DNA of 64,000 nt from the NCBI GenBank assembly GCA_025782395.1, contig JALGZD010000161.1, forward strand, positions 1-64,000, in the 5' to 3' direction. The DNA comes from a bacterium. GTDB taxonomy: Bacteria > Joyebacterota > Joyebacteria > Joyebacterales > Joyebacteraceae. Positions 1-64,000 of the stretch are shown piece after piece; the first letter of the stretch is position 1; the number at the start of each line of letters is the position of its first letter. The translations under genes and the position numbers were made by a program. Under the pieces are notes generated by a model. It was not told where the DNA came from, made no database searches, and was given only the letters and a program-made list of their open reading frames with translations.

Positions 1-339
1 CTGCAGGGGTTGGGGCAGGCACTGAGCGAAGAGATGATCTTTGACAGGAAGGGCAGGATGGTCAATGCCAACCTGACCGATTACAAGATCTACTCCGCTG
101 TTGATGCTCCTGAGATCCGGGCCATTCTCGTCGAGACTGACGAGCCGACAGGACCGTTCGGAGCGAAGAGCGTCTCGGAGATCCCGGTGGACGTCGTGTG
201 CCCGGCGGTGGCGAATGCCATCTTCGCGGCGACGGGGCTTCGGTTGCGGGAACTTCCGTTCACACCAGAGAGAGTACTGGCCGGTCTGGATTCGCTTGCG
301 GGTGGACGGGCCCTACCCGGCAGCGGTTCGGACATCTAG
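1..339 (+). CDS. Xanthine dehydrogenase-family molybdopterin-binding subunit, C-terminal part
   Basis: The frame is open from the first base of the window, so this is the 3' end of a longer gene cut by the window edge. The visible 112 residues match the end of the large molybdenum-binding subunit of xanthine dehydrogenase-type hydroxylases. The stretch GPFGAKSVSEIP corresponds to the GAKGVGE segment that carries the catalytic glutamate, here with Ser replacing the second Gly. It is followed by the usual ANAI...G.R....P.TPERV ending. The family hydroxylates purines or related heterocycles using Moco. The next gene is a purine-type deaminase, which supports a purine-degradation role. The exact substrate cannot be told from this fragment. 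Confidence 0.85.
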   Translation: MQGLGQALSEEMIFDRKGRMVNANLTDYKIYSAVDAPEIRAILVETDEPTGPFGAKSVSEIPVDVVCPAVANAIFAATGLRLRELPFTPERVLAGLDSLAGGRALPGSGSDI

Positions 340-352
340 ATCGGAGGGACGG

Positions 353-1744
353 TTGCTTCTCTTCAAGAACGTCTATCACATCGCCACAATGAGCGACACA
401 CGCGACCGGCTCTGCGGCGCGGACGTCCTCGTTGAGGGTAACCGCATAGCGAGGATCGGCGCCGGTCTCGCGGCGCCGGACGGAGCGCGAGTCATCGACT
501 GCTCGTCGATGCTCATGATTCCGGGGTTTGTGAACCTGCACCACCACTTCAACCAGACACTCCAGCGCAACCTGCCTGCTACTCAGAACCGGAAGCTCTT
601 CGACTGGCTGACGACGCTCTACGGCATCTGGGCCGGTCTCTCAGAAGAAGCCGTCCGTGCGGGAACGCGTCTCGCCTGCGCGGAGCTCCTGCTCACCGGT
701 TGCACGATGACGAGCGATCAGATGTATGTGTTTCCGAGTGCGGTGGGCGGTGATCTGATGGGAGCGGAGATCGAGGCCGCAACACAACTCGGGATGCGCT
801 TTCATCCCACGAGGGGGAGCATGTCGCGTGGACGCTCGGCCGGTGGCCTTCCGCCGGACGGCGTCGTGCAGACAGCCGCTGAGATACTGAAGGATTCGGA
901 GCGGCTCATCGAGCATTATCACAACCCCGATCCCTTTGCCATGGTGAGAATCGCGCTCTCACCTTGTTCGCCCTTCTCCGTCGACGAGGGACTGATGCGC
1001 AAGACCGCGGAGCTTGGGCGGGAACACGGCGTGCTGCTGCACACGCACTTGGCAGAGACAGAGGATGAGAACGACTATTGCCTTCGCGAGTATGGTGTGC
1101 GTCCTCTCGCGCTCCTGGAACGGATAGGGTGGCTCGGGAAAGACGTGTGGCTGGCACACGGTGTGCATTTTGAGGACGACGAGCTTGATCTCTTGGCCGA
1201 AACACGCACCGCGATCGCACACTGCCCGACGTCGAACATGCGTCTCTCATCGGGCGTGGCCCGCATTCCGGAGATGCTCAGGCGAGGTGTGCCTGTCGGA
1301 CTGGGTGTCGACGGGAGTGCCAGCAATGATTCGTCGGACATGCTCGGTGAGCTGAGGAACTGTCTCCTGGTACACCTGCTGACCGAAGGACCCGAGGCGA
1401 TGACGGCAGAGGATGTCGTCTGGATGGCGACGCGGGGTGGAGCGCAGATACTGGGGCGTGAGGAGATCGGATCGATCGAGGAAGGGAAGGCGGCCGACCT
1501 GGTGCTGTTCGACATGGCCAGGTTGGGGTACTCCGGAGCGTTGTCGGATCCCCTGGCAGCCATCGTTTACTCGGGGTTCGATCACCGGGTCGACTACACT
1601 GTTGTTGACGGTCACATCGTCGTAGAGAACGGTTGCCTGGTGCGCGGTGATGAGGCCGACATCGCTGCCGAGGGCAACAGGGTTTCGTTCGCCATGCTTG
1701 AGAGAGCGGGGATGGATACTCCGTGGGGGCGTCCACAGAGTTGA
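353..1744 (+). CDS. Amidohydrolase, 8-oxoguanine deaminase / AtzB-like
   Basis: This is a metal-dependent amidohydrolase of 463 residues, close to the usual 450-470. The metal ligands are visible: HHH near residues 63-65 (NLHHHFNQ), then HTHLAETEDE, LAHGVHF and AHCPTSNMR, and the catalytic Asp in GLGVDGSASND. The VDGSASND form is typical of 8-oxoguanine deaminases and hydroxyatrazine hydrolases (inference from family knowledge). I chose the TTG at 353 because GGAGGG lies five bases upstream and the protein then begins at the expected first beta strand (LLFKNVYHI). The frame is open further upstream, but that part overlaps the preceding gene and looks non-native. It lies 13 bp after the molybdenum hydroxylase and probably acts with it on oxidised purines or guanine. 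Confidence 0.85.
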   Translation: MLLFKNVYHIATMSDTRDRLCGADVLVEGNRIARIGAGLAAPDGARVIDCSSMLMIPGFVNLHHHFNQTLQRNLPATQNRKLFDWLTTLYGIWAGLSEEAVRAGTRLACAELLLTGCTMTSDQMYVFPSAVGGDLMGAEIEAATQLGMRFHPTRGSMSRGRSAGGLPPDGVVQTAAEILKDSERLIEHYHNPDPFAMVRIALSPCSPFSVDEGLMRKTAELGREHGVLLHTHLAETEDENDYCLREYGVRPLALLERIGWLGKDVWLAHGVHFEDDELDLLAETRTAIAHCPTSNMRLSSGVARIPEMLRRGVPVGLGVDGSASNDSSDMLGELRNCLLVHLLTEGPEAMTAEDVVWMATRGGAQILGREEIGSIEEGKAADLVLFDMARLGYSGALSDPLAAIVYSGFDHRVDYTVVDGHIVVENGCLVRGDEADIAAEGNRVSFAMLERAGMDTPWGRPQS

Positions 1745-1773
1745 CGGTGGCGCCCGCCCGAGAACGCGCGTGA

Positions 1774-1810
1774 ACGCACGAAAGGCCCACTATGTGGGCC
1801 TTTCGTGCGT
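1774..1810 (+). terminator. Perfect 17-bp stem terminator
   Basis: Two 17-base arms (1774-1790 and 1794-1810) are perfectly complementary around a TAT loop. The stem ends in AAAGG/CCTTT, so it could terminate in either direction. It follows the amidohydrolase by 29 bases and closes the purine unit. Confidence 0.85.
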
Positions 1811-2002
1811 TTCTGACTGACGTGGAGCGACTCCTGCTCGTCAGACACACCGTCCGTCGACCGCGCTTCGGCGGGCATGAGTCCAACGGCGGCAGGCTGC
1901 GCTCTCACGCTCCCTGTGATTGCGGACGTCAGGGCGCCGCCGCCGGGTGGATGTGACTTAGGCGAGGGATCTCCTGGGTCCCGCGTGGGGGGAGGTGGTG
2001 TG

Positions 2003-2833
2003 GTGAGGGTGAAGGTGAAGGCTGGAAGGCAGGACGCTCAACGGTCTGGTGTCGTGGCCATGATCCTGGTTGTCGCCGTGTGCCTTGTTGCTCCGCAGGC
2101 CATGGCGCTGCAGGTCTGGAACCGTGTCGTGTTCACCGAGATCTACTACTACGTTCCGGGCTTCGATGCTCACAATGAGTACATCGAGCTGATGAATGCC
2201 GGCGGCACTGTCGCGTTCCTGGACGGGGCCGTCATTACTGATGAGGGTGACGACGGAATGCCGGAAGCCGTCTATCGCTTTCCGGGGCAGCACGGCGGCT
2301 GTCAGCATCCGCTCTGGCCCGGCGAGAGAATCGTGATTGCGAGAGATGCTATTCCGGGAGAGGTCACCCCCGATCTGTCCGGTGCCGACTGGGAGTTCGT
2401 GCATCCCTCGGATGACAACGACAACCCGGATGTTCCGAATCTGATCCTCTGCGGAGGTTACGACACCGATATCGCACTGGCGAACGGGGGAGACGGGATT
2501 CTTCTCGCGACCGGCACAGATACGATCGCGGCCATCGATTGCTGGACGATCGTGGATGGGGTGAACTGGGGCGACGTGGCGGATCCGGTGCCGATAGCCT
2601 ACGGCCTGTGTGTCGATCCTGAACCTGCGCCGGGAGTTCCTCAGGGTAACTGCCTGGGTCGATGCCCAGGGGGCGTGGATCACAACGGGAGCAGCGCCGA
2701 TGACTGGTTCATGATGATTCCCAGCCCCGGGGAACCGGCCATCCCATCTGATCCGCAAGACTGTGTCTCGCCTGTGGAGACGTCGTCATGGGGGCGGATA
2801 AAGGCACTCTACAGGCCTGCTCAGGAAGAATAG
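2003..2833 (+). CDS. Secreted lamin-tail-domain protein with SWG C-terminal tag
   Basis: The GTG at 2003 has GGAGGT six bases upstream and gives a 276-residue protein. It starts with a basic stretch, a hydrophobic signal segment (VVAMILVVAVCLVA) and a likely cleavage after PQAMA. The mature part begins RVVFTEIYYYVPGFDAHNEY, followed by IELMNAGG...LDGAVITDE. That is the pattern of a bacterial lamin-tail (LTD) domain, often found on extracellular nucleases and adhesins. No catalytic domain is visible. The C-terminus reads SPVETSSWGRIKALYR plus five more residues. This tail also occurs on two other secreted proteins in the window, ending at 53211 and 56701 on the minus strand. A longer upstream frame exists but lacks a ribosome site. 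Location is probably the cell surface; function is unknown. Confidence 0.75.
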   Translation: MRVKVKAGRQDAQRSGVVAMILVVAVCLVAPQAMALQVWNRVVFTEIYYYVPGFDAHNEYIELMNAGGTVAFLDGAVITDEGDDGMPEAVYRFPGQHGGCQHPLWPGERIVIARDAIPGEVTPDLSGADWEFVHPSDDNDNPDVPNLILCGGYDTDIALANGGDGILLATGTDTIAAIDCWTIVDGVNWGDVADPVPIAYGLCVDPEPAPGVPQGNCLGRCPGGVDHNGSSADDWFMMIPSPGEPAIPSDPQDCVSPVETSSWGRIKALYRPAQEE

Positions 2834-2877
2834 AGGGGCGCTTCGAGCAAGTTCTTGGGGGCTGTCCATATCGTGGT

Positions 2878-2910
2878 GAATGCCCGTGGCCGATCCGGCC
2901 GCGGGCATTC
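2878..2910 (+). terminator. Strong terminator hairpin
   Basis: A 15-bp stem (2878-2892 with 2896-2910, one G-T pair) closes on an ATC loop and is followed by CTGTTTG. It ends the lamin-tail gene transcript 45 bases after the stop codon. Confidence 0.85.
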
Positions 2911-2951
2911 CTGTTTGTGACGCCGGATCATCGAACCAGTGCTCCCCCGGC

Positions 2952-3178
2952 GCAGGCGAACGTGCGGCTCCCCGCAGGCGGACGTGCGGCTCCCCGCAGG
3001 CGGATCTGCGGCTCCCCGCAGGCGGATCTGCGGCTCCCCGCAGGCGGATCTGCGGCTCCCCGCAGGCGAATCTGCGGTTCCCCGCAGGCGGACGTGCGGC
3101 TCCCCGCAGGCGGACGTGCGGCTCCCCGCAGGCGGACCTGCGGTTCCCCGCAGGCGGACGTGCGGCTCCCCGCAGGCG
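2952..3178 (+). repeat. Ten tandem 22-bp GC-rich hairpin repeats
   Basis: Ten complete head-to-tail 22-bp units run from 2952 to 3171 with consensus GCAGGCGGAC + GTGCGGCTCCCC, followed by a 7-base partial unit (3172-3178). Units differ only at four or five positions: G/A at position 8, CG/TC/CC at 10-11 and C/T at 17. Each unit junction can fold as (C)TGCGG-CTCC-CCGCA(G), so the array is a chain of small hairpins. Because 22 is not a multiple of three, open frames occur in several phases on both strands. I treat those as by-products, not genes. The array ends exactly where the acpS promoter -35 box begins. There are no spacers, so this is not CRISPR. Confidence 0.95.
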
Positions 3179-3208
3179 TTGACCGCACGCCCGGCATCGG
3201 GGTACAAT
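3179..3208 (+). promoter_or_regulatory. Sigma-70 promoter of acpS
   Basis: TTGACC (3179-3184) and TACAAT (3203-3208) are 18 bp apart. The -35 box starts on the base right after the last partial repeat of the 22-bp array. The predicted leader of about 60 nt contains the 16-bp palindrome CCGCCGGATCCGGCGG at 3231-3246. Confidence 0.65.
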
Positions 3209-3273
3209 TCCACCATGCAAATTGACTGTTCCGCCGGATCCGGCGGGAAGCCGGCGGATTCCGGAGGAGAGGA

Positions 3274-3657
3274 TTGGTTGTCGGAGTCGGGATAGACATT
3301 GTCGATCTCGAGGTGTTCCGGGCTCGGCTGAGTGATGGCTTGGTGGATGAGCTCTTCCTGCCTGCCGAGATTGAGTACTGCAGGATGCAGGCTCGGTCGT
3401 GGGAGGCGTTCGCCGCTCGTTTCGCGGCGAAGGAGGCGCTCTTCAAGGCTCTGGGAGCTGGTCTGGCGCAGGGGTTGCGTTGGAAAGATGTTGAGGTCCT
3501 GAGAGAGCCGTCGGGCGAGCCACAACTCAAGCTCAACGGCACGGCTCTCAGCGCAGCCGGGGAGAGGGGCGCAGGTCGATGGCTCCTGTCACTTACTCAC
3601 AGTCGAACGAGTGCTGCCGCCGTTGTCGTGCTCGACTCGGATCCTGTCCAGGCTTGA
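3274..3657 (+). CDS. acpS: Holo-[acyl-carrier-protein] synthase
   Basis: The protein has 127 residues, the normal size for AcpS, which transfers 4'-phosphopantetheine from CoA to a serine of acyl carrier proteins in the cytoplasm. The N-terminal GVGIDIVDLEVF carries the Mg-binding Asp. FAARFAAKEALFKALGAGL matches the second signature (RFAAKEA..KA.G.G). LLSLTHSRTSAAAVVV matches the C-terminal HS strand. I chose the TTG start at 3274 because GGAGGAGA is directly upstream and the protein starts at the family's first strand. An ACP gene (5584) lies two genes downstream, so that ACP is a likely substrate. The last codons are part of a 32-bp direct repeat that continues past the stop. Confidence 0.9.
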   Translation: MVVGVGIDIVDLEVFRARLSDGLVDELFLPAEIEYCRMQARSWEAFAARFAAKEALFKALGAGLAQGLRWKDVEVLREPSGEPQLKLNGTALSAAGERGAGRWLLSLTHSRTSAAAVVVLDSDPVQA

Positions 3658-3725
3658 TCGCTCGGGCCTCGGATCCTGCCCAGGCTTGATCGCTCGGGCC
3701 TCGGATCCTGCCCAGGCTTGATCGC
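3638..3725 (+). repeat. 32-bp direct repeat at the acpS 3' end (2.75 copies)
   Basis: Units at 3638-3669 and 3670-3701 and a 24-base partial unit at 3702-3725 begin CGGATCCTGYCCAGGCTTGA and continue TCGCTCGGGCCT. They differ by one base (T/C). The first copy encodes the last AcpS residues and its stop codon; the others fill the gap before the next gene. Confidence 0.9.
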
Positions 3726-3777
3726 GGGGCGGGCGTTCACTAAGAGCAGTTACGCATCCGGTGTGAAAGGAGCTGTC

Positions 3778-5523
3778 TTGAGCAACATTGGATCTTACGA
3801 GGAGAGACTGAAGGGTTTCGACTGGGGCATCGCGAAAGAGGTACTGGGTTGGGAAGATGGCGAGCTCCTCAACATAGGACACATCTGCTCAGACAGGGTA
3901 TGCACTCGGGGGCAAACCGACAAGGTCGCCCTCATCTGGGAGGGTTTCGGGGGCAAGAAACACACCTACACTTTCGACGATCTCAGAGTCTACTCGAACG
4001 GATTCGCGAAATTCCTTCGCGACCAGGGACTCGAGACCGGCGACCGCATCTGTATCTTCATGGACAAGATTCCGAGTCTCTACTTCTCATTTCTCGGCAT
4101 TCTGAAGATGGGCGGCATCGCTCAGCCCCTCTTCTCCGCATTCGGCGATGAATCGCTCGAGGTTCGTCTGGAGAGCGCAGGCACTGCGGCGATCCTCACG
4201 ACCAGGAAGCACGTCAAGAAGGTTCGCAAGATCCTGGACAAACTCCCAGAGCTGAAACACGTCATCGTTGTGGAAGGCGACGAGTCCAAACTGAAGGGCG
4301 AGGAAATATTCTTCGATGTGGAAGCGGCGCCTCGAGTCGAGGAGTTCGACGCATACGAAGCGACACCGGCGACGCCTTCCGTGCTGCACTACACCTCGGG
4401 AACGACGGGTCAGCCGAAGGGCGCGCAGCACGTCCACAGCTCGATCTGGGGGCAGGCGCTCACGACATCCTGGGTCCTGGATCTCAGGGACGACGACATC
4501 TATTGGTGCACGGCCGACCCAGGCTGGGTGACCGGAACGAGCTACGGTATCATCGGACCGTGGTCGCTCGGGGTTACGCAGTGCGTGCTTGATTCCGGCT
4601 TCACGTGCGCGCGCTGGTATCAGTTCATCCAAGACAACCGTATCACCGTGTGGTACTCGGCTCCCACGGCCATTCGCTCGCTCATGCGTGATGGTATTGA
4701 GCCTGTCAAGGCACACGATCTGTCCTCGCTGAGGCATCTTGCCTCCGTGGGTGAGCCGCTCAACGCAGAGGCCGTCATCTGGAGCGAGGAGGTGTTCGGG
4801 CTCCCGTTCCTGGATACATTCTGGCAGACGGAGACGGGTGCAATGATGATCTCGAACTACCCGGGCATGCCCATCAAGCCCGGATCAATGGGGAAGCCGT
4901 TCCCCGGTATCGAAGCTGCCGTGCTGGATCTCAAGACGCACGAGCCCATTGAGGAGCCCGGCAGAGTCGGGCTCATAGCGTTTCGCCCAGGCTGGCCCGC
5001 AATGTTCCGCGCGTACCGGAACAAGCCGGACATCTACCGGAGCAAGTTCGCTGGGGCGCCCGAGGGCGCCGAGCCCGATGAGCTTTGCACCAACACCGAT
5101 CTCTGGTATGTCTCCGGCGACAGGGCAAGCATTGACGCCGATGGGTACTACTGGTTCGTCGGACGGGATGATGATGTCATCAATACGGGCGGTCACCTCG
5201 TCGGTCCGTTCGAAATCGAGTCAGCGCTCGTTGAGCATGAGGCGATCGCGGAGGCCGCGGCCGTCGGCAAGCCCGACAAGGTAAACATGGAGGTCGTGAA
5301 GGCCTTCGTGTCTCTCAAGCCGGGGTTCGAACCATCCGGTGACCTCGAGCTTTCGATCATGAATTTCATCAGGAAGAAGCTGTCTCCTCTGGCAATGCCT
5401 CAGGAGATAGAATACATGGAGAAGCTCCCGAAGACCCGCTCCGGGAAGATCCTGAGGCGCTATCTCAGGGCGCTTGAGTGGGGTGAGGACGTTGGAGATC
5501 TCTCGACACTCGAGGACGACTAG
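3778..5523 (+). CDS. AMP-forming acetyl-CoA synthetase-like ligase
   Basis: This is a member of the ANL (adenylate-forming) superfamily, 581 residues. Core motifs are present: HYTSGTTGQPKGAQHVH near residue 203 (phosphate loop), TADPGWVTGTSYGIIGPW (typical of acetyl-CoA synthetases), FWQTETGAMM, the ATP-ribose Asp in YVSGDRA, and YYWFVGRDDDVINTGGHLVG. PKTRSGKILRR near the end holds the catalytic, acetylatable lysine. It probably makes acetyl-AMP or a short acyl-AMP and transfers the acyl group to CoA or to the adjacent carrier protein. The TTG at 3778 is preferred: AAAGGAG lies five bases before it, and the residues upstream of it come from repeat DNA. The gene lies between acpS and an ACP-kbl pair. 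Acceptor choice (CoA or ACP) cannot be decided here. Confidence 0.85.
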   Translation: MSNIGSYEERLKGFDWGIAKEVLGWEDGELLNIGHICSDRVCTRGQTDKVALIWEGFGGKKHTYTFDDLRVYSNGFAKFLRDQGLETGDRICIFMDKIPSLYFSFLGILKMGGIAQPLFSAFGDESLEVRLESAGTAAILTTRKHVKKVRKILDKLPELKHVIVVEGDESKLKGEEIFFDVEAAPRVEEFDAYEATPATPSVLHYTSGTTGQPKGAQHVHSSIWGQALTTSWVLDLRDDDIYWCTADPGWVTGTSYGIIGPWSLGVTQCVLDSGFTCARWYQFIQDNRITVWYSAPTAIRSLMRDGIEPVKAHDLSSLRHLASVGEPLNAEAVIWSEEVFGLPFLDTFWQTETGAMMISNYPGMPIKPGSMGKPFPGIEAAVLDLKTHEPIEEPGRVGLIAFRPGWPAMFRAYRNKPDIYRSKFAGAPEGAEPDELCTNTDLWYVSGDRASIDADGYYWFVGRDDDVINTGGHLVGPFEIESALVEHEAIAEAAAVGKPDKVNMEVVKAFVSLKPGFEPSGDLELSIMNFIRKKLSPLAMPQEIEYMEKLPKTRSGKILRRYLRALEWGEDVGDLSTLEDD

Positions 5524-5583
5524 AACCAGCGCGGAGGCCGCGAGCAGACGGCCATGCAACAGTCACAAAAGAGAGGAAGACCA

Positions 5584-5832
5584 ATGGACGAGATGAAAGA
5601 CGTTGTTCTGGAGTATATCGTCGACGAGTACGTCGACGAGGACGATGATGTGGAAGTTGATTTCGATACTGCGCTCATCTCCTCGGGCATCGTAGATAGC
5701 TTCTCCATGGTGTCGTTGAAAGTTTTTCTTGAGAAGAAATATGACATCACGCTTTCGGACAGCGAGGCTACGCCGGAGGCATTCGACACCGTCACTTCCA
5801 TAGTGGAACTCGTGAACAAGCACTTGGGTTGA
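5584..5832 (+). CDS. Acyl carrier protein
   Basis: This is a small acidic protein of 82 residues with an ACP fold pattern: helix 1 rich in Asp/Glu (YIVDEYVDEDDDVEVDFD), then GIVDSFSMVSL, where Ser39 is the predicted phosphopantetheine site, then an amphipathic helix and a C-terminal helix ending VELVNKHLG. The DSF context replaces the DSL of fatty-acid ACP, as in specialised carrier proteins. The ATG at 5584 has AGAGGAAG upstream; an in-frame ATG at 5554 is less likely. It sits 60 bp after the acetyl-CoA-synthetase-like ligase and 13 bp before kbl, so it may carry the acyl group between them (inference). AcpS, encoded at 3274, should load it. Confidence 0.88.
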   Translation: MDEMKDVVLEYIVDEYVDEDDDVEVDFDTALISSGIVDSFSMVSLKVFLEKKYDITLSDSEATPEAFDTVTSIVELVNKHLG

Positions 5833-5845
5833 TCAGGAGGCGGGC

Positions 5846-7093
5846 ATGGCATACTCCGACAAGACGCGACAGGCGTTCGTCGACGACATAGAGACAATCA
5901 AGAAGAAAGGGATCTTCAAGGAGAAGCGCTTCATCTGCTCGCCACAGGGGGCAGTGATAGATGTTGAGTATCCTGAGGGGGCCTCGCGGAAAGAAGTCCT
6001 CAACTTCTGCGCGAATAATTACCTCGGTCTCTCAAGTCACACGGACGTGATAAAGGCCGCGCACGAGGGCCTGGATTCGCGTGGGTACGGCATGAGTTCG
6101 GTACGGTTCATCTGTGGCACACAGGACATTCACCGGGAACTCCAGGACAAGATGTCGAGCTTCCTTGGAATGGAGGACACGCTCCTTTTCCCATCGTGCA
6201 TGGATGCAAACGCGGGCGTCTTCGAGTCCATTCTCGAGCCGGAGGACGTGATCATCGCCGACAGGTTGATCCACGCCTCGCTTGTCGACGGCATCAGGCT
6301 CTGCTCCGCCCAGTACGATACGTTCAAGCACATGAACATGAAGCACCTCGAGAAAAAGCTGGAGCTTCACCAGGACAAACGGCACAGGCTCATCGTGACG
6401 GACGGCGTCTTCTCGATGGACGGTGATCTCTGTCCGCTCGATGAAATGTGCGAACTCGCAGAGAAGTACGACGCGATGGTGCTGGTTGATGAATCCCATG
6501 CCAGCGGATTCATCGGCAGAACGGGCCGCGGCACACACGAACACTTCGACGTGATGGATAAGGTTGATCTCATCACTACGACGTTCGGCAAAGCCCTTGG
6601 TGGAGCCTCGGGTGGCTGCGTCTCCGGCAGAAAAGAGCTCGTGGAACTCTGCCGCCAGAAAGCACGGCCGTATCTCTTCTCCAACTCCATGGCGCCGCCC
6701 ATCGTTGCCGGGTCCATCAAGGTAATCGAGGTGCTGTCGAAGACAACGGAGCGGCGCGACAAGCTGGAGGAGAACACACAGCGGTTCAGGGAGAAGATGA
6801 CGTCAGCCGGTCTGAACATCCGGCCTGGTGTCACGCCCATCGTTCCCGTCATGCTCTACAACGCGAAGCTGGCGAACGACATGGCGAGGGACATGTACGC
6901 CGAGGGCATCTACGTGATCGGTTTCTTCTTCCCGGTTGTCCCGGCCGGCGCGGCACGGATTCGCGTTCAGCTCTCTGCGGCGCACGAGTTCGAGCACATT
7001 GACAGGTGCGTCGACGCCTTCGCGAAGGTGGGAGAGAAGTACGGCATCATCGGCATGGACAAGCAGGCGATCATCGACAAATACGGCGTGTAG
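5846..7093 (+). CDS. kbl: Glycine C-acetyltransferase (2-amino-3-ketobutyrate CoA ligase)
   Basis: This is a PLP enzyme of the alpha-oxoamine synthase family, 415 residues. It matches true KBL closely: FCANNYLGL, YGMSSVRFICGTQD, the PLP Asp in VLVDESHASGF, the Schiff-base Lys249 in TTTFGKALGGASGG, RPYLFSNSMAP and FFFPVVPAGAARIR. KBL cleaves 2-amino-3-oxobutyrate with CoA to glycine and acetyl-CoA. The start ATG follows AGGAGG by five bases. Threonine dehydrogenase (tdh), the preceding step, is convergent at 7227. The unusual part is the tight linkage to an ACP and an acyl-activating ligase, an arrangement also seen for serine palmitoyltransferase loci. Residue similarity nevertheless favours the acetyl enzyme. 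N-terminal extensions relative to E. coli KBL are small. Confidence 0.88.
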   Translation: MAYSDKTRQAFVDDIETIKKKGIFKEKRFICSPQGAVIDVEYPEGASRKEVLNFCANNYLGLSSHTDVIKAAHEGLDSRGYGMSSVRFICGTQDIHRELQDKMSSFLGMEDTLLFPSCMDANAGVFESILEPEDVIIADRLIHASLVDGIRLCSAQYDTFKHMNMKHLEKKLELHQDKRHRLIVTDGVFSMDGDLCPLDEMCELAEKYDAMVLVDESHASGFIGRTGRGTHEHFDVMDKVDLITTTFGKALGGASGGCVSGRKELVELCRQKARPYLFSNSMAPPIVAGSIKVIEVLSKTTERRDKLEENTQRFREKMTSAGLNIRPGVTPIVPVMLYNAKLANDMARDMYAEGIYVIGFFFPVVPAGAARIRVQLSAAHEFEHIDRCVDAFAKVGEKYGIIGMDKQAIIDKYGV

Positions 7094-7102
7094 GGGAGGA
7101 AC

Positions 7103-7231
7103 GTGAAGAACAACCTCGCGAACCCGGCCCCGCTTGGTCTCGTGGGGTTCGCCACGTAGGGCAGGAACAGGGCGATCCGGTTCGTGTTCCTGAGCCCCAC
7201 GGTTTTCTTCTGGCTCCTCGCACCGGCTAGC
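7103..7231 (+). pseudogene. Remnant of an acetate uptake transporter (SatP/YaaH family)
   Basis: A GTG at 7103 with GGGGAGGA upstream begins MKNNLANPAPLGLVGFAT and then hits a TAG at 7157. NPAPLGLVGF is exactly the signature at the N-terminus of the GPR1/FUN34/YaaH acetate transporter family. In the same frame after the stop, GRNRAIRFVFLSPTVFFWLL resembles a later transmembrane segment of that family. The middle, of the order of 100 residues, is missing. The remnant begins nine bases after kbl, so an intact gene would have been the last member of the acs-acp-kbl operon. Its end runs into the antisense 3' end of tdh. I read this as a deletion-decayed permease. The first part is secure; the second fragment is less certain. 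Confidence 0.7.
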
Positions 7232-8210
7232 CATACAGCTTGCCCAGAGCGTTCCGCTTGGACAGTATGTCGAGCATGTCGGCAGTCATCGTTTCGAGAT
7301 CGTAGTCGGGACTCCAATTCCACTCCCGACGTGCCGCAGAGTCATCGATAGAGGCAGGCCATGAATCCGCGATGGCCTGGCGGTAGTCGGGCTCGTAGGC
7401 AACCTCGAACTCCGGGATGTGCCGGCGGATGGAATCGGCCAGCTCCTGGACAGTGAAGCTCATCGAGCCCACGTTGAAATCACCGTGATGCTCGAGCCGG
7501 TCGAAGCCGGCCTCCATGAGGTCGATCGTGCCCTTGATGCAGTCCGGCATGTACATCATCGGCAGCCTGGTGTCCGCCTTAACGAAGCACGTGTACCGCT
7601 TTTTCTCAACGGCCTTGTAGTATATGTCGACGGCGTAGTCCGTCGTCCCGCCGCCGGGGAGAGTCTCGGCTGAGATGATCCCGGGGTAGCGGAGTCCTCG
7701 CGCGTCCACCCCGAATCGGCGCACATAGTAGTCAGAGAGAAGTTCCCCGGTGACCTTCGTGATCCCGTAGATGGTCGTAGGTCTGAGCACCGTTTCCTGC
7801 GGCGTGTTTTCTCGCGGGCACCCAGCGCCGAACACAGCTATCGAACTTGGACAGAGCACCTGAGTCAGCCCGCACTCCCTCGCGATCTCAAGCGCATTGA
7901 TGAGTCCGGTGACATTGACTTTCCACGCCGGCAGGGGGTTCTTCTCGCCGGTGGCGGACAGAATCGCAGCGAGGTGGACTATCGTATCGATCCGCTGTGT
8001 GTCTACAACGCTCTTGAATGCTGCATGATCCGTGACATCCAGACGCTCGTACGGTCCGGTCTCTCCGCTGCCCCCTGCACTTGAGTCCTTGATGTCACTG
8101 GCCACGACGCGGTCGTCGCCATACCGCTTTCTGAGTTCCCGTGTCAGTTCGGACCCAATCTGTCCCTCGGATCCTGTGACCAGCACCCTTTCAATCCGTT
8201 TTCCAGCCAA
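7227..8210 (-). CDS. tdh: L-threonine 3-dehydrogenase, SDR type
   Basis: This is an extended short-chain dehydrogenase of 327 residues. The NAD-binding motif TGSEGQIG is at 12-19, the catalytic YGITK at 148-152 and Ser at PSSIAVFG. The segments RYPGIIS, GGGTTDYAVDIYYKA and LPMMYMPD are characteristic of the SDR-type threonine dehydrogenase found in bacteria and animals, as opposed to the zinc enzyme. It oxidises L-threonine to 2-amino-3-oxobutyrate, the substrate of KBL, whose gene is convergent. The start is a TTG at 8210 with AGGAAGGA and GGAAG upstream. It is divergent from the small gene at 8456 and ends over the decayed acetate permease. Confidence 0.88.
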   Translation of the reverse strand: MAGKRIERVLVTGSEGQIGSELTRELRKRYGDDRVVASDIKDSSAGGSGETGPYERLDVTDHAAFKSVVDTQRIDTIVHLAAILSATGEKNPLPAWKVNVTGLINALEIARECGLTQVLCPSSIAVFGAGCPRENTPQETVLRPTTIYGITKVTGELLSDYYVRRFGVDARGLRYPGIISAETLPGGGTTDYAVDIYYKAVEKKRYTCFVKADTRLPMMYMPDCIKGTIDLMEAGFDRLEHHGDFNVGSMSFTVQELADSIRRHIPEFEVAYEPDYRQAIADSWPASIDDSAARREWNWSPDYDLETMTADMLDILSKRNALGKLYG

Positions 8211-8455
8211 TCTTCCATCCTTCCTGGTTGTTTCGCATCATGATCGAAAACCCCTTCCTATCCTACAACATTACCAGATTCGGGGCGGGAAGGCGACTCC
8301 ACCTGAGAGGTCGAGTCGCACAGAACCTGCTTCCTGCAGGGCTCAACTCGGGCTATGATTATCGGGATGCACACTCGGGCCACAGTGGGGCTCACGGTCG
8401 GGTTCCGGGCGTTGCCGGACCCTGCGCTCAGTCGGCGCGACGGCAAGGAGGGAGA

Positions 8456-8782
8456 ATGCACCAGACGAAGTGGGATGAACTCCTCGACAAGATCGAGAAG
8501 CTCTTCGGGTTCATCGAGCACACTTTCGAGGAGTACCCCGAACGGAGGAAAACCGTGGAGACCGTCGTTTTTGACGGAGCTTCCGGTAGAATGATGCTTG
8601 AGCGAACCGTGAAGGCTCTTTTTCTCGAGCGCAAGGTCACCTATTCAAAGCGCATCGGCTCGCCGGCGGAGTTTGAGAACATCTACTCCGAGGACGAAGT
8701 TGTGGACATGGTGCGCTACTACAAGTGGGACAAGCTTGCCCGGGAGTGGAAGGAGATCGATATCTTCGATCTCGGACGGTAG
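8456..8782 (+). CDS. Small protein of unknown function
   Basis: This is a 108-residue, soluble, charged protein that I do not recognise. The ATG at 8456 has AAGGAGGGAG just upstream. The sequence is rich in Lys, Glu and aromatic residues, with LDKIEKLFGFIEHTFEEYPERRKTVE at the start and VVDMVRYYKWDKLAREWKEIDIF at the end. There are no cysteines, no signal peptide and no membrane segment. The frame continues open upstream to 8228, but that part has no ribosome site. The gene is divergent from tdh and is followed by a long non-coding stretch, so it appears to be a single-gene unit. Confidence 0.7.
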   Translation: MHQTKWDELLDKIEKLFGFIEHTFEEYPERRKTVETVVFDGASGRMMLERTVKALFLERKVTYSKRIGSPAEFENIYSEDEVVDMVRYYKWDKLAREWKEIDIFDLGR

Positions 8783-9023
8783 CATCCCCGTCCATGTGTT
8801 GAACAGCCCGGATGGGGCGTGCCCTTGCCGATTGCATTCATGTGGACGCCTTGTTCTGTTCGATTCTTGAACAATGCACGGTCCAACCTCTCTCTTGCTC
8901 CGATCTCAGACATGCTCTGAAGACGATTTGTGCGCCTGCACAGTCGGTTCGCGCGCGTATGGCGGCTGCACATACCAAGTAGCCCCAGCCACAGGCATTA
9001 GCGGCCGGCAGCCATTTTCTCAC
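8783..9023 (+). other. Non-coding interval
   Basis: No convincing gene or terminator is visible between the small unknown gene and the sigma-54-type site at 9024. Open frames here lack ribosome sites and natural composition. Confidence 0.5.
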
Positions 9024-9039
9024 TGGTACAATCCTTGCT
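9024..9039 (+). promoter_or_regulatory. Sigma-54 type promoter of the HD-GYP regulator gene
   Basis: TGGTACAATCCTTGCT fits the sigma-54 consensus TGGCAYRNNNNTTGCW with one mismatch, keeping GG at -24 and GC at -12 at the right spacing. Transcription would start near 9050, about 120 nt before the chosen start codon. Confidence 0.55.
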
Positions 9040-9172
9040 TTGTTGCAGCACTGTTGGAGAGTGCGCTTGTCCCGTGTGGATGGGCGTGCGGTGATGGACA
9101 CCCGTCTGCATACGCGCTGTGCGATGTGTGCTGCACGGTATGAGCTGCTCGGCAAGAGCTGGGAGACGAGGC

Positions 9173-10312
9173 TTGGCGGACGCGAAGGGCAAGATCCTCA
9201 TAGTGGATGATGAGCCGAGCATCAGGGAACTGGTGAAGCTCAGGCTGACCGACGATGGGTACGCGTGCGATCTCGCCGAGGACGCGGAGATAGCTCTGAG
9301 CATGCTGTCCCAGGCTGCGTACGACGGGATTCTCTCCGATGTCAACATGCCGGGCATAAGCGGCATCGACATGCTTCGCCGCATCAGGCTGACCGATGAG
9401 GATGTCGCGGTCATAATCATGACGGGAGCGCCGGATCTCGCCTCCGCCGTGGAAGCCATGAAACTCGGCGCTCACGATCATCTCTCGAAGCCTCTGAACC
9501 TGGACATGCTCACGCTGACAGTAGACAGGGCTGTTGAGAAGAAGCGCCTGGTGGTCCAGAACCGCGAGTATCAGCGAAACCTCGAATCCATGGTGCGCGA
9601 ACGGACGAAGCAGCTCAACGATGCCAACAGCAACCTGAGGAGCCTGTTCATCGGGAGCATCAAAGCCCTCGCACAGGCGCTGGAGGCCAAAGACGAGTAC
9701 ACGCAGGGTCATTCGGCCAGGGTGGCCGAGGAGTCCGTCCGCATCGCGAGGTACTTGTCTCTCTCCGAAGCCGAGATACAGAGCATCTGGATCGCCGGTT
9801 TCCTTCACGACATCGGCAAGATCGGCGTGAAAGAGAGCGTACTGAACAAGCCGGGGGAACTCGATGCCATGGAATGGGAATCCGTGAAGGAGCATCCGGT
9901 CCTTGCCGCACGAATCCTCGATCCGATTGACGAACTCAGGGACGTTATCGAAATGGTGAAACACCATCACGAGCGGTTCGATGGCGGCGGCTACCCGGAC
10001 GGACTCGCAGGTTCGGACATCCCGCTTGGCGCCAGAATCCTGTCTGTGGCGGACGCGTACGACGCGCTCACATCGAAGCGTCCGTACAGGGAGCCAATGA
10101 CGCCCGAACAGGCGATTCAGATCTTCAAGGATGGCGCTGGAACACAGTTCGACCCGGTCATAGTCGAGGCCTTCCTGAGTGCCACCGACAAGCGCGAGAG
10201 CGGCGAACGCGTGCCGTATCCGGCCTTCGGTTCGGTATCCTTGCATGATGCGAAACAAGTCCATCCAGAGGGTGGCACAAAGCCTGTCGGTGGGGTTCTG
10301 GACAGGCCCTAA
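9173..10312 (+). CDS. Response regulator with HD-GYP domain (c-di-GMP phosphodiesterase)
   Basis: The predicted protein has 379 residues. Residues 1-125 form a receiver domain: the acidic pocket in ILIVDDEPSIRE, phospho-acceptor Asp56 in SDVNMPG, MTG, and the conserved Lys in SKPLN. A helical linker (about 130-160, likely coiled coil) joins it to an HD-GYP domain with His212-Asp213 (HDIGKIG), HHHERFDGGGYPDGL with GYP at 273-275, and DAYDALTSKRPYR. Such proteins hydrolyse cyclic di-GMP when phosphorylated. The start is uncertain: TTG 9173 has GACGAGG nearby, while in-frame ATGs at 9119 and 9140 lie upstream. The gene directly precedes the pilus operon, and both have sigma-54-like promoters, so it may tune pilus activity or surface behaviour. 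No partner kinase is visible. Confidence 0.85.
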   Translation: MADAKGKILIVDDEPSIRELVKLRLTDDGYACDLAEDAEIALSMLSQAAYDGILSDVNMPGISGIDMLRRIRLTDEDVAVIIMTGAPDLASAVEAMKLGAHDHLSKPLNLDMLTLTVDRAVEKKRLVVQNREYQRNLESMVRERTKQLNDANSNLRSLFIGSIKALAQALEAKDEYTQGHSARVAEESVRIARYLSLSEAEIQSIWIAGFLHDIGKIGVKESVLNKPGELDAMEWESVKEHPVLAARILDPIDELRDVIEMVKHHHERFDGGGYPDGLAGSDIPLGARILSVADAYDALTSKRPYREPMTPEQAIQIFKDGAGTQFDPVIVEAFLSATDKRESGERVPYPAFGSVSLHDAKQVHPEGGTKPVGGVLDRP

Positions 10313-10371
10313 CGTGCCGACCCACCAGACATTACACCTTATCATCATGTTGTGAGTTTGTCAAGATGGAC

Positions 10372-10387
10372 TGGCATGGGCCTTGCA
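10372..10387 (+). promoter_or_regulatory. Sigma-54 promoter of the pilus operon
   Basis: TGGCATGGGCCTTGCA matches the full sigma-54 consensus TGGCAYRNNNNTTGCW at every defined position. It lies 63 bases before the GTG start of pilB. The leader contains a small GGCCC/GGGCC hairpin at 10404-10418. Pilus genes of several bacteria are known to be RpoN-dependent. Confidence 0.75.
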
Positions 10388-10450
10388 GTCGATTAGATAG
10401 TGCAGGCCCCCATAGGGCCGAAAGTTAGGGCAGATTGAAGGGATTTGCTA

Positions 10451-11986
10451 GTGAGCTATGCCGACTCAGAGACACGGACCGAGCTGGACCTCTCCACCTT
10501 CGAGGTCGACTCGCATGTGGCCCAGCTCGTTCCGCGGGAGATGGCAAGGCGGTTTCATCTCATCGCTGTGGCGCGAGAGGACGGCGCTCTTCTGGTTGCG
10601 ATGGATGACCCGCTGGACGTCATCGCTACCGACACTGTCGCCGCGAACACCGGCTACGATGTTCGGCCCGTCAAGGCTGATCCTGATGTGATCCAGGCTG
10701 CGATCGAGAAATACTACGGCGATGAAATCGATATTGAGAAGTCGATTCAGAGCATTGTTGAGGTTGAGGTCGAAACCGGTAGCTCCGGCCGTGGAGACGC
10801 AGAGCAGCTCTCGATTGAGCCGAACGATGCTCCAGTCATCAGGCTGGTCAACCTCATCCTGCTTCAGGCGATTCAGGAAGGGGCAAGTGACGTCCACATT
10901 GAGCCGCGTGACAAGGAGATTGCCGTGCGGCTCCGAATCGACGGTGTGCTTCGGGAGATACTGCCACCTCCGAAGAAGATGCAGTGGGCGATTACTTCCC
11001 GGATCAAGATTCTCTCCGGACTCAATATCGCTGAGCGTCGACTCCCGCAGGACGGTAGCTGCAGGGTGAGAGTTATGGGCCGAGAGGTCGACATCCGCAT
11101 TTCCATGATCCCCACTATCCACGGCGAGAAGGTCGTGATGCGGATCCTGGACAAGACGAATCTGAAGACGAATCTGAGCGATCTTGGATTCGATGAAGCA
11201 TCACTTGACCTCATCAAGAGCGCGATCAGCGCACCGCACGGGATGATCCTGCTGACCGGCCCGACAGGAAGCGGTAAGACAACCACCCTCTATTCGGCGC
11301 TCTCACACATCAACTCGCCGGACAAGAACATCATGACCGTAGAGGATCCTGTCGAGTACGAACTGGAGGGAATCAATCAGGTCCAGGCGAAGCCGGGGAT
11401 CGGGCTGGATTTCGCCGCAGCTCTCAGGTCGTTTCTGCGTCAGGATCCGGATGTGATCCTCGTAGGCGAGATTCGCGACTTCGAGACGGCTTCGATCGCC
11501 ATCAAGGCTGCGCAGACGGGTCATCTGGTCTTCAGCACTCTTCACACGAACGACGCCACCTCTGCGGTAGATCGACTCCTCAACATGGGAGCCGAAGCGT
11601 ACTTGATCTGCACATCGCTGAATCTGGTGATCGCACAGCGACTTGTCAGAAAAACCTGCACGAACTGCTGCGAGGAATATGATCCGGAACCGCTGCTCCT
11701 CGGAAGGTTCCAAGAGATCATGCCGGAGGCGACCGACACGGTCTTCAAACGAGGCGCCGGTTGTTCCGAATGCTCCGGCACAGGGTACAAGGGGAGGATG
11801 GCTCTCTATGAGCTTTTTCCCGTGACACGCGCCGTGAGGGAGCTTGTTCTGGCAGGGAAAGTCGGCGAAGCCGTGAGAGACACCGCTCTTGCCGAAGGGA
11901 TGAAGCCTCTGCTCGTGAACGGCATGGAGAAGGTCCGTGAAGGTTTGACAACGATAGACGAAGTGCTCTCCGTCGCAAGCGGCTAG
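10451..11986 (+). CDS. pilB: Type IV pilus assembly ATPase PilB
   Basis: This is the hexameric ATPase that powers pilus extension, 511 residues. An N-terminal MshEN/T2SSE-N-type region (about 1-120) precedes the ATPase core. The core shows Walker A GPTGSGKTTT near 270, the Asp box MTVEDPVE, Walker B DVILVGEIRD and the His box THLHTN region (FSTLHTNDA). A zinc knuckle, CTNC...CSECSG, follows near 403-445, typical of PilB/GspE and absent from PilT. I prefer GTG 10451 because AAGGGA lies seven bases upstream; the TTG at 10445 is too close to it. The protein is somewhat shorter than the usual 560 residues, at the N-terminus. It is the first gene of an eleven-gene pilus operon. Confidence 0.92.
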   Translation: MSYADSETRTELDLSTFEVDSHVAQLVPREMARRFHLIAVAREDGALLVAMDDPLDVIATDTVAANTGYDVRPVKADPDVIQAAIEKYYGDEIDIEKSIQSIVEVEVETGSSGRGDAEQLSIEPNDAPVIRLVNLILLQAIQEGASDVHIEPRDKEIAVRLRIDGVLREILPPPKKMQWAITSRIKILSGLNIAERRLPQDGSCRVRVMGREVDIRISMIPTIHGEKVVMRILDKTNLKTNLSDLGFDEASLDLIKSAISAPHGMILLTGPTGSGKTTTLYSALSHINSPDKNIMTVEDPVEYELEGINQVQAKPGIGLDFAAALRSFLRQDPDVILVGEIRDFETASIAIKAAQTGHLVFSTLHTNDATSAVDRLLNMGAEAYLICTSLNLVIAQRLVRKTCTNCCEEYDPEPLLLGRFQEIMPEATDTVFKRGAGCSECSGTGYKGRMALYELFPVTRAVRELVLAGKVGEAVRDTALAEGMKPLLVNGMEKVREGLTTIDEVLSVASG

Positions 11987-11995
11987 GAGGATGAA

Positions 11996-13114
11996 ATGCT
12001 GGACAGCGGTCTGAGTGAAGGAATCGTATCGCTCCTCAAGGAGATGGTATCCCGCCGGGCGTCGGATCTTCATCTCACCCCGGGTGTGCCGCCCCAGTTC
12101 AGGGTCGACGGCAAGCTGGAGTCTCACGATAGCCCGCGTCTCAGTTCTGATCAGACGCGCGAGCTCGCCTACGCGATGCTCGACGAGAAGAGAATCGCGC
12201 GCCTGGAAGTTGAGAAGGGGCTGGATACGTCCTTCAGCGTGGAGGATCTCGGACGCTTCAGACTGAACGTGTTTTTCCAGCGCGGGACCATTGCCGCCGC
12301 CGTGCGTCACCTGCCTTGGGTGATCCCCTCGATGCAGGAGCTCGGCGTCCCGCCGGTCATGCAGGAGTTCTGTGAGAAACTCCACGGTCTGGTTCTCGTG
12401 AGCGGGCCGACCGGTTCCGGCAAGTCAACAACTCTGGCTTCGATGATTGACTACATCAACGCTACCAAAGCCGTTCACATTCTCTCGATCGAGGATCCTA
12501 TCGAATATCTGCACAGGCACAAGCAGAGCATCGTGAACCAGCGAGAGCTGGACAGGGACACACGGTCTTTCGCGGAGGCCGTCCGACAGGTGTTGCGGCA
12601 GGATCCGGACGTGATCTGCATAGGTGAGATCAGAGACCTTGACACGGTTCGCACAGCCCTGACCCTTGCGGAGACCGGCCACCTCGTGCTGACCACAGTC
12701 CACACGAGCGAGGCGCCCCAGGCGATAAGCAGAATCGTCGACATCTTCCCCTCGCACGAACAGCAGGGAGTACGGACACAACTGTCGCTGTGCCTCGAGG
12801 GCGTGCTCGTCCAGCAGCTTCTGCCGGACGCGAGCGGAACCGGCCGGCGGCTGGTGACCGAGATGATGGTGGCGACGGCGGCGGTGAGGAACCTCATCAG
12901 GGAGAACAACCTCCAGCAGCTGAGATCCACAATCGAGACGGGATCGAAGGACGGCATGCACAGTCTGAACTCATCGCTCCTGAAACTGACGCGGGAGGGG
13001 AATCTGACGCCGGAAACGGCGCTTGTGTCCTCGAACGATATTAAGGGAATGATGAGAGAACTGGGGAAACTGAGAATCAAGACACCCACTCTCGGGCACA
13101 GAGCGGCCAACTAG
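11996..13114 (+). CDS. pilT: Type IV pilus retraction ATPase PilT
   Basis: The protein has 372 residues, slightly longer than the typical 345-350 because of a C-terminal extension. It carries RRASDLHLTPGVPPQFRVDG at the N-terminus, Walker A SGPTGSGKSTT near 137, ILSIEDPIEYLH, Walker B DVICIGEIRD and the His-box segment TGHLVLTTVHT. The zinc cysteines of PilB are absent, which identifies a retraction ATPase. It starts nine bases after pilB with an AGGAGG site. It drives twitching motility or DNA uptake by depolymerising the pilus at the inner membrane. Confidence 0.92.
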   Translation: MLDSGLSEGIVSLLKEMVSRRASDLHLTPGVPPQFRVDGKLESHDSPRLSSDQTRELAYAMLDEKRIARLEVEKGLDTSFSVEDLGRFRLNVFFQRGTIAAAVRHLPWVIPSMQELGVPPVMQEFCEKLHGLVLVSGPTGSGKSTTLASMIDYINATKAVHILSIEDPIEYLHRHKQSIVNQRELDRDTRSFAEAVRQVLRQDPDVICIGEIRDLDTVRTALTLAETGHLVLTTVHTSEAPQAISRIVDIFPSHEQQGVRTQLSLCLEGVLVQQLLPDASGTGRRLVTEMMVATAAVRNLIRENNLQQLRSTIETGSKDGMHSLNSSLLKLTREGNLTPETALVSSNDIKGMMRELGKLRIKTPTLGHRAAN

Positions 13115-13168
13115 AATCGGCGCTCGCGAACTACTTCGACTTGTCGGTGAGACAGAAGGAAACACACG

Positions 13169-14377
13169 ATGTCCGAATTCGCATACATCGCCAAGGATGT
13201 CAAAGGCAGGACCGTACAGGGTACTCGGACCGCTGAGACCGAGATGGGTCTCGTGTCTATCCTCAGGAAGGAGAACCTCGTCGTCATCTCCGTTGCGCCG
13301 CGGGCGGCGACGCAGAAGGCGCGTCGCTCGCACGGCGGCAAGAAGGTGAAGACGAAGGACAAGGCCGTCGTCTGTCGTCAGCTTTCGGCGATGCTGGATG
13401 CTGGTCTGCCTGTACTCGAGAGTCTCGACGGAATCGCCGATCAGATCGATAACCAGACGTTGGCCGGCATACTCAAGGAAGTCGCTGTGGACATCGAGGC
13501 CGGATCAACGCTTTCTCAGGGAGTCGCGAAGCACGGGAAGGTCTTCTCGACGCTCTTCGTGTCCATGGTGAGATCCGGCGAGGAGTCGGGTTCACTGCCG
13601 TCCGTGCTTGCACGTCTGGCCAGCTACCTCGAGGCGAGGGATGCCCTTACCAGGAAAATCATATCGGCGTCAACCTATCCGGTGTTTATCGCCGTCTTTT
13701 TCCTGTTTGCCGTCATAGGTATCATGTTCTTCCTGATTCCGAAGTTCGAGGTCATCTTTGCGGACTTCGACATGACACTGCCGCCGCTCACGACGGCGCT
13801 GATCACGATATCACGCTTCCTTGGGCAGAACATTGTCTGGGAGCTCGTGATTCTCGGACTCGGGACCTTCCTCTTCCTCAAGTGGAAGAAAACGCCGGCG
13901 GGCAGGCTCAAGTTTGACGGGCTCATTCTCAAGCTGCCTATGTTCGGGAAACTCATCCAGAAGGCGTCGGTTGCCAGGTTCAGCAGGACACTCGGGACGC
14001 TTATGGAAAACGGAGTGGCAGTCGTCAATGCACTCGAAATAGTCTCCGAGACCTCGGGCAACACTGTCGTGCAGAGCGCGATTGACAGAGTAAGTGAAGG
14101 AATCATCAACGGGGCGACCATCTCAGAGAAGCTCGCAGAGTCCCCGGTCTTTCCGAAGATGGTCGTCAGCATGGTCTCGGCCGGAGAGAGGTCGGGCAAC
14201 CTACCCGATATGCTCGAGAGAGTGTCCAATTTCTACACGGACGAGGTCGATACTGCAATCAGTGGACTGACAGCAATGATCGAGCCGGCCCTCATCGTTG
14301 GGCTCGGCGGCATCGTGACAGTTGTAGTGCTGGCGATCTACCTGCCCATTTTCCAGATGGCAACTGGAATACAGTAG
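13169..14377 (+). CDS. pilC: Type IV pilus inner-membrane platform protein PilC
   Basis: The predicted membrane protein has 402 residues with two T2SF (GspF) domains. The first covers about 60-195 (VVCRQLSAMLDAGLPVLESL ... VRSGEESGSLPSVLARLASYLE). The second covers about 265-390 (FSRTLGTLMENGVAVVNALE ... VSAGERSGNLPDMLERVSNFY). Three strongly hydrophobic segments follow the domains, at about 168-192, 222-240 and 370-395. PilC connects the PilB and PilT motors to the pilin filament. The ATG at 13169 follows an AGAAGGAA site. Confidence 0.92.
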   Translation: MSEFAYIAKDVKGRTVQGTRTAETEMGLVSILRKENLVVISVAPRAATQKARRSHGGKKVKTKDKAVVCRQLSAMLDAGLPVLESLDGIADQIDNQTLAGILKEVAVDIEAGSTLSQGVAKHGKVFSTLFVSMVRSGEESGSLPSVLARLASYLEARDALTRKIISASTYPVFIAVFFLFAVIGIMFFLIPKFEVIFADFDMTLPPLTTALITISRFLGQNIVWELVILGLGTFLFLKWKKTPAGRLKFDGLILKLPMFGKLIQKASVARFSRTLGTLMENGVAVVNALEIVSETSGNTVVQSAIDRVSEGIINGATISEKLAESPVFPKMVVSMVSAGERSGNLPDMLERVSNFYTDEVDTAISGLTAMIEPALIVGLGGIVTVVVLAIYLPIFQMATGIQ

Positions 14378-14424
14378 GTCGAGTCAACAGGGGAACCAAA
14401 AGAGCAGGAGAGGAGGTGAATAAG

Positions 14425-14856
14425 ATGCTACGCAAGAATCAGGGGGGTTTCACCCTCGTCGAGCTGATGATTGTGGTCATTATCGTAGGAATCCTGGCCG
14501 CGGTAGCTATCCCGATGTACCAGGGAGCTACTGAGCGTGCTAAGGCCTCAGAGGCCGTAGCGGCTCTGGGCACGATTCGTGGCGCCATGCGCGTGTACTA
14601 CGCCGAGCACGGCACGTACGTGGGTACCGGTGCCGCAATCGGTGATAAGGTCACGCTCGCGAACGTGCTTGACGTGACTGACAACGATCTTCTTGGTCGG
14701 TTCTTCAGCACGGAGTGCTACACGTTCGATGCTGTTCCGACCGCGGCTGCATTCGACATAGAGTGCGACGGCGCCAACAGCACCACGGCGCAGGCCGGTG
14801 AAGTGGCGGCGATCGTACGGTCGATCAACCAGAACGGCGATATCACCAACTCGTAG
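14425..14856 (+). CDS. pilA: Type IV pilin, major pilin candidate 1
   Basis: This is a 143-residue prepilin. A short leader ends in glycine (NQGG) before the mature N-terminus FTLVELMIVVIIVGILAAVAIPMY, with Glu at position 5 of the mature chain, so it is a substrate of PilD. The globular part has two cysteines (STECYTF and DIECDGA) about 30 residues apart that could form the D-region disulfide. I chose ATG 14425, seven bases after AGGAGGT, over the GTG at 14416 that overlaps the site. A paralogue of the same length follows at 15046. The two share YYAEHG, the ECYTF segment and the SINQNGDI-like ending. Confidence 0.9.
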   Translation: MLRKNQGGFTLVELMIVVIIVGILAAVAIPMYQGATERAKASEAVAALGTIRGAMRVYYAEHGTYVGTGAAIGDKVTLANVLDVTDNDLLGRFFSTECYTFDAVPTAAAFDIECDGANSTTAQAGEVAAIVRSINQNGDITNS

Positions 14857-14870
14857 CGGAGATGTGTGAT

Positions 14871-14904
14871 CCGGGGGCGACACCTGTTGCGGTGTTGCCC
14901 CCGG
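14871..14904 (+). terminator. Hairpin between the two pilin genes
   Basis: A 14-bp stem (14871-14884 with 14891-14904, one G-T pair) closes on a 6-base loop. No T-run follows, so it more likely stabilises the pilA1 message or gives partial termination than ends transcription fully. Confidence 0.7.
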
Positions 14905-15045
14905 GGGCATCCAACAAGGAGGGAAACTGAGACGTCTGCTATCAAGTGTGCATCGGGGCATCTTGCGGAGTACCGGGGCTGGTGAACGCGCCTGTCCGGG
15001 CTGCTCCCAGCTGGAGCGGGTGTTCGATGGAGGGAGGTTAGGGGC

Positions 15046-15477
15046 ATGCAGCACAGGAACGAACAAGGTTTCACGCTTGTTGAACTAATGATCGTCGTGA
15101 TGATAGTAGGTGTGCTCGCTGCGGTGGCGATTCCGATGTATCAAGTCGTACCTGAGCGTTCAATGGGCACTGAGGCCACGACGGCGCTAGGACTGGTTAA
15201 GGACGCCATGCGCGCCTACTACGCGGAGCACGGCTCCTACGCGGACGCGAGTTTCACGGACGGCGCCCTGGTGACGGCGGGTGGGGTGTTGGGTATGAGC
15301 GCGAACGATCTAGAGGGAAGGTATTTCAGCGAGGAGTGCTACACGTTCGACGGGGCTTCAGGGGCGAACACATTCACTATCAAATGCGACGGGTTACAGA
15401 GTACCGCGATGTGCGGGAGTGACGTGTCAGGCGTGATGAAGACGATCAACCAGGACGGAGACATAGTCGGCAATTAG
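15046..15477 (+). CDS. Type IV pilin, candidate 2
   Basis: This second 143-residue prepilin has the leader MQHRNEQG before FTLVELMIVVMIVGVLAAVA. The ATG at 15046 has AGGGAGGT upstream. Compared with the first pilin, the helix and the sequence YYAEHGSY are conserved, while the middle loop diverges. It has three cysteines (EECYTF, KCDGL, AMCGS) instead of two. It may be an alternative major pilin or a minor pilin. The gap to the first pilin is 189 bp and contains a stable hairpin, which could set different expression levels. Confidence 0.88.
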   Translation: MQHRNEQGFTLVELMIVVMIVGVLAAVAIPMYQVVPERSMGTEATTALGLVKDAMRAYYAEHGSYADASFTDGALVTAGGVLGMSANDLEGRYFSEECYTFDGASGANTFTIKCDGLQSTAMCGSDVSGVMKTINQDGDIVGN

Positions 15478-15578
15478 CAGCGGTCGGAGGAAGATCGGCA
15501 GGGACTGCTAAGGGGTGCAGCATCAGAGGTGTTCTTCGATCGGTTCAGAGGACACCTGAGACAGGGGGAGCCCTCGCC

Positions 15579-16598
15579 ATGTTCGCGCATGAAACAAGGA
15601 CGGTTGTAGGTCTCGACATGGGATCTACCTCTGTCAAGCTGGTGGAACTCTCGGGTCATCCGGGGACCTTTCGCCTGGAGAACCTGGCGCTCGCCGTGAT
15701 CGAAGCGCCGAGAGATGAAGCGGCGGTTCTGGCAGCCGTGCGCTCGGCCAGGGATGCGTGTGGGGAAGGCGGACGCAGGGCGGTTGGATCCGTCAGTGGG
15801 CCGCACGTCGCGGTGAGGAGCTTCCACTTCCCAAGGATGGCTGAGAAGGATGTGAAGGGAGCCATATGGTACGAGGGCAGCCAGGTGATTGCCTTCGACA
15901 TCGCTGACTCGTACGTTGACTACACTGCGATGGAGGTCACTCCTGATAGTCGAACCATGAACGTGCTCTTCGTCGCAGCGATGAAGGCGGAGGTTGACTC
16001 GAAGGTGCAGCTCATGAAGAGCTGTGGTTTCGACCCCAGGAGCATCGGCGTTGATGCACTCGTGCTCCTGGAGGCGCTTCTGGCCGCAGAGGAGCAGTCT
16101 GCTGCGACACTCGCGATTATGGACGTAGGTGCAAGGACAACGAGCATAGGGATAGCGCGAAGGGGAATGGTTCCCTTCATGAGGGATGTGGACATCGCGG
16201 GCGACACCTACACGAGAGCCATTGGAGAACTACTCGGCATAGACCAGAAGGAAGCGGAGAAGGTTAAGATGACCGAGGCGATCACGAACCCGGCAGTCTC
16301 GCAGGCCGCCGGCGGAGTTACGCGGCACCTGGTCGGGGAAGTATCGAGGTCGATTGCATACTACAAGAGCAGGGACGATGGGAGCGAAGTGGATCGTATC
16401 TATCTGTGTGGTGGAGGGTCGGGTTTTCCAAATCTCCCGGAGGTTCTTGAAGAAGTCACGGGCATCCGTGTTCTTCCCTGGAGTCCCCTCGAGTTGGTCG
16501 AGATTGATGAGTCTCGTTTCGACAAGGCCACAGTGGATCACTTGGCGCCGTTCGTGTCTCTCGCTGCTGCGCTGGCCATGGTGGAGGGCGTTCACTAG
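15579..16598 (+). CDS. pilM: Type IV pilus assembly protein PilM
   Basis: This is an actin-like (FtsA-fold) cytoplasmic ATP-binding protein, 339 residues. VGLDMGSTSVKLVEL is the phosphate-1 loop, IMDVGARTTSIGIARRGMVPFMRDVDIAGD the phosphate-2 region and IYLCGGGSGFPNL the adenosine loop. PilM binds the cytoplasmic tail of PilN and links the inner-membrane ring to the ATPases. The ATG follows CAGGGGGAG. pilN starts two bases after its stop, so the two are probably translated together. Confidence 0.9.
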   Translation: MFAHETRTVVGLDMGSTSVKLVELSGHPGTFRLENLALAVIEAPRDEAAVLAAVRSARDACGEGGRRAVGSVSGPHVAVRSFHFPRMAEKDVKGAIWYEGSQVIAFDIADSYVDYTAMEVTPDSRTMNVLFVAAMKAEVDSKVQLMKSCGFDPRSIGVDALVLLEALLAAEEQSAATLAIMDVGARTTSIGIARRGMVPFMRDVDIAGDTYTRAIGELLGIDQKEAEKVKMTEAITNPAVSQAAGGVTRHLVGEVSRSIAYYKSRDDGSEVDRIYLCGGGSGFPNLPEVLEEVTGIRVLPWSPLELVEIDESRFDKATVDHLAPFVSLAAALAMVEGVH

Positions 16599-16600
16599 CG

Positions 16601-17203
16601 ATGTATGACATCAACCTCATACGCAAGAACGTTGTACCCGACCGGAGGAAGAACGCCATCTTCTCCATCGTGTCCTTCTCCGTGCTGGTTTGCACCCTGA
16701 CCGTTCTGGCCGTTGCCTTCTTCTCGACGGCGAATTTCAGGATGATCGATGTCTACGCGCGTGAGATCGACAAACTGGAGGGGGACTTGACTGCGCTCTA
16801 CCCTGGGACGCCGACCCTGGACGAACTCGCCACGATCATGCGCAGAATCAAGCCTGATCTCAAGGAGATCAGCACTGTTATCAACTCGCGCACGGATCTT
16901 ACGTACATCTGGGAAGCCGTGGCCCGGACAGTTCAGGACGATGTTTGGTTGACCCACGTGAGTCTCAAGGTGCCGCGAGACGATGGACGGAAGGTCGGTT
17001 TCAGGGGCATAGTCATCGAGGGACACGCTCTTTCGTCGGGGGAAACGAGCAGCGAAGAGGCCATTCAGGACTTCGCGACCAGACTCGAGGAAGATCCGGA
17101 ACTCAAGAGTTACATATCAGAGGTCAAGTTTGCCGAAACCGGCAAGATGAAGATAGATAATCGTTCGGTGATCGGGTTCGAAATCACGTGTCTGTTCAAA
17201 TAG
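16601..17203 (+). CDS. pilN: Type IV pilus assembly protein PilN
   Basis: This is a 200-residue bitopic inner-membrane protein. The short cytoplasmic N-terminus MYDINLIRKN is the conserved PilM-binding motif (INLxP/R type). A membrane helix follows at about 25-47 (IFSIVSFSVLVCTLTVLAVAFF), then a periplasmic coiled coil and a ferredoxin-like domain. It pairs with PilO. Position and topology identify it more strongly than sequence conservation. Confidence 0.88.
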   Translation: MYDINLIRKNVVPDRRKNAIFSIVSFSVLVCTLTVLAVAFFSTANFRMIDVYAREIDKLEGDLTALYPGTPTLDELATIMRRIKPDLKEISTVINSRTDLTYIWEAVARTVQDDVWLTHVSLKVPRDDGRKVGFRGIVIEGHALSSGETSSEEAIQDFATRLEEDPELKSYISEVKFAETGKMKIDNRSVIGFEITCLFK

Positions 17204-17274
17204 CTACGAGGGAATCGCACGATCCGATGATCAACGAGCCAAGGGGGGCTTGTCGTCACGGTCGGTGGGGGTAG

Positions 17275-17952
17275 ATGTTGAAGCTGCCGTTCAGTCGCAA
17301 GAAGGCCCCAGAGAGGCCCGAGCAGGAAGCTCGAGAGAGCTCCAGAGCTCCAGAGCTCCCGCAGGAGAAGAGCGCTTCGGAAGACCGTGCAACTGGCGGT
17401 CCTTCTTCCGGAGGGATGATTGCCCTTCTCAAACGCAGTCACTCGGCCATTCGCGGCCCGTGGTCGATCTGGCGGATCGCCGCACTGGTGATTCTCGTCT
17501 ATATCGCTGCGGCGAATATCTCGTACTTCCTTGTTCTGAAGCCGGTCTGGGTGAGGCTGGAGACTCTGAAGGAGAAGAAGGACATCATTCAGGATTTCTT
17601 CATCGTGCGCGAGTCGAGCACCGCGGTCGCGGGGTTCAAGGACGCGCTCATGCACGGTGATCAGCGGATGACCGTGATCGCTGTGCTGGAGGAGATGAGC
17701 GAAGAGGCGGGACTCAGGTTCAGGGAAGAGCCCAGACTGCTCGCCGGGGCGGGGTTGTCGAAGCGTGTGACGGAGTACCCGATCGAGATTTCGCTCAAAG
17801 GTTCCTACCACGAGCTGGGGCAATTCATCAGCGCAATCGAGAGTTGCGAGAGGTATCTGACTGTAAGGTTGATTGAGATGGATGGTCCGGAGAGCGGAAC
17901 GGGGGACGCTGAAGCCCGCATTGTCGTTGGTGCGGTCTCCTGGGAGGGTTGA
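17275..17952 (+). CDS. pilO: Type IV pilus assembly protein PilO
   Basis: The 225-residue protein has a cytoplasmic N-terminus rich in Pro, Glu and Lys, unusually long at about 60 residues for PilO. A membrane helix (IWRIAALVILVYIAAANISYFLVL) follows, then a short coiled coil and a periplasmic domain with YPIEISLKGSYHELGQFISAIE, the typical PilO signature. The ATG at 17275 follows GGTGGGGGT. The N-terminal tail is partly encoded by a small GAGCTCCA repeat near 17336. It forms the inner-membrane alignment complex with PilN and PilP. Confidence 0.88.
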   Translation: MLKLPFSRKKAPERPEQEARESSRAPELPQEKSASEDRATGGPSSGGMIALLKRSHSAIRGPWSIWRIAALVILVYIAAANISYFLVLKPVWVRLETLKEKKDIIQDFFIVRESSTAVAGFKDALMHGDQRMTVIAVLEEMSEEAGLRFREEPRLLAGAGLSKRVTEYPIEISLKGSYHELGQFISAIESCERYLTVRLIEMDGPESGTGDAEARIVVGAVSWEG

Positions 17953-17957
17953 GCGCG

Positions 17958-18461
17958 GTGAAGATGAGTGAACTGACGGCTAACAAGAAGAAGCAGCTTA
18001 TGGTGGGCCTCTTGGGTCTCATTCTTGTGGTTGCCGTCGTGGTCAGAATACTCCCCGGCGGAATGATGGATTCAGTCGCCGCTGCGCCGAGCTCCGGCAA
18101 CCGCAGTCTTCTCGACAAGGACCCCGGCCTCCTGCTGTCGGTCGCTTCTATCGCGAAGGCGAGAGCGGAGAGGGTCTACGGCGGAGCGGATCTTCGCGAC
18201 CCCATGGAGGCACTGGTAAGAGCTTCAGCGAGATCGAGCAGCCCCTCTCCGCAGGCGTCACAGGCCCCCGCCGCACCTGTTCAGCTTCCGTTGATGACCC
18301 TCTACGGCGTCATCTGGGACCCCGACAGCCCGATAGCGATAATAGATGGATTGGACCTGCGCGTTGGAGACAAGATAAAGGGAGCGCGCATTGTTGGAAT
18401 AGAATTCGACAGTGTGTCATTGTCCTACAGGTCAAAGTCCTTTGAACTTACTGTCGACTAG
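17958..18461 (+). CDS. PilP/GspC-like pilus assembly protein
   Basis: The protein has about 167 residues. A membrane anchor near residues 15-33 (LMVGLLGLILVVAVVVRIL) is followed by a Ser/Pro/Ala linker and a C-terminal HR-like domain, LMTLYGVIWDPDSPIAIIDG to the end, which resembles the PilP/GspC domain that docks on the secretin. PilP is normally a lipoprotein; no lipobox is seen, so the anchor is more GspC-like. The start may be GTG 17958 or ATG 17964. GGGAGGG at 17942-17948 favours the former. A TTG at 17949 overlaps the pilO stop but is too close to that site. Confidence 0.75.
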   Translation: MKMSELTANKKKQLMVGLLGLILVVAVVVRILPGGMMDSVAAAPSSGNRSLLDKDPGLLLSVASIAKARAERVYGGADLRDPMEALVRASARSSSPSPQASQAPAAPVQLPLMTLYGVIWDPDSPIAIIDGLDLRVGDKIKGARIVGIEFDSVSLSYRSKSFELTVD

Positions 18462-18489
18462 TGTCCGAGGACTGGCAGGAGCGACCTGA

Positions 18490-19875
18490 ATGTACCGTCG
18501 ACTGAGGAGGTTGAGCAATATGTTCAGCAGATTGAATCCACCCCGCTGCCGGAGTGCGGTACTGCTCCTGGTGGCCGTTGTGGTGCTTCTTGCAACGACG
18601 AGCCTTGCGTGGTCTCAGACATCCGCAAGGGAGGACATTGTCAGAAGCCAGCGGATCTCACTCAACCTGCAGAACGTCACGTTGGGAAGCGTACTCAAGG
18701 TGATGACCCAGAAATCGGGCATCAACTTCCTGATCGGTTCGGAACTCGTGGGACGGAACATCAATGTCTACCTCGAGGACGTTCTGGTGGAAGACGCGCT
18801 TGCTGCGATCCTGCGGGCGAACGGTCTGTGGTACACACGACAGAAGGGAACCAATATCTACGTCATCATGTCATCGCCGGAAGGTCCACCCGTGGCGACG
18901 ATGACGGAGGTCTTCAGAACCAACTACGCGAATGCCGTCGAGCTGGGCGAGACCATGGATAAGGTTCTGACGAACCTGGGTAGCGTCGTGGTCGATGCAA
19001 GGACCAGCTCGCTTGTCATCTCAGACATTCCTGAGAACATGGCGACCCTGAGAGCGCTCGTTCAGGAACTGGACACCCCAACGGGTCAGGTCCTCATAGA
19101 GGCCAGGATCGTCGAGTTCGCGGAGGATTCGTCACACGAACTCGGTATTTCCTGGGACGCCAGCAATCCGATGGACGAATCGTCGGGCGATGGCGCTATC
19201 TCGTACAATACGACCTTCAACAGCAGTTCGGGTGTAGAGGGCCTCTTCGAGCTCTCGGTCGGCAAGTTCGCTTCGTTCAGCGATCTCAAGGATATCGCCG
19301 CCAAGATATCCGCCATGCAGAAGGAAGGACAAGCGCGTGTTCTCGCACGCCCCCAGATCCTGACACTGGATAACCGGGAAGCTGTGATCGAGATCATCCG
19401 CAATATGGCCCTGGCCCGGAAGGTCACGTATCGCGAGGGTGGGCAGGAGTCGACCGTCGAGCCGATCTTCGGCCAGGTAGGTGTTACTCTGAAAGTTACG
19501 CCTCACGTGAACAGTGAAAACATCGTCACGCTGGAAGTCGAACCGATGGTCAGCTCGGCACAGCGCTCGGCCTACTTCCCCGATGATGCTGTGGACACGA
19601 AGCACAGAACGGCCAGGACCACCGTCATGATACCTGACGGCCAGACAGTCGTCATGGGCGGTCTTCTCAGAAAAGATGTGATAGACACTGATTTTAAGGT
19701 GCCCATCCTGGGCGACATCCCGCTCCTTGGGATGCTCTTCAGGAAGAGCATCAGGACGGAGACAGACACGGAGATCGTTCTCTTCCTGACCCCGAGAATC
19801 CTGAGTGGAGAGGCCCTCGAGCGCTACAGTGGACGACGCGCGAGTGAAATCGACGCACGGACGGAGGATTGGTAG
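18490..19875 (+). CDS. pilQ: Type IV pilus secretin PilQ
   Basis: This is an outer-membrane secretin, 461 residues and shorter than most PilQ because AMIN domains are missing. A signal segment (AVLLLVAVVVLLATTSLAWSQ) is followed by a STN-like domain (ISLNLQNVTLGSVLKVMTQKSG ...), an N1 domain and the secretin core. The core includes VLIEARIVEF, QARVLARPQILTLDN, a GVTLKVTPHV segment, PDGQTVVMGGLLR and VPILGDIPLLGMLFR ... IVLFLTPRI. Two starts are possible: ATG 18490 and ATG 18520, the latter with GAGGAGG nine bases upstream. The shorter start gives a more typical signal peptide. The stop overlaps the pilD start. Confidence 0.92.
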   Translation: MYRRLRRLSNMFSRLNPPRCRSAVLLLVAVVVLLATTSLAWSQTSAREDIVRSQRISLNLQNVTLGSVLKVMTQKSGINFLIGSELVGRNINVYLEDVLVEDALAAILRANGLWYTRQKGTNIYVIMSSPEGPPVATMTEVFRTNYANAVELGETMDKVLTNLGSVVVDARTSSLVISDIPENMATLRALVQELDTPTGQVLIEARIVEFAEDSSHELGISWDASNPMDESSGDGAISYNTTFNSSSGVEGLFELSVGKFASFSDLKDIAAKISAMQKEGQARVLARPQILTLDNREAVIEIIRNMALARKVTYREGGQESTVEPIFGQVGVTLKVTPHVNSENIVTLEVEPMVSSAQRSAYFPDDAVDTKHRTARTTVMIPDGQTVVMGGLLRKDVIDTDFKVPILGDIPLLGMLFRKSIRTETDTEIVLFLTPRILSGEALERYSGRRASEIDARTEDW

Positions 19876-20639
19876 TGTTGATGGCGGCGAGCCTGTTCGC
19901 AGTGGGGGCCATCTTCGGGAGCTTCCTCAATGTGCTCATATATCGCCTTCCCAGAGGGGAGTCGATCGTAAGGCCGCCGTCTGCGTGCCCCGAGTGCGGG
20001 CACAGGATCATGCCGTGGGACAATGTTCCCATCGTGAGCTACCTGATGCTGCGGGGGAGGTGCCGCCGCTGCAAGGCAGCCATCTCCTCGCGGTATCTTG
20101 TGGTTGAAGTACTGGCCGGGCTGGTGCCGGCGCTTCTGGTGTGGCGCTACGGTTTGGGCCGAGAGGCGCTGGTGCTGTGTCTGCTCAGCTACGTTCTGAT
20201 CGTCGTCTCGTTCATTGACCTGGATCTGAGAATCATACCCGACCGCGTCACGCTCCCGGGAATTGCGGTGGGGCTGATCGCAGCACCGCTTCTCGGCCTG
20301 ACGACATTCGGTGGATCTCTCCTGGGTGCGGTAGTGGGTGGTGGCGCGCTCTATCTGATTGCCATCATCGGCGAAGCTGCTTTCGGCAAGGAAAGCATGG
20401 GTGGGGGAGACATCAAGCTTGCTGCAATGCTCGGTGCCTTCCTGGGGTGGCAGGCGGTACTGCTATTGCTGTTTGCCGCCTTCTTCTTCGGAGCTCTTGT
20501 GGGAGCCATGGTGGTCAGAGCTCATGGGTCGGAGTGGGACCACAGCATGCCGTTCGGCCCCTTCATCGCGATCGGGGCGTTCGTAGCCACGATCTGGGGC
20601 GATGCGATACTGGCGTGGTACGGTATGCTGTTCGGCTGA
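19875..20639 (+). CDS. pilD: Prepilin peptidase PilD
   Basis: This is a polytopic aspartic protease and methyltransferase, 254 residues. The N-terminal FGSFLNVLIYRLPRGESIV is followed by the zinc-site cysteines CPECGHRI (Cys38, Cys41) and CRRCKAAISSRY. The catalytic aspartates lie in FIDLDLRIIPD and in MGGGDIKLAAMLGAFLG. It cleaves the prepilin leaders of the two pilins and three minor pilins encoded nearby. The GTG at 19875 overlaps the pilQ stop by one base, and GGAGG lies seven bases upstream. It is the last gene of the operon before a strong terminator. Confidence 0.93.
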   Translation: MLMAASLFAVGAIFGSFLNVLIYRLPRGESIVRPPSACPECGHRIMPWDNVPIVSYLMLRGRCRRCKAAISSRYLVVEVLAGLVPALLVWRYGLGREALVLCLLSYVLIVVSFIDLDLRIIPDRVTLPGIAVGLIAAPLLGLTTFGGSLLGAVVGGGALYLIAIIGEAAFGKESMGGGDIKLAAMLGAFLGWQAVLLLLFAAFFFGALVGAMVVRAHGSEWDHSMPFGPFIAIGAFVATIWGDAILAWYGMLFG

Positions 20640-20697
20640 CCTGCACGTCAATGATCCGAGCGACGGAACGCTTCGAGTTCCTGTCGGAGACAAAAAG

Positions 20698-20728
20698 AAC
20701 CCCCGGCTCTCTGGTGAAGCCGGGGGTT
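20698..20728. terminator. Bidirectional terminator between convergent pilus operons
   Basis: An 11-bp perfect stem (20698-20708 with 20718-20728) has TTT after it on the plus strand and CTTTTTG after it on the minus strand. It can end both the pilB-pilD operon and the convergent minor-pilin operon. Confidence 0.9.
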
Positions 20729-20839
20729 TCCGATTGCTGGTGGTCTCACATTGGAGCCGGCGTTTTTCGGTTGATGGGCGTCCCACTGTGAACACCGGGG
20801 TCTTGCTCAGCCTGCGTGCCTGTCGTGGGCAGCCTCTAC

Positions 20840-21349
20840 CTAGGAACCTATGAGTATCGTCATCTGCGTGCTGTCTTGTGGAGCCGCAGCAGGCCAAGCC
20901 ATCTTGACATCGACCTCTTTGACGTGAACAGAGTCGCCCGAGCTCGACCACGAGACTGCCCGGACATTCCAGGTCAGGCGACCGAGCACATCATTGCCGG
21001 AGTCGGCGTCACCTCGCGTGTTAAGGACTATGCTCGGGTCGGTCGGATGGGTTCCAACCGCGAGGCTCGTACTCGAAACGTCGGCGTCCGATCCTACCGA
21101 TCCAAACCCGGCCTGCATCAGCTGCTCGGCCTTTCTCTCTACGAGCTTGAGCGCCATCCGCTCTTCCCCTCGGTGGGCCGCCAGCATGCGTCCTGACACG
21201 AGTGAATCGAAGACCGGGACTATGATCAGGCTCAGCACAACCACTGAGAACAGGATCTCAATTAGAGTTGTTCCTGCCTGGTTCCCACGTACAATGCGGC
21301 GCCTGCCGCTCCGTGGAGTCCCACCATCTATTGCTTTCACTGTTGCCAT
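20840..21349 (-). CDS. Minor pilin, PilV/GspI-like
   Basis: The 169-residue protein has a basic leader of about 26 residues followed by the prepilin motif NQAG/TTLIEILFSVVVLSLIIVPVF. The P1' residue is Thr rather than Phe, and Glu is at mature position 5. The remainder is short and Ser/Asp-rich with no cysteines. It is the last gene of a three-gene minus-strand operon of minor pilins, nine bases after the PilW-like gene. Such proteins form the priming tip of the pilus. The assignment to PilV rests on order and N-terminal sequence. Confidence 0.8.
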   Translation of the reverse strand: MATVKAIDGGTPRSGRRRIVRGNQAGTTLIEILFSVVVLSLIIVPVFDSLVSGRMLAAHRGEERMALKLVERKAEQLMQAGFGSVGSDADVSSTSLAVGTHPTDPSIVLNTRGDADSGNDVLGRLTWNVRAVSWSSSGDSVHVKEVDVKMAWPAAAPQDSTQMTILIGS

Positions 21350-21358
21350 CTACCTGCC

Positions 21359-21871
21359 TCAGTTTCTGCAGACCGCCGTCGATGACATAAGCACATGCTG
21401 GTCATCTCCGGTCGTGGTCGTACCTCGGTCGTTTTCGATCAGAATGTCGATGTTGACCGCCTGTCCGTCCGGGCTTGAAAAGCTCACGGACGAGACGTGC
21501 GACGTGACAATTCCACCGCCTATGTCGATGAGCTCATTGTTTCCGTTGGCGACGAACGTTGCCATCAGGCTGTCGCCCGATTCAGTGTCGTAGTAGACGG
21601 AGATCGAGTTGCTTCCTGCCCCGATGGCCACGGATGATCCACTCCTGATCTCGCGGGCCATGACCTCCAGTGCAAGTGAGGCCTCGCGCTGCACGTCCGT
21701 GAGACACGCGGTCCCTTCCCAGGAGTGCATCGTACCGGCGTACGTCGTGAATGCCGCGACTATGGCTACTGTGGACAGAAGAGCCGCTATGAGCACCTCG
21801 ATTATCGTGACGCCGCGGCTGTTCAGGAGCGCAGCCTTCCCGGCGGATCCTATGAGTCGTTTGCTAGCCAC
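21359..21871 (-). CDS. Minor pilin, PilW/GspJ-like
   Basis: The 170-residue prepilin has the processing site NSRG/VTIIEVLIAALLSTVAIVAAF. The globular region contains LALEVMAREIRSGSSV, a segment typical of PilW/GspJ. Two cysteines (TACLTD and STAVCRN) could pair. The start overlaps the end of the PilX-like gene by eight bases, so the two are coupled. It probably joins the PilX- and PilV-like proteins in the pilus tip complex. Confidence 0.82.
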   Translation of the reverse strand: MASKRLIGSAGKAALLNSRGVTIIEVLIAALLSTVAIVAAFTTYAGTMHSWEGTACLTDVQREASLALEVMAREIRSGSSVAIGAGSNSISVYYDTESGDSLMATFVANGNNELIDIGGGIVTSHVSSVSFSSPDGQAVNIDILIENDRGTTTTGDDQHVLMSSTAVCRN

Positions 21872-23261
21872 AGGCCAGCTCCCTCCACGCGCGCTTGTAG
21901 TACTGCCCGGTCATGAAGTACCCGGGCGGCTGGACATTCTCGAACCTGTTATCGTAATTGTAACTCTTTGCGTAGCCACTGGAGATGATGATCTCGTCAC
22001 CGCTGACATAGCCGGTACCGACGCAGCCCCGGTACCTCTGGATGATTCCCCCATGAATTGTCAGCGTCCCGCGAGGGCTTCCGGAGTCATAGTTCTCAAC
22101 CTCGAACGACGTGCCGAGCGCCATGACGTGCGCGTGAATTATGCAGTCGTCCGCGTTTGCCGAGTTCGAGTCGACTATGACATTCGACTCGGAAACCAGA
22201 CCGAGGATGTCATCGCAACCATCGAGCGGGCCATTCCCGTCGCTGGCAAGATAGGTTACGTCATCAACGATGTGCAAGTCGCCACCGGCGGCAATCGTGA
22301 GTGTGCCGTCGAGCACTCCCTCTACATTGACCTCACCGCTGACATACAACACTCCGTTGAACGATGAGAATTCAACATCCACCCAACCGCCGGCGCCCAG
22401 GCTTCTGTAGCTGACATAGCCGTACATGGGACCTTCTCCGGCGTCCCGGCTGAGGATGATCTCAGCATTGCCGGAGAGAACGATGCCGCCATCGTTTGCA
22501 AGAGCGATGAGGTCATCCACGTACTCGGGGAGCTCGATGTCGGAGGTTCCAAGCTCATATCCATCACCGAAGATGGGTTCATCGTACGGTGCGTTACTCG
22601 GAGACGATGATTCCAAGTTGTCATAGTAGCTGCCATTATAGTACATGAACGACGGCGTGTGCGATGGGTCTGTATCGTCCGGGCCCCCGTACGCGCTTGA
22701 GACATGACCGGCGAACTCGGGATCACCGAGTATGTGAATCTGACCGTTCGTATGAAGAGCGCCGTCGAGCCTGTCGGCCGAGCAGAACCAGACCGGTCTC
22801 GTCGTTTCCGGCGGGTGCTCCTCCTCAGTGAAGTAGATGAACTGGGCGTATGAGTGCGTCACGACGTCTCGCTCCAGTACAAGTGAGTCCGGCCCGGAGT
22901 AACCGGTGCAGCGGATGGTGTAGAGTTTCCGTGAAGCCGCTGGATTCCCTACGTCGGGGAAGATCCGGACTCTGTAGGTTCCCATACTCAGTGTCTCGGG
23001 GGAGGCTCCGAAAGGCCCAATCTCCCCTATGCCGGGTGGAGGATCGTGTTGAGCCTCAAGCCAGGTGTGCGCGCGAGCCAGTCCTGACTCGGCGAGATAG
23101 AGGGCGCGCGAATGGTCGAGACGTTTGTCGGCGAGACCTGCGTCACCCGAGGCGAACTCGAAGATGCTGAGTACTACGATCAACATGATCATCGCCAGAA
23201 GCGATACTGCTACGAGAACCGAGCCGGATTCGTCCCTGAGTATTCGTCGAATGACTCTCAT
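21864..23261 (-). CDS. Large PilX-like minor pilin / DUF4900-type protein
   Basis: The protein has 465 residues. The ATG at 23261 follows a near-perfect AAGGAGGTG. A short cytoplasmic start (MRVIRRILRDESGSVLVAVSLLAMIMLIVVLSIFEFA) is a PilX-type N-terminus without a classical Glu5 motif. It is followed by the conserved RALYLAESGLARA helix. The large extracellular part (about 130-465) resembles DUF4900-type regions: FCSADRLDGALHTNGQIHILGDPEF, a stretch like a beta-helix (GVLYVSGEVNVEGVLDGTLTIAAGGDL) and a Tyr-rich end. It is much larger than standard PilX and could be an adhesive tip. It is first in the operon and preceded by a sigma-54-like site. Confidence 0.8.
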   Translation of the reverse strand: MRVIRRILRDESGSVLVAVSLLAMIMLIVVLSIFEFASGDAGLADKRLDHSRALYLAESGLARAHTWLEAQHDPPPGIGEIGPFGASPETLSMGTYRVRIFPDVGNPAASRKLYTIRCTGYSGPDSLVLERDVVTHSYAQFIYFTEEEHPPETTRPVWFCSADRLDGALHTNGQIHILGDPEFAGHVSSAYGGPDDTDPSHTPSFMYYNGSYYDNLESSSPSNAPYDEPIFGDGYELGTSDIELPEYVDDLIALANDGGIVLSGNAEIILSRDAGEGPMYGYVSYRSLGAGGWVDVEFSSFNGVLYVSGEVNVEGVLDGTLTIAAGGDLHIVDDVTYLASDGNGPLDGCDDILGLVSESNVIVDSNSANADDCIIHAHVMALGTSFEVENYDSGSPRGTLTIHGGIIQRYRGCVGTGYVSGDEIIISSGYAKSYNYDNRFENVQPPGYFMTGQYYKRAWRELACG

Positions 23262-23361
23262 GATGGCACCTCCTTGGGACGTCCGTGGTCTTGCTCGACC
23301 GTCCGCCTCCATGCGATGTGCGAGAGCGTCCGCAATGGGGCGGCTCTCAACTGGTTTCTCT

Positions 23362-23377
23362 TGCACAGATTGTGCCA
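23362..23377 (-). promoter_or_regulatory. Sigma-54 type promoter of the minor-pilin operon
   Basis: Read on the minus strand, TGGCACAATCTGTGCA fits TGGCAYRNNNNTTGCW with one mismatch and correct GG/GC spacing. It lies about 100 bases before the PilX-like start. The rest of the 23262-23588 gap shows no gene. Confidence 0.6.
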
Positions 23378-23588
23378 AGCGGCAAGTATTACAGCAGAGG
23401 GTGACTTCCTGAAGCGAAGGGGGAACAGTAAGCTGGTGTACGCGGTGCATACCCAGTATAGTACAAATCTGTAGAGGAAAGTGCTGCAGCGGCGGCACGG
23501 CACGCTGGAGCATTGGCAGGACCGGGTCTCACCCGCGGCCACGGTTGACGCTCGCGGATGGGGTCACCAGGGAAAGCGGGGCCGGCTG

Positions 23589-24158
23589 CTACCAGCCGTT
23601 GTGGGTCACGAGCGTCGTGACGGAGATCGATTCTGCCGGCTCATCCCCGACATTCTCCAACTCGAAACCGCTCGTGAGGGAGAACTGAATGGTGTCACCG
23701 TCTCTGAGGACGGCCGAAAAATCCCCCACGGTAAAGCGAAGCATACCGGAGACGCATAACACGATGATCTCACCGAGAGCGGGGGAGCGGCCTGTAGTCG
23801 CTCCGGGCTTGGTGATACCTTTGAAGATCCGTGTCATGGTCCACGGTACGGACTGCGTCAACCCTTCGGTTTCGATGACCTGCTCATGAGAATCACAGAT
23901 GTAGATCTTTTCCCTCTCGCTCCTGCGCGTGAGGACGGCGAGGGAGCTGGTGGTTTCCTCGACGAAGTGTGCCGGCCGTTCTCCGAGTGCCTTGGAAATG
24001 CGCTCGAGCGCACCAATCGTCGGCGATGTCCTGCCGCGCTCTATCTCGGATATGTGCGTCGCCGACATCCCGGAGCGAACAGCCACCTCCTTGAGCGTCA
24101 TGTCTCGCCTGAAACGGGCCAGCTTGACCCGGCGTCCGACTTCTTCCTTCGTGGGCAT
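23589..24158 (-). CDS. XRE-family regulator with C-terminal cupin (paralogue 1)
   Basis: The 189-residue protein has a Cro/C1-type helix-turn-helix at about 9-65 (LARFRRDMTLKEVAVRSGMS ... HISEIERGRTSPTIGALERI). A single-domain cupin follows from about 110 to 185 (ALGEIIVLCVSGMLRFTVGDFSAVLRDGDTIQFSL). Members sense small molecules through the cupin and regulate amino-acid, polyamine or similar catabolism. The ATG follows AGGAGA. It lies 106 bp downstream of a close paralogue on the same strand and probably arose by tandem duplication. The target genes are unknown; the divergent aminotransferase at 25147 is a candidate. Confidence 0.88.
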   Translation of the reverse strand: MPTKEEVGRRVKLARFRRDMTLKEVAVRSGMSATHISEIERGRTSPTIGALERISKALGERPAHFVEETTSSLAVLTRRSEREKIYICDSHEQVIETEGLTQSVPWTMTRIFKGITKPGATTGRSPALGEIIVLCVSGMLRFTVGDFSAVLRDGDTIQFSLTSGFELENVGDEPAESISVTTLVTHNGW

Positions 24159-24264
24159 ACTGTTTGTCTCCTGTGATAGCTGGATCGCTGGATCCGGATG
24201 TTCCTCAGCGTCCCAGTTCCGTCCTTGTCGGCATTCTCCGCCTCAGAGATGCCGATCAGCAGAT

Positions 24265-24828
24265 CTAGATGAGAACCGGAGACGCGTAGAAGATCACGCT
24301 CTGATGCTGCTCATCACCCAGGACCTCGGTCTTGAAGCCGTCATCGGTTCTGAACTGGATGGCGTCACCCTCTCTCAGAACAACGCTGTCGTCACCGATA
24401 GTGAACCTGTACATCCCCTTGAGGCAGATCATCACCATTTCACCTATCCGGGATTGCGTTGAGAGAACCTCACCCGGGGGGATAGTTTTCATGTGGACCT
24501 GTATGATCCCACCAGGTATGCCGGGACCGACCATCTCGAACCGACCAGGCTTGCCGCCGGCATCTGCCACGTACCGATAACATCCGTGTCCGGCCTTTGT
24601 AAGCAGGACAGCAGGCAGTGACTCATCCCTTACGAAGAGCGAAGGGTTCTCGCCAAGGGCGGCCGAGATCCGCTGCAGGGCACCGATCGTCGGCGATGTC
24701 TTTCCGCGTTCGACTTCCGAGATATGTGTGGCCGACATCCCGCAGCGAGCAGCGACCTCCTTGAGTGTAAGTCCCTTCTCGAAGCGGACGAGACGCAATC
24801 TACGTCCCAGCTCCTTCTTGGTCGACAT
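24265..24828 (-). CDS. XRE-family regulator with C-terminal cupin (paralogue 2)
   Basis: This 187-residue paralogue of the preceding protein is nearly identical in the recognition helix region: LTLKEVAARCGMSATHISEVERGKTSPTIGAL. The cupin half (IGEMVMICLKGMYRFTIGDDSVVLREGDAIQF) is conserved, but the linker between the domains (about 75-105) differs, so ligand or dimer contacts may differ. The ATG at 24828 has GGAG upstream. It is divergent from the aminotransferase gene, and a 12-bp-arm palindrome lies between them. Autoregulation and control of the aminotransferase are plausible inferences. Confidence 0.88.
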   Translation of the reverse strand: MSTKKELGRRLRLVRFEKGLTLKEVAARCGMSATHISEVERGKTSPTIGALQRISAALGENPSLFVRDESLPAVLLTKAGHGCYRYVADAGGKPGRFEMVGPGIPGGIIQVHMKTIPPGEVLSTQSRIGEMVMICLKGMYRFTIGDDSVVLREGDAIQFRTDDGFKTEVLGDEQHQSVIFYASPVLI

Positions 24829-24967
24829 CTGCAGTCTCCGTTGTTCGGTCTCTGAGTACCTCAGTCCGAGAATCCAAGCGTGGTGCCCCAGCTCCCGTGT
24901 GTAGAGTTGTGAATCCTGCCCAGAACCGTTGGACAAACTAATTTCACGCAAAGGTATCACGATATGG

Positions 24968-25000
24968 GAATACGGTCAAGCCGAAAGATTGACCGTATTC
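24968..25000. promoter_or_regulatory. Perfect inverted repeat, candidate operator
   Basis: GAATACGGTCAA (24968-24979) and its exact complement (24989-25000) flank a 9-bp spacer between the XRE-cupin gene and the aminotransferase. The left arm on the minus strand contains TTGACC, a possible -35 box for the regulator gene, so binding here could block its own promoter. Confidence 0.7.
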
Positions 25001-25049
25001 CACCGACCAGCGGTCCGCACGATCCCCTACAGAGCCTATGGTCTGACGC

Positions 25050-25078
25050 TTGACACGCCCGGATGCTACTGGTATTCT
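25050..25078 (+). promoter_or_regulatory. Sigma-70 promoter of the aminotransferase
   Basis: TTGACA (25050-25055) and TATTCT (25073-25078) are 17 bp apart. Predicted transcription starts about 60 nt before the ATG at 25147. The palindrome at 24968-25000 ends 49 bp upstream of the -35 box. Confidence 0.75.
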
Positions 25079-25146
25079 GAGATGTTTCGCTCAGGCGGCA
25101 AGATAGCGTTTTGGTCTTCCACACGGGGTTTCTTCCGGGAGGAGAT

Positions 25147-26400
25147 ATGGTCAGCGATCTTCAGGGGCTTTTCTCAACGAACGCAAGAGCGATGAAGAAG
25201 TCGATCATCCGTGAATTGCTCAAGCTCACTCGGAGACCGGAGGTGATCTCATTTGCCGGCGGCCTGCCCGATCCGAACGCCTTCCCCATAAAAGAAGTGG
25301 GGGAGATCGTGCTCGACGTCCTGAAACGCGAGGGCAAGACGGCTCTGCAGTACAGCCCGACGGAGGGCGATCCGAAGCTCAAGGATGAACTCATCGCCTA
25401 CCACGAGCAGGAGAACGGCATCAAGCTCAACCCGGACAACATCCTCATCACGGTCGCCTCCCAGCAGGCCCTGGATCTTGTGGGGAAGTGCTTCATAGAC
25501 ATCGGTGATCCGGTTATCGTCGGGCAGCCGACGTACGTCGGGGGGCTGAGTGCCTTCCACAATTACGGCGCGCGCATGATCGGAGTTCCGCTGGATGGAG
25601 GCGGAATGCGGATGGATCTTCTCGAGCTTGAGCTCAAGAAACTGAAGCAGGTGGGAAAGAGGCCGAAGTTCATCTACGTCATTCCCGACTTCCAGAATCC
25701 GGCCGGTCTCACGATGAACGAGGAGCGTCGGCGGAAGCTCCTGAAGCTCGCGCGCGAGTATGATTCGCTCGTCGTGGAGGACAGCCCCTACAGAGAGCTG
25801 CGCTACGAGGGCGAGAGCGTCGACACGATCTACGCTCTTGACGGCACGGGACAGGTGGTCGGGCTTCACACTTTCTCGAAGATCCTGTTCCCGGGGATGA
25901 GACTGGGATGGGTAATCGGAGATGAGATGGTGATCCAGAAGCTCGTGACGGCGAAACAGGCCACCGATCTGTGCACACCGGCCTTCACTCAGGCGATCGT
26001 GGCTGAGTTCATGAACAGGAATCTCCTCAGCAAGGTGATTGAGAACGTCAAGAGCATCTACTCGGAGAAGATGACAGTGATGCTTGATGCACTCGACGAG
26101 TACATGCCGGAGATCGCCGATCTAACGTGGACGCGGCCCGAGGGTGGGCTCTTCCTCTGGGTCACGCTGCCGGCGCACATGAACTCGGAGGAGCTCTTCT
26201 ACGAAGCAATCGAGAGCAACGTGGCGTTTGTCATAGGTTCGGCGTTCGACTGTACCGGTGAAGAGACGAACACGATGCGACTCAATTTCTCCTTCCCATC
26301 GAAGGATGACATAGTTGAGGGCATCAAACGCCTTGCCAAGGTCATTAAGGAATCAGACCGGATCCACAGGAGATCCAACGATATCATTGCCTCGCCGTAG
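25147..26400 (+). CDS. PLP-dependent class I/II aminotransferase (2-aminoadipate / aromatic type)
   Basis: This is a fold-type I aminotransferase of 417 residues. VISFAGGLPDPNAFP, LQYSPTEGDPKLKDEL, PDFQNPAGLTM, VVEDSPYRELRY, the Schiff-base Lys in HTFSKILFPGMRLGW and MRLNFSF (the carboxylate-binding Arg) match the LysN/ARO8-like group found in many bacteria and archaea. It transfers amino groups between 2-oxoglutarate and a broad set of amino acids (family knowledge). The ATG at 25147 follows GGGAGGAG. It has its own strong promoter and terminator and is divergent from two XRE-cupin regulators. There is no N-terminal GntR domain, so it is not a MocR regulator. Confidence 0.88.
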   Translation: MVSDLQGLFSTNARAMKKSIIRELLKLTRRPEVISFAGGLPDPNAFPIKEVGEIVLDVLKREGKTALQYSPTEGDPKLKDELIAYHEQENGIKLNPDNILITVASQQALDLVGKCFIDIGDPVIVGQPTYVGGLSAFHNYGARMIGVPLDGGGMRMDLLELELKKLKQVGKRPKFIYVIPDFQNPAGLTMNEERRRKLLKLAREYDSLVVEDSPYRELRYEGESVDTIYALDGTGQVVGLHTFSKILFPGMRLGWVIGDEMVIQKLVTAKQATDLCTPAFTQAIVAEFMNRNLLSKVIENVKSIYSEKMTVMLDALDEYMPEIADLTWTRPEGGLFLWVTLPAHMNSEELFYEAIESNVAFVIGSAFDCTGEETNTMRLNFSFPSKDDIVEGIKRLAKVIKESDRIHRRSNDIIASP

Positions 26401-26431
26401 GCACACGCGGCACAGCCGAAGGGTGTCAAGA

Positions 26432-26454
26432 GGGGCCGGATCTGTTCCGGCCCC
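26432..26454 (+). terminator. Terminator of the aminotransferase gene
   Basis: A 9-bp GC stem (26432-26440 with 26446-26454) with a 5-base loop is followed by CCTTTG, 31 bases after the stop codon. Confidence 0.85.
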
Positions 26455-26493
26455 CTTTGACAGAACGGGGGTGGCATGCGGCGGGAAACATGG

Positions 26494-26523
26494 TTGCCGC
26501 GTCCTTTCTCTCGATGCTATAAT
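26494..26523 (+). promoter_or_regulatory. Sigma-70 promoter of asnA
   Basis: TTGCCG (26494-26499), an 18-bp spacer and a consensus TATAAT (26518-26523) lie 77 bases upstream of the asnA start codon. Confidence 0.65.
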
Positions 26524-26600
26524 TCCAAGATTGGCGAGGAGAGCTGACGCGGAGAGATTCAACACGGTCTTGGTGACCGACAGAACCAGGAGAGGAACGC

Positions 26601-27734
26601 ATGGCGAACATGGACAAGACCGCCGATCTGGCAGGACCCGGAATCAGCACGTACGATGAGGTTGCGAAGATTCTCCCTGAGGGCTACGAACCGATTCTCC
26701 CTCCATTGGAGCGCATGAAGGCGCTCTACGAGATCAAGCGGTACATTGAGGACGGCCTCGCAAGGGAGCTCAACCTGCAGATGGTACAGGTCCCTCTCAT
26801 CGTCGAGAAGAGCAGTGGAGTCAACGACGATCTGGACCGTGACGGGTCGCGTACCCCGGTCGATTTCCCGTGCGGTCTCGGACTCGATAAGCGGATCGAG
26901 GCGCAGGTTGTTCAGGCTGCGACGAAGTGGAAGCGCCCGGCGCTCAAGCAGTTCGGCTGCGCCGTGGGCGAGGGGATCAACACCGACATGCGTGCCGTGC
27001 GGAAGGACTACTTTCTCGACCACGACCACAGTTCCTACGTCGACCAGTGGGACTGGGAAAAGGTCATCACCGACAAGGACCGCAATCTCGACTACCTGAA
27101 GGACACCGTTCGCAAGATCTGGAAGGTCCTCTACGGTGCGGGGATGCACGCGCAGGAGCTTTTCCCGGAGCTCAAGACCGACAAGTATCCGGACTTCCCC
27201 GAGGAGCTTGAGTTCTTCCACGCTGAAGAGATTCTCGAGATGTATCCGGACCTTCCGAGGAAGCAGCGTGAGACGAAGCTCATCATGGAGCACCCGGCGG
27301 TCTTCATCATCGGCATCGGTTGGGTTCTCAAGGACGGCTACCCGCACGAGATGCGTGCGGCCGACTACGATGACTGGGTCACGCCGACAGTCTCCGAGAA
27401 GGGCGAGCCGATGCACGGGTTGAACGGCGACATCCTCGTGTGGAACCCGGTCACGAAGCGGCGTCACGAGCTCACATCGATGGGCATCCGTGTCACGAAG
27501 GAAACGCTGAAGCAGCAGCTCGAGCTCACAGGCCAGATGGACTTCCTCGAGCGGCCGTATCACCAGGCCATCATGAACGATGAGATCCCGCTCTCGATAG
27601 GCGGCGGCATCGGGCAGGCGAGAACCTATATGTATTTTCTCCGGACGGCACATCTCGGTGAGGTAACGGTCTCGATCTGGCCGAAGAAGCTGAAGGAGAT
27701 CTGTGCGGCGAAGAACATAATCGTTCTGGAGTAG
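26601..27734 (+). CDS. asnA: Aspartate--ammonia ligase
   Basis: The protein has 377 residues, longer than E. coli AsnA (330) through insertions and a longer N-terminus. It belongs to the class II aminoacyl-tRNA-synthetase-like fold. Supporting segments are MVQVPLIVEKSSGVNDDLDRDG, KQFGCAVGEGINTDMRAVRKD, SSYVDQWDWEKVI, LNGDILVWNP and SIGGGIGQARTYMYFLRTAHLGEVTVSIWP, the adenylate-binding arginine motif. It makes asparagine from aspartate, ammonia and ATP. It is a single-gene unit with its own promoter and terminator. Confidence 0.92.
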   Translation: MANMDKTADLAGPGISTYDEVAKILPEGYEPILPPLERMKALYEIKRYIEDGLARELNLQMVQVPLIVEKSSGVNDDLDRDGSRTPVDFPCGLGLDKRIEAQVVQAATKWKRPALKQFGCAVGEGINTDMRAVRKDYFLDHDHSSYVDQWDWEKVITDKDRNLDYLKDTVRKIWKVLYGAGMHAQELFPELKTDKYPDFPEELEFFHAEEILEMYPDLPRKQRETKLIMEHPAVFIIGIGWVLKDGYPHEMRAADYDDWVTPTVSEKGEPMHGLNGDILVWNPVTKRRHELTSMGIRVTKETLKQQLELTGQMDFLERPYHQAIMNDEIPLSIGGGIGQARTYMYFLRTAHLGEVTVSIWPKKLKEICAAKNIIVLE

Positions 27735-27796
27735 CCGGGGTCGGCGTTGGATGAGCACAGGGCGGGTGATGCGGCAGTCGCAGTACCCTGGGATAG

Positions 27797-27840
27797 AAGG
27801 GGCCGTCTGTGGGAAAGCACCGCAGATGGCCCCTTGTTTT
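27797..27840 (+). terminator. Terminator of asnA
   Basis: A 14-base arm pair (27797-27810 with 27822-27835, one mismatch and one G-T) is followed by GTTTT. The stem core is AAGGGGCC/GGCCCCTT. Confidence 0.85.
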
Positions 27841-27858
27841 GCGGCACGGAGCTGAGGG

Positions 27859-27887
27859 TTTGGTGCGGGCGTGATCTGTGCTATCAT
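27859..27887 (+). promoter_or_regulatory. Possible promoter of buk-ptb
   Basis: TTTGGT (27859-27864) and TATCAT (27882-27887) are 17 bp apart, just after the asnA terminator and 46 bp before the buk start. The -35 is weak. Confidence 0.4.
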
Positions 27888-27932
27888 TTTGAGGCTTGAG
27901 GCGGGCCGGTGGGCTGAGCAAGGAGATGTGCC

Positions 27933-29045
27933 ATGTCGGGAGTCCTGAGAGTGCTGGCCGTCAACCCGGGCGGCATGACCACAAAGATCGCCGTCTACGA
28001 GGACGACACGCGCGTCTACGAGGCGACCGTGGATCACTCGCGGGGGGAACTCTCGGGATTCGACACCATTCCCGACCAGCTCGACTACCGAAAGACCGCG
28101 ATAGAGGCCGCTCTCAAGAGCGGGGGCTATCGCGGCAAGTCGTTTGATGCAGTTGTCGGCAGGGGAGGTCTCTTCAAGTCGATCCCGAGCGGGACCTACT
28201 TCGTCAATGAGGAGATGCTCCACGACGCCCGGACCGGCTACGCAGGGCAGCACGCCTCCAATCTCGGGGCGCTTTTGGCTGAGGCGCTAAGACGGGATCT
28301 TGGCGGCAAGGCGTTCGTGGTCGACCCCGTCTGTGTTGATGAATTCGAGTCTCTGGCCAGGTACTCAGGTCATCCTGAGATCAAGCGCAAGAGCCTACTG
28401 CACGCGCTCAACATCAAGGCCACGGCCAAGAAGGCGGCCGCGAAGCTGGGTAGCCGCATCGACGACGTCAACATGATAGTCGCCCACCTGGGAAGCGGGA
28501 TCTCCATCGCGCCTCTCAGGAAGGGAAAGATGGTGGATGTGAACAATGCTCTCTCAGGCGGTCCTTTCTCCCCGGAGCGCACGGGAGCGTTGCCCCTGAT
28601 AGAGATGTTCGATTTCATGATCGAGAAGCGATACGACCCCGGGAGAATGAAGAAGTTCATCGCGAAGGAAGGTGGGCTTCTGGCATATCTGGGCACAAAC
28701 GATTTCCGTGAGATTGAGAAGCGCGTGGAGGGCGGCGACCCGGACGCGCGCGAGACCGTCGAAGCTATGGCCTACCAGACGGGCAAGGAGATATGCGCGA
28801 TGGCCGCGGTGCTGTCCGGTGATGTCGATGCGATCGTGCTGACAGGAGCTCTCGCCAATTCGGGACTTCTGGTCGACCTTCTCAAGAAACGTGTTTCCTT
28901 CGTGGCCGACGTCCTGGTCCTCCCAGGCGAGAACGAGCTGGAGTCACTGGCGGGCGGGGCGCTTGAAGTTCTGCGAGGGGAAGCGGACCCCAAGGTTTAC
29001 CCCACGGGCAGGGCGGCAACGGGGAAGGGCAACGTCTGCCGGTAG
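27933..29045 (+). CDS. buk: Butyrate kinase
   Basis: This is an ASKHA-superfamily acyl kinase of 370 residues. It starts VLAVNPGGMTTKIAVYEDD (phosphate-1 loop). VGRGGLFKSIPSGTYFVNEEML is characteristic of butyrate kinase. It also has VAHLGSGISIAPLRKGKMVDVNNAL, GPFSPERTGALP and DAIVLTGALANS. It makes butyrate and ATP from butyryl phosphate, or acts on branched homologues such as isobutyryl phosphate. With ptb directly downstream, it supports energy conservation by butyrate-type fermentation or branched acid formation. The last codons (NVCR) and stop lie in the first copy of a direct repeat. Confidence 0.92.
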   Translation: MSGVLRVLAVNPGGMTTKIAVYEDDTRVYEATVDHSRGELSGFDTIPDQLDYRKTAIEAALKSGGYRGKSFDAVVGRGGLFKSIPSGTYFVNEEMLHDARTGYAGQHASNLGALLAEALRRDLGGKAFVVDPVCVDEFESLARYSGHPEIKRKSLLHALNIKATAKKAAAKLGSRIDDVNMIVAHLGSGISIAPLRKGKMVDVNNALSGGPFSPERTGALPLIEMFDFMIEKRYDPGRMKKFIAKEGGLLAYLGTNDFREIEKRVEGGDPDARETVEAMAYQTGKEICAMAAVLSGDVDAIVLTGALANSGLLVDLLKKRVSFVADVLVLPGENELESLAGGALEVLRGEADPKVYPTGRAATGKGNVCR

Positions 29046-29112
29046 CGTTGCGGTGAGCGATGACGTCTGCCGGTAGGTAGCGTTACGGTGAGTGATAACG
29101 TCTGCCGGTAGC
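29032..29112 (+). repeat. Direct repeat at the buk 3' end
   Basis: ACGTCTGCCGGTAG occurs at 29032, 29063 and 29098. The first two copies continue with CGTTRCGGTGAGYGAT; the second has a 4-base GTAG duplication. The first copy contains the buk stop codon. Confidence 0.85.
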
Positions 29113-29176
29113 TTGGTGACGAACGACTGTGACTCTCTGATGCATCTGTAGGATCAAGCTGGCGAAAGGAGCACGC

Positions 29177-30118
29177 ATGGCCGGAACACAGCCACCGAGG
29201 AGCTTCGACGAGCTTAGAGCAAAGGCGCTCGAGTACGGGAAAACGCGCGGGAGAGCCCGACTCGGTCTGGCCGCGGCGTCGGACGAGTGCGCGCTCGAGG
29301 CGGCGCACGATGCGTGGAGGCTCGAACTTGTGGATCCGGTTCTTGTCGGCAATCCGGATCTCATTCAGACGGCGGCCGACAGTGCCGGTCTGGACATCTC
29401 ATCATGGCGCATCGTCGAGGCGGACGGACCCGTCGAATCAGCCCGGAAAGCGGTGGAACTGGTGCGTCAGGGCGAAGTCGACTTCCTCATGAAGGGCAAG
29501 ATGAATACTGCCGTACTCATGAGGGCCGTTCTGGACAAGGAGACGGGGATTCGTTCCGGTGGACTTATGAGCCATATCGCCGTGGTGTGGACCCCGACCT
29601 TCGGTCGCCTGCTCTGCATGTCCGACGGAGGCATAGTGCTGGCTCCGACTCTGGAGGAGAAGGCCGATATCATCAGGAACGCCGTCGACGCCATGCACAA
29701 GCTTGGATGGAAGTGCCCGAACGTAGCGGTCGTGGGTGCTCTCGAACTCGTCAACCCGAAGATGCCGCACACTATTGATGCGGCAGCGCTGGCGAAGATG
29801 AACGACCGGGGTCAGATTACCGGTTGCATCGTTGACGGTCCGTTCGGTTTCGACAATGCCATCAGCGAGGAGGCAGCCAGGACGAAGGGTGTCAAGAGCC
29901 CGATCGCCGGGAAGGCGGATCTCGTCACCTTCGCAGACATAGATGTCGGGAACGTGTTCTACAAGGCTCTCTACTTCATGACCGAGGGCGTTCAGAATGC
30001 GGGCGTCCTGATCGGGTCGAAAGTGCCGATCGTGCTGCCCTCGAGGGCGGACGGTCTTGACACGAAGCGGAATTCGATCGTTGTCGCTGCGGTCATAGGA
30101 TACGCCCCTGCGGGGTAG
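29177..30118 (+). CDS. ptb: Phosphate butyryltransferase (Ptb/Pta family)
   Basis: The protein has 313 residues. It has the phosphate acyltransferase fold with FLMKGKMNTAVLMRAVLDKETGIR, SHIAVVWTPTFGRLLCMSDGG, GCIVDGPFGFDNAIS and ADLVTFADIDVGNVFYKAL. It converts butyryl-CoA and phosphate to butyryl phosphate, the substrate of the kinase encoded upstream. The order buk-ptb is the reverse of the classical clostridial operon. The 131-bp gap is occupied by direct repeats. Acetyl specificity cannot be excluded by sequence reading, but pairing with butyrate kinase favours butyryl or branched-chain substrates. Confidence 0.9.
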   Translation: MAGTQPPRSFDELRAKALEYGKTRGRARLGLAAASDECALEAAHDAWRLELVDPVLVGNPDLIQTAADSAGLDISSWRIVEADGPVESARKAVELVRQGEVDFLMKGKMNTAVLMRAVLDKETGIRSGGLMSHIAVVWTPTFGRLLCMSDGGIVLAPTLEEKADIIRNAVDAMHKLGWKCPNVAVVGALELVNPKMPHTIDAAALAKMNDRGQITGCIVDGPFGFDNAISEEAARTKGVKSPIAGKADLVTFADIDVGNVFYKALYFMTEGVQNAGVLIGSKVPIVLPSRADGLDTKRNSIVVAAVIGYAPAG

Positions 30119-30139
30119 CGTATCGGGGATCTGTGGCGA

Positions 30140-30224
30140 GCGAGAGTGGCGGAACTGGCAGACGCGCTGGATTTAGGTTCCAGTAGGGAAACCTGTGGGG
30201 GTTCGAGTCCCCCCTCTCGCACCA
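30140..30224 (+). tRNA. tRNA-Leu (UAG)
   Basis: The 85-nt cloverleaf has acceptor GCGAGAG paired with CTCTCGC and an encoded CCA. The anticodon loop TTTAGGT at 30172-30178 gives UAG (30174-30176). A long variable arm is typical of leucine tRNAs, and the T-loop is GTTCGAGTCC. Confidence 0.95.
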
Positions 30225-30295
30225 CCTGTCAAGGATGCGGCGTTTGGGGCCGCACAGGCGTAGTTTATGCAGCCGATCGCAAGAAGGAGCAGTCA

Positions 30296-31621
30296 TTGCT
30301 GATTCGTGTAGAAGAACTCGATGGGTGGAAGAGGAAGCTCGTGGTCGTTCTTCCAGAGGAAGACGTTACGAAGAAGGTGAGCGAGCTTTATCTCGAGCTC
30401 TCGAAGCGTGTGGATGTGCCCGGCTTCAGGAAGGGGAAGGTCCCCCGCAAGATGCTCGAGAGGCTTCACGGTGACACCGTAGAGGCCGAAGCGATCGAAG
30501 CACTTATCGGCGAGGCCTACGTGGGCGCGGTCCGGGAATCGGGTCTGAAGCCCATCTGTGATCCGGTCGTTGAGAAATTGGAGAGCGGCCTGACGGACGC
30601 CGCGTATACCTTCACCGCGACGGTAGAGGTGCAGCCCGAAGTCGACATCTCCGACTACAGCGGCATGAAGTTCGCTGAGCGTATTCCGAAGATCGCCGAC
30701 GAGGATGTCGGACACGCGATCGATGAGCTCAGAGATCAGCGGGCGGAGCTTGTGACGGTGGGACGTCCCTCGGTCGCTGGTGACTTCGTCATCATTGACT
30801 ATGTTCGTCTCGACGATCACGGGAACGCCATCGAGGAATCGAAGCAGTCCGATTTTCCGTATGAGGTCGGCAGGGGAGGCGTGGCGAAGGAGTTGGAGGA
30901 GGCACTTGCGGGTGCAAGTCCGGGTGACGAGAAGAAGGTCACTATCACGTACCCTGATGACTACGGGAGTGATGCTCTGAGCGGAAAGACGATCTCATTC
31001 AATGTCTCCGTCAAGGAGGTCAAGGAGAAGAACCTCCCGACTCTTGATGATGAGTTCGCCCGTACGCTCGGAGGATTCGAGACGCTTCTTGATCTCAGGG
31101 TTCAGGTGCGGAACAGCCTGGAAACGGAGGCGAAAGCGGCGGCACGGCGGAAGCTCGAGGAGGATGTGATCAACAAGCTCATCGAGGAGAACCCGTTCGA
31201 GCTGCCTGAGTGTCTCGTTCAAGACCGCCTTGCACGCATGTACACGCGCATGACCGACGGCCGCGATGAGGCCGATCTGCCGGATCGTGACGAGTTTGAC
31301 CGTGCCTACCGCGAGGTCGTGGAGCGGCAGGTTAAATCCGGCATCCTGCTCGCCAGGATAGCGGAGACGAACGACGTCAAGGTGAGCAAAGATGATGTCA
31401 GGACACGCGTTGGTCTTCTGGCTGAGCGTCAGGGTCGCGAGCCCGGAGGATTCTACGACGATCTCAAGGGAACGGACCTCCTGTCGCAGATCGAAGATGA
31501 CCTGTGGTTGGAGAAGGTCCACGCACTTCTCATTGACGGCGTGACGGTCACGACCGAGATGATGGACCTGCCGCGGCCGCCGGCCGAGAAGGCCGTAGGC
31601 AGAGCTGACAGCCGGGATTAG
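30296..31621 (+). CDS. tig: Trigger factor, ribosome-associated chaperone
   Basis: The protein has 441 residues with the three trigger factor domains. The N-terminal ribosome-binding domain carries the [14 protein letters not shown] signature near residues 40-53. The FKBP-type PPIase domain is at about 155-245 ([15 protein letters not shown] ... [32 protein letters not shown]). The C-terminal helical chaperone domain fills the rest. The TTG at 30296 is chosen because AAGGAGC lies five bases upstream; the frame runs back into tRNA-Leu but cannot be coding there. It is first in a tig-clpP-lon-engB protein-quality-control cluster. It binds nascent chains at the ribosome exit. Confidence 0.92.
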
Positions 31622-31682
31622 GAAGGCGGACTTCACGCACACCCGCGACGGAACGGAGTCGCGCTGGGGATACCACTGGGGG

Positions 31683-32291
31683 ATGACACGCATGGGACTT
31701 ACGCCCTTTGTCATCGAGCAGACCCGAAGAGGCGAGCGCTCGTATGACATCTTCTCACGACTGCTGAAGGACAACATCGTCTTCATCGGCGTTCCTATCG
31801 ACGACAGGATCGCCAACATCGTCATAGCACAGCTCCTGTTTCTCGAAGCGCAGGATCCTGAGCGGGACATCTATATCTACATCAACAGTCCGGGCGGACA
31901 CATCGCTGCGGGGCTGGCGATCTACGACACCATGCAGTACATCAGGTCCGATGTACACACGATCTGCATGGGACAGGCGGCCAGCATGGCGGCCGTGCTC
32001 CTCGCAGCCGGGACAAAAGGCAAGCGGTCGGCACTGCCGCACGCGCGTGCCATGCTTCACCAGCCAATGGGTGGAAGCGAGGGGCAGGCAAGCGACATCG
32101 AAATATACGCCAAGGAAATCGTCCGGATGAAGGCGGAGCTGACGGACATCCTCGCGAAGCACACCGGCCAGAGCAAAAAGAAGGTACTCGCGGATTCGGA
32201 CCGGAACTTCTTCATGTCGGCTGAGCAGGCTCTCGAGTACGGGCTCATCGATGAGGTGATCGCCAGGAAGCACGAGCCTCCTGCCGAGTAG
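31683..32291 (+). CDS. clpP: ATP-dependent Clp protease proteolytic subunit
   Basis: The protein has 202 residues. The catalytic triad is visible: Ser in [14 protein letters not shown], His in [10 protein letters not shown] and an Asp further on. [22 protein letters not shown] is the oxyanion strand region. ATG 31683 and ATG 31692 are both possible; a GGGGG run precedes them. Unlike the common tig-clpP-clpX-lon arrangement, no clpX follows, so its unfoldase must be encoded elsewhere. Confidence 0.94.
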
Positions 32292-32352
32292 GCGCGGACA
32301 CAACCGGATCGATTGCGGTGGATGGCAGTGAATCCGCCGGCAAGCAGGCAAG

Positions 32353-32381
32353 TTGCGGGACAGGATCGCCCCGACTATGTT
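32353..32381 (+). promoter_or_regulatory. Possible sigma-70 promoter of lon
   Basis: TTGCGG (32353-32358) and TATGTT (32376-32381) are 17 bp apart in the 202-bp gap between clpP and lon, giving a leader of about 105 nt. No CIRCE-type heat-shock element is visible. Confidence 0.4.
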
Positions 32382-32493
32382 ATGGATTGGGTAGTACTCG
32401 TATCACATGTATTCCTCGCCTCGCGCATTTGCGAGCGAGACTGCCGGGTCCGGGAGGACCCAGTGGCCGGGGGAACGGACAACAGGAGATGAG

Positions 32494-34914
32494 ATGCTAC
32501 GAATAGTCCATGATGATGAGGCCGTCGAGTTCAGCGAGAAGCTGCCGATTGTCCCGCTTCGGGATCTCGTCCTGTTCCCGCGTATGATCGTGCCTCTTCT
32601 CGTCGGCCGCCCGCGCTCTGTGAGCGCTCTCGAGGAAGTCATGCACGGCGGCAAGATCATGTTCGTCGTGACGCAGCGCGAAGCTGAGACGCAGGAACCC
32701 GCGTCCGACGATCTCTACCGCACAGGAACGATTGTCCGTGTGCTCCAGCTCCTGCGGCTGCCGGACGGGACGATGAAGGTTCTGGTTGAGGGTCTCGCTC
32801 GCGCCACCGTCAGACGGTTCATCCGCGGGGAGAGCTTCATCCAGGCGCGGGTTGAACTCGTTGACGAGACGGTCGATCACACAGTAGAGATCGAGGCGCT
32901 CATGCGCAGCGTCGCAAGCCAGTTCGAGGAGTACGTCCAGCTTTCGAGGAAGATACCGCAGGAAGTGCTGGCATCGGTTCTCGGCATGGAAGATATGGCG
33001 CGATTCACCGACACGGTGGCGACGCATCTTGCAGGGCGGATCGAGGACAAGCAGCAGATCCTCGAGGCCTCCGATGTGACGGCCAGGCTCCGGATCCTGG
33101 CGAGAGCGCTTTCGGGTGAGCTGGAGATCCTGCGGCTGGAGCGCAAGATCGAGAACCAGGTTCGCGAGCAGCTTCAGAAGAGTCAGAAGGAGTTCTACCT
33201 CCACCAGCAGATGAAGGCTATCCAGGAGGAACTGGGGCAAGAGGGCGAGGGTGCGCCCGAGGTTGCCGAGCTTGCGAAGTTGATCGAAGAAGCCAACATG
33301 AGCGAGGAAGCGGAGAAAAAGGCTCTCTCCGAACTGGATCGCCTCAAAAAGATGTCGCCGATGTCGCCCGAGGCAACTGTCGTTCGGACGTACATCGAGT
33401 GGATGACGACGGTCCCGTGGGACAAGCGGACCACCGATCGTGAGGACATCGCGGAAGTTGAGGGAATCCTCGAAGAAGATCACTACGGTCTCAAGAAGCC
33501 GAAGGAGCGTATTCTTGAGTACCTGGCGGTGCTCAAGCTTACCGAGAGGGTGAAGGGACCCATCCTCTGTCTCGTTGGTCCTCCGGGCGTCGGCAAGACC
33601 TCGCTCGGGAAGTCGGTCGCGAGGGCGCTCGATCGCAAATTCGTGCGCGTTTCGCTTGGCGGAGTGAGAGATGAAGCGGAGATCAGGGGTCACAGACGGA
33701 CCTATATCGGTTCGATGCCCGGCCGCATCATCCAGGGCCTGAGGAAGGCCGGTTCGAAGAACCCTGTCTTCCTTCTCGATGAGATAGACAAGATGAGTTC
33801 TGATTTCCGGGGCGACCCGGCGTCGGCGCTTCTGGAGGTGCTCGATCCCGAGCAGAACTGTGCGTTCAACGATCACTATCTCGATGTGGACTTTGATCTC
33901 TCAGAGGTGATGTTCATCACCACAGCGAACGTGCTGCACACCATCCCGCCGGCTCTTGAAGACAGGATGGAGACGATCCGGTTGCCCGGGTATCTGGCCC
34001 AGGAGAAACTGCAGATAGCCAAGAAGTTCCTGGTTCCCAAGCAGGTCGAGGCGAACGGTCTCTCCGACGTCGGCGTGAGGTTCTCCGATGCGGCAATCGT
34101 CCGGCTGATCGAGGACTACACCAGGGAGTCGGGCGTCCGGAACCTCGAGCGCGAGATAGCGAACATATGTCGGAAGATTGCCAGAGAGCACGCGGCGAAG
34201 AAGAAGGTGACTCACCGCGTGACACCCGCTGCGGTGCGCCGGTTCCTTGGCATGGCGAGATTTCTGTCTCAGGAGGTTGAGACCGAGTCCCGCATCGGAG
34301 TGGCGACCGGTCTGGCCTGGACGAGCGTCGGAGGAGAGATACTGACGATCGAGGTCCTCACGATGAAGGGCGATGGCCAGCTCACGCTGACAGGCAAGCT
34401 GGGCGAGGTCATGCAGGAGTCGGCCAAGGCCGCGCTCTCGTATGCGAAGGCTCACGCCGCTGAGTTGGGTATCGACGAGGAGATACTTGCGAACACAGAC
34501 ATACACATCCACGTTCCCGAGGGAGCCATTCCGAAAGACGGGCCGTCCGCCGGCGGAGCGATGGCCACGGCTCTGGTCTCCGCCCTCACGGGGCGGCCGA
34601 CTCGACCGGATGTTGCGATGACGGGCGAGATCACGCTCTCCGGCAAGATGCTGCCGATCGGCGGCCTGAACGAGAAGGCGGTCGCTGCTCACCGGGCCAA
34701 GATCACGACACTCGTCATCCCGGCTCGAAACGAGAAGGACGTGGCTGAGTTGCCGAAAGAGGTCATGCGTGATCTCGATATCAAGCTTGTCAGCAGCATC
34801 GATCAGATATTCGAGATTGCGTTTGAGGATTGGAAGAAGGCCGAGGTCAAATCGGAAGAGGTCAAGGGTGAACAGCACCCCAAGCCCCCGCTGACCCCGG
34901 CGCCGCCGCACTAG
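32494..34914 (+). CDS. lon: ATP-dependent Lon protease
   Basis: The protein has 806 residues. The N-terminal substrate-binding domain (LPIVPLRDLVLFPRMIVPLLVGRPRSV) is followed by a coiled coil (about 185-260) and an AAA+ module with Walker A GPPGVGKTSLGKS near 363, FLLDEIDKM and a sensor Arg. The protease domain has catalytic Ser685 in PKDGPSAGGAM and the Lys in GLNEKAVAAHRAK. ATG 32494 has CAGGAGA upstream; the longer frame from 32407 adds residues without a site. The last 20 residues are a Lys/Pro-rich tail beyond the usual end. It degrades damaged and regulatory cytoplasmic proteins. Confidence 0.94.
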   Translation: MLRIVHDDEAVEFSEKLPIVPLRDLVLFPRMIVPLLVGRPRSVSALEEVMHGGKIMFVVTQREAETQEPASDDLYRTGTIVRVLQLLRLPDGTMKVLVEGLARATVRRFIRGESFIQARVELVDETVDHTVEIEALMRSVASQFEEYVQLSRKIPQEVLASVLGMEDMARFTDTVATHLAGRIEDKQQILEASDVTARLRILARALSGELEILRLERKIENQVREQLQKSQKEFYLHQQMKAIQEELGQEGEGAPEVAELAKLIEEANMSEEAEKKALSELDRLKKMSPMSPEATVVRTYIEWMTTVPWDKRTTDREDIAEVEGILEEDHYGLKKPKERILEYLAVLKLTERVKGPILCLVGPPGVGKTSLGKSVARALDRKFVRVSLGGVRDEAEIRGHRRTYIGSMPGRIIQGLRKAGSKNPVFLLDEIDKMSSDFRGDPASALLEVLDPEQNCAFNDHYLDVDFDLSEVMFITTANVLHTIPPALEDRMETIRLPGYLAQEKLQIAKKFLVPKQVEANGLSDVGVRFSDAAIVRLIEDYTRESGVRNLEREIANICRKIAREHAAKKKVTHRVTPAAVRRFLGMARFLSQEVETESRIGVATGLAWTSVGGEILTIEVLTMKGDGQLTLTGKLGEVMQESAKAALSYAKAHAAELGIDEEILANTDIHIHVPEGAIPKDGPSAGGAMATALVSALTGRPTRPDVAMTGEITLSGKMLPIGGLNEKAVAAHRAKITTLVIPARNEKDVAELPKEVMRDLDIKLVSSIDQIFEIAFEDWKKAEVKSEEVKGEQHPKPPLTPAPPH

Positions 34915-34938
34915 CGCTATCGGCAGAACCGGACAGGA

Positions 34939-34963
34939 GGGCCTCGCTGACGCGGGGCCCCTT
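34939..34963 (+). terminator. Hairpin after lon
   Basis: A 9-bp GC stem (34939-34947 with 34952-34960, one G-T pair) with loop TGAC is followed by CTTTG, 25 bp before engB. Confidence 0.65.
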
Positions 34964-34987
34964 TGCGTTCGCACCGGGAGAAGCACC

Positions 34988-35584
34988 ATGGGAGTGAAGA
35001 GCGCCGAATTCCTTCTGGGCGCGGCGAGCATCAAGCAGTTGCCGAAGGGCGGTCTGCCCGAGATTGCGCTGGCCGGGCGCTCGAACGTCGGGAAGTCATC
35101 ACTCCTTAACAAGCTTACCGGCAGGAGAAGCCTGGCGAGAATCTCAGGGACGCCGGGAAAGACGAGGGAGCTCAATCTCTACCGGATAGAGCAGGATCTC
35201 ATCATCGTGGACCTTCCCGGATACGGGTTCGCGAAGGTCCCGGATAGCGTGAGGCGCAAGTGGGGAATGCTGATAGAGTCCTACCTGAACGAGCGTCAGG
35301 AGCTCTCGGGCATTGTGCACCTTGTGGATGCCCGTCACACGCCGACCCGAGAAGACGTGCAGATGCACGAGTGGATCAAGTACGCTCGCGTCCCGGCATT
35401 GATTGCGGTCACCAAGATTGATAAGATATCCAGAGGCAGATGGGCGGGCGCCGTGAAGACCGTGCGGGAGACGCTCGAGCCCGATGCTGTGACTCCAAGC
35501 GTTCTCTTCTCCGCCGAGACTGGTGAGGGAGCGAGGGGGATCTGGAGTTGGATTCGTGAGGCCACAGGTACGAGAAGGGCCTGA
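34988..35584 (+). CDS. engB: Ribosome biogenesis GTP-binding protein YsxC/EngB
   Basis: The protein is a 198-residue GTPase. G1 is GRSNVGKSSLLN, G2 lies around GTPGKTRELN, G3 is DLPGYGFAKV, G4 is TKIDKI and G5 is near SAETGEG. It participates in assembly of the large ribosomal subunit in the cytoplasm. The ATG follows GGGAGAA. Its position next to lon is common in bacteria. Confidence 0.93.
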   Translation: MGVKSAEFLLGAASIKQLPKGGLPEIALAGRSNVGKSSLLNKLTGRRSLARISGTPGKTRELNLYRIEQDLIIVDLPGYGFAKVPDSVRRKWGMLIESYLNERQELSGIVHLVDARHTPTREDVQMHEWIKYARVPALIAVTKIDKISRGRWAGAVKTVRETLEPDAVTPSVLFSAETGEGARGIWSWIREATGTRRA

Positions 35585-35628
35585 GGTCGCAGGCTCATGA
35601 GAGCTCTGTCCTGCAATGGAGGAACTCG

Positions 35629-36762
35629 ATGAAGTCCAAACTCTTCACGCCGGGTCCGACGAAGATCCCGGGAGCCGTGCTCAGCTCGGTCGGCAAGCAG
35701 GTCCTGCACCACAGGACTCCCGAGTTCTCCGTCAAGGTCAGACACGTACAGGACGAGCTGGGGCGGCTTCTGAGCACGCGCAACGACGTTCTGCTCTTCA
35801 CGTGCTCGGGCACGGCAATGATGGAAGCCGCAGTCGCCAACCTGCTCTCGCGCGGTGACAAAGTCATCTGTCTCCTGAACGGCGCATTCGGTGAGCGATG
35901 GCGGGACATCTGCCACGTCTATGGTGTGGACGTCGTCGAGTATGCAGTCGAGTGGGGGCAAAGCAACGACCCGGCCAGAGTGGGAGAGCTGCTGGAGCAG
36001 AACCCCGACGCCAAGGCCGTACTCATCATCCACAGTGAGACCTCGACCGGTGCGCTCAACGATATCAAGGCGATAGCGAAGGTCGCCGAGGGGCACGATG
36101 CCATCACGGTTGTGGACGCGACGTCGAGCGTCGGCGTTCACGAGATCCGCATGGATGACTGGGGCGTGGACGTGCTGGTGGCCGGAACGCAGAAAGCGCT
36201 TATGACGCCTCCCGGTCTCTCGTTTGTGGCGATCAATGGAAACGGGTGGGCGTGTGTGACTAAGTCCGACCTGCCTGCATTCTACTTCGATTTCACGAGG
36301 ACGTGGAAAAAGCTTCAGTCAAAGGGCCAGACGCCCTTCACACCTGCCGTCTCGCTGATCTACGGTCTCGAGACCGCTCTTCAGATGATGGATGACGAAG
36401 GCTGGAATGAGATCTACGCCCGTCACCGGATGATGGGAGAGGCGACGAGGGCGGCTGTGAAGGCGCTCGGATTCGGCATCCTGCCCGAGAACCCCGTCAA
36501 CGGAGTCACGGTTTGTGTCTGTCCGGAAGGTGTCGACGGAAACCAACTCGTGAGAACGATGGACGATGACTTCGGCGTTCGCGTCGCTGGTGGACAGTTG
36601 AAGCTCTCCGGCAAGGTCTTTCGCATCGGCCACATGGGCGGGATTCGCGAGCGCGATCTGCCGATGGTGATCGGAGCGCTTGAACTGGCGCTTGCAAAGC
36701 TAGGTCACAAGGTTGAGATCGGCGCAGGACTCTCGGCTCTTCAGGATGTACTGCGCGCATAG
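35629..36762 (+). CDS. Class V aminotransferase, serine/alanine--glyoxylate type
   Basis: This is a PLP enzyme of 377 residues. LFTPGPTKIPGAVL at the N-terminus, LLFTCSGTAMMEAAVANL, LIIHSETSTGALNDI, TVVDATSSVG, the Schiff-base Lys in VLVAGTQKALMTPPGLSF and RIGHMGGI match the serine-pyruvate / alanine-glyoxylate / phosphonopyruvate aminotransferase group (SgaA-like). In this group the donor is usually serine or alanine and the acceptor glyoxylate or pyruvate. The ATG follows ATGGAGGA. It lies 44 bp after engB and directly before tRNA-Lys. The exact substrate pair is uncertain. Confidence 0.85.
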   Translation: MKSKLFTPGPTKIPGAVLSSVGKQVLHHRTPEFSVKVRHVQDELGRLLSTRNDVLLFTCSGTAMMEAAVANLLSRGDKVICLLNGAFGERWRDICHVYGVDVVEYAVEWGQSNDPARVGELLEQNPDAKAVLIIHSETSTGALNDIKAIAKVAEGHDAITVVDATSSVGVHEIRMDDWGVDVLVAGTQKALMTPPGLSFVAINGNGWACVTKSDLPAFYFDFTRTWKKLQSKGQTPFTPAVSLIYGLETALQMMDDEGWNEIYARHRMMGEATRAAVKALGFGILPENPVNGVTVCVCPEGVDGNQLVRTMDDDFGVRVAGGQLKLSGKVFRIGHMGGIRERDLPMVIGALELALAKLGHKVEIGAGLSALQDVLRA

Positions 36763-36775
36763 CGGGTGGTCACAC

Positions 36776-36851
36776 GGGCCGTTAGCTCAGTCGGTAGAGC
36801 ACCTGCCTTTTAAGCAGGGAGTCGCTGGTTCGAGCCCAGCACGGCCTACCA
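36776..36851 (+). tRNA. tRNA-Lys (UUU)
   Basis: The 76-nt cloverleaf has acceptor GGGCCGT with ACGGCCT (G1-U72 wobble) and an encoded CCA. The anticodon stem CCTGC/GCAGG encloses CTTTTAA, giving anticodon UUU. Confidence 0.95.
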
Positions 36852-36909
36852 CAGAAACGGAGTCGCATGGTGGGGGGACAGCTGGAGCCCCCGCCGCGGC
36901 AGACATAGC

Positions 36910-36984
36910 GTCCCCATCGTCTAGGGGTCAGGACACCGCCCTTTCACGGCGGCAACACGGGTTCGATTCCCGTTGGGGACGCCA
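36910..36984 (+). tRNA. tRNA-Glu (UUC)
   Basis: The 75-nt cloverleaf has acceptor GTCCCCA with TGGGGAC, discriminator G and an encoded CCA. Anticodon stem CCGCC/GGCGG with loop CTTTCAC gives UUC. It is 58 bp after tRNA-Lys, probably in the same transcript. Confidence 0.95.
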
Positions 36985-36990
36985 CATACT

Positions 36991-37018
36991 GAGAGCCTGG
37001 CCGCAACGCCGGGCTCTC
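36991..37018 (+). terminator. Hairpin after the tRNA pair
   Basis: An 11-base arm pair (36991-37001 with 37008-37018, one T-G pair) starts six bases after tRNA-Glu. There is no T-run. Confidence 0.6.
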
Positions 37019-37118
37019 GGCAGGAAAGCTGCCCACCGTTCACAACGTTGACGTCCCTCAATGCCTGGGCTAACATCATCGATGTGATCGGAATCTGTCG
37101 GTCTCCGGAGGAATCCTC

Positions 37119-38549
37119 TTGGCAGCACGCACCAACACAGCGCGAGAGAGTGAACCACCGCGCGGCCTCGAGTCGTTCCTCAAGCAGTGTCCCGAGTACA
37201 CAGAGACAGCCGTGCTCGATGAACTCCGGGCGACCGAGTTCGCACGGCTGGGCAGGCTCGGCCACATCTACCTCGACTACACTGGAGGTGGGCTCTACGG
37301 CGAGTCTCAAGTAAGGCGGCAGGCTGGGTTTCTGCTCGGCAACGTTCTGGGTAATCCGCACTCCTCGAACCCGACGTCGTCAGTCGCCACCAAGCTGATT
37401 GAACGCTGCCGCAGCCGTGTGGCCGGCTTCTTCAATGCCTCACCGGAAGAGTACGCGGTCATCTTCACTGCCAACGCCAGCCACGCGCTCAAACTCGTGG
37501 GGGAGGCCTACCCGTTCTCAGATGGGGATGAGCTCCTCCTCAGTTTTGACAACCACAATTCGGCGAACGGGATCCGTGAGTTCAGTCGGGCCGATCTCGC
37601 AACCACGCGCTACCTTCCGGTTGTTCCCCCGGACCTGTACGTCTCGGATGATACTGTCGAACGAGCTCTCAGCGAAGGCACCGGTGCTGAGAACAAGCTC
37701 TTCGTCTATCCCGCTCAGTCGAACTTCTCAGGCGTTCAGCATCCCCTGAGCTGGATCGAGCTTGCGCAGTCGAGGGGGTGGGACGTCTTTCTCGACGCGG
37801 CAGCGTTTGTGCCTACGAACACCCTCGATCTTGGTCGCTGGCATCCCGACTACGTCTGCGTGTCGTTCTACAAGATGTTTGGTTATCCGACAGGTGTCGG
37901 TGTGCTCATCGCGCGACGCGAAGCGCTGGGGAAGCTTCGCCGTCCGTGGTTTTCGGGAGGAACCATCACCGTGGTCTCTGTGCAGGCCGACCAGCATCTT
38001 GTGGCAGGGGGAGCGGCCAGGTTCGAGGACGGCACGCCGAACTACGTGTGTCTCCCGGCTGTGGAGCGGGGTCTCGATTTCATTGAATCGGTCGGCATCG
38101 AGACCATACACAGACGTGTGACGTGTCTCACCGCCTGGCTTCTTGAGCGAATGATCAAGCTCAAGCACGGCACGGGCCGTCCTGTCGTGAAGATTTACGG
38201 TCCTGAGAACATGGATCGCCGCGGTGCCACTGTTGCTTTCAACGTGTACGATGCAGAGGGCGCCACGATAGATCATCTGGCAGTCGAGGAACGGGCGAAC
38301 GAGTGGGGTATATCGCTCCGCACGGGTTGCTTCTGCAACCCGGGAGCAGGAGAGATGGCGCTCGGTCTCGATAGGGATGAAATAGTCGAGTGTTTCACCG
38401 ACGTCGACGCGAGGATCACACTGAACGAGTTTCGCCAGTGCATCGACAGCAAGGACACGGGAGCCGTGCGGATATCCCTTGGGATCGCCACGAACTATTC
38501 TGACGTGGGCACGTTTCTGAGTTTCCTCGATGCGTTCAGAGAGAGCTAG
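37119..38549 (+). CDS. NifS-like PLP protein related to the Moco sulfurase N-terminal domain
   Basis: The predicted protein has 476 residues. IYLDYTGGGLYGESQV, NPHSSNPTS, VIFTANASHALKLVGE, the PLP Lys in VCVSFYKMFGYPTGVGVLI and the Cys in LRTGCFCNPGAGEMA match the NifS-like domain of eukaryotic Mo-cofactor sulfurase more than IscS or SufS. The C-terminal MOSC domain of that enzyme is absent. It may mobilise sulfur from cysteine, possibly to Moco of a xanthine-dehydrogenase-type enzyme such as the one truncated at the window start (inference). The start is a TTG with GGAGGAA five bases upstream. Confidence 0.8.
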   Translation: MAARTNTARESEPPRGLESFLKQCPEYTETAVLDELRATEFARLGRLGHIYLDYTGGGLYGESQVRRQAGFLLGNVLGNPHSSNPTSSVATKLIERCRSRVAGFFNASPEEYAVIFTANASHALKLVGEAYPFSDGDELLLSFDNHNSANGIREFSRADLATTRYLPVVPPDLYVSDDTVERALSEGTGAENKLFVYPAQSNFSGVQHPLSWIELAQSRGWDVFLDAAAFVPTNTLDLGRWHPDYVCVSFYKMFGYPTGVGVLIARREALGKLRRPWFSGGTITVVSVQADQHLVAGGAARFEDGTPNYVCLPAVERGLDFIESVGIETIHRRVTCLTAWLLERMIKLKHGTGRPVVKIYGPENMDRRGATVAFNVYDAEGATIDHLAVEERANEWGISLRTGCFCNPGAGEMALGLDRDEIVECFTDVDARITLNEFRQCIDSKDTGAVRISLGIATNYSDVGTFLSFLDAFRES

Positions 38550-38621
38550 CGCCCTCCCACGGATGCGCTCAGGTAGAGCCGCCGCCCCGCTACGCGCTCA
38601 GGGAGCCCCAATACCCTCCCG

Positions 38622-41246
38622 CTACTTCACGAGACTGACCTTCCTTGTTACTGCCTCTCCGTTTGCCTCGAGCTTCATGAAGTACGTGCCGCTCGAAACC
38701 GCCCGGCCTTGATCATTCCGTCCATCCCAGTGCGCTTCATGCTGACCGGCTTCCCGGTAACCGGATTCCACCGTCCGCACGCATCTGCCGGCGAGGTCAT
38801 GGACCGTGATCGATACACCCGCCGGCCTGGACAGAGAGTACACCACCGTCGTACTCGGGTTGAACGGGTTGGGGAAGCTCGCGAACCCGGCGATGGTCTT
38901 GGCTTCGGCGATCCCGTCATCTACGCCGGTCACGTCATTCAGGTCGATCGAGTACATCGAACGTCCGTGAGTTCCAGCTACGAGCGTTCTCGTAGGCTGA
39001 TGGATCTTGAGGTCGAAGACGGGCGCCGGTGGAAGACCGGTCCCGAGCACCTCCCAGTTCGCGCCCAGGTCCTTCGTGAAGAAGCAGCCGACATCCGTGC
39101 CGATGTAGAGCGCCGATGGCAGATCCGGATCGACAGCGACTACATTGAACGGGGCATCCGGAAGATTTCCGCTGATATCCGTCCAGGTCGTGCCGAAGTC
39201 GTCCGTCCTGTAGAGGTGGGCGATCTCTTCATCCCATCTCAACCCGGAGAAGGTCACGTAGGCGACGGACGCATCGTTGTGGTCGACGGCGACACGCGTG
39301 ACCCAGCGGTTCGGAAGTGTCCCGGAGATATTCGACCAGGTCCCCCCGCCGTTCTCCGTGACCCAGACGTTGGAGTCGTCGGTGCCGACGTAGATGACAT
39401 CCGGATCGCCGGAGGAGACCGCGATCGTCGTGATCGTACCGTAGCTACCCTGGTTTCCGTTCGTGAGGTCGGTGCTGATTGCGCTCCACCATGAAGCGCC
39501 ATCGGTCGTGCGCCAGAGCCTGTAGGTTCCGAAGTAGAGCGTCTGCGCGTCGGAGGGGTCCATCACGATAGGCGACGACCAGTTTCTACGGTCGCCCCCA
39601 TTGACGCCGTTGAGCGCCCACGACCAGTAGTTGCCGAAGTCGGTGGACTTGTAGGCGTTGCCCCACTGGTACTCGCAGTAGATCGTGTTCGGGTCTGTCG
39701 GATCGACGATCGTGTAGAACCCGTCGCCGCCGAAGATTCTTTCCCAGTCATCAGTCGCACCGGTCGGGGTCCTGAGCGTGCCGTTGTCCTGTGTCCCACC
39801 GTAGAGTCGTTCGGGATGCTGGTAGTCGATCTCGATCGCGTAGAACTGGTTGGTCGGTTGGTCGTAGAGTTTTGTCCAGGAGCTTCCGCTGTCCGTCGAG
39901 ACGTAGATGCCGCCGTCGTTGCCCTCGAATATCCTCGTGGCGTCGGTCGGGTCGAACTCCAGGGCGTGGTGGTCGACGTGGTTGTCGTAGCCCACCTCCG
40001 ACCAGCTCGCGCCTCCGTTCTGCGACCTGTAGAAGGGAACACCGAGTGCGAATACGCGATCGGGATTGTCCGGATCGACTCGCACCTGACCGAAGTACCA
40101 GCCGAAGGAGCGTGTCAGGTTTGAGAGCGCGCCGTCGTTCGTCTGCGTCCAGGTGTCGCCGCCGTCGGTGCTTTTGAAGAGGCCGTCGAAGTAGCCCGGG
40201 TCGTCGACATACATGGCATAGATGACGCTCGGGTCGGATTCGCACACTGAGATGCCGATACGGCCGACCCCAGAGCCCGAGGGCAGCCCGCTTGTGAGTT
40301 CGGACCAGGTATCGCCGCCGTCGGTGGAGCGGTATATGCCGCTCGACGGACCGCCGGATCTCCTGTACGTGCGCCTCCGGACACGTTCCCACATAGCGAC
40401 ATAGACAGTGTCCGGGTGGTCGGGGTTGATGGCCAGATCGATCGCCGCAGTCGAGTCCGTGAGCGCGAAGACCTGCGTCCAGGAGTCGCCCGCATCGGTC
40501 GACCGATAGACACCGCGGTCCGGGTTCGTTCCGAAGAGTGTTCCTGTGGCTGCGACCCACACGCGGTCGGTGTTCCTGGGGTCGATCACGATTCGACCGG
40601 TGTAGCGTGTCTCCTCGAGACCAATGTGGCTCCAGGTGGATCCGCCATCCGTCGATTTGAAGATCCCGGCGCCGAACCAGCTCGAACTCGTGGCATTTGA
40701 TTCCCCGGTGCCCACGTAGATGACGTCCGGGTCGTCGGGGTCCACGGCCATGTCGCCTATGGTGAGGACCGGCTGGTCATCGAAGATGGGATCCCACGTG
40801 CTGCCGCCGTCCGCAGTCTTGAAGAGCCCGCCGCTCGCCATTGCAGCATAGATAATGTCGGGATCAGTCGGGTCGAAGGCGAGGTCGGTAACACGAGCCC
40901 CGATGTTGCTTGGCCCGCGCTCCTGCCACGCAGCGCGGTCCGACCGCGTCGCCGAGAGTCTCAGGGCGTACCCGTCCGCCATAGCCTCGGTCATCTGCTC
41001 GTGGTTGACCTCCTCATAGGGGTATGCCCGCTGAGCGAACGACCAGTCGTTCGGGAAGGTCCCCGGCTCGTAGAGCCTCCCTTCCGCCGCCATCTCAGCC
41101 TTGAGGGATGCCTTCTCGGCTGAGATTCGAGATGCGATCTCTTCAGTGGTCATGAGCTCTGTAGTGCGTGTGTTACGCACTGCCCAGAGCACTACGATCA
41201 GGGCAAGAACAAGAAGCACAGGGAAAAGAACTCGTCGTCTTGTCAT
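38622..41246 (-). CDS. Secreted Asp-box (VPS10/sialidase-like) beta-propeller with FlgD-like tail
   Basis: The protein has 874 residues. A signal anchor (VLFPVLLVLALIVVLWAV) is followed by a helical stretch and then about twelve Asp-box repeats (S/T-x-D-x-G-x-x-W, for example KSTDGGSTW, RSTDGGDTW, VTENGGGTW), which build one or two beta-propellers of the VPS10/BNR type. The catalytic residues of sialidases are not recognisable, so it is probably a binding protein or an unknown glycan or peptide hydrolase. The C-terminal 85 residues (FPNPFNPSTTVVYSL ... LAGRCVRTV ... WDGRNDQGRAVSSGTYFMKL ... KVSLVK) form a FlgD-like/Por-secretion-like tail. The ATG follows GCAGGAGG. It is convergent with the Moco-sulfurase-like gene. 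Confidence 0.85.
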   Translation of the reverse strand: MTRRRVLFPVLLVLALIVVLWAVRNTRTTELMTTEEIASRISAEKASLKAEMAAEGRLYEPGTFPNDWSFAQRAYPYEEVNHEQMTEAMADGYALRLSATRSDRAAWQERGPSNIGARVTDLAFDPTDPDIIYAAMASGGLFKTADGGSTWDPIFDDQPVLTIGDMAVDPDDPDVIYVGTGESNATSSSWFGAGIFKSTDGGSTWSHIGLEETRYTGRIVIDPRNTDRVWVAATGTLFGTNPDRGVYRSTDAGDSWTQVFALTDSTAAIDLAINPDHPDTVYVAMWERVRRRTYRRSGGPSSGIYRSTDGGDTWSELTSGLPSGSGVGRIGISVCESDPSVIYAMYVDDPGYFDGLFKSTDGGDTWTQTNDGALSNLTRSFGWYFGQVRVDPDNPDRVFALGVPFYRSQNGGASWSEVGYDNHVDHHALEFDPTDATRIFEGNDGGIYVSTDSGSSWTKLYDQPTNQFYAIEIDYQHPERLYGGTQDNGTLRTPTGATDDWERIFGGDGFYTIVDPTDPNTIYCEYQWGNAYKSTDFGNYWSWALNGVNGGDRRNWSSPIVMDPSDAQTLYFGTYRLWRTTDGASWWSAISTDLTNGNQGSYGTITTIAVSSGDPDVIYVGTDDSNVWVTENGGGTWSNISGTLPNRWVTRVAVDHNDASVAYVTFSGLRWDEEIAHLYRTDDFGTTWTDISGNLPDAPFNVVAVDPDLPSALYIGTDVGCFFTKDLGANWEVLGTGLPPAPVFDLKIHQPTRTLVAGTHGRSMYSIDLNDVTGVDDGIAEAKTIAGFASFPNPFNPSTTVVYSLSRPAGVSITVHDLAGRCVRTVESGYREAGQHEAHWDGRNDQGRAVSSGTYFMKLEANGEAVTRKVSLVK

Positions 41247-41305
41247 GTTGAGAAACCTCCTGCCTGCGTGTCATATCGTTGATCGAAGAGCCCATATCTT
41301 GTCTT

Positions 41306-41314
41306 AGTATAGCA
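41306..41314 (-). promoter_or_regulatory. Possible extended -10 promoter of the propeller gene
   Basis: On the minus strand, TGCTATACT matches an extended -10 element (TGnTATAAT), giving a leader of about 50 nt before the ATG at 41246. No good -35 box is seen. Confidence 0.35.
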
Positions 41315-41367
41315 ACTTCCGTGAAAGACGACGAGAGGCAACAAGGAGTCGGAAGCCGGCATCAGAT

Positions 41368-41397
41368 GGGGCTCCTGCGATGCTTCTCAGGAGCCCC
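41368..41397. terminator. Isolated 10-bp hairpin
   Basis: GGGGCTCCTG pairs exactly with 41388-41397 across a 10-base loop. It lies between divergent genes, upstream of the csp promoter, and has no gene to terminate. Its role is unclear. Confidence 0.55.
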
Positions 41398-41433
41398 GCT
41401 TCCTGGGGCTATGACGACTTCCGGCGATTCTGT

Positions 41434-41462
41434 TTGACAATGGAAGAATCTCTGGTCATACT
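41434..41462 (+). promoter_or_regulatory. Sigma-70 promoter of the cold-shock gene
   Basis: TTGACA (41434-41439) and CATACT (41457-41462) are 17 bp apart. Transcription from here gives a leader of about 290 nt before the csp start codon. Confidence 0.7.
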
Positions 41463-41469
41463 AACCGTC

Positions 41470-41762
41470 GTAGGCAGCAGGCGTAGCCATGTCGGTGCAA
41501 CAGCATACTCGATGATTCCGATGAGGGACCTGGCGAACGTGCCGTGGTCCCTTTTGTGCGCAAAGCGCACGTGCGCGTCGATGATACGCAGGAATCGGAG
41601 GGCCGTGCAGCATGCGACAGTCAGTGATGGCTCGACCTGCGTGGGCAGAAGTGCCCGTAGGAAGACGGAGGTGGCTCTTTGTGGGACTGCCTTCGGACGG
41701 ACAGGGCCCGGCACAAGCCGGGAACCCGGAGTCAAGAGAACTCCGGGAGAGAGGAAAGCAGC
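41470..41762 (+). promoter_or_regulatory. Long structured leader of the cold-shock gene
   Basis: The leader contains a terminator-like hairpin (GGGACC 41525-41530 with GGTCCC 41546-41551 plus an inner GGC/GCC pair, then TTTT). Directly after it is a GTGCGC-AAA-GCGCAC hairpin at 41556-41570. A third, CCCGGAGT/ACTCCGGG (41725-41747), ends just before the ribosome site AGAGGAAAG. An open frame covers part of the leader but lacks a start site and family resemblance. Attenuation or temperature-dependent folding is plausible, as known for cspA-type messages. Confidence 0.6.
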
Positions 41763-41978
41763 ATGAGTATCACCGGAACGGTGAAGTGGTTCAACGACAG
41801 TAAGGGCTATGGATTCATAGCGCCCGACGACGGCTCGAAGGATTGTTTCTGCCACCACTCAGCAATCTCGAGTGATGAGGCCTTCAAGACGCTCAATGAG
41901 GGCGATCGTGTGGAGTTTGACGTTGTGGAGGCCGACAGAGGCCCGTCGGCGTCCAATGTAGTCAGGGTCACCGAGTAG
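41763..41978 (+). CDS. Cold-shock domain protein
   Basis: This is a single OB-fold cold-shock protein of 71 residues. [15 protein letters not shown] contains RNP1 (KGYGFI at 14-19). The RNP2 region reads DCFCHHSAI, where most CspA proteins have DVFVHxSAI, so two valines are replaced by Cys28 and Cys30. These proteins bind single-stranded RNA and DNA and melt RNA structure. The ATG follows AGAGGAAAG. A long structured leader precedes the gene and a strong terminator follows. Confidence 0.93.
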
Positions 41979-42031
41979 GATCCGAGCACAGAACGTCATA
42001 GCCGAACACTGATACAGGCTGTTCATGACAG

Positions 42032-42063
42032 CGGGGCCATCCCGGATTGGGGTGGCCCCGTTT
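42032..42063 (+). terminator. Terminator of the cold-shock gene
   Basis: A 12-bp stem (42032-42043 with 42049-42060, one T-G pair) with loop GGATT is followed by TTTC. It lies between convergent csp and ABC exporter genes. Confidence 0.88.
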
Positions 42064-42111
42064 CGTAGCCGCCAGGCACAGCGCTGCGCCTCGCCGCACC
42101 GCATCCGTCAT

Positions 42112-43983
42112 CTACGGTTGCTCGTTGGACGTCTTCGATCGCCGGGCCGTCCTCAAGCGTTCCTTCTTCTTCTCCGTCTGCAGAAACTCCTGGTAGGTCC
42201 GGCATCGCTCGACGAGCTCATCGTGTGTTCCGCTGTCTACGAGGCGCCCATCGTCGAGGACAAGAATGGAGTCAGCTCGCCTGATCGTCGCGAGTCGGTG
42301 TGAGACGACGAAACAGAGGCTGTCTCCGTATTCACTGTCCAGACGCGTCCAGAACCGATCCTCGTTGTGTGCGTCGAGAGCGGCCGTGCAATCGTCCAGG
42401 AGCAGCACACCGGGTCGCTCGGCAAGCGCTCTCGCGATTGCAACGCGTTGTTTCTGACCGCCGGAAAGGAGCTCGCCCTTCTGCCCGACGACCGTATCAA
42501 TGCCTGCGGGAAGCATCGTCATGTCCGAGTCCATCTGCGCCATCGACAGGCAGTGTTCCGCCCACATTCGAGGCGAAGGCGCATCCAGCAGCCCGTTCTC
42601 CGGAGGCGTTCGCCCGAAGGTGACGTTTTCCTCAATAGACTGCGAGAACAAGAGCGCCTCCTGCGGCACGTAGCCGATCTCAAGGCGATAGCTGTCCCAG
42701 TCCCATTTTCCAAGGGGGCGTCCGTTGATGAGAACATGCCCTTCATTCGGGCTGATGATGCCGGCGATGAGCTTGAGCAGCGTCGATTTGCCGCTGGCGA
42801 CCGGTCCCACGACGGCGACTCGCTGTCCCCTCGGTACGCGGAGGCTTATGTCGTTCAGAATCCGCCGGGAACCGTCATACGAAAAGGAGACCCGCTCAAA
42901 GGCTATCTCGCGAACGCAGTCAACCGGGGTGCCCGAAGGGCGTGGCTCCGTCACCGGGAACGCGCGTATTTCCTCGACGCGGTCGATTGAGACGAAGGCC
43001 TGTTGACCTGTCATGAAGAGAAACGGGATGTCCATCATCGGACCGGTAAGCATGTCGAGATAGACGTAGAACGCGAACAGCGTTCCGATCGAGAGCTCGC
43101 CGCCGATGACGAGGAAGCCTCCGTAGACTATGACTACCATCTGGCCGAGCCTGCTGGCGAACGTGTCGAGCGAGAAGAGGACGACCTGGAGCTTCACAAG
43201 TCCCATGAGGATCTCAACGCGATCCCTCAGCGTCGCCGAGAGCTGTTTGCTCTGGGCATCCTCGGCGCTGAATGCCTTGACGATCCGGATTCCTGAGAAG
43301 ACCGATTCGAGAAGGTTGTTGGTCCTGGAAACGTACTTCTGCGACTCCTCCATGTAGTGTCTCATCCTGTGCCGGAGCATGTAGAAGATCCACATCATGA
43401 TGGGGAGCGGAATTACGGAGAGCGCGGTCAGCTTTGGACTCATGACGAACATGGCTCCGAGGCAGAAGATGAGTTTCGAACTCGACTCGACCGCTCTGAA
43501 GATGCCCGAGCAGGCGAACCACGAGACCTTCGGCCACTCCGCGATATCATCAGTCAGGCGTGTGACCACGTCTCCGGTCCGGAACGCATTTCCGAAGTGG
43601 TAGTCCTTTCGCATGAGCCGGCCGAAGACGTCGTCGCGTATGTCACGCTCGAGCCGCGCGTTCACCATGGCGCGGGTGGCGGGGTAGAGGCGCGAGATGA
43701 AATGCCCCAGCAGAATGGCGCCCAGGATGAGCATGATGTCGCGGATGTCGGCATCTGTCGTGCCGGAGCCGAAGATGCCGGAAACCCGGTCGATGACTGT
43801 CCTGAAAACGAGCGGATATGCCACCGCCACAGCAGTTGACAGGAGCGTGAATGCGGCCATGAAAACGAGGAGAAACCTGTGAGGGCGCCAGTAGCCCCAC
43901 ATCCACAGAACGTGCTCCTTCAGGCTGAGCTTCGGAGCGCTGTCTGTCGTCTCTGCCGGGCGCTTTTCTGTCGTCTCTCTCAT
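42112..43983 (-). CDS. ABC exporter half-transporter, degenerate-site subunit
   Basis: The protein has 623 residues with an N-terminal six-helix permease domain (about 35-330) and a C-terminal ATPase. Walker A is VGPVASGKSTLL, the Q-loop segment is YVPQEALLFSQSIEEN and the signature is canonical LLSGGQKQRVA. Walker B ends LLLDDCTAALD, with Asp instead of the catalytic Glu. This asymmetry is known for heterodimeric type IV exporters (TM287-like subunits). The start overlaps the stop of the partner gene by four bases (ATGA). Substrate may be drugs, lipids or peptides and cannot be told. A coiled, charged C-terminal tail follows the ATPase. Confidence 0.9.
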   Translation of the reverse strand: MRETTEKRPAETTDSAPKLSLKEHVLWMWGYWRPHRFLLVFMAAFTLLSTAVAVAYPLVFRTVIDRVSGIFGSGTTDADIRDIMLILGAILLGHFISRLYPATRAMVNARLERDIRDDVFGRLMRKDYHFGNAFRTGDVVTRLTDDIAEWPKVSWFACSGIFRAVESSSKLIFCLGAMFVMSPKLTALSVIPLPIMMWIFYMLRHRMRHYMEESQKYVSRTNNLLESVFSGIRIVKAFSAEDAQSKQLSATLRDRVEILMGLVKLQVVLFSLDTFASRLGQMVVIVYGGFLVIGGELSIGTLFAFYVYLDMLTGPMMDIPFLFMTGQQAFVSIDRVEEIRAFPVTEPRPSGTPVDCVREIAFERVSFSYDGSRRILNDISLRVPRGQRVAVVGPVASGKSTLLKLIAGIISPNEGHVLINGRPLGKWDWDSYRLEIGYVPQEALLFSQSIEENVTFGRTPPENGLLDAPSPRMWAEHCLSMAQMDSDMTMLPAGIDTVVGQKGELLSGGQKQRVAIARALAERPGVLLLDDCTAALDAHNEDRFWTRLDSEYGDSLCFVVSHRLATIRRADSILVLDDGRLVDSGTHDELVERCRTYQEFLQTEKKKERLRTARRSKTSNEQP

Positions 43984-45773
43984 TCCGCCGCCTGTGCCGC
44001 GAATTGAAGGTCGAAGAGATCTCTGTACGTGCCGTCCCGTGCGTACAACTCGTCGTGATCGCCCTCTTCGATCAGCTGCCCCTCGTGCAGGACCAGTATG
44101 CGATCCGCACCTGTGACCGTTGCGAGCCGGTGGGCCACGATCAACGATGTTCGTCCCGCGAGCAGGCCGTCGAGCGCGTCCTGCAACCTTCCCTCAGTCA
44201 CAGGATCCACGGACGATGTCGCCTCGTCGAGCACCAGGATGTCAGGGTTGTCGACGATCGCGCGCGCGAAGCAGAGGAGCTGCCGCTCGCCCATCGAGAG
44301 GTTTGCCCCTCCTTCGGAGAGCTCCGTATCGTAGCCGTCCGGGAGGCGGTCGACCATTCTGTCTGCCTGCACGGTCTCGATCGCGCGCACGATTGCGTCA
44401 TCCGGGATCTCGTCTCGGAGGACCTTCAGGTTGTCCGTCAGATTCCCGGGGAAGAGGTGTATGTCCTGAAGGACGAGGCCGATCCTGCGTCTCCACTCCT
44501 TCTGTCTGAAGTGGCGGATATCGACACCATCCAGTGTTATCCTGCCTTCAATCGGTTCGTAGAACCTCAGAAGGAGATTCGTTACTGTGGTCTTGCCGCC
44601 TCCGGAGAGTCCGACCAGCGCGACCCTCTCCCCACGGCGGACCTCAAAGCTGACGTTGTCGAGCGCCGTGGCGCCGCCGTCGTACTGGAACGTGACACTC
44701 TCGAAAGCCAGCACCTTCCAGTCCGTGGGGATGTTCGGGACGGCATCCTTCCAGTCGGGCGTGCGGGATGGCGTGTCGAGTATCGCGAAGACACGGTCCG
44801 CCGACGCGAATGCCCGCTGTATGAAATCAAGCTGCTCCGAGAACATCAGGAGCGGCCAGAAAAGCCGCCTTGTGTACTCGATGAAGAGCACGAGCGTGCC
44901 GACCGTCATTGTCACGCCGAACGTGTGTCTCGCTCCGATGTAGATGATAACCATGACTGCGGCGATCTCGGCTGAAGAGAAGGCGCCCCAGAAGGCGTAC
45001 TCTCTGAAGTAGATGCGGATCTCCTTCGAGTACTTGTCCCTATTAAGACGCATGAGATTCAGCTGCGCCGTCTCCGTGTACCCGAAGATCTGCAGTATCG
45101 GGATGCTCTGCACGTACTCGGTGAGGAAGGCCGAGATCCGCGCGTAGAGCCTCCGGATGGTGCGAAATGCGCGGCGGATGTATCTCAGGAAGAAATAGGT
45201 CGCAATGACTATAGGGCTCATGAGAGCAAGGATTGACAGTGTCACACGTGCGTCGGCAGCGAGCATGACCGTAATTGTTCCGCCGAGGAGCACGATGTTT
45301 CTCATGAGGGCCAGGGCTACATCGGAGAAGAGATGGCGCAAGCGCTCAATGTCGCTTTCCACCCTTGCCATGAGCTTGCCTGGGGAGTTCTTGTCGAAAT
45401 AGGCGAGGGAGAGCCCCATGATGTGCGAGAGTGTCTGCTCCCGGAGTTCCGTGATTATCGATAGGCCTATCCTGGATACGATCACGACCTGGACGTACGC
45501 CGCTCCCATTCCGAGAGCGTAGAGAGCTATGTAGAGCAACCCCCGGCGGAGCACTCCGCCGCCGTCTCCTGCAGGTATGTCCGCATCGAGGACGTGACGG
45601 ACGATGAGAGGGCCTGCGAGCTCTGCCGCAACCGCAGTGAGCATAAGCAGAGCGGCTCCCACCAGTAGGCGCCGGTGTGGCCGGAAGAGCGGCAGAAGCC
45701 TCCGGATCATCGCGCGGAGCGGAAGCCGTTTTACCTCCTGCTCGTCCTCGTGGATGTCTTCGTCCCAGTACAT
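43980..45773 (-). CDS. ABC exporter half-transporter, consensus-site subunit
   Basis: The protein has 597 residues: a permease domain of six hydrophobic segments (about 25-320) and an ATPase domain. Walker A is VGLSGGGKTTV and Walker B is ILVLDEATSSVD with the intact catalytic Glu. The signature is NLSMGERQLL rather than LSGGQ, so the composite ATP sites of the heterodimer are unequal. It is the first gene of a two-gene operon with the 623-residue subunit. Together they form one exporter in the inner membrane. The promoter lies in the 45774-45975 interval; no clear boxes were identified there. Confidence 0.9.
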   Translation of the reverse strand: MYWDEDIHEDEQEVKRLPLRAMIRRLLPLFRPHRRLLVGAALLMLTAVAAELAGPLIVRHVLDADIPAGDGGGVLRRGLLYIALYALGMGAAYVQVVIVSRIGLSIITELREQTLSHIMGLSLAYFDKNSPGKLMARVESDIERLRHLFSDVALALMRNIVLLGGTITVMLAADARVTLSILALMSPIVIATYFFLRYIRRAFRTIRRLYARISAFLTEYVQSIPILQIFGYTETAQLNLMRLNRDKYSKEIRIYFREYAFWGAFSSAEIAAVMVIIYIGARHTFGVTMTVGTLVLFIEYTRRLFWPLLMFSEQLDFIQRAFASADRVFAILDTPSRTPDWKDAVPNIPTDWKVLAFESVTFQYDGGATALDNVSFEVRRGERVALVGLSGGGKTTVTNLLLRFYEPIEGRITLDGVDIRHFRQKEWRRRIGLVLQDIHLFPGNLTDNLKVLRDEIPDDAIVRAIETVQADRMVDRLPDGYDTELSEGGANLSMGERQLLCFARAIVDNPDILVLDEATSSVDPVTEGRLQDALDGLLAGRTSLIVAHRLATVTGADRILVLHEGQLIEEGDHDELYARDGTYRDLFDLQFAAQAAE

Positions 45774-45975
45774 GGCAGATTGGCCAGTCCTGCCCGGGCC
45801 GAGTTCCGTTCCGCCTCGGCGGGGCTTGCTCCGTCCCGGAGTTCGGGGCGGACGTGTGATTGCAGATCAATTGCACAATTTTACACGCGGCAGGATGAGC
45901 ATGCAAAGCAATAGGCGCCCGCCGCGCGTCCAGCTCACGGCTGCGCCCTACGCGCACCGTGCTCCGGATAGTCCC

Positions 45976-45999
45976 CTTCTACACAGGAACCGATACACT
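45976..45999 (+). repeat. 24-bp element upstream of the trehalose promoter (copy 1)
   Basis: CTTCTACACAGGAACCGATA + CACT matches 21 of 24 bases of a second copy at 50436-50459 in the same orientation. It ends 14 bp upstream of the -35 box of the trehalose-locus promoter. It contains TTC-N7-GAA. Confidence 0.7.
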
Positions 46000-46013
46000 A
46001 CCCCGACGATGCC

Positions 46014-46042
46014 TTGACACATGCCCCGCCAATCGCGATAAT
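46014..46042 (+). promoter_or_regulatory. Sigma-70 promoter of the trehalose locus
   Basis: Consensus TTGACA (46014-46019), a 17-bp spacer and GATAAT (46037-46042). The leader to the chosen GTG at 46193 is about 145 nt. Confidence 0.75.
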
Positions 46043-46192
46043 GCGGAGTGAACTACCAGCAACGGAACTGATGCCGGCAGCGAAGCCAGGCACCATCTGA
46101 CACGCCTCGACCACCTGATATCATGCGCTGTGGGGCGTGCTCTGTTCCACCTGCGGGCAACCGTCGACATCTGGCGCCAACGAGAGGTTTCC

Positions 46193-46873
46193 GTGACGCG
46201 TCCAACGCCAGCCGCTTCCGGAGAGGAACTGCAGTTCCGGGTGAAGGACTGCGCTCTGGCCGCGCTGGCGACAGGCGAGCGGGCGCAGAACCTCAAAGAG
46301 CTGCGTGACAAGCTGACGACGGTCGACCCCGCGAGCATATACTACCACTTCTGGGGTACGCTCCTGCGCCCCGTCTTCGACGATCCCAGGTACAACAACG
46401 ACTTCGCCATCTGGGTTTTTGACGCACTGCACGACCAGCCGCTGGCCGAGCGGCTCGGCGTGCTCGATCCGGTCGACTTCTACGACATGGAGGAGCTCCG
46501 CAGAGAGCTGCTCGACATCATCGACGAGGAACTCGACCTGATCGAAGTTCTCCCCTGGACGCCGCGCGAGTCGCAGTTCCACTTTATGCGTTCGCAGATC
46601 GTTGTGTTCGACTCGCAACTCACGGTGATAGATCCGGCGGGTCTTGCAGGCGCTGTGTCCGCCATGTCGGTCGGGAGCGTATTCTACCACTTCGTGGACG
46701 CGCGGAGGCGGACTCCGGGTGGTATTGACGACTTCCGCACATGGCTTCAGGGACTGCCGGGCGACTACAGTGCGGCCTGCGACCGGCTCGCCCAGGTGGA
46801 CCCGTTTTTCAGAAGCCTGGTCGAGATCCGTGAGGAACTGTTCGAAGCGCTGTTGGAAACACTGGCCGGGTAG
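46193..46873 (+). CDS. DUF5752-like protein of the trehalose locus
   Basis: This 226-residue soluble acidic protein has no catalytic motif I recognise. The pattern FRVKDCALAALATGERAQNLKELRDKL at the start, SIYYHFWGTLLRP ... YNNDFAIWVF ... PLAERLGVLDP in the first half and a second SVFYHFVDARRRTP ... DDFRTWL in the second half suggest an internal duplication of a helical unit. I recall such proteins beside glycosyltransferases as DUF5752. Start: GTG 46193 has GAGAGG five bases upstream; GTG 46130 lacks a site. It is the first gene of the TreT-OtsB-OtsA operon, so a regulatory or assembly role is possible. Confidence 0.65.
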   Translation: MTRPTPAASGEELQFRVKDCALAALATGERAQNLKELRDKLTTVDPASIYYHFWGTLLRPVFDDPRYNNDFAIWVFDALHDQPLAERLGVLDPVDFYDMEELRRELLDIIDEELDLIEVLPWTPRESQFHFMRSQIVVFDSQLTVIDPAGLAGAVSAMSVGSVFYHFVDARRRTPGGIDDFRTWLQGLPGDYSAACDRLAQVDPFFRSLVEIREELFEALLETLAG

Positions 46874-46935
46874 CTCACGGGAGAACGCCCGGGCGGTCGC
46901 GCGGAGCACCACGAACGGAAGGGGCAGCACTCTCA

Positions 46936-48177
46936 GTGTCTTCATCACTCGCACGATACGCTGACATCACCGGCGAAGATGTCGTCAATCAACTCCGACA
47001 GCTCGCCGAGCCGCTAGCCGGCAAGCGCGTCGTACACGTCAACTCCACACGCGTCGGTGGAGGAGTCGCGGAGATCCTCGCGAAGCTCGTACCGCTCATG
47101 CGGGAGCTCGGCATCGAGACGACGTGGGAGGTCATCACCGGCGACCCCGATTTCTTTGGCGTGACCAAGTCGTTCCACAACGCACTGCAGGGCAATCGGG
47201 TCCCCATCTCCGCAAGCCAGTACGAGCACTATGAGGCGGTGAACCGCGAGAACGCCAAGACGCTCTCTGAGAAGCTGGCGTCCGCAGATCTCGTTTTCGT
47301 CCACGACCCACAGCCGGCGCCGCTGCTGAGCTTCATCCCGAAGCGTCGCGGCAGCTGGATCTGGCGCTGTCACATCGACGCGAGCCGGCCGCACAGACCG
47401 GTCTGGAAGCACTTACGCGGATTCGTCGAGGGATACGACGCAAGCATCTTCTCGCTACCCGACTTCGCTCAGAGACTACCGCACCCTCAGTACATCATTC
47501 CGCCCAGCATCGATCCGCTGAGCGAGAAGAACGTCGATCTGCCGGCGTCGGAGATCGATGAGGTCTGCAGGCGGCATGGTATCGATCGGACACGACGGCT
47601 CGCTGTGCAGGTCTCGCGCTTCGATTGGTTCAAGGACCCGGTCGGAGTCATCGAGGCCTTCCAACTCGCGCGGAGATCCTGCCCCGATCTGCAGCTGGTC
47701 CTGGCGGGGGGGACGGCCACGGACGACCCGGAGGGCGCCGCCGTGCTCGAAGCGGTGAACACCGCCGCGAACGGCGACCCGGACATCCACATCCTGCTTC
47801 TGCCCCCCGACGCCCACAGGGAGATCAACGCGGTCCAACGTGCCGCCGATGTGGTTCTCCAGAAGTCCACCAAGGAAGGGTTCGGCCTCACCGTGACCGA
47901 GGCGCTCTGGAAGGCCCGGCCCGTGATCGGCGGCAACGTCGGAGGGATTCGACTCCAGGTCATCGACCACCATACGGGCTTCCTGGTATCGACGCCTGAG
48001 GGCGCGGCTCTGAGGATGTGCTATCTCCTCCAGCGGCCGGACCGCCTCCGAACCATGGGTGAGAAAGCCAGGGAGTTCGTCCGCGAGAACTTTCTTCTGA
48101 CCCGTCACCTCCGCGAGTACCTGACCGTGATGGTCGCGCTCACAACGGGGATGAAGGACCGGATCGAGCTCGCATGA
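46936..48177 (+). CDS. treT: Trehalose synthase, GT4 glycosyltransferase (TreT-like)
   Basis: This GT-B enzyme has 413 residues. GKRVVHVNSTRVGGGVAEIL and the following TTWEVITGDPDFFGVTKSFHNALQG are typical of TreT, which joins NDP-glucose and free glucose to trehalose. The C-terminal nucleotide-sugar site is present: QVSRFDWFKDP, QKSTKEGFGLTVTEALWKARPVIGGNVGG. The start GTG has AAGGGGC about ten bases upstream. The end overlaps otsB by four bases, indicating translational coupling. With otsB and otsA following, the locus carries two routes to trehalose, one of which looks broken. Confidence 0.85.
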   Translation: MSSSLARYADITGEDVVNQLRQLAEPLAGKRVVHVNSTRVGGGVAEILAKLVPLMRELGIETTWEVITGDPDFFGVTKSFHNALQGNRVPISASQYEHYEAVNRENAKTLSEKLASADLVFVHDPQPAPLLSFIPKRRGSWIWRCHIDASRPHRPVWKHLRGFVEGYDASIFSLPDFAQRLPHPQYIIPPSIDPLSEKNVDLPASEIDEVCRRHGIDRTRRLAVQVSRFDWFKDPVGVIEAFQLARRSCPDLQLVLAGGTATDDPEGAAVLEAVNTAANGDPDIHILLLPPDAHREINAVQRAADVVLQKSTKEGFGLTVTEALWKARPVIGGNVGGIRLQVIDHHTGFLVSTPEGAALRMCYLLQRPDRLRTMGEKAREFVRENFLLTRHLREYLTVMVALTTGMKDRIELA

Positions 48178-48971
48178 TGGATCGGAATCCGTGGCCGCCT
48201 CACGTGTCGGACGTTCCTGGCTTCTGGGACCGGGTGGCGATCGCTCCGTCGAGGATGCTCATTCTGGACTACGATGGCACGTTGGCTCCGTTCGTCGTCG
48301 ATCGGATGGCGGCATTTCCACTGCACGGGATCGCGGAGACGCTATGCGCCATCAGGGAGAGCGGGACGACGCAGTTGGCGATCGTGACAGGACGGCCGAT
48401 CGACGAACTTCTGGAACTCCTCGGCGATATTGAGATCCCGGTCGTCGGGAGTCAGGGGACGGAGTTCCGCTACCCGAACGGGCGCTGGTTCACAATGCTG
48501 CCGTCGGCTCGACAGCGGGCGAGACTCCTCCAGGCCGAGCAGGAGGCCCTGGCCTTCGCGCCCGAAGAACGCGTGGAGAAGAAGCCGGCGAGCGTTGCGC
48601 TGCACACCCGCGGCACAGCCGCGTCGAAGGCGCGAGCGAGCGAAAAGGCGCTCCGCAAACTCTGGACGCGGGATGCAGAGGAGAGCGGCCTGGAATGCAG
48701 ATCGTTCCTCGGCGGGGTGGAGTTCCGTCTCAAAGGGACCACTAAGGGGACAGCGGTCAACGTCCTCACTGAGGAATGCGCACCAGACGACCTCATCGTC
48801 TACATCGGCGATGACGACACCGACGAGGACGCCTTCGCGGCGCTCAAGGGGCGAGGACTCTCCATTCGGGTCGGGGACGCGGCGACAGCGACGGCGGCCG
48901 ACGCAAGACTGTGCGACACATCGGACGTCCGGTGGTTCCTCGTCAAATGGCTCGATGTGACGAACGCCTGA
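48174..48971 (+). CDS. otsB: Trehalose-6-phosphate phosphatase
   Basis: This is a HAD-superfamily phosphatase of 265 residues. Motif I is ILDYDGTLAP (Asp32 nucleophile, Asp34 acid). LAIVTGRP is motif II. VEFRLKGTTKGTAVNVL holds the conserved Lys of motif III, and YIGDDDTDEDAFAAL is motif IV. It removes phosphate from trehalose 6-phosphate in the cytoplasm. It overlaps treT by four bases. The partner synthase gene otsA starts 34 bp downstream and is frameshifted in this sequence. Confidence 0.9.
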   Translation: MMDRNPWPPHVSDVPGFWDRVAIAPSRMLILDYDGTLAPFVVDRMAAFPLHGIAETLCAIRESGTTQLAIVTGRPIDELLELLGDIEIPVVGSQGTEFRYPNGRWFTMLPSARQRARLLQAEQEALAFAPEERVEKKPASVALHTRGTAASKARASEKALRKLWTRDAEESGLECRSFLGGVEFRLKGTTKGTAVNVLTEECAPDDLIVYIGDDDTDEDAFAALKGRGLSIRVGDAATATAADARLCDTSDVRWFLVKWLDVTNA

Positions 48972-49004
48972 GGCGTGCACGAACAAGGCAGGACGGTCCA
49001 GCAG

Positions 49005-50422
49005 ATGCCACACCAGAGAGATAACCTCATCGTCGTTTCCAACCGCCTCCCGGTGGTGCTCTCGCGCGAAACGGACGGCTGGCACGTCGAACCTGGATCC
49101 GGCGGACTCGTCACCGCACTGGCGCCCGTCCTCCGCGACCGGGGCGGCACTTGGATCGGCTGGCCCGGGACCTCCGCTGACGGCGACATCGAGAGTGCGC
49201 TGACATCGCTCGCCGGCAAAATCGGATACTCGCTCGTACCGGTGCGGCTCACACCGAACGAGACCGCCAAGTACTACGAGGGGTTCTCCAACGAGATCAT
49301 CTGGCCGCTCTTCCACGATATGCAGTCCCTCTGTAACTTCGACCCGTCGTACTGGAATGTCTATAGGGACGTGAACCGCAAGTTCGCAGAGGTGGTCATG
49401 CGGACGGTCGGCAACGATGACTTCGTCTGGCTGCACGACTACATGCGGGAGATGGGATTCAAGGGAAAGATCGGTTTCTTCCTTCATATTCCCTTCCCTG
49501 CGCTCGACATGTTCCTCCGGCTGCCGTGGAGGGCAGAGATCCTAACGGCGCTCACAGAATGTGATCTCGTCGGCTTCCAGACGATGCGCGACAGGCGCAA
49601 CTTCGTCCACTGTCTCCGGGCAATCCTCGGGGGAGCCAGCTACTGCGGCAGAGGACAAGTGTGCGGCCTCACGACCGAGCACCGCGAGTTCCGGATTGGC
49701 GCGTTCCCGATCAGCATTGACTTCGGCTACTTCTCGGAGAAGGCGGACAGCGACAGATCCACGCGAACCTGCCCGACCGCCAGATCGTCCTCGGCGTCGA
49801 CCGGCTGGATTACAGCAAGGGGATTCTTCACCGCCTCGATGCGGTCAAGAGACTGCTCACGCGCCACCCAGAGTTCCAGAACCACGTCTCGCTCGTTCAG
49901 ATCATCGTGCCGAGCCGGCGCGGCATCCCGGAATACGAGGCGCTCAAGACGCGGATCGAGCGGGCGGTCGGAGAGATCAACGGACGGTTCACGCAGCGGA
50001 CCGGTTGGATTCCCGTCCACTACATCTACCGTTCGCTCGAGCAGACGGAGCTCGTCGCGTACTATCGTACGGCGGAGATCGCACTCATCACTCCGCTGAA
50101 GGACGGAATGAATCTGGTGGCGAAGGAGTACTGCGCCGCCAGTTCTGAAGAGAGCGGTGTGCTCATTCTGAGCGAGTTCGCCGGCGCAGCGGCGGAACTG
50201 GGGAAGGCAGCCCTACTTGTAAACCCTCACGACGTCGTGGGCGTGGCGGAAGCGCTTCACACGGCCCTCTTGATGCCGCTTGAAGAGCGCAGGCGCAGGA
50301 TGCGCAGCATGCGACAGATCGTGAGGCGTCACGACGTCTTCTGGTGGGTGGACTCATTCCTCAGGGCTGCGTTTGCAAAGGACCTGAGCAACTTCCCGGT
50401 CATTGCCGACCTCCCCACGTAG
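49005..50422 (+). pseudogene. otsA: Trehalose-6-phosphate synthase, frameshifted
   Basis: The first part (49005 to about 49752) encodes a GT20 synthase start: LIVVSNRLPVVL, GGLVTAL, WIGWPG, VWLHDYMRE, GFFLHIPFPALDMF, VGFQTMRDRRNF and FPISIDFGYFSEK. The rest (about 49754-50422) is in another frame: ANLPDRQIVLGVDRLDYSKG, IVPSRRGIPEY, TPLKDGMNLVAKEY, VLILSEFAGAAAEL and NPHD. The shift lies near 49740-49756 at GACAGCGACAG. It equals one missing base, and about seven residues seem absent compared with typical OtsA. Together the halves give about 472 residues, otherwise complete. The start is uncertain (GTG 48975 or ATG 49005). It is either a recent mutation or a sequencing error. Confidence 0.85.
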
Positions 50423-50435
50423 CATCTCATGAGCG

Positions 50436-50459
50436 CTTCTACACAAGAACTGATACATT
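50436..50459 (+). repeat. 24-bp element upstream of a second promoter (copy 2)
   Basis: CTTCTACACAAGAACTGATA + CATT, 21 of 24 identical to the copy at 45976. It ends 18 bp before the -35 box of the LVIVD-repeat gene promoter. Confidence 0.7.
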
Positions 50460-50477
50460 GGTATGTTGGGCCTGTCC

Positions 50478-50506
50478 TTGACCGGCCCTGCCGATTGTGG
50501 TATTCT
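50478..50506 (+). promoter_or_regulatory. Sigma-70 promoter of the LVIVD-repeat gene
   Basis: TTGACC (50478-50483), 17-bp spacer, TATTCT (50501-50506). The leader to the ATG at 50547 is about 35 nt. Confidence 0.7.
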
Positions 50507-50546
50507 TGATAGGTATCAGTGATTCGCACGTCCGCGACGGAGGGGG

Positions 50547-53114
50547 ATGTATACCGTGGAGAGGTGGAAGCTCGTACTTCGGCTGCTTGTCACGGCGCTC
50601 TTGGTGACGTTCGCGACTTCGGCGAGCGCGGACTTCCACGTTTTCTCTGAGGACTTCTCGGACACGGAGTTCAAGGACGCTACCGCTACGACCGCGGTCT
50701 GGGACACGGCCGCCGGGTGGATACAACTCCCGATCTTCGAGATGCGAATGGTGGGTAGCACAGTTCTTCCAGGCATTGGGCTCGACGTCGTTGCCATTGG
50801 GGATATCGCATATGTCGCTGCCGACGCGGCCGGATTGCAAATCATCGACATCAGTGACCCCGCGGCTCCGATCATCATCGGGGACTACGACACGCCCGGT
50901 AATGCCAGGGACATCGCCGTAGCAGGCGGCCTGGCCTTCGTGGCCGACCGGCTCGAGGGGCTTCAGATCATCAGCGTGAGCAACCCCGGAGCCCCGACAT
51001 TCGTCGGCAGCTGCACAACGCCCACAGCGGCGCTCGGGGTCGCGGTCTCCGGCGATCATGCATACGTTGTCGCCGGGGAGTACGGCCTCCTGGTGATCGA
51101 CATCAGCGATCCATCGGCCCCTTTCGTGGCAGGTTCGCTGGATACGGGCGGTGAGTCCGTTGATATCGCTATCAGCGGTCGATTCGCCTTCGTAGCGGCG
51201 AAGAGCGGTGGGCTCCTCGTCATCGATATTGACGACCCTACCGCTCCCAGCAACGCATGGAAGCTTATGACGTCCTGGGACGTTCATGCCGTGGCCGTGG
51301 CGGGGGACATCGCCTACATCGCCGGCTCCAGCAGTGGATGGCCGCCTCCCAGCGAGTCGTTCTTTCTGGCCGTGGATATCAGTTCTCCCGGTGGCGGCGT
51401 GGCGATAGGCACCATCCTGGGATACGGACAGCCGAGTTCCATTTTCATCGATGGAGATCGGGTGTACGTCGCTGATTGGTCGGACGGCCTTTCGGTCATA
51501 GACGTAAGTGATCCGACCGCTCCTGTTCTCGAGGACGCATTTGACTCTCCAATGGGGCCACGCGGTGTATCTGTGGCCGGCAGCCACGCATACCTGGCGG
51601 ATACGGCAGACGGTCTCAACATCGTGCGCGTGGGCTCGCCCGTGCCTCCGGAGACGATGGCTACGAGCGACACACCGGGCGGCGCGTACGGAATCGTCGT
51701 CGAGGGGAACCATGTTTTCATAGGTGACCAGGTCGGTGGTTTTCAGATCATCGATATCACGAATCCCCTTGCCCCGGTGCACGCTGGAGGTGTCGACACG
51801 CCAGGCAGATCGTACGGTCTGGATGTGGCCGGCAACTACTGCTACGTGGCTGACGGCGGATTCGGTCTGCGCGTAGTGGACGTGACCAACACCGAGACAC
51901 CCGTTGAGGTCGGAAGCTACAACTCTCCCGGATTTGCCTACGATGCTGTCGCAAGCGGGAACAGCGTATTCATGGCCGATGGAAACGCCGGCGTCGAGAC
52001 TTACGACGTCACGGACCCGGCGAATCCGCTACCGGTCGGTCTCTGTGATACTCCGGGCACGGCCTACAGCATCGCCGTGGACGGGGACATCGTGTACCTG
52101 GCTGATCGCTACGGTGGCCTCCAGGTGCTCGATGCGAGTGATCCCGAGACCCTGAGGATAGTCGGGAACTGCGATGCGCCGCAGGATGCGCGGGCGGTCG
52201 AGGTTCGAGGTAGCATCGCGTATGTGGCGGATGCCGGTTCAGGGCTCAGGATCATTGATGTCAGCGATCCCTCAGACCCGGTTGAAATGGGGTCGCTGGA
52301 TATCGCCGCCGGCGCCTATGGTATCGCGGTCAGGGGCGATGTGGCCTACACCGCCCTCGGAGTGTGCGGTGTCGAGGCGGTGGATGTCTCGGATCCTGCT
52401 AATCCCATCTCGCTCGGTCGGACTGATGTCGATGACTGGGCGTACGGCATCGCGGTGGCTGGTGACTACGCATATGTCACGGACAGCGAATCCGGAATCA
52501 AGGTGATGGAGATCTTCCAGCACCGGCTCGATACCGAGCAGGACTTTGTGATGTCGCTCCCCATCGGCACGACAACCGGTGAGATCCTGAACGTTGAGAT
52601 CGAGACTGTTCAGATGGACTCCATCCGTTGGGAGCTGAGCGCGGATGCTGGGGCGACGTGGGAGGAGGTCCACCCGGGAGGCCGGCCCCACGCGTTCTCG
52701 AGCCCGGGCGACGAGCTTCTGTGGCGGGCCGAACTGGTCTACAAACAGCTCGGCGATTTTCCCCTCTGCAGCGAGCTTGTCGTGACATGGTTTGCTCAGG
52801 AGACGGGTGTTGGTGACGATCCCCAGATGCCGCCGTCGTTTGCTCTCTACCAGAACCGGCCCAATCCGTTCGGACCATCGACGAGGATTCAGTACGATGT
52901 CCCGGCTCAAGGCGGAGTGGTGACACTTGAGGTCTTCGATGTGCGGGGGAGACTCGTGAGGCGGCTGAAGCGCGGGGACGAGGCGCCGGGCTGCAATGAG
53001 GTCATCTGGGACGGGCGAAACTCGAGCGGGGACCGTGTCGCGGCGGGTGTCTACTTCTACAGACTCGAAGGCCCCGGATTTGAGCGCGAGCGGAAGATGA
53101 TCGTGCTCAGGTGA
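50547..53114 (+). CDS. Secreted LVIVD-repeat beta-propeller protein with FlgD-like tail
   Basis: The protein has 855 residues. A signal peptide (LLVTALLVTFATSASA) is followed by a short segment and about fourteen LVIVD-type repeats of roughly 43 residues. Each contains VAVxGxxAYVADxxxGLxIIDVSDPxxPxxxG, and together they fold as beta-propellers. The pattern breaks near residue 640, before a domain with DSIRWELSADAGATWEEV. The last 85 residues (LYQNRPNPFGPSTRIQYDV ... DVRGRLVRRL ... WDGRNSSGDRVAAGVYFYRLEG ... KMIVLR) form a FlgD-like secretion/attachment tail. GGAGGGGG precedes the ATG. Likely surface-exposed; no enzymatic motif. Confidence 0.88.
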   Translation: MYTVERWKLVLRLLVTALLVTFATSASADFHVFSEDFSDTEFKDATATTAVWDTAAGWIQLPIFEMRMVGSTVLPGIGLDVVAIGDIAYVAADAAGLQIIDISDPAAPIIIGDYDTPGNARDIAVAGGLAFVADRLEGLQIISVSNPGAPTFVGSCTTPTAALGVAVSGDHAYVVAGEYGLLVIDISDPSAPFVAGSLDTGGESVDIAISGRFAFVAAKSGGLLVIDIDDPTAPSNAWKLMTSWDVHAVAVAGDIAYIAGSSSGWPPPSESFFLAVDISSPGGGVAIGTILGYGQPSSIFIDGDRVYVADWSDGLSVIDVSDPTAPVLEDAFDSPMGPRGVSVAGSHAYLADTADGLNIVRVGSPVPPETMATSDTPGGAYGIVVEGNHVFIGDQVGGFQIIDITNPLAPVHAGGVDTPGRSYGLDVAGNYCYVADGGFGLRVVDVTNTETPVEVGSYNSPGFAYDAVASGNSVFMADGNAGVETYDVTDPANPLPVGLCDTPGTAYSIAVDGDIVYLADRYGGLQVLDASDPETLRIVGNCDAPQDARAVEVRGSIAYVADAGSGLRIIDVSDPSDPVEMGSLDIAAGAYGIAVRGDVAYTALGVCGVEAVDVSDPANPISLGRTDVDDWAYGIAVAGDYAYVTDSESGIKVMEIFQHRLDTEQDFVMSLPIGTTTGEILNVEIETVQMDSIRWELSADAGATWEEVHPGGRPHAFSSPGDELLWRAELVYKQLGDFPLCSELVVTWFAQETGVGDDPQMPPSFALYQNRPNPFGPSTRIQYDVPAQGGVVTLEVFDVRGRLVRRLKRGDEAPGCNEVIWDGRNSSGDRVAAGVYFYRLEGPGFERERKMIVLR

Positions 53115-53132
53115 GTGCCCAGCTAAGGGCAC
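53115..53132 (+). terminator. Short hairpin after the LVIVD gene
   Basis: GTGCCC-AGCTAA-GGGCAC directly follows the stop codon region. It has no T-run, so it is a weak terminator between convergent genes. Confidence 0.45.
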
Positions 53133-53210
53133 GTTCAGTTGGCCACCTGCAGCCGGTGACGCGTGCGCGGAACCGGAAGCATCGCATCCTGCCTGTGCCT
53201 GCCTGGTGTC

Positions 53211-53807
53211 CTACCTGTACATGGCCTTGATGCTGCCCCAGCTGGTGTGCTCCACGGGCGCCTCATCGCCGACGATCACATCATCAATCTCAACGTACCA
53301 GCAGTCACCCTTTCCACTCGGATCGAAATAGTGGAACCGCAGTGCTATCGTACTCCCGGCGAAGAGGTCCAGGGGGATGACGACGTCGTAGCCGGGGAGA
53401 TGCTCACCACCGCCGTGATCGTCATTCCAGCTCAGGATGTTCGTCCAGACTTCTTCGGACCAGAGGTCTACCTCGAAGAAATCTCTGTCAATGAAGTTCT
53501 GGTAGTTGACGCGGAAGAAGAGGACAGCATCGGCCGGGCACTGGAACTGCGGAGTCTCGAGTGTTGTGTCGAATTCCAGTTCCCCTGCTACTTCAGATTC
53601 GACGCAGGCACAGAGCCCGGTGCCTCCCGTCCAGTTGTCAACATCCCAGTAGCTGTTCCTGTGCCAGGTGACACCGCTTCCGGCGGAGTCCTGGACCTTC
53701 CAGCCGCTAGGAGGGAACGCTCCCTCAAACCGCTCGATGAGCCCCTCTCCAGCAACCGTGCATGTCATCACGAGCAGCACGCAGACAAGGAGAGCAATCG
53801 ATTTCAT
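53211..53807 (-). CDS. Secreted cleaved-adhesin-like (jelly-roll) protein with SWG C-terminal tag
   Basis: The protein has 198 residues. ATG 53807 has GGAAGG eight bases upstream and gives the signal peptide MKSIALLVCVLLVMTCTVAG. The longer upstream frame lacks a site. The mature part reads IERFEGAFPPSGWKVQD ... DFFEVDLWSEEVW ... IALRFHYFDPSGKGDCWYVEIDDVIVG, the pattern of the MAM/cleaved-adhesin (choice-of-anchor J) jelly-roll. The protein ends exactly at APVEHTSWGSIKAMYR, the tail shared with the products of 2003-2833 and 56701-58035. It is convergent with the LVIVD-repeat gene. Probably an extracellular or surface binding protein; ligand unknown. Confidence 0.8.
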   Translation of the reverse strand: MKSIALLVCVLLVMTCTVAGEGLIERFEGAFPPSGWKVQDSAGSGVTWHRNSYWDVDNWTGGTGLCACVESEVAGELEFDTTLETPQFQCPADAVLFFRVNYQNFIDRDFFEVDLWSEEVWTNILSWNDDHGGGEHLPGYDVVIPLDLFAGSTIALRFHYFDPSGKGDCWYVEIDDVIVGDEAPVEHTSWGSIKAMYR

Positions 53808-53846
53808 CAAGTGTGCCTTCCGTGTGGAAAATCCCTGAAACACTAA

Positions 53847-53875
53847 CCCATACACCGAGTAGTATGGTCTGACAA
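53847..53875 (-). promoter_or_regulatory. Possible promoter with overlapping inverted repeat
   Basis: On the minus strand TTGTCA (53875-53870) and TATGGG (53852-53847) are 17 bp apart. An inverted repeat CCATAC-N8-GTATGG (53848-53867) covers the spacer and -10. The -10 is poor. Confidence 0.35.
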
Positions 53876-54037
53876 GAGAGAAGTGTGTCTGTCGATGAAG
53901 CGCCGGTAATTGATGAGGCGCCTGCAGATGTGCGTGGGGGCACACGTGAGGATCCAACGCCGTCAGGTGTTCATGTGTCAGAATGAGGCAGTTGATCGAG
54001 ATGGGGCAATTGGCCGGGGACTTCTCGGGGGTGGAAA

Positions 54038-56632
54038 ATGCGTCTGCTGTCCTTGTTCGTGTTGACCGCAGTGTTCGTGTTCATTGCTTCGATCACATGT
54101 GTCTCGGCCTCCCCCCATGCGTTTCAGCCGGCAAACGCAGCCCCCGGCTTGAGCGGACACGCTGACGGCATCGCATCGGAGCATCCATCAATCCATGCGT
54201 ACAGGCTCAGTGGTGGCGAGATCATCACGCTGGATGGGCGGCTGGATGATCCAGCCTGGCAGAATGCGGAGCTGGCAACCGGCTTCAGCCAGTGGGATCC
54301 GAACCGCGGAGAGGACGCGAGTGAGCAGACGACCTTCAAAATCGTTTATGACCATGAGGCGATCTACTTCGGCATAGCCTGTTTCGAGTCAAACTCGGAG
54401 GACATCCGCAGCCAGCTCTGCCGCCGTGACAACATGATCGGCTCGGACGTCATCAGCATCTACGTGGACACCTACCACGACCACAGTAGCGGCTACAACT
54501 TCCGGGTGAACCCGCACGGCGTCCAGCGTGACGTCTACGTCTACAACGATGGCCACATGGACCCGGACTGGGACGCTGTCTGGCGTGCCGAAACATCCGT
54601 GGACGAGAGCGGATGGTACGCTGAGATGCGGATTCCGTTCGCTGCCGTCCGGTACAGCAACGGTAGCGAGATGACGTGGGGTCTGAACATCTACCGATAC
54701 ATGCACGTCCGCGGTGAAGACACTTCATGGGTGAACTGGGACAGAGAACTGTCCGGGTTCGTCAGCCGGTTCGGTGAGATAACGGGGCTTCATGATGTGC
54801 CGTCTGCCAGGCAGCTTGACCTTCTGCCGTACATCGTCCATCGTACGACGGATCCATCCGCGGTGGGGGATGCGGACGTGCTCGATCATTTCGACAACTT
54901 CGGCCTCGACGTGAAGTACGGGGTCACGTCGGACCTTACGCTCAATGCAACCTTTCAACCGGACTTCGGACAGGTAGAAGCCGATCCGGCGCTTCTGAAC
55001 CTGTCGCCGTTTGAGACCTACTACGAGGAGAAGCGTCCGTTCTTTGTGGAGGGAAACCGCTTCTTTTCCCACGAGGGGTTCCGCATGTTCTACTCGCGTA
55101 GAATCGGGACCGGGGACGAGCGCACCCGGATTCGCGCAGCCGGGAAGCTTACGGGCAAGACCGCTCCTGGCGTATCGATTGCAGCCCTCTATGCGCTGAC
55201 GGATATCACGGGAGAGGGGCAGGCCCACAACTTTCTGAAGAACGGGGAGCTTCCCACTCACTACATGGTGGGACGAGTGGGCAAGGAGTTCGCCGACGGA
55301 GCGCACAGGTTCAATCTCATGCAGACCGCTGTCCTGAGGCCGGATGATCGCGACGAGTTCGGCGAGTACGCGACTCGCGATGCGTTCACGAGCGGGATGG
55401 ATTTCGATCTCAACTTCCATGACCGGGATTACAACATAGGCGGCTCGGTCGTCGGGTCGATCGTCGATCCCAAGGCATCGGAATCCGATCCGGACACGGG
55501 GCACGCCGCCGACTACGGCACCGGTGGCGAACTCAAGCTCAGGAAGCGCGGCGGAACTATCCGTGGCGGCATCTCAGGCAGGTGGGAGACCGATAGGCTC
55601 GATCTCAACGATGTCGGTTTCCTCTCTGCGCCGGATGAGATAGGGAGCAACGGCTGGGTCGAGTACGATCACGAATCCACCCGCGAGGGCGCTCTCATCA
55701 CGCGCGGGAGTTTCGGTCTGAATGCGTGGCGGGAGTGGACCTACGCCGCCGCTACCGGGCGCGATATCGACACGGGCGAGCTGGCTTGGTCGTACGGTCG
55801 GGGCCATCCTCTTTCGGCAGGCGGTGATGCTCACGGTTGGATGCAGCTCGGTAACTACTGGAACGCATGGTTTGGGATGGGGGCGGGTCCGGAGAGTGCG
55901 AGCAAGCATCTGACGAGGACATACGACGGAGAGCAGGGTCCGTTGATGTGCTCGCCCGATGCCTTCTGGGGCTGGTGGGGATTCCAGACCGATGGGCGAA
56001 AGAACTTCACGCTGACCCACAATGGCAACATCAACCGCAACAGCGCGGGCGGACGCACAACGTGGGTCGGGCTTGGCGGTCACTGGACTCCGACGACTTC
56101 GACCAATCTGAGCATCGAGACATCGTACAATACGACGCACGCGATGGCGCGGCACATCGGCAACTTCGCCAATCCCGGCGCCGGTATAGGAAGTGTCAGC
56201 TACGTCTTCGCTGAGCTGGATCACCGAACGATAGACGCCACATTCCGGGCCGACGTTCTCTTCAGCAGGAATCTCTCCTTGCAGTTCTACGCGCAGCCGT
56301 ATCTGACTGTGGGGGAGTACAGCAAACCGAAGCAGCTGGCCAGGGCGGACTCCTACGACTTCGACCCGGCGGAGGGAATTCCTGAGTTCGATCCACAGGC
56401 GATCAGCGACTACGACTTCCGCTATGCCTCGGTGAATATCAATGTTGTGCTCAGGTGGGAGTACCGACCAGGGAGCACGTTCTACCTGGTCTGGAAGCAG
56501 GGCAGGAGCGAGTACGCCGAACGGGGATTGTCCGGGAGCGCCTTCGACACGAGCCTGAGCCCGGCCGACATGTTCGACACCGAACCGGAGAACACGTTCC
56601 TTGCGAAGGTCACGTACTGGATGCCTATCTGA
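54038..56632 (+). CDS. DUF5916-type outer-membrane protein with CBM9-like domain
   Basis: The protein has 864 residues. A signal peptide (LLSLFVLTAVFVFIASITCVSA) is followed by an N-terminal CBM9-like domain at about 60-220: ITLDGRLDDPAWQNAE, FKIVYDHEAIYFGIACFES and SDVISIYVDTYHDHSSGYNFRVNPHGVQRD. The remaining 600 residues match DUF5916: TWGLNIYRYMHVRGEDTSWVNW, NATFQPDFGQVEADPALLNLSPFETYYEEKRPFFVEGNRFF, then alternating strands to a final LAKVTYWMPI, as in outer-membrane barrels. GGGGGTGG precedes the ATG. Function of the family is not established; carbohydrate binding or export at the outer membrane is a guess. Confidence 0.85.
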   Translation: MRLLSLFVLTAVFVFIASITCVSASPHAFQPANAAPGLSGHADGIASEHPSIHAYRLSGGEIITLDGRLDDPAWQNAELATGFSQWDPNRGEDASEQTTFKIVYDHEAIYFGIACFESNSEDIRSQLCRRDNMIGSDVISIYVDTYHDHSSGYNFRVNPHGVQRDVYVYNDGHMDPDWDAVWRAETSVDESGWYAEMRIPFAAVRYSNGSEMTWGLNIYRYMHVRGEDTSWVNWDRELSGFVSRFGEITGLHDVPSARQLDLLPYIVHRTTDPSAVGDADVLDHFDNFGLDVKYGVTSDLTLNATFQPDFGQVEADPALLNLSPFETYYEEKRPFFVEGNRFFSHEGFRMFYSRRIGTGDERTRIRAAGKLTGKTAPGVSIAALYALTDITGEGQAHNFLKNGELPTHYMVGRVGKEFADGAHRFNLMQTAVLRPDDRDEFGEYATRDAFTSGMDFDLNFHDRDYNIGGSVVGSIVDPKASESDPDTGHAADYGTGGELKLRKRGGTIRGGISGRWETDRLDLNDVGFLSAPDEIGSNGWVEYDHESTREGALITRGSFGLNAWREWTYAAATGRDIDTGELAWSYGRGHPLSAGGDAHGWMQLGNYWNAWFGMGAGPESASKHLTRTYDGEQGPLMCSPDAFWGWWGFQTDGRKNFTLTHNGNINRNSAGGRTTWVGLGGHWTPTTSTNLSIETSYNTTHAMARHIGNFANPGAGIGSVSYVFAELDHRTIDATFRADVLFSRNLSLQFYAQPYLTVGEYSKPKQLARADSYDFDPAEGIPEFDPQAISDYDFRYASVNINVVLRWEYRPGSTFYLVWKQGRSEYAERGLSGSAFDTSLSPADMFDTEPENTFLAKVTYWMPI

Positions 56633-56700
56633 GATATGACTGCCGGATCACATAAGACAGCCGTGTTGTCTCCCGTCAGATCATATGCAACAGCCGGGCC

Positions 56701-58035
56701 TCAGCGGTACATCGCCTTGATCACTCCCCAAGAGACCTTCTCAACCGGTGACCCGCAGGGCCCGCACCCGACGTACATGGAGCCCAGATGCAGGTGGTAA
56801 TCGTTGTGTTCCTGCAGACAGGGGGAATCGGCACAGGCGAAGAAGTTGTCGGTGTAGACATCGCAGAGGAGCGGATTGACGTCAATAAGGTTGCTGTCTC
56901 CGAGGAGGTCATCGCCTCCATCATTTGCGTACGTAAGGCACCAGTTCGTTTCCAGACAGGAACTCGGCTCGCGATGAAGCGCCCTGCCCACCACTCCGTA
57001 GGCCATGACGCACTGCTGAACAACCATGTGGTTGTAGTCAATGCCGCCCTTTGAGTAGATGCCGGAGCCCCGCGGAGCCTCGTTGAAGCAGAACGTGCAG
57101 TTCAGAATCGTCGGCTTCCCCTCATAACTCGTGTCCGCATAGAGCCCGCCACCATCGAAAGCCGCGATGTTGCGGACGAACGTGTTGAAGGAGACGCTCA
57201 CTTCTGAGAAAGCGTTGACGTAGAGTCCGCCTCCCCGGCCGGCCGTGTTCTCATAGAAGGAACTGTTTTTGACCACGGTCCCGGAGATCCTGTCCGGATC
57301 GCTCCCACCGCCTGCCGGAGCGAGAGGCCCCGTCATGCCGGCGTAGACCGCGCCGCCACCCACACCTGCCGAGTTTCCACGGAAATCGCAGCTCGCGATT
57401 GTGGCCCACGTGCCGAACTTGACTGCAATCGCTCCGCCTTCCTGCGCGGCACTGTTGCCCTCAAACGTATTCCACCGGATTATAGGCAACGCGCCCGTCG
57501 CGTATATCGCGCCTCCATCCGTGTCAGCGTGGTTGCTGATGAACTCGCACTCGACGAGCTGGATCTCGGAATCAATGCCGATGTAGAAAGCCCCCCCGAA
57601 ACTGTTTGCGTGATTGTCATCAAAGACGCAGTAGTGGAAGACCGGATGTGCGCCTCCGCAGAAGACGGCTCCGCCCAGGTCCGCGCGCCCCCGCGTGATG
57701 GTGAAACCTTCAACTACACAGTGACAATCTTCGCCATTTGTGAAGCGAAAGGCACGGCCCCCGCTCTCGCAGTCGACAATGGTCAGTTCGGGGCTCTCTA
57801 CGTCCTCAGACATGAGGACGAGGTGCGTGCCGCCGAAGTTGATCTCCCTGTTGTCCGGACCCGTGTAGGTTCCCGGAGCCACGACAATCGTGTCGCCGGA
57901 ATCCGCGGACGCCACGGCCGGTTGTATCGCAGAGAAATCACTACCACCGTTGCCGTCTACGTAGATAATCCCGGCCGATGTAGCTGTTGCCAGACAACAC
58001 AGAAGAACCGCTGTGACGGGTGCGTAGCGCAGCAA
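56701..58035 (-). CDS. Secreted right-handed beta-helix protein with SWG C-terminal tag
   Basis: The protein has 444 residues from the TTG at 58035, which has AAGAGGAGG six bases upstream and gives the signal peptide LRYAPVTAVLLCCLATATSAG. The frame extends upstream to 58080 without a site. IIYVDGNGGSDFSAIQPAVASADSGDTIVVAPGTY is the usual start of a pectate-lyase-like beta-helix. It is followed by Chlamydia Pmp-like GGAVF/GGAIY coils (NHANSFGGAFYI, HADTDGGAIYA, NTAGRGGGLYV). The C-terminus is SPVEKVSWGVIKAMYR. There are many cysteines in the last third. No catalytic residues are visible; probably a surface adhesin or structural protein. Confidence 0.82.
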   Translation of the reverse strand: MLRYAPVTAVLLCCLATATSAGIIYVDGNGGSDFSAIQPAVASADSGDTIVVAPGTYTGPDNREINFGGTHLVLMSEDVESPELTIVDCESGGRAFRFTNGEDCHCVVEGFTITRGRADLGGAVFCGGAHPVFHYCVFDDNHANSFGGAFYIGIDSEIQLVECEFISNHADTDGGAIYATGALPIIRWNTFEGNSAAQEGGAIAVKFGTWATIASCDFRGNSAGVGGGAVYAGMTGPLAPAGGGSDPDRISGTVVKNSSFYENTAGRGGGLYVNAFSEVSVSFNTFVRNIAAFDGGGLYADTSYEGKPTILNCTFCFNEAPRGSGIYSKGGIDYNHMVVQQCVMAYGVVGRALHREPSSCLETNWCLTYANDGGDDLLGDSNLIDVNPLLCDVYTDNFFACADSPCLQEHNDYHLHLGSMYVGCGPCGSPVEKVSWGVIKAMYR

Positions 58036-58134
58036 ACCAAACCTCCTCTTGGAGCGGAGGCGAGCCGCATGAGAGGGCACAGACTACGTCAATCACTCTA
58101 GCCCCTTCCCGGGAAGTGGTCAAGCGGCCAAAGA

Positions 58135-58167
58135 GAGAAACCCGACCTCTGAACGGCCGGGTTTCTC
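58135..58167 (-). terminator. Terminator of the ZU5-like lipoprotein gene
   Basis: A 10-bp perfect stem (58135-58144 with 58158-58167) is followed on the minus strand by TCTCTTT. It ends the transcript of the lipoprotein gene before the beta-helix gene. Confidence 0.8.
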
Positions 58168-58255
58168 CATAGTCCACTCTGCGTTGCTCCGCGGGTCCGG
58201 GGAGGGGGATTACGAGGCTCCTCTGCCGTCACCTGCAGCACAGCGTCTTTTGGAT

Positions 58256-59383
58256 CTACTCCAGAGTTATGCTGATCGCACTTGTCACTTGCGCCCTGAT
58301 GTAGCTGTCGGGGTCGTATCCCGGCTCGTCAATGTTCTCTTCGTTGACGTAGTTGAGAGTGAGCGCATAGGGGGCGGCGACGAGTTCGCTCAACTCGCCG
58401 GCCGAGAACGTGTACGTTCCGGTGTTCGCCGCCTCAACGCCCACGAAGCCGGCTCCGCCCACTCCAACGATCGTGAGCCAGATATTCTCACTGCCCACGT
58501 CGTCCCACGTCACGGTGAATCCGCCGAGAGACGCGGTGCCGCCCATCAGTGGATCCGTGATGTAGGGGCTGGTGTCCGGGAAGTCGATCGAGGCCGTCAA
58601 ATCGGGCGCCAGGGCGCCGCCGTCCACCTCGAATGTGTAGGTCTCGTCCTCAACAAGGAATGGGAGCGAGACGGGTGGCGTGTACTTGTATAGAGTCCCC
58701 GCGGCGGACCACTCCAGCGCGTATTCGTTGCATGTGACCGAATCGACCATGATGGGACTTGCCGGCGCACACGGAGCCACGGTGCTGTCGAACCACGCCA
58801 CGAGGAAGTCCGTGATGATCGGATCCATGCCGGGTATGTTCATCACACCGCGATGAATCCTGAGGGCGGCGAAGACACCGTCTGCCGATGATTCGCCATT
58901 GACGGTGGCTACGAAGTCGGACAGGTGGTCGATCTCGGCGGATGCCTCATTGTCTGGTTCATTCACGATCGTGGTCAACGGCTGCCATCCACGGCCGTCG
59001 TCCGTGTACATGACGATCGAGCTCTCGTCTTCTCCGGCCAGATCACCCTCGTCGTACTCGAGTGTGATCGTCGCGGGGGTTGTGAATGTCGTTCCCGAAG
59101 GCTCGACGCTGTACGCCCCTGTGACGAATTGCTTGTTGGCCGGCGGAGCGGCGGGGGAGTCGTTCTCTTCGATGGAGAAGTCAACAGTGTCGGCGAGCGC
59201 TCCGGCAGGAATGACCAGGCGCGCCTCGCCATCCAGTTCGACGGTTCCACCGGCAGGGCCGACGGTCTCTTCGGCCGTATCGTGAGGGTCATCCCCATTT
59301 GTTCCGCCGTTTCCGGAGGAACAGCCGAGGACCAGGGTAAAGGCCCCCGTGCCGAGCACGAGGAGGCGTGCGATTCGTTTCAT
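58256..59383 (-). CDS. Lipoprotein with ZU5-like domain
   Basis: The protein has 375 residues from the ATG at 59383. The signal peptide ends in a lipobox (TLVLGCSSG), so it is lipid-anchored. VGPAGGTVELDGEARLVIPAGALADTVDFSIEE at about 42-75 is a ZU5-type segment, common in bacterial surface proteins, followed by Ig-like strands (TTFTTPATITLEYDEGDLAGEDESSIVMYTDDGRGW). The second half has three or four more beta-rich segments with unknown fold. A longer frame upstream is not supported by a ribosome site; AAGGGAG lies about eleven bases before the ATG. Cell-surface or periplasmic location; no function can be assigned. Confidence 0.78.
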   Translation of the reverse strand: MKRIARLLVLGTGAFTLVLGCSSGNGGTNGDDPHDTAEETVGPAGGTVELDGEARLVIPAGALADTVDFSIEENDSPAAPPANKQFVTGAYSVEPSGTTFTTPATITLEYDEGDLAGEDESSIVMYTDDGRGWQPLTTIVNEPDNEASAEIDHLSDFVATVNGESSADGVFAALRIHRGVMNIPGMDPIITDFLVAWFDSTVAPCAPASPIMVDSVTCNEYALEWSAAGTLYKYTPPVSLPFLVEDETYTFEVDGGALAPDLTASIDFPDTSPYITDPLMGGTASLGGFTVTWDDVGSENIWLTIVGVGGAGFVGVEAANTGTYTFSAGELSELVAAPYALTLNYVNEENIDEPGYDPDSYIRAQVTSAISITLE

Positions 59384-59409
59384 GATAACAGAACTCCCTT
59401 CTGCGGGTC

Positions 59410-59435
59410 TGTGGCACCCACCTGTGTGTGCCACA
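59410..59435. other. 8-bp inverted repeat upstream of the lipoprotein gene
   Basis: TGTGGCAC (59410-59417) and GTGCCACA (59428-59435) flank a 10-base spacer, 27 bp before the lipoprotein start codon. It could be an operator or a leader hairpin. The rest of 59436-59603 shows nothing recognisable. Confidence 0.5.
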
Positions 59436-59603
59436 TTGCATTGCAGTTTCCACCAAAGTAGCTTAATCAGGAAAAACGCTGGAGTCAAGAACGCCTTGGA
59501 TGCAGTTCTCGGAATGGCGCTTGATGGCAGGTATTCGCGAGGTCCGCGCATGTTCTTGAAATCTGCGGGGCGCGCAACAGAGCGTCGCTGCAATGACATG
59601 TTC

Positions 59604-59632
59604 TTGCTGAATGGCACCAGCTATGCTATTAT
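59604..59632 (+). promoter_or_regulatory. Sigma-70 promoter of the GHTSHGSQ-motif gene
   Basis: TTGCTG (59604-59609), 17-bp spacer, TATTAT (59627-59632). The leader is about 110 nt. Confidence 0.65.
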
Positions 59633-59749
59633 TCGTGGGAGTTGTATCGCTCGGACGTTCCTGATCGTCTTCCGTCGACATGATCTTGCCTTTTCGTCGG
59701 CCTTCGCATCGGCCGCCCGGAGGCAGTACTTCAAATCGGGAGGGCCTTT

Positions 59750-60835
59750 ATGTTGAAGCGCCATTTCAGCTGTCTCCTGGTCGTCTCTGCAGTGCTACTG
59801 AGCGCGGCCGTGGCCTCAGCCGACGCCATAATCGCCGACCACACCATATGTGGTCCCTTCGGGAGCATACCGGAGTCGGTCATCGACGAGATCCAGGCTC
59901 ACTACAGGATATTCTATGGTCACACGTCCCACGGAAGCCAGATTGTTACCGGGATGTCCATGCTGTACGACGAGGATGACCTCTTTGCCTACAATGCCGG
60001 TGACACAACGATCTACCTGACCGAGTACGGTGATGATCTGGGACACAACGGAGATGTTTCGTGGGTTCCGATCACGCGAGCCCGTCTGGACAATCCGTCG
60101 TACGACCTCAACACGGTGATGTGGTCATGGTGTGGAGGCTGCTCGGACAACACCGAAGAGGGAATCAACATCTATCTCAATGCGATGAGCGATCTAGAGC
60201 TGGACTACCCCAACGTGCTTTTCATCTACATGACCGGACATCTGGATGGTACCGGTCCCTCCGGCAATCTCTATGCGAGGAACAACCAGATTCGCGCCTA
60301 TTGCGAGGCAAACAACAAGGTTCTCTTCGATTTCGCCGATGTCGAGAGCTGGGATCCTGACGGGAACTACTACCCGGACGAACATGACTACTGCGCATGG
60401 TGTTCCGACTGGTGCGCCGAGCACTACTGCCCGGACTGCTCGAGCTGCGCGCACTCCCACTGCTTCAACTGCTATCAGAAGGGCAAGGCTTTCTGGTGGT
60501 TGATGGGGGCGTATCTGATGGGCATGAGCTCGGACGTTCAGGAGGGGACCGTCGTGCCGGGGGCGTTGCTCGAGCAGAACCGCCCGAATCCATTCAACCC
60601 GGTCACCGCGATCAGCTTCGTGCTTGATGGACGATCTCACGTCGCTCTGGATATCTACAATATGGCAGGCCGCCACGTGAGGACGCTCGTGGACTCCGAC
60701 GTGAGCGCCGGAGAGCAGACGATCAGGTGGGATGGAAGAGACGACGACGGGTGCGAGATGCCGTCAGGCTGCTATTTCTACAGTCTCGCCACCGATGACA
60801 CGGTGGAAACACGGAAGATGGTGCTCTTGCGGTGA
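59750..60835 (+). CDS. Secreted protein with GHTSHGSQ motif, Cys-rich insert and FlgD-like tail
   Basis: The protein has 361 residues. A signal peptide (LLVVSAVLLSAAVASA) is followed by a domain of about 240 residues containing RIFYGHTSHGSQIVTGM, WSWCGGCSD and VLFIYMTGHLDGTG. The pattern of His/Ser/Asp residues suggests an alpha/beta hydrolase-like or SGNH-like enzyme, but I cannot name the family. Near residues 215-241 a cluster of eight cysteines (C-AW-C-SDW-C-AEHY-C-PD-C-SS-C-AHSH-C-FN-C) resembles a metal or disulfide knot. The last 85 residues are a FlgD-like tail (QNRPNPFNPVTAISF ... AGRHVRTL ... WDGRDDDG ... GCYFYSL ... KMVLLR). It has its own promoter. Confidence 0.75.
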   Translation: MLKRHFSCLLVVSAVLLSAAVASADAIIADHTICGPFGSIPESVIDEIQAHYRIFYGHTSHGSQIVTGMSMLYDEDDLFAYNAGDTTIYLTEYGDDLGHNGDVSWVPITRARLDNPSYDLNTVMWSWCGGCSDNTEEGINIYLNAMSDLELDYPNVLFIYMTGHLDGTGPSGNLYARNNQIRAYCEANNKVLFDFADVESWDPDGNYYPDEHDYCAWCSDWCAEHYCPDCSSCAHSHCFNCYQKGKAFWWLMGAYLMGMSSDVQEGTVVPGALLEQNRPNPFNPVTAISFVLDGRSHVALDIYNMAGRHVRTLVDSDVSAGEQTIRWDGRDDDGCEMPSGCYFYSLATDDTVETRKMVLLR

Positions 60836-60918
60836 CCCTGTGGGCCGACGTGCCGGATGGTGATTCTCTGCGAGGTTCGTAGGGCGGTGAAGGGAGAGGC
60901 TTCGGCTCGGGGACAGGC

Positions 60919-63777
60919 TCAGCGGATCACGATCAGCTTCGAGCGGGCGCTTCGTCCCGCGACCGTGACCTCGCAGAAGTAGACGCCGCTCGATGCGAAC
61001 TCCCCTCGTGCATCTTCGGCGTCCCAGTAGACGTTTGCCATCGGTTCGCTTGATCGCCCGCGAGCCACCGTCCGCACAAGACGACCGGACGCGTCATAGA
61101 TCCGGACCTCATAATCCCACGATTCGCCTCCCCTGGACTGCTCGAGAGAAGCGGGAGGGAAGATGCGTAGTGTGGTCCCGTCAGTGATCGGGTTCGGGAA
61201 CACCCAGAGCCGGGGCGCCGTACCGAGACCCGCAACGGTTTCCACAACCGCGGATCGTTCACTCTCATTCCCGGACTCATCCACGGCCGATACGGCGTAT
61301 CCGTACGCAACGCCATCAATCACGGTGTCGTCTCTGAACTCAAGGACTCCAGATGACAGCTCCGTGAGAAAAGCCATGACCGTATCCAGCTCGCTCCGCC
61401 TGTACAGACGGTAAGCGGCGAGGTCCGGATCGACGCACTCCGCCCACCCGACAATGAGAGCTCCTGTGCCGGGGTTCACAACCAATGCCTGAGGCACCGA
61501 TGGCGCGCTGTAGTCGGCCGCCTCCAACGTTTCGAACGTCCCGTCATCCGAAGAAGCCAGGGCGCCGTCCGGGCTCTCAGAGAACACCCCGAAGTGATAC
61601 TGCGTATCCGGATCGAGGCCGGTCAGCAGCAGCTCATGCTCAGTCACGAACGTGGGGTCGAAGACGCTCGAACTGTAGTCGGGTGACGTTCCGAATCGAA
61701 CCTCCGACGTGGCCGGTCTGTCCGTGATCCACGACACTGTGGCACACGTTGGTCCTACTTCGGAGACCTCCAGGTTCTCGATCTCAAGCGGGTTCTGGAA
61801 GCCCGGGGATCTCGTCTCAAACGAGTACACGTTGGAGACGGTCTCCTGCCCGTAGCCGTCAGTGGCCACGATCCTGAAATCATAGCTGGTCGAAGGAAGG
61901 AGATCGAGGAGTTCAGCCGAGTGAGCCGTGACAGCATCCGGCTCGTCGTCAGTAGCCAGGTCGAAGGTCAGATCGACACCGTACTCCACGCGGCACCAGG
62001 CGGGGTGCGACGTCAGCCAACTGAGTGCAACCGACGTATCGGTTGTGTCCGAGACCGCCACCGTCGCCACGATCAGCTCCGGAGCAGGTGCGGTAGCGGC
62101 GTGGTCCTGTGATACGGCCGCGAAACCGAGATCGTCCATGCTCCAGGCTCTGAAGTGGTATGTTTCGCCGGGCAGCAGTTCCTCGACGGTGATGCTGTGG
62201 TCGGTGACAAGTTCCGGGAAGAGCGGCGTCACGCTTCCGTAGCTCTCATCGAGACCATACTCGACACGTGAGTCTGAAAGCCGATTCGTCGTCCAGTTGA
62301 GCGTAATGAAGCCCAAACCTGACTCTGAGCGGAGGTCTGTGATCTCAAGCGGCGAGAGGGCGGTAGTGAACGTGCCCTCATCCGAGGCACCTGGTATGCC
62401 GGCTTCTGTGACCGATCTCACACGGTAGTAGTACGTGGTTGTCTCGTCCAATCCCTCAAGCAGCATTGCGTGAGCAGTGACGTAGTCGGAGTTCGAAACC
62501 TCCGACCCGTACTCGGGGGTTGTGCCGTACTCAACGACCGAGCTTGCCGGGATATTCGTGATCCACCCGATGACCGCGAAGTCCCACCCCACCTGCTTCG
62601 GCACCACCTTGAAAAAGACAAGATCATCCGGGTGCCCTTGTGGCTTCGTCTGAAACACCCCATCCGGAGTCATGACCTGGTCTCCCCCGAGGCTCGTGCA
62701 GACGATCCGGTAGTGGTAGACGGTCTCCGGTGAGAGTTCGGTGAGAACGGCCAGGTTGTAGGCCTCGAAGTAGTCGCCGAGCTCGACCGAGAGCCCGTAT
62801 TCCGGCGTCAGTCCATACTCGATGACGGTCGTTGCCGCGACCGTTGTGTTCCAGGAGAGGGTCGCCGTCAGCGATGTTGTGTCGATGACCGTGACGCCGA
62901 AGATCTGGAGGTCTGATGTCTGAGTCGTGGCCGTGCCGTCCGCTGAGACGGCGGTCTGTCCGTTGCCGTCGGTGCTCCACGCCATGAAGTGATACGTCGT
63001 CCCCGGCTGGAGACCATCGACTACGATGGAATGTTCGGTCACGAACTCGGGGTCGAGAGGTGTTGCACTCCCATAGGAATGATCGAGGCCGTACACGACG
63101 CGCGAGTCCGCCGGTTCGTTCGTCGTCCAGTTGATTGTGATGGAGTGCGTCGTCAGATCTGATGCTTCAAAGCTGTCGATTCTCAGGTGAGGAGCATCGG
63201 TGAGGATCGTGCAGTCGCCGGACTTGGTGGTGTTGCCGAAAGCGTCCGTTGAGATTGCGCGGTAGTGATAGATTGTCTCGGGTTCGAGAGGCACGATGCA
63301 GACGGAATGAACTACCGCCATGCCCCCGATTGGGTCCGTGACGCTACCGTAGGCAGCGGTCGCACCGAATTCGACCTGTGACGTCGCCGGGCGGTCCGTG
63401 TTCCAGCAGATAAGCGCGTATGTATCGGACACTGTGGACGCCGCTACATTCGATATCTCCGGGGGAGCCGGTGTCCCGATCCAGATCGTGACCAGAGAAC
63501 CGTCCGGGTCCTCATCCGTGGTGAACGTGAGAATGCCGGACTCGTCTGACTCGACGGGGTCGGAATAAAGCAGCGAATCGTCGCATGTCACGGCGAATTG
63601 CGTGTTGGGGGTCATGCCCACGACGACGTGTGCACGAGCGTCCGGTTGAGTTGCCGGGTCAGCCGAGGCAGTGCCTGTGAATACGGAGCAGGCGGCCAGG
63701 ATCATGAGAACCAGCCACGCTGCCACACGTAGCGTCAGACACCTGCCGCGTGCCGCGCCGCGCGAAAAGACGTACAA
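60919..63777 (-). CDS. Secreted multi-domain fibronectin type III-like protein with FlgD-like tail
   Basis: The protein has 952 residues. TTG 63777 has AGGGAGA five bases upstream and fits a promoter whose predicted start site is near 63799, which excludes the longer frame beginning at 63834. The signal peptide is AAWLVLMILAACSVFTGTASA. About seven repeats of 90-100 residues follow, each with SxxxxLxWxTxxPAxSxVEYG ... L.P.T.YHFR..S.D..G, a purple-acid-phosphatase-N/FN3-like unit. Then comes a more classical FN3 domain (AYRLYRRSELD) and a tail with FPNPITDGTTLRI ... SGRLVRTV ... SSGVYFCEV ... KLIVIR. Probably a surface or extracellular adhesive protein. Confidence 0.85.
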   Translation of the reverse strand: MYVFSRGAARGRCLTLRVAAWLVLMILAACSVFTGTASADPATQPDARAHVVVGMTPNTQFAVTCDDSLLYSDPVESDESGILTFTTDEDPDGSLVTIWIGTPAPPEISNVAASTVSDTYALICWNTDRPATSQVEFGATAAYGSVTDPIGGMAVVHSVCIVPLEPETIYHYRAISTDAFGNTTKSGDCTILTDAPHLRIDSFEASDLTTHSITINWTTNEPADSRVVYGLDHSYGSATPLDPEFVTEHSIVVDGLQPGTTYHFMAWSTDGNGQTAVSADGTATTQTSDLQIFGVTVIDTTSLTATLSWNTTVAATTVIEYGLTPEYGLSVELGDYFEAYNLAVLTELSPETVYHYRIVCTSLGGDQVMTPDGVFQTKPQGHPDDLVFFKVVPKQVGWDFAVIGWITNIPASSVVEYGTTPEYGSEVSNSDYVTAHAMLLEGLDETTTYYYRVRSVTEAGIPGASDEGTFTTALSPLEITDLRSESGLGFITLNWTTNRLSDSRVEYGLDESYGSVTPLFPELVTDHSITVEELLPGETYHFRAWSMDDLGFAAVSQDHAATAPAPELIVATVAVSDTTDTSVALSWLTSHPAWCRVEYGVDLTFDLATDDEPDAVTAHSAELLDLLPSTSYDFRIVATDGYGQETVSNVYSFETRSPGFQNPLEIENLEVSEVGPTCATVSWITDRPATSEVRFGTSPDYSSSVFDPTFVTEHELLLTGLDPDTQYHFGVFSESPDGALASSDDGTFETLEAADYSAPSVPQALVVNPGTGALIVGWAECVDPDLAAYRLYRRSELDTVMAFLTELSSGVLEFRDDTVIDGVAYGYAVSAVDESGNESERSAVVETVAGLGTAPRLWVFPNPITDGTTLRIFPPASLEQSRGGESWDYEVRIYDASGRLVRTVARGRSSEPMANVYWDAEDARGEFASSGVYFCEVTVAGRSARSKLIVIR

Positions 63778-63805
63778 AGGTCTCTCCCTAGCCTGAGTTG
63801 CGCGG

Positions 63806-63834
63806 AGTATACGAATGAGCAAGAAAGCTGTCAA
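63806..63834 (-). promoter_or_regulatory. Sigma-70 promoter of the FN3 protein gene
   Basis: On the minus strand, TTGACA (63834-63829) and TATACT (63811-63806) are 17 bp apart, nearly consensus. The leader would be only about 22 nt. Confidence 0.8.
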
Positions 63835-63878
63835 GCGCTTCTTTCAAGAAGAGTCGGCTTGGAGCCGGGCAGTGGGAA

Positions 63879-64000
63879 CTAGCGAGTTGCGCCGGCCGTC
63901 AGTCCTTCCACGATCTTGCGCTGGAACAGAGCCACGAGAACGAGCACTGGGGCGATGCTCACGACTGTCGCAGCAGCGATCGTGCCCCACGGCAGCTCGT
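63879..64000 (-). CDS. Carbohydrate ABC transporter permease, C-terminal part
   Basis: Forty residues are visible before the window edge: ELPWGTIAAATVVSIAPVLV, then LVALFQRKIVEGLTAGATR and stop. This is the characteristic end of MalG-type (CUT1) permeases, where FQR.IVEGLTAGAVK follows the last membrane helix. The gene starts beyond 64000 and would encode the inner-membrane subunit of a sugar importer. It is on the same strand as the FN3 gene but separated from it by that gene's own promoter. Confidence 0.85.
   Translation of the reverse strand, partial: ELPWGTIAAATVVSIAPVLVLVALFQRKIVEGLTAGATR

Follow-up and report, generated by a model that had tools for sequence, protein, structure and literature searches.

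In a group of uncultured bacteria, we found one nine-residue core, Trp-Gly-x-Ile-Lys-Ala-Leu/Met-Tyr-Arg, at the ends of dozens of exported proteins that are otherwise unrelated, and we are highly confident that this core belongs to a real, widespread and apparently undescribed tag dedicated to exported proteins. Judged from the sequence comparisons below, we lean towards a function as a minimal sorting or docking signal that is linked to the type IX secretion system (T9SS) and dispenses with an Ig-like domain.

Sequence of the tag in the window and in related proteins

The window, that is, the whole stretch of 64,000 nucleotides that was analysed, encodes three proteins with the tag and four with FlgD-like tails (Table 1). 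The three tagged tails were confirmed where the earlier note had placed them, and P, V, E, S, W, G, I, K, A, Y and R were common to all three (11 of the 16 positions). In a six-frame translation of the whole window, the pattern W[GA]x[IVLM]K matched three times, each match lying within 14 residues of a stop. The three proteins showed a signal-peptide-like N-terminus on inspection, as had been claimed, and their bodies were assigned to different families: a weak match to the Lamin Tail Domain (LTD), choice_anch_J/Cleaved_Adhesin, and Chlamydial PMP beta-helix repeats. A GC-rich tandem array with a 22-base period and about 10 copies was also observed at positions 2951-3178 of the window, between the upstream lamin-tail protein and the next gene.

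Table 1. Positions in the window of the tags, the tagged and FlgD-tailed proteins, and the pilus/secretion genes.
Feature	Position	Strand	Remarks
Lamin-tail-domain-like exported protein with tag	1877-2833	+	True start probably near 2000
Tag SPVETSSWGRIKALYR	2768-2815	+	Followed by PAQEE and a stop
Type IV pilus/T2SS-like genes: PilB-, PilT-, PilC-, PilM-, PilN-, PilO- and PilQ-like, and prepilin peptidase	10445-20639	+	Named by inspection of the translations
Exported protein with FlgD-like T9SS type A tail	38622-41246	-	TIGR04183 34.1 bits, above cut-off
LVIVD-repeat/choice_anch_B-like exported protein with FlgD-like tail	50547-53114	+	TIGR04183 20.5 bits, below the 23-bit cut-off
Choice-of-anchor J/cleaved-adhesin-fold exported protein with tag	53211-53807	-	Start ATG at 53807
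Tag APVEHTSWGSIKAMYR	53214-53261	-	Stop directly after
PMP-repeat beta-helix exported protein with tag	56701-58080	-	
Tag SPVEKVSWGVIKAMYR	56704-56751	-	Stop directly after
Exported protein with T9SS type A tail	59750-60835	+	TIGR04183 29.3 bits
Fibronectin III-rich exported protein with T9SS type A tail	60919-63834	-	TIGR04183 30.3 bits

The consensus of 182 distinct tails was S/T-P-V-E-x-x-[ST]-W-G-x-I-K-[AG]-[LM]-Y-R. Within the prefix, P, V and E were each present in 59-70% of these tails and the remaining columns were near-fixed, the near-fixity of W, G, I, K and Y being due in part to the search pattern itself. Relatives reached by other queries included clear family members with WA, WS or WT, with VK, with F for Y and with K or Q for R; the Trp-Gly and Lys...Tyr-Arg positions, which had been described as invariant, were thus dominant but not strictly so. 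The codons at the Gly, Ile, Tyr and Arg positions were free, with four Gly, six Arg and three Ile codons in use, which indicates that selection acts on the peptide. A beta-helix paralogue adjoining a tagged one (L120:2249-3490, minus strand) ended in GVAPWRTLRTLPR, apparently a decayed tag. The tail matched no Pfam or NCBIfam model, in agreement with the view that it has no named family, and a literature search for the motif, or for T9SS in the tag-bearing phyla, returned nothing on the motif.

Position of the tag and nature of its carriers

The relaxed motif W[GAS]x[IV]Kxx[YF][RK] gave 143 matches in 940 ORFs (367,033 residues, all fetched loci), of which 137 lay within 22 residues of the C-terminus and six were internal, all in one protein family; most of these loci were fetched by the motif, so that the counts reveal an absence of stray internal copies and not an unbiased rate. 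When the home genome and the phylum set were searched and a stop codon was not demanded, all but a few copies lay within 19 residues of the C-terminus. The distance from the Trp to the protein end was 9 residues in 170 of 192 cases. A simple home-made rule, as opposed to SignalP, assigned a signal-peptide-like start to 131 of the 143 complete tag proteins, compared with 14 of the 41 other ORFs of the window, and many of the 12 exceptions appear to be truncated or shifted frames.

Removal of the tag left 161 bodies that fell into 49 single-linkage clusters, and in an alignment of 49 representatives the only invariant columns were those of the tag. The bodies included choice_anch_J/X, LTD, NHL and FG-GAP propellers, PKD, beta-helix, pectate lyase and MAM-like domains. 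The earlier note had read the tail as a sorting or anchoring signal, a reading to which equal occurrence inside proteins, carriage by cytoplasmic proteins or homology of the carriers along their length would be contrary. None of the three was seen, and the position, the exported cargo and the unrelated bodies all support this reading, while the act of sorting itself is something that we infer.

The structure model of the protein at 53211 was a beta-sandwich, and its best PDB match was the K1 adhesin domain from Lys-gingipain, which is a well-known cargo of T9SS. Residues 184-198 of the model, its last 15, had a pLDDT below 50 and formed a short helix with no extra domain; the tag followed the body directly.

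Internal copies in the MAM-like family

In five members of the MAM-like family (L002, L003, L036, L045 and L122, from home contig C13 and relatives), the tag was found inside a loop insertion of about 30-40 residues. These five members had no intact C-terminal tag, although L122 retained a decayed SWQLIKEIAR, whereas the loop insertion was absent from the eight complete members with a C-terminal tag. The W-G-x-I-K-x-x-Y-R core of the internal copies was conserved and the flanks had diverged. The internal placement probably reflects one evolutionary event, and hence a single natural experiment, but it does suggest that the tag is able to function elsewhere than at the C-terminus, and this would favour docking over cleavage. 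The structure model of an internal-tag protein, with a mean pLDDT of 52, was too poor for use.

Copy numbers and distribution among lineages

At the DNA level, WGxIKxxYR matched 34 times in the home genome and the reversed pattern did not match at all, which shows that the tag is not a product of chance. All 20 genomes of the home phylum were tag-positive, with 612 matches against one for the control and 10-58 matches per genome. Of 47 genomes in the phylum to which an Eisenbacteria MAG belongs, 42 were tag-positive (259 matches against one for the control). A stricter pattern that includes the stop codon was used to scan one genome per species across 84,980 species, and at least 115 stretches with the tag and a stop were recovered. 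Among the matches listed, the MAG labels were Eisenbacteria, Effluviviaceae, Krumholzibacteriia, Aegiribacteria, Coatesbacteria, Zixibacteria and 'Gemmatimonadota DHS20C21', or there was none; as far as seen among these matches, the tag is confined to related FCB-type lineages; the earlier note had proposed a test for clustering in one lineage. The host of the window is most likely a member of Ca. Effluviviaceae in the phylum Ca. Effluviviacota, a Gram-negative lineage of seeps and sediments near Eisenbacteria and Latescibacterota (PMC11323493).

T9SS genes in tag-bearing genomes

SprA was detected in 19 of the 20 home-phylum genomes, above the curated cut-off in 17 of them, and in none of the 14 control genomes. 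The PorV family was represented in all 20, with 9-19 matches each. In the home genome a full-length PorU adjoined PorV, and the PorU model gave more than 20 matches per home-phylum genome, many of which were peptidase domains. Relatives of the T9SS carrier and peptidase are unusually numerous for home-phylum genomes of 2-4 Mb, for example in G000. In several genomes, a tag protein of the L001 type has next to it a gene with a match to the C25 peptidase portion of the PorU model (G000:C1:180993-187057 and relatives at G001:C1, G002:C106 and G003:C14).

SprA also exceeded the cut-off in all 11 tag-bearing genomes reached from other loci, one of which (G037) is from Effluviviaceae. In the phylum of the Eisenbacteria MAG, SprA matched strongly in 39 of the 42 tag-positive genomes; G043, G044 and G052, which make up the remainder, had PorV and no detectable SprA, possibly as a result of an assembly gap. 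As SprA was found in four of the five tag-less genomes of this phylum as well, it does not predict the tag, although the tag falls within T9SS lineages. The neighbours of tag genes included no recurring family apart from other tag or FlgD-tailed proteins and no candidate for a carrier or receptor. A co-occurring dedicated protease or transferase, which the earlier note had suggested looking for, did not emerge: these genomes do encode a T9SS, but the ordinary type A tails that they also contain are served by it as well.

Exchange of the tag with the type A tail

All four FlgD-tailed proteins of the window matched PF13860 and three passed TIGR04183. As claimed previously, no FlgD/Por_Secre tail was found on the three tagged proteins of the window; for these proteins and the 49 tagged representatives, neither the type A models TIGR04183, PF18962 and PF13860 nor the type B models TIGR04131 and PF13585 were listed (25 of 27 families being shown in the Pfam list). 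In the home phylum, choice_anch_J proteins ended in either the tag or the type A tail. Furthermore, 44 tag bodies had FlgD-ended homologues, such as beta-helix bodies sharing 41% identity over 300 residues, and none of the proteins examined carried both tails. Homologous bodies with either tail are what would be expected if the tag and the type A tail were alternative signals for one purpose.

Proposed function and alternative explanations

In the model that we somewhat favour, the peptide [SA]-P-V-E-x-x-[ST]-W-G-x-I-K-A-[LM]-Y-R would be a dedicated sorting (docking) tag. The signal peptide would take a tag protein to the periplasm, where its body would fold and display the tag on a flexible tail. 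An outer-membrane export component would then recognise the tag and either bring the cargo to the cell surface or release it. The likeliest recogniser would be the T9SS of the host, probably through one of its many PorV-family carrier barrels, and the tag would do with 9-16 residues what the Ig-like type A domain of about 75 residues does on other cargo. That the tag causes sorting, that T9SS reads it and by which subunit are steps that we infer. The presence of the tag in T9SS-bearing lineages, the way in which it and the type A tail replace each other among homologous bodies, and the resemblance of the 53211 body to the K1 adhesin domain argue for T9SS.

Several observations count against T9SS. 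Neither in sequence nor in predicted structure does the tag resemble the last type A strand; to our knowledge, every T9SS signal described so far is a domain of at least about 75 residues, and we know of none that is placed internally, as the tag is in one family. Export of RgpB, moreover, requires an intact Ig-like fold (PMC11285876). The link to T9SS is further weakened by the tag-less genomes with SprA, by the three tag-positive genomes in which SprA was not detected and by the lack of a recurring carrier neighbour. A broader, tentative proposal is that the tag is a position-tolerant nine-residue address peptide for a receptor still to be found, constituting a second sorting code beside T9SS type A in several uncultured phyla, one that would need no Ig-like domain or membrane helix and could work even inside a folded protein.

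A possible, though doubtful, alternative is that the tag docks to a receptor outside T9SS, such as a surface scaffold, an S-layer, a glycan-bound adaptor or a periplasmic retention factor, and sets where an exported protein stays instead of taking it across the outer membrane. A short and predicted flexible tag, the tolerance of an internal loop with a conserved core in one family, and a T9SS that is not specific to tag-bearing genomes would all suit such docking, but the type A tail occupies the same place on homologous bodies, which suggests a shared route, and the neighbours of tag genes offered no candidate for a receptor.

That the tag marks proteins for a protease or transpeptidase which cleaves them and attaches them to a surface anchor, in the manner of PorU with type A cargo and of sortases with LPXTG, appears unlikely. 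The C-terminal position of the tag, PorU itself and the abundance of matches to its model in the home phylum are compatible with cleavage; however, the usual end at nine residues past the Trp leaves no membrane helix or positive stop-transfer segment after the motif, cutting at the internal copies would split the protein, and it is type A tails that are known as substrates of PorU in this genome. A PEP-CTERM/LPXTG architecture was rejected for want of a membrane helix after the motif.

Another outer-membrane route, for example the type II secretion (T2SS)/type IV pilus secretin system, is more improbable still. The window contains a complete-looking run of pilus/T2SS-like genes, and folded secreted proteins are typical T2SS cargo, but the tag bodies are common to T9SS type A cargo and we know of no linear C-terminal tag on T2SS cargo. 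A mobile or regulatory DNA or RNA element translated by chance at gene ends, which might place one peptide at the 3' ends of unrelated genes and insert once within a gene family, was rejected as highly improbable because synonymous positions are free, the reading frame is constant, the DNA around the tag is not shared and TAG is merely the commonest stop in the window (25 of 36 gene-like ORFs) of a GC-rich genome.

The surface and secreted proteins of a lineage are marked by its C-terminal sorting tags, which also point to the export machinery. If the reading through T9SS is true, a very short tag in T9SS-bearing phyla outside Bacteroidota would widen the set of signals that T9SS can read and would bear on what is recognised, the Ig-like fold or a terminal peptide alone, a question on which the 22-residue result with HBP35 stands against the intact-domain result with RgpB. 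A single motif search also annotates about 10 to 58 exported proteins per Effluviviacota genome, many of them without any family.

Comparison with known sorting signals

The closest comparison is with the T9SS type A tail (TIGR04183/PF18962; here FlgD-like, PF13860). Both the tag and this tail are C-terminal on signal-peptide proteins of many families, often end choice-of-anchor, adhesin, beta-helix or propeller bodies, occur in the same genomes on homologous bodies and have an important lysine near the C-terminus. In contrast, the type A tail is a seven-stranded Ig-like domain of about 75-100 residues, whereas the tag consists of 9-16 residues, forms no domain, has no sequence match to it and is internal in one family. 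The type B (TIGR04131/PF13585) and type C (cl41395) C-terminal domains are likewise alternative sorting classes in T9SS bacteria, and their existence indicates that, with different carrier barrels, a single machine is able to read signals that are not related to each other. These regions are about 100 residues or longer and type B usually adjoins a PorP/SprF gene; the tag is not of this size, and no family recurs beside tag genes other than tag or FlgD-tailed proteins.

PEP-CTERM, MYXO-CTERM, GlyGly-CTERM and LPXTG resemble the tag as short conserved C-terminal motifs on unrelated exported proteins of one lineage, with dozens per genome. Each of them combines its motif with a membrane helix, a basic end and a dedicated protease, whereas the tag lacks the helix and the protein ends right after the motif. 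The cargo-loading peptides of encapsulins and similar tails share with the tag a short conserved terminal peptide, a flexible linker, unrelated cargo and, as proposed here for the tag, docking to a receptor; encapsulin cargo is cytosolic, whereas the tag proteins have signal peptides.
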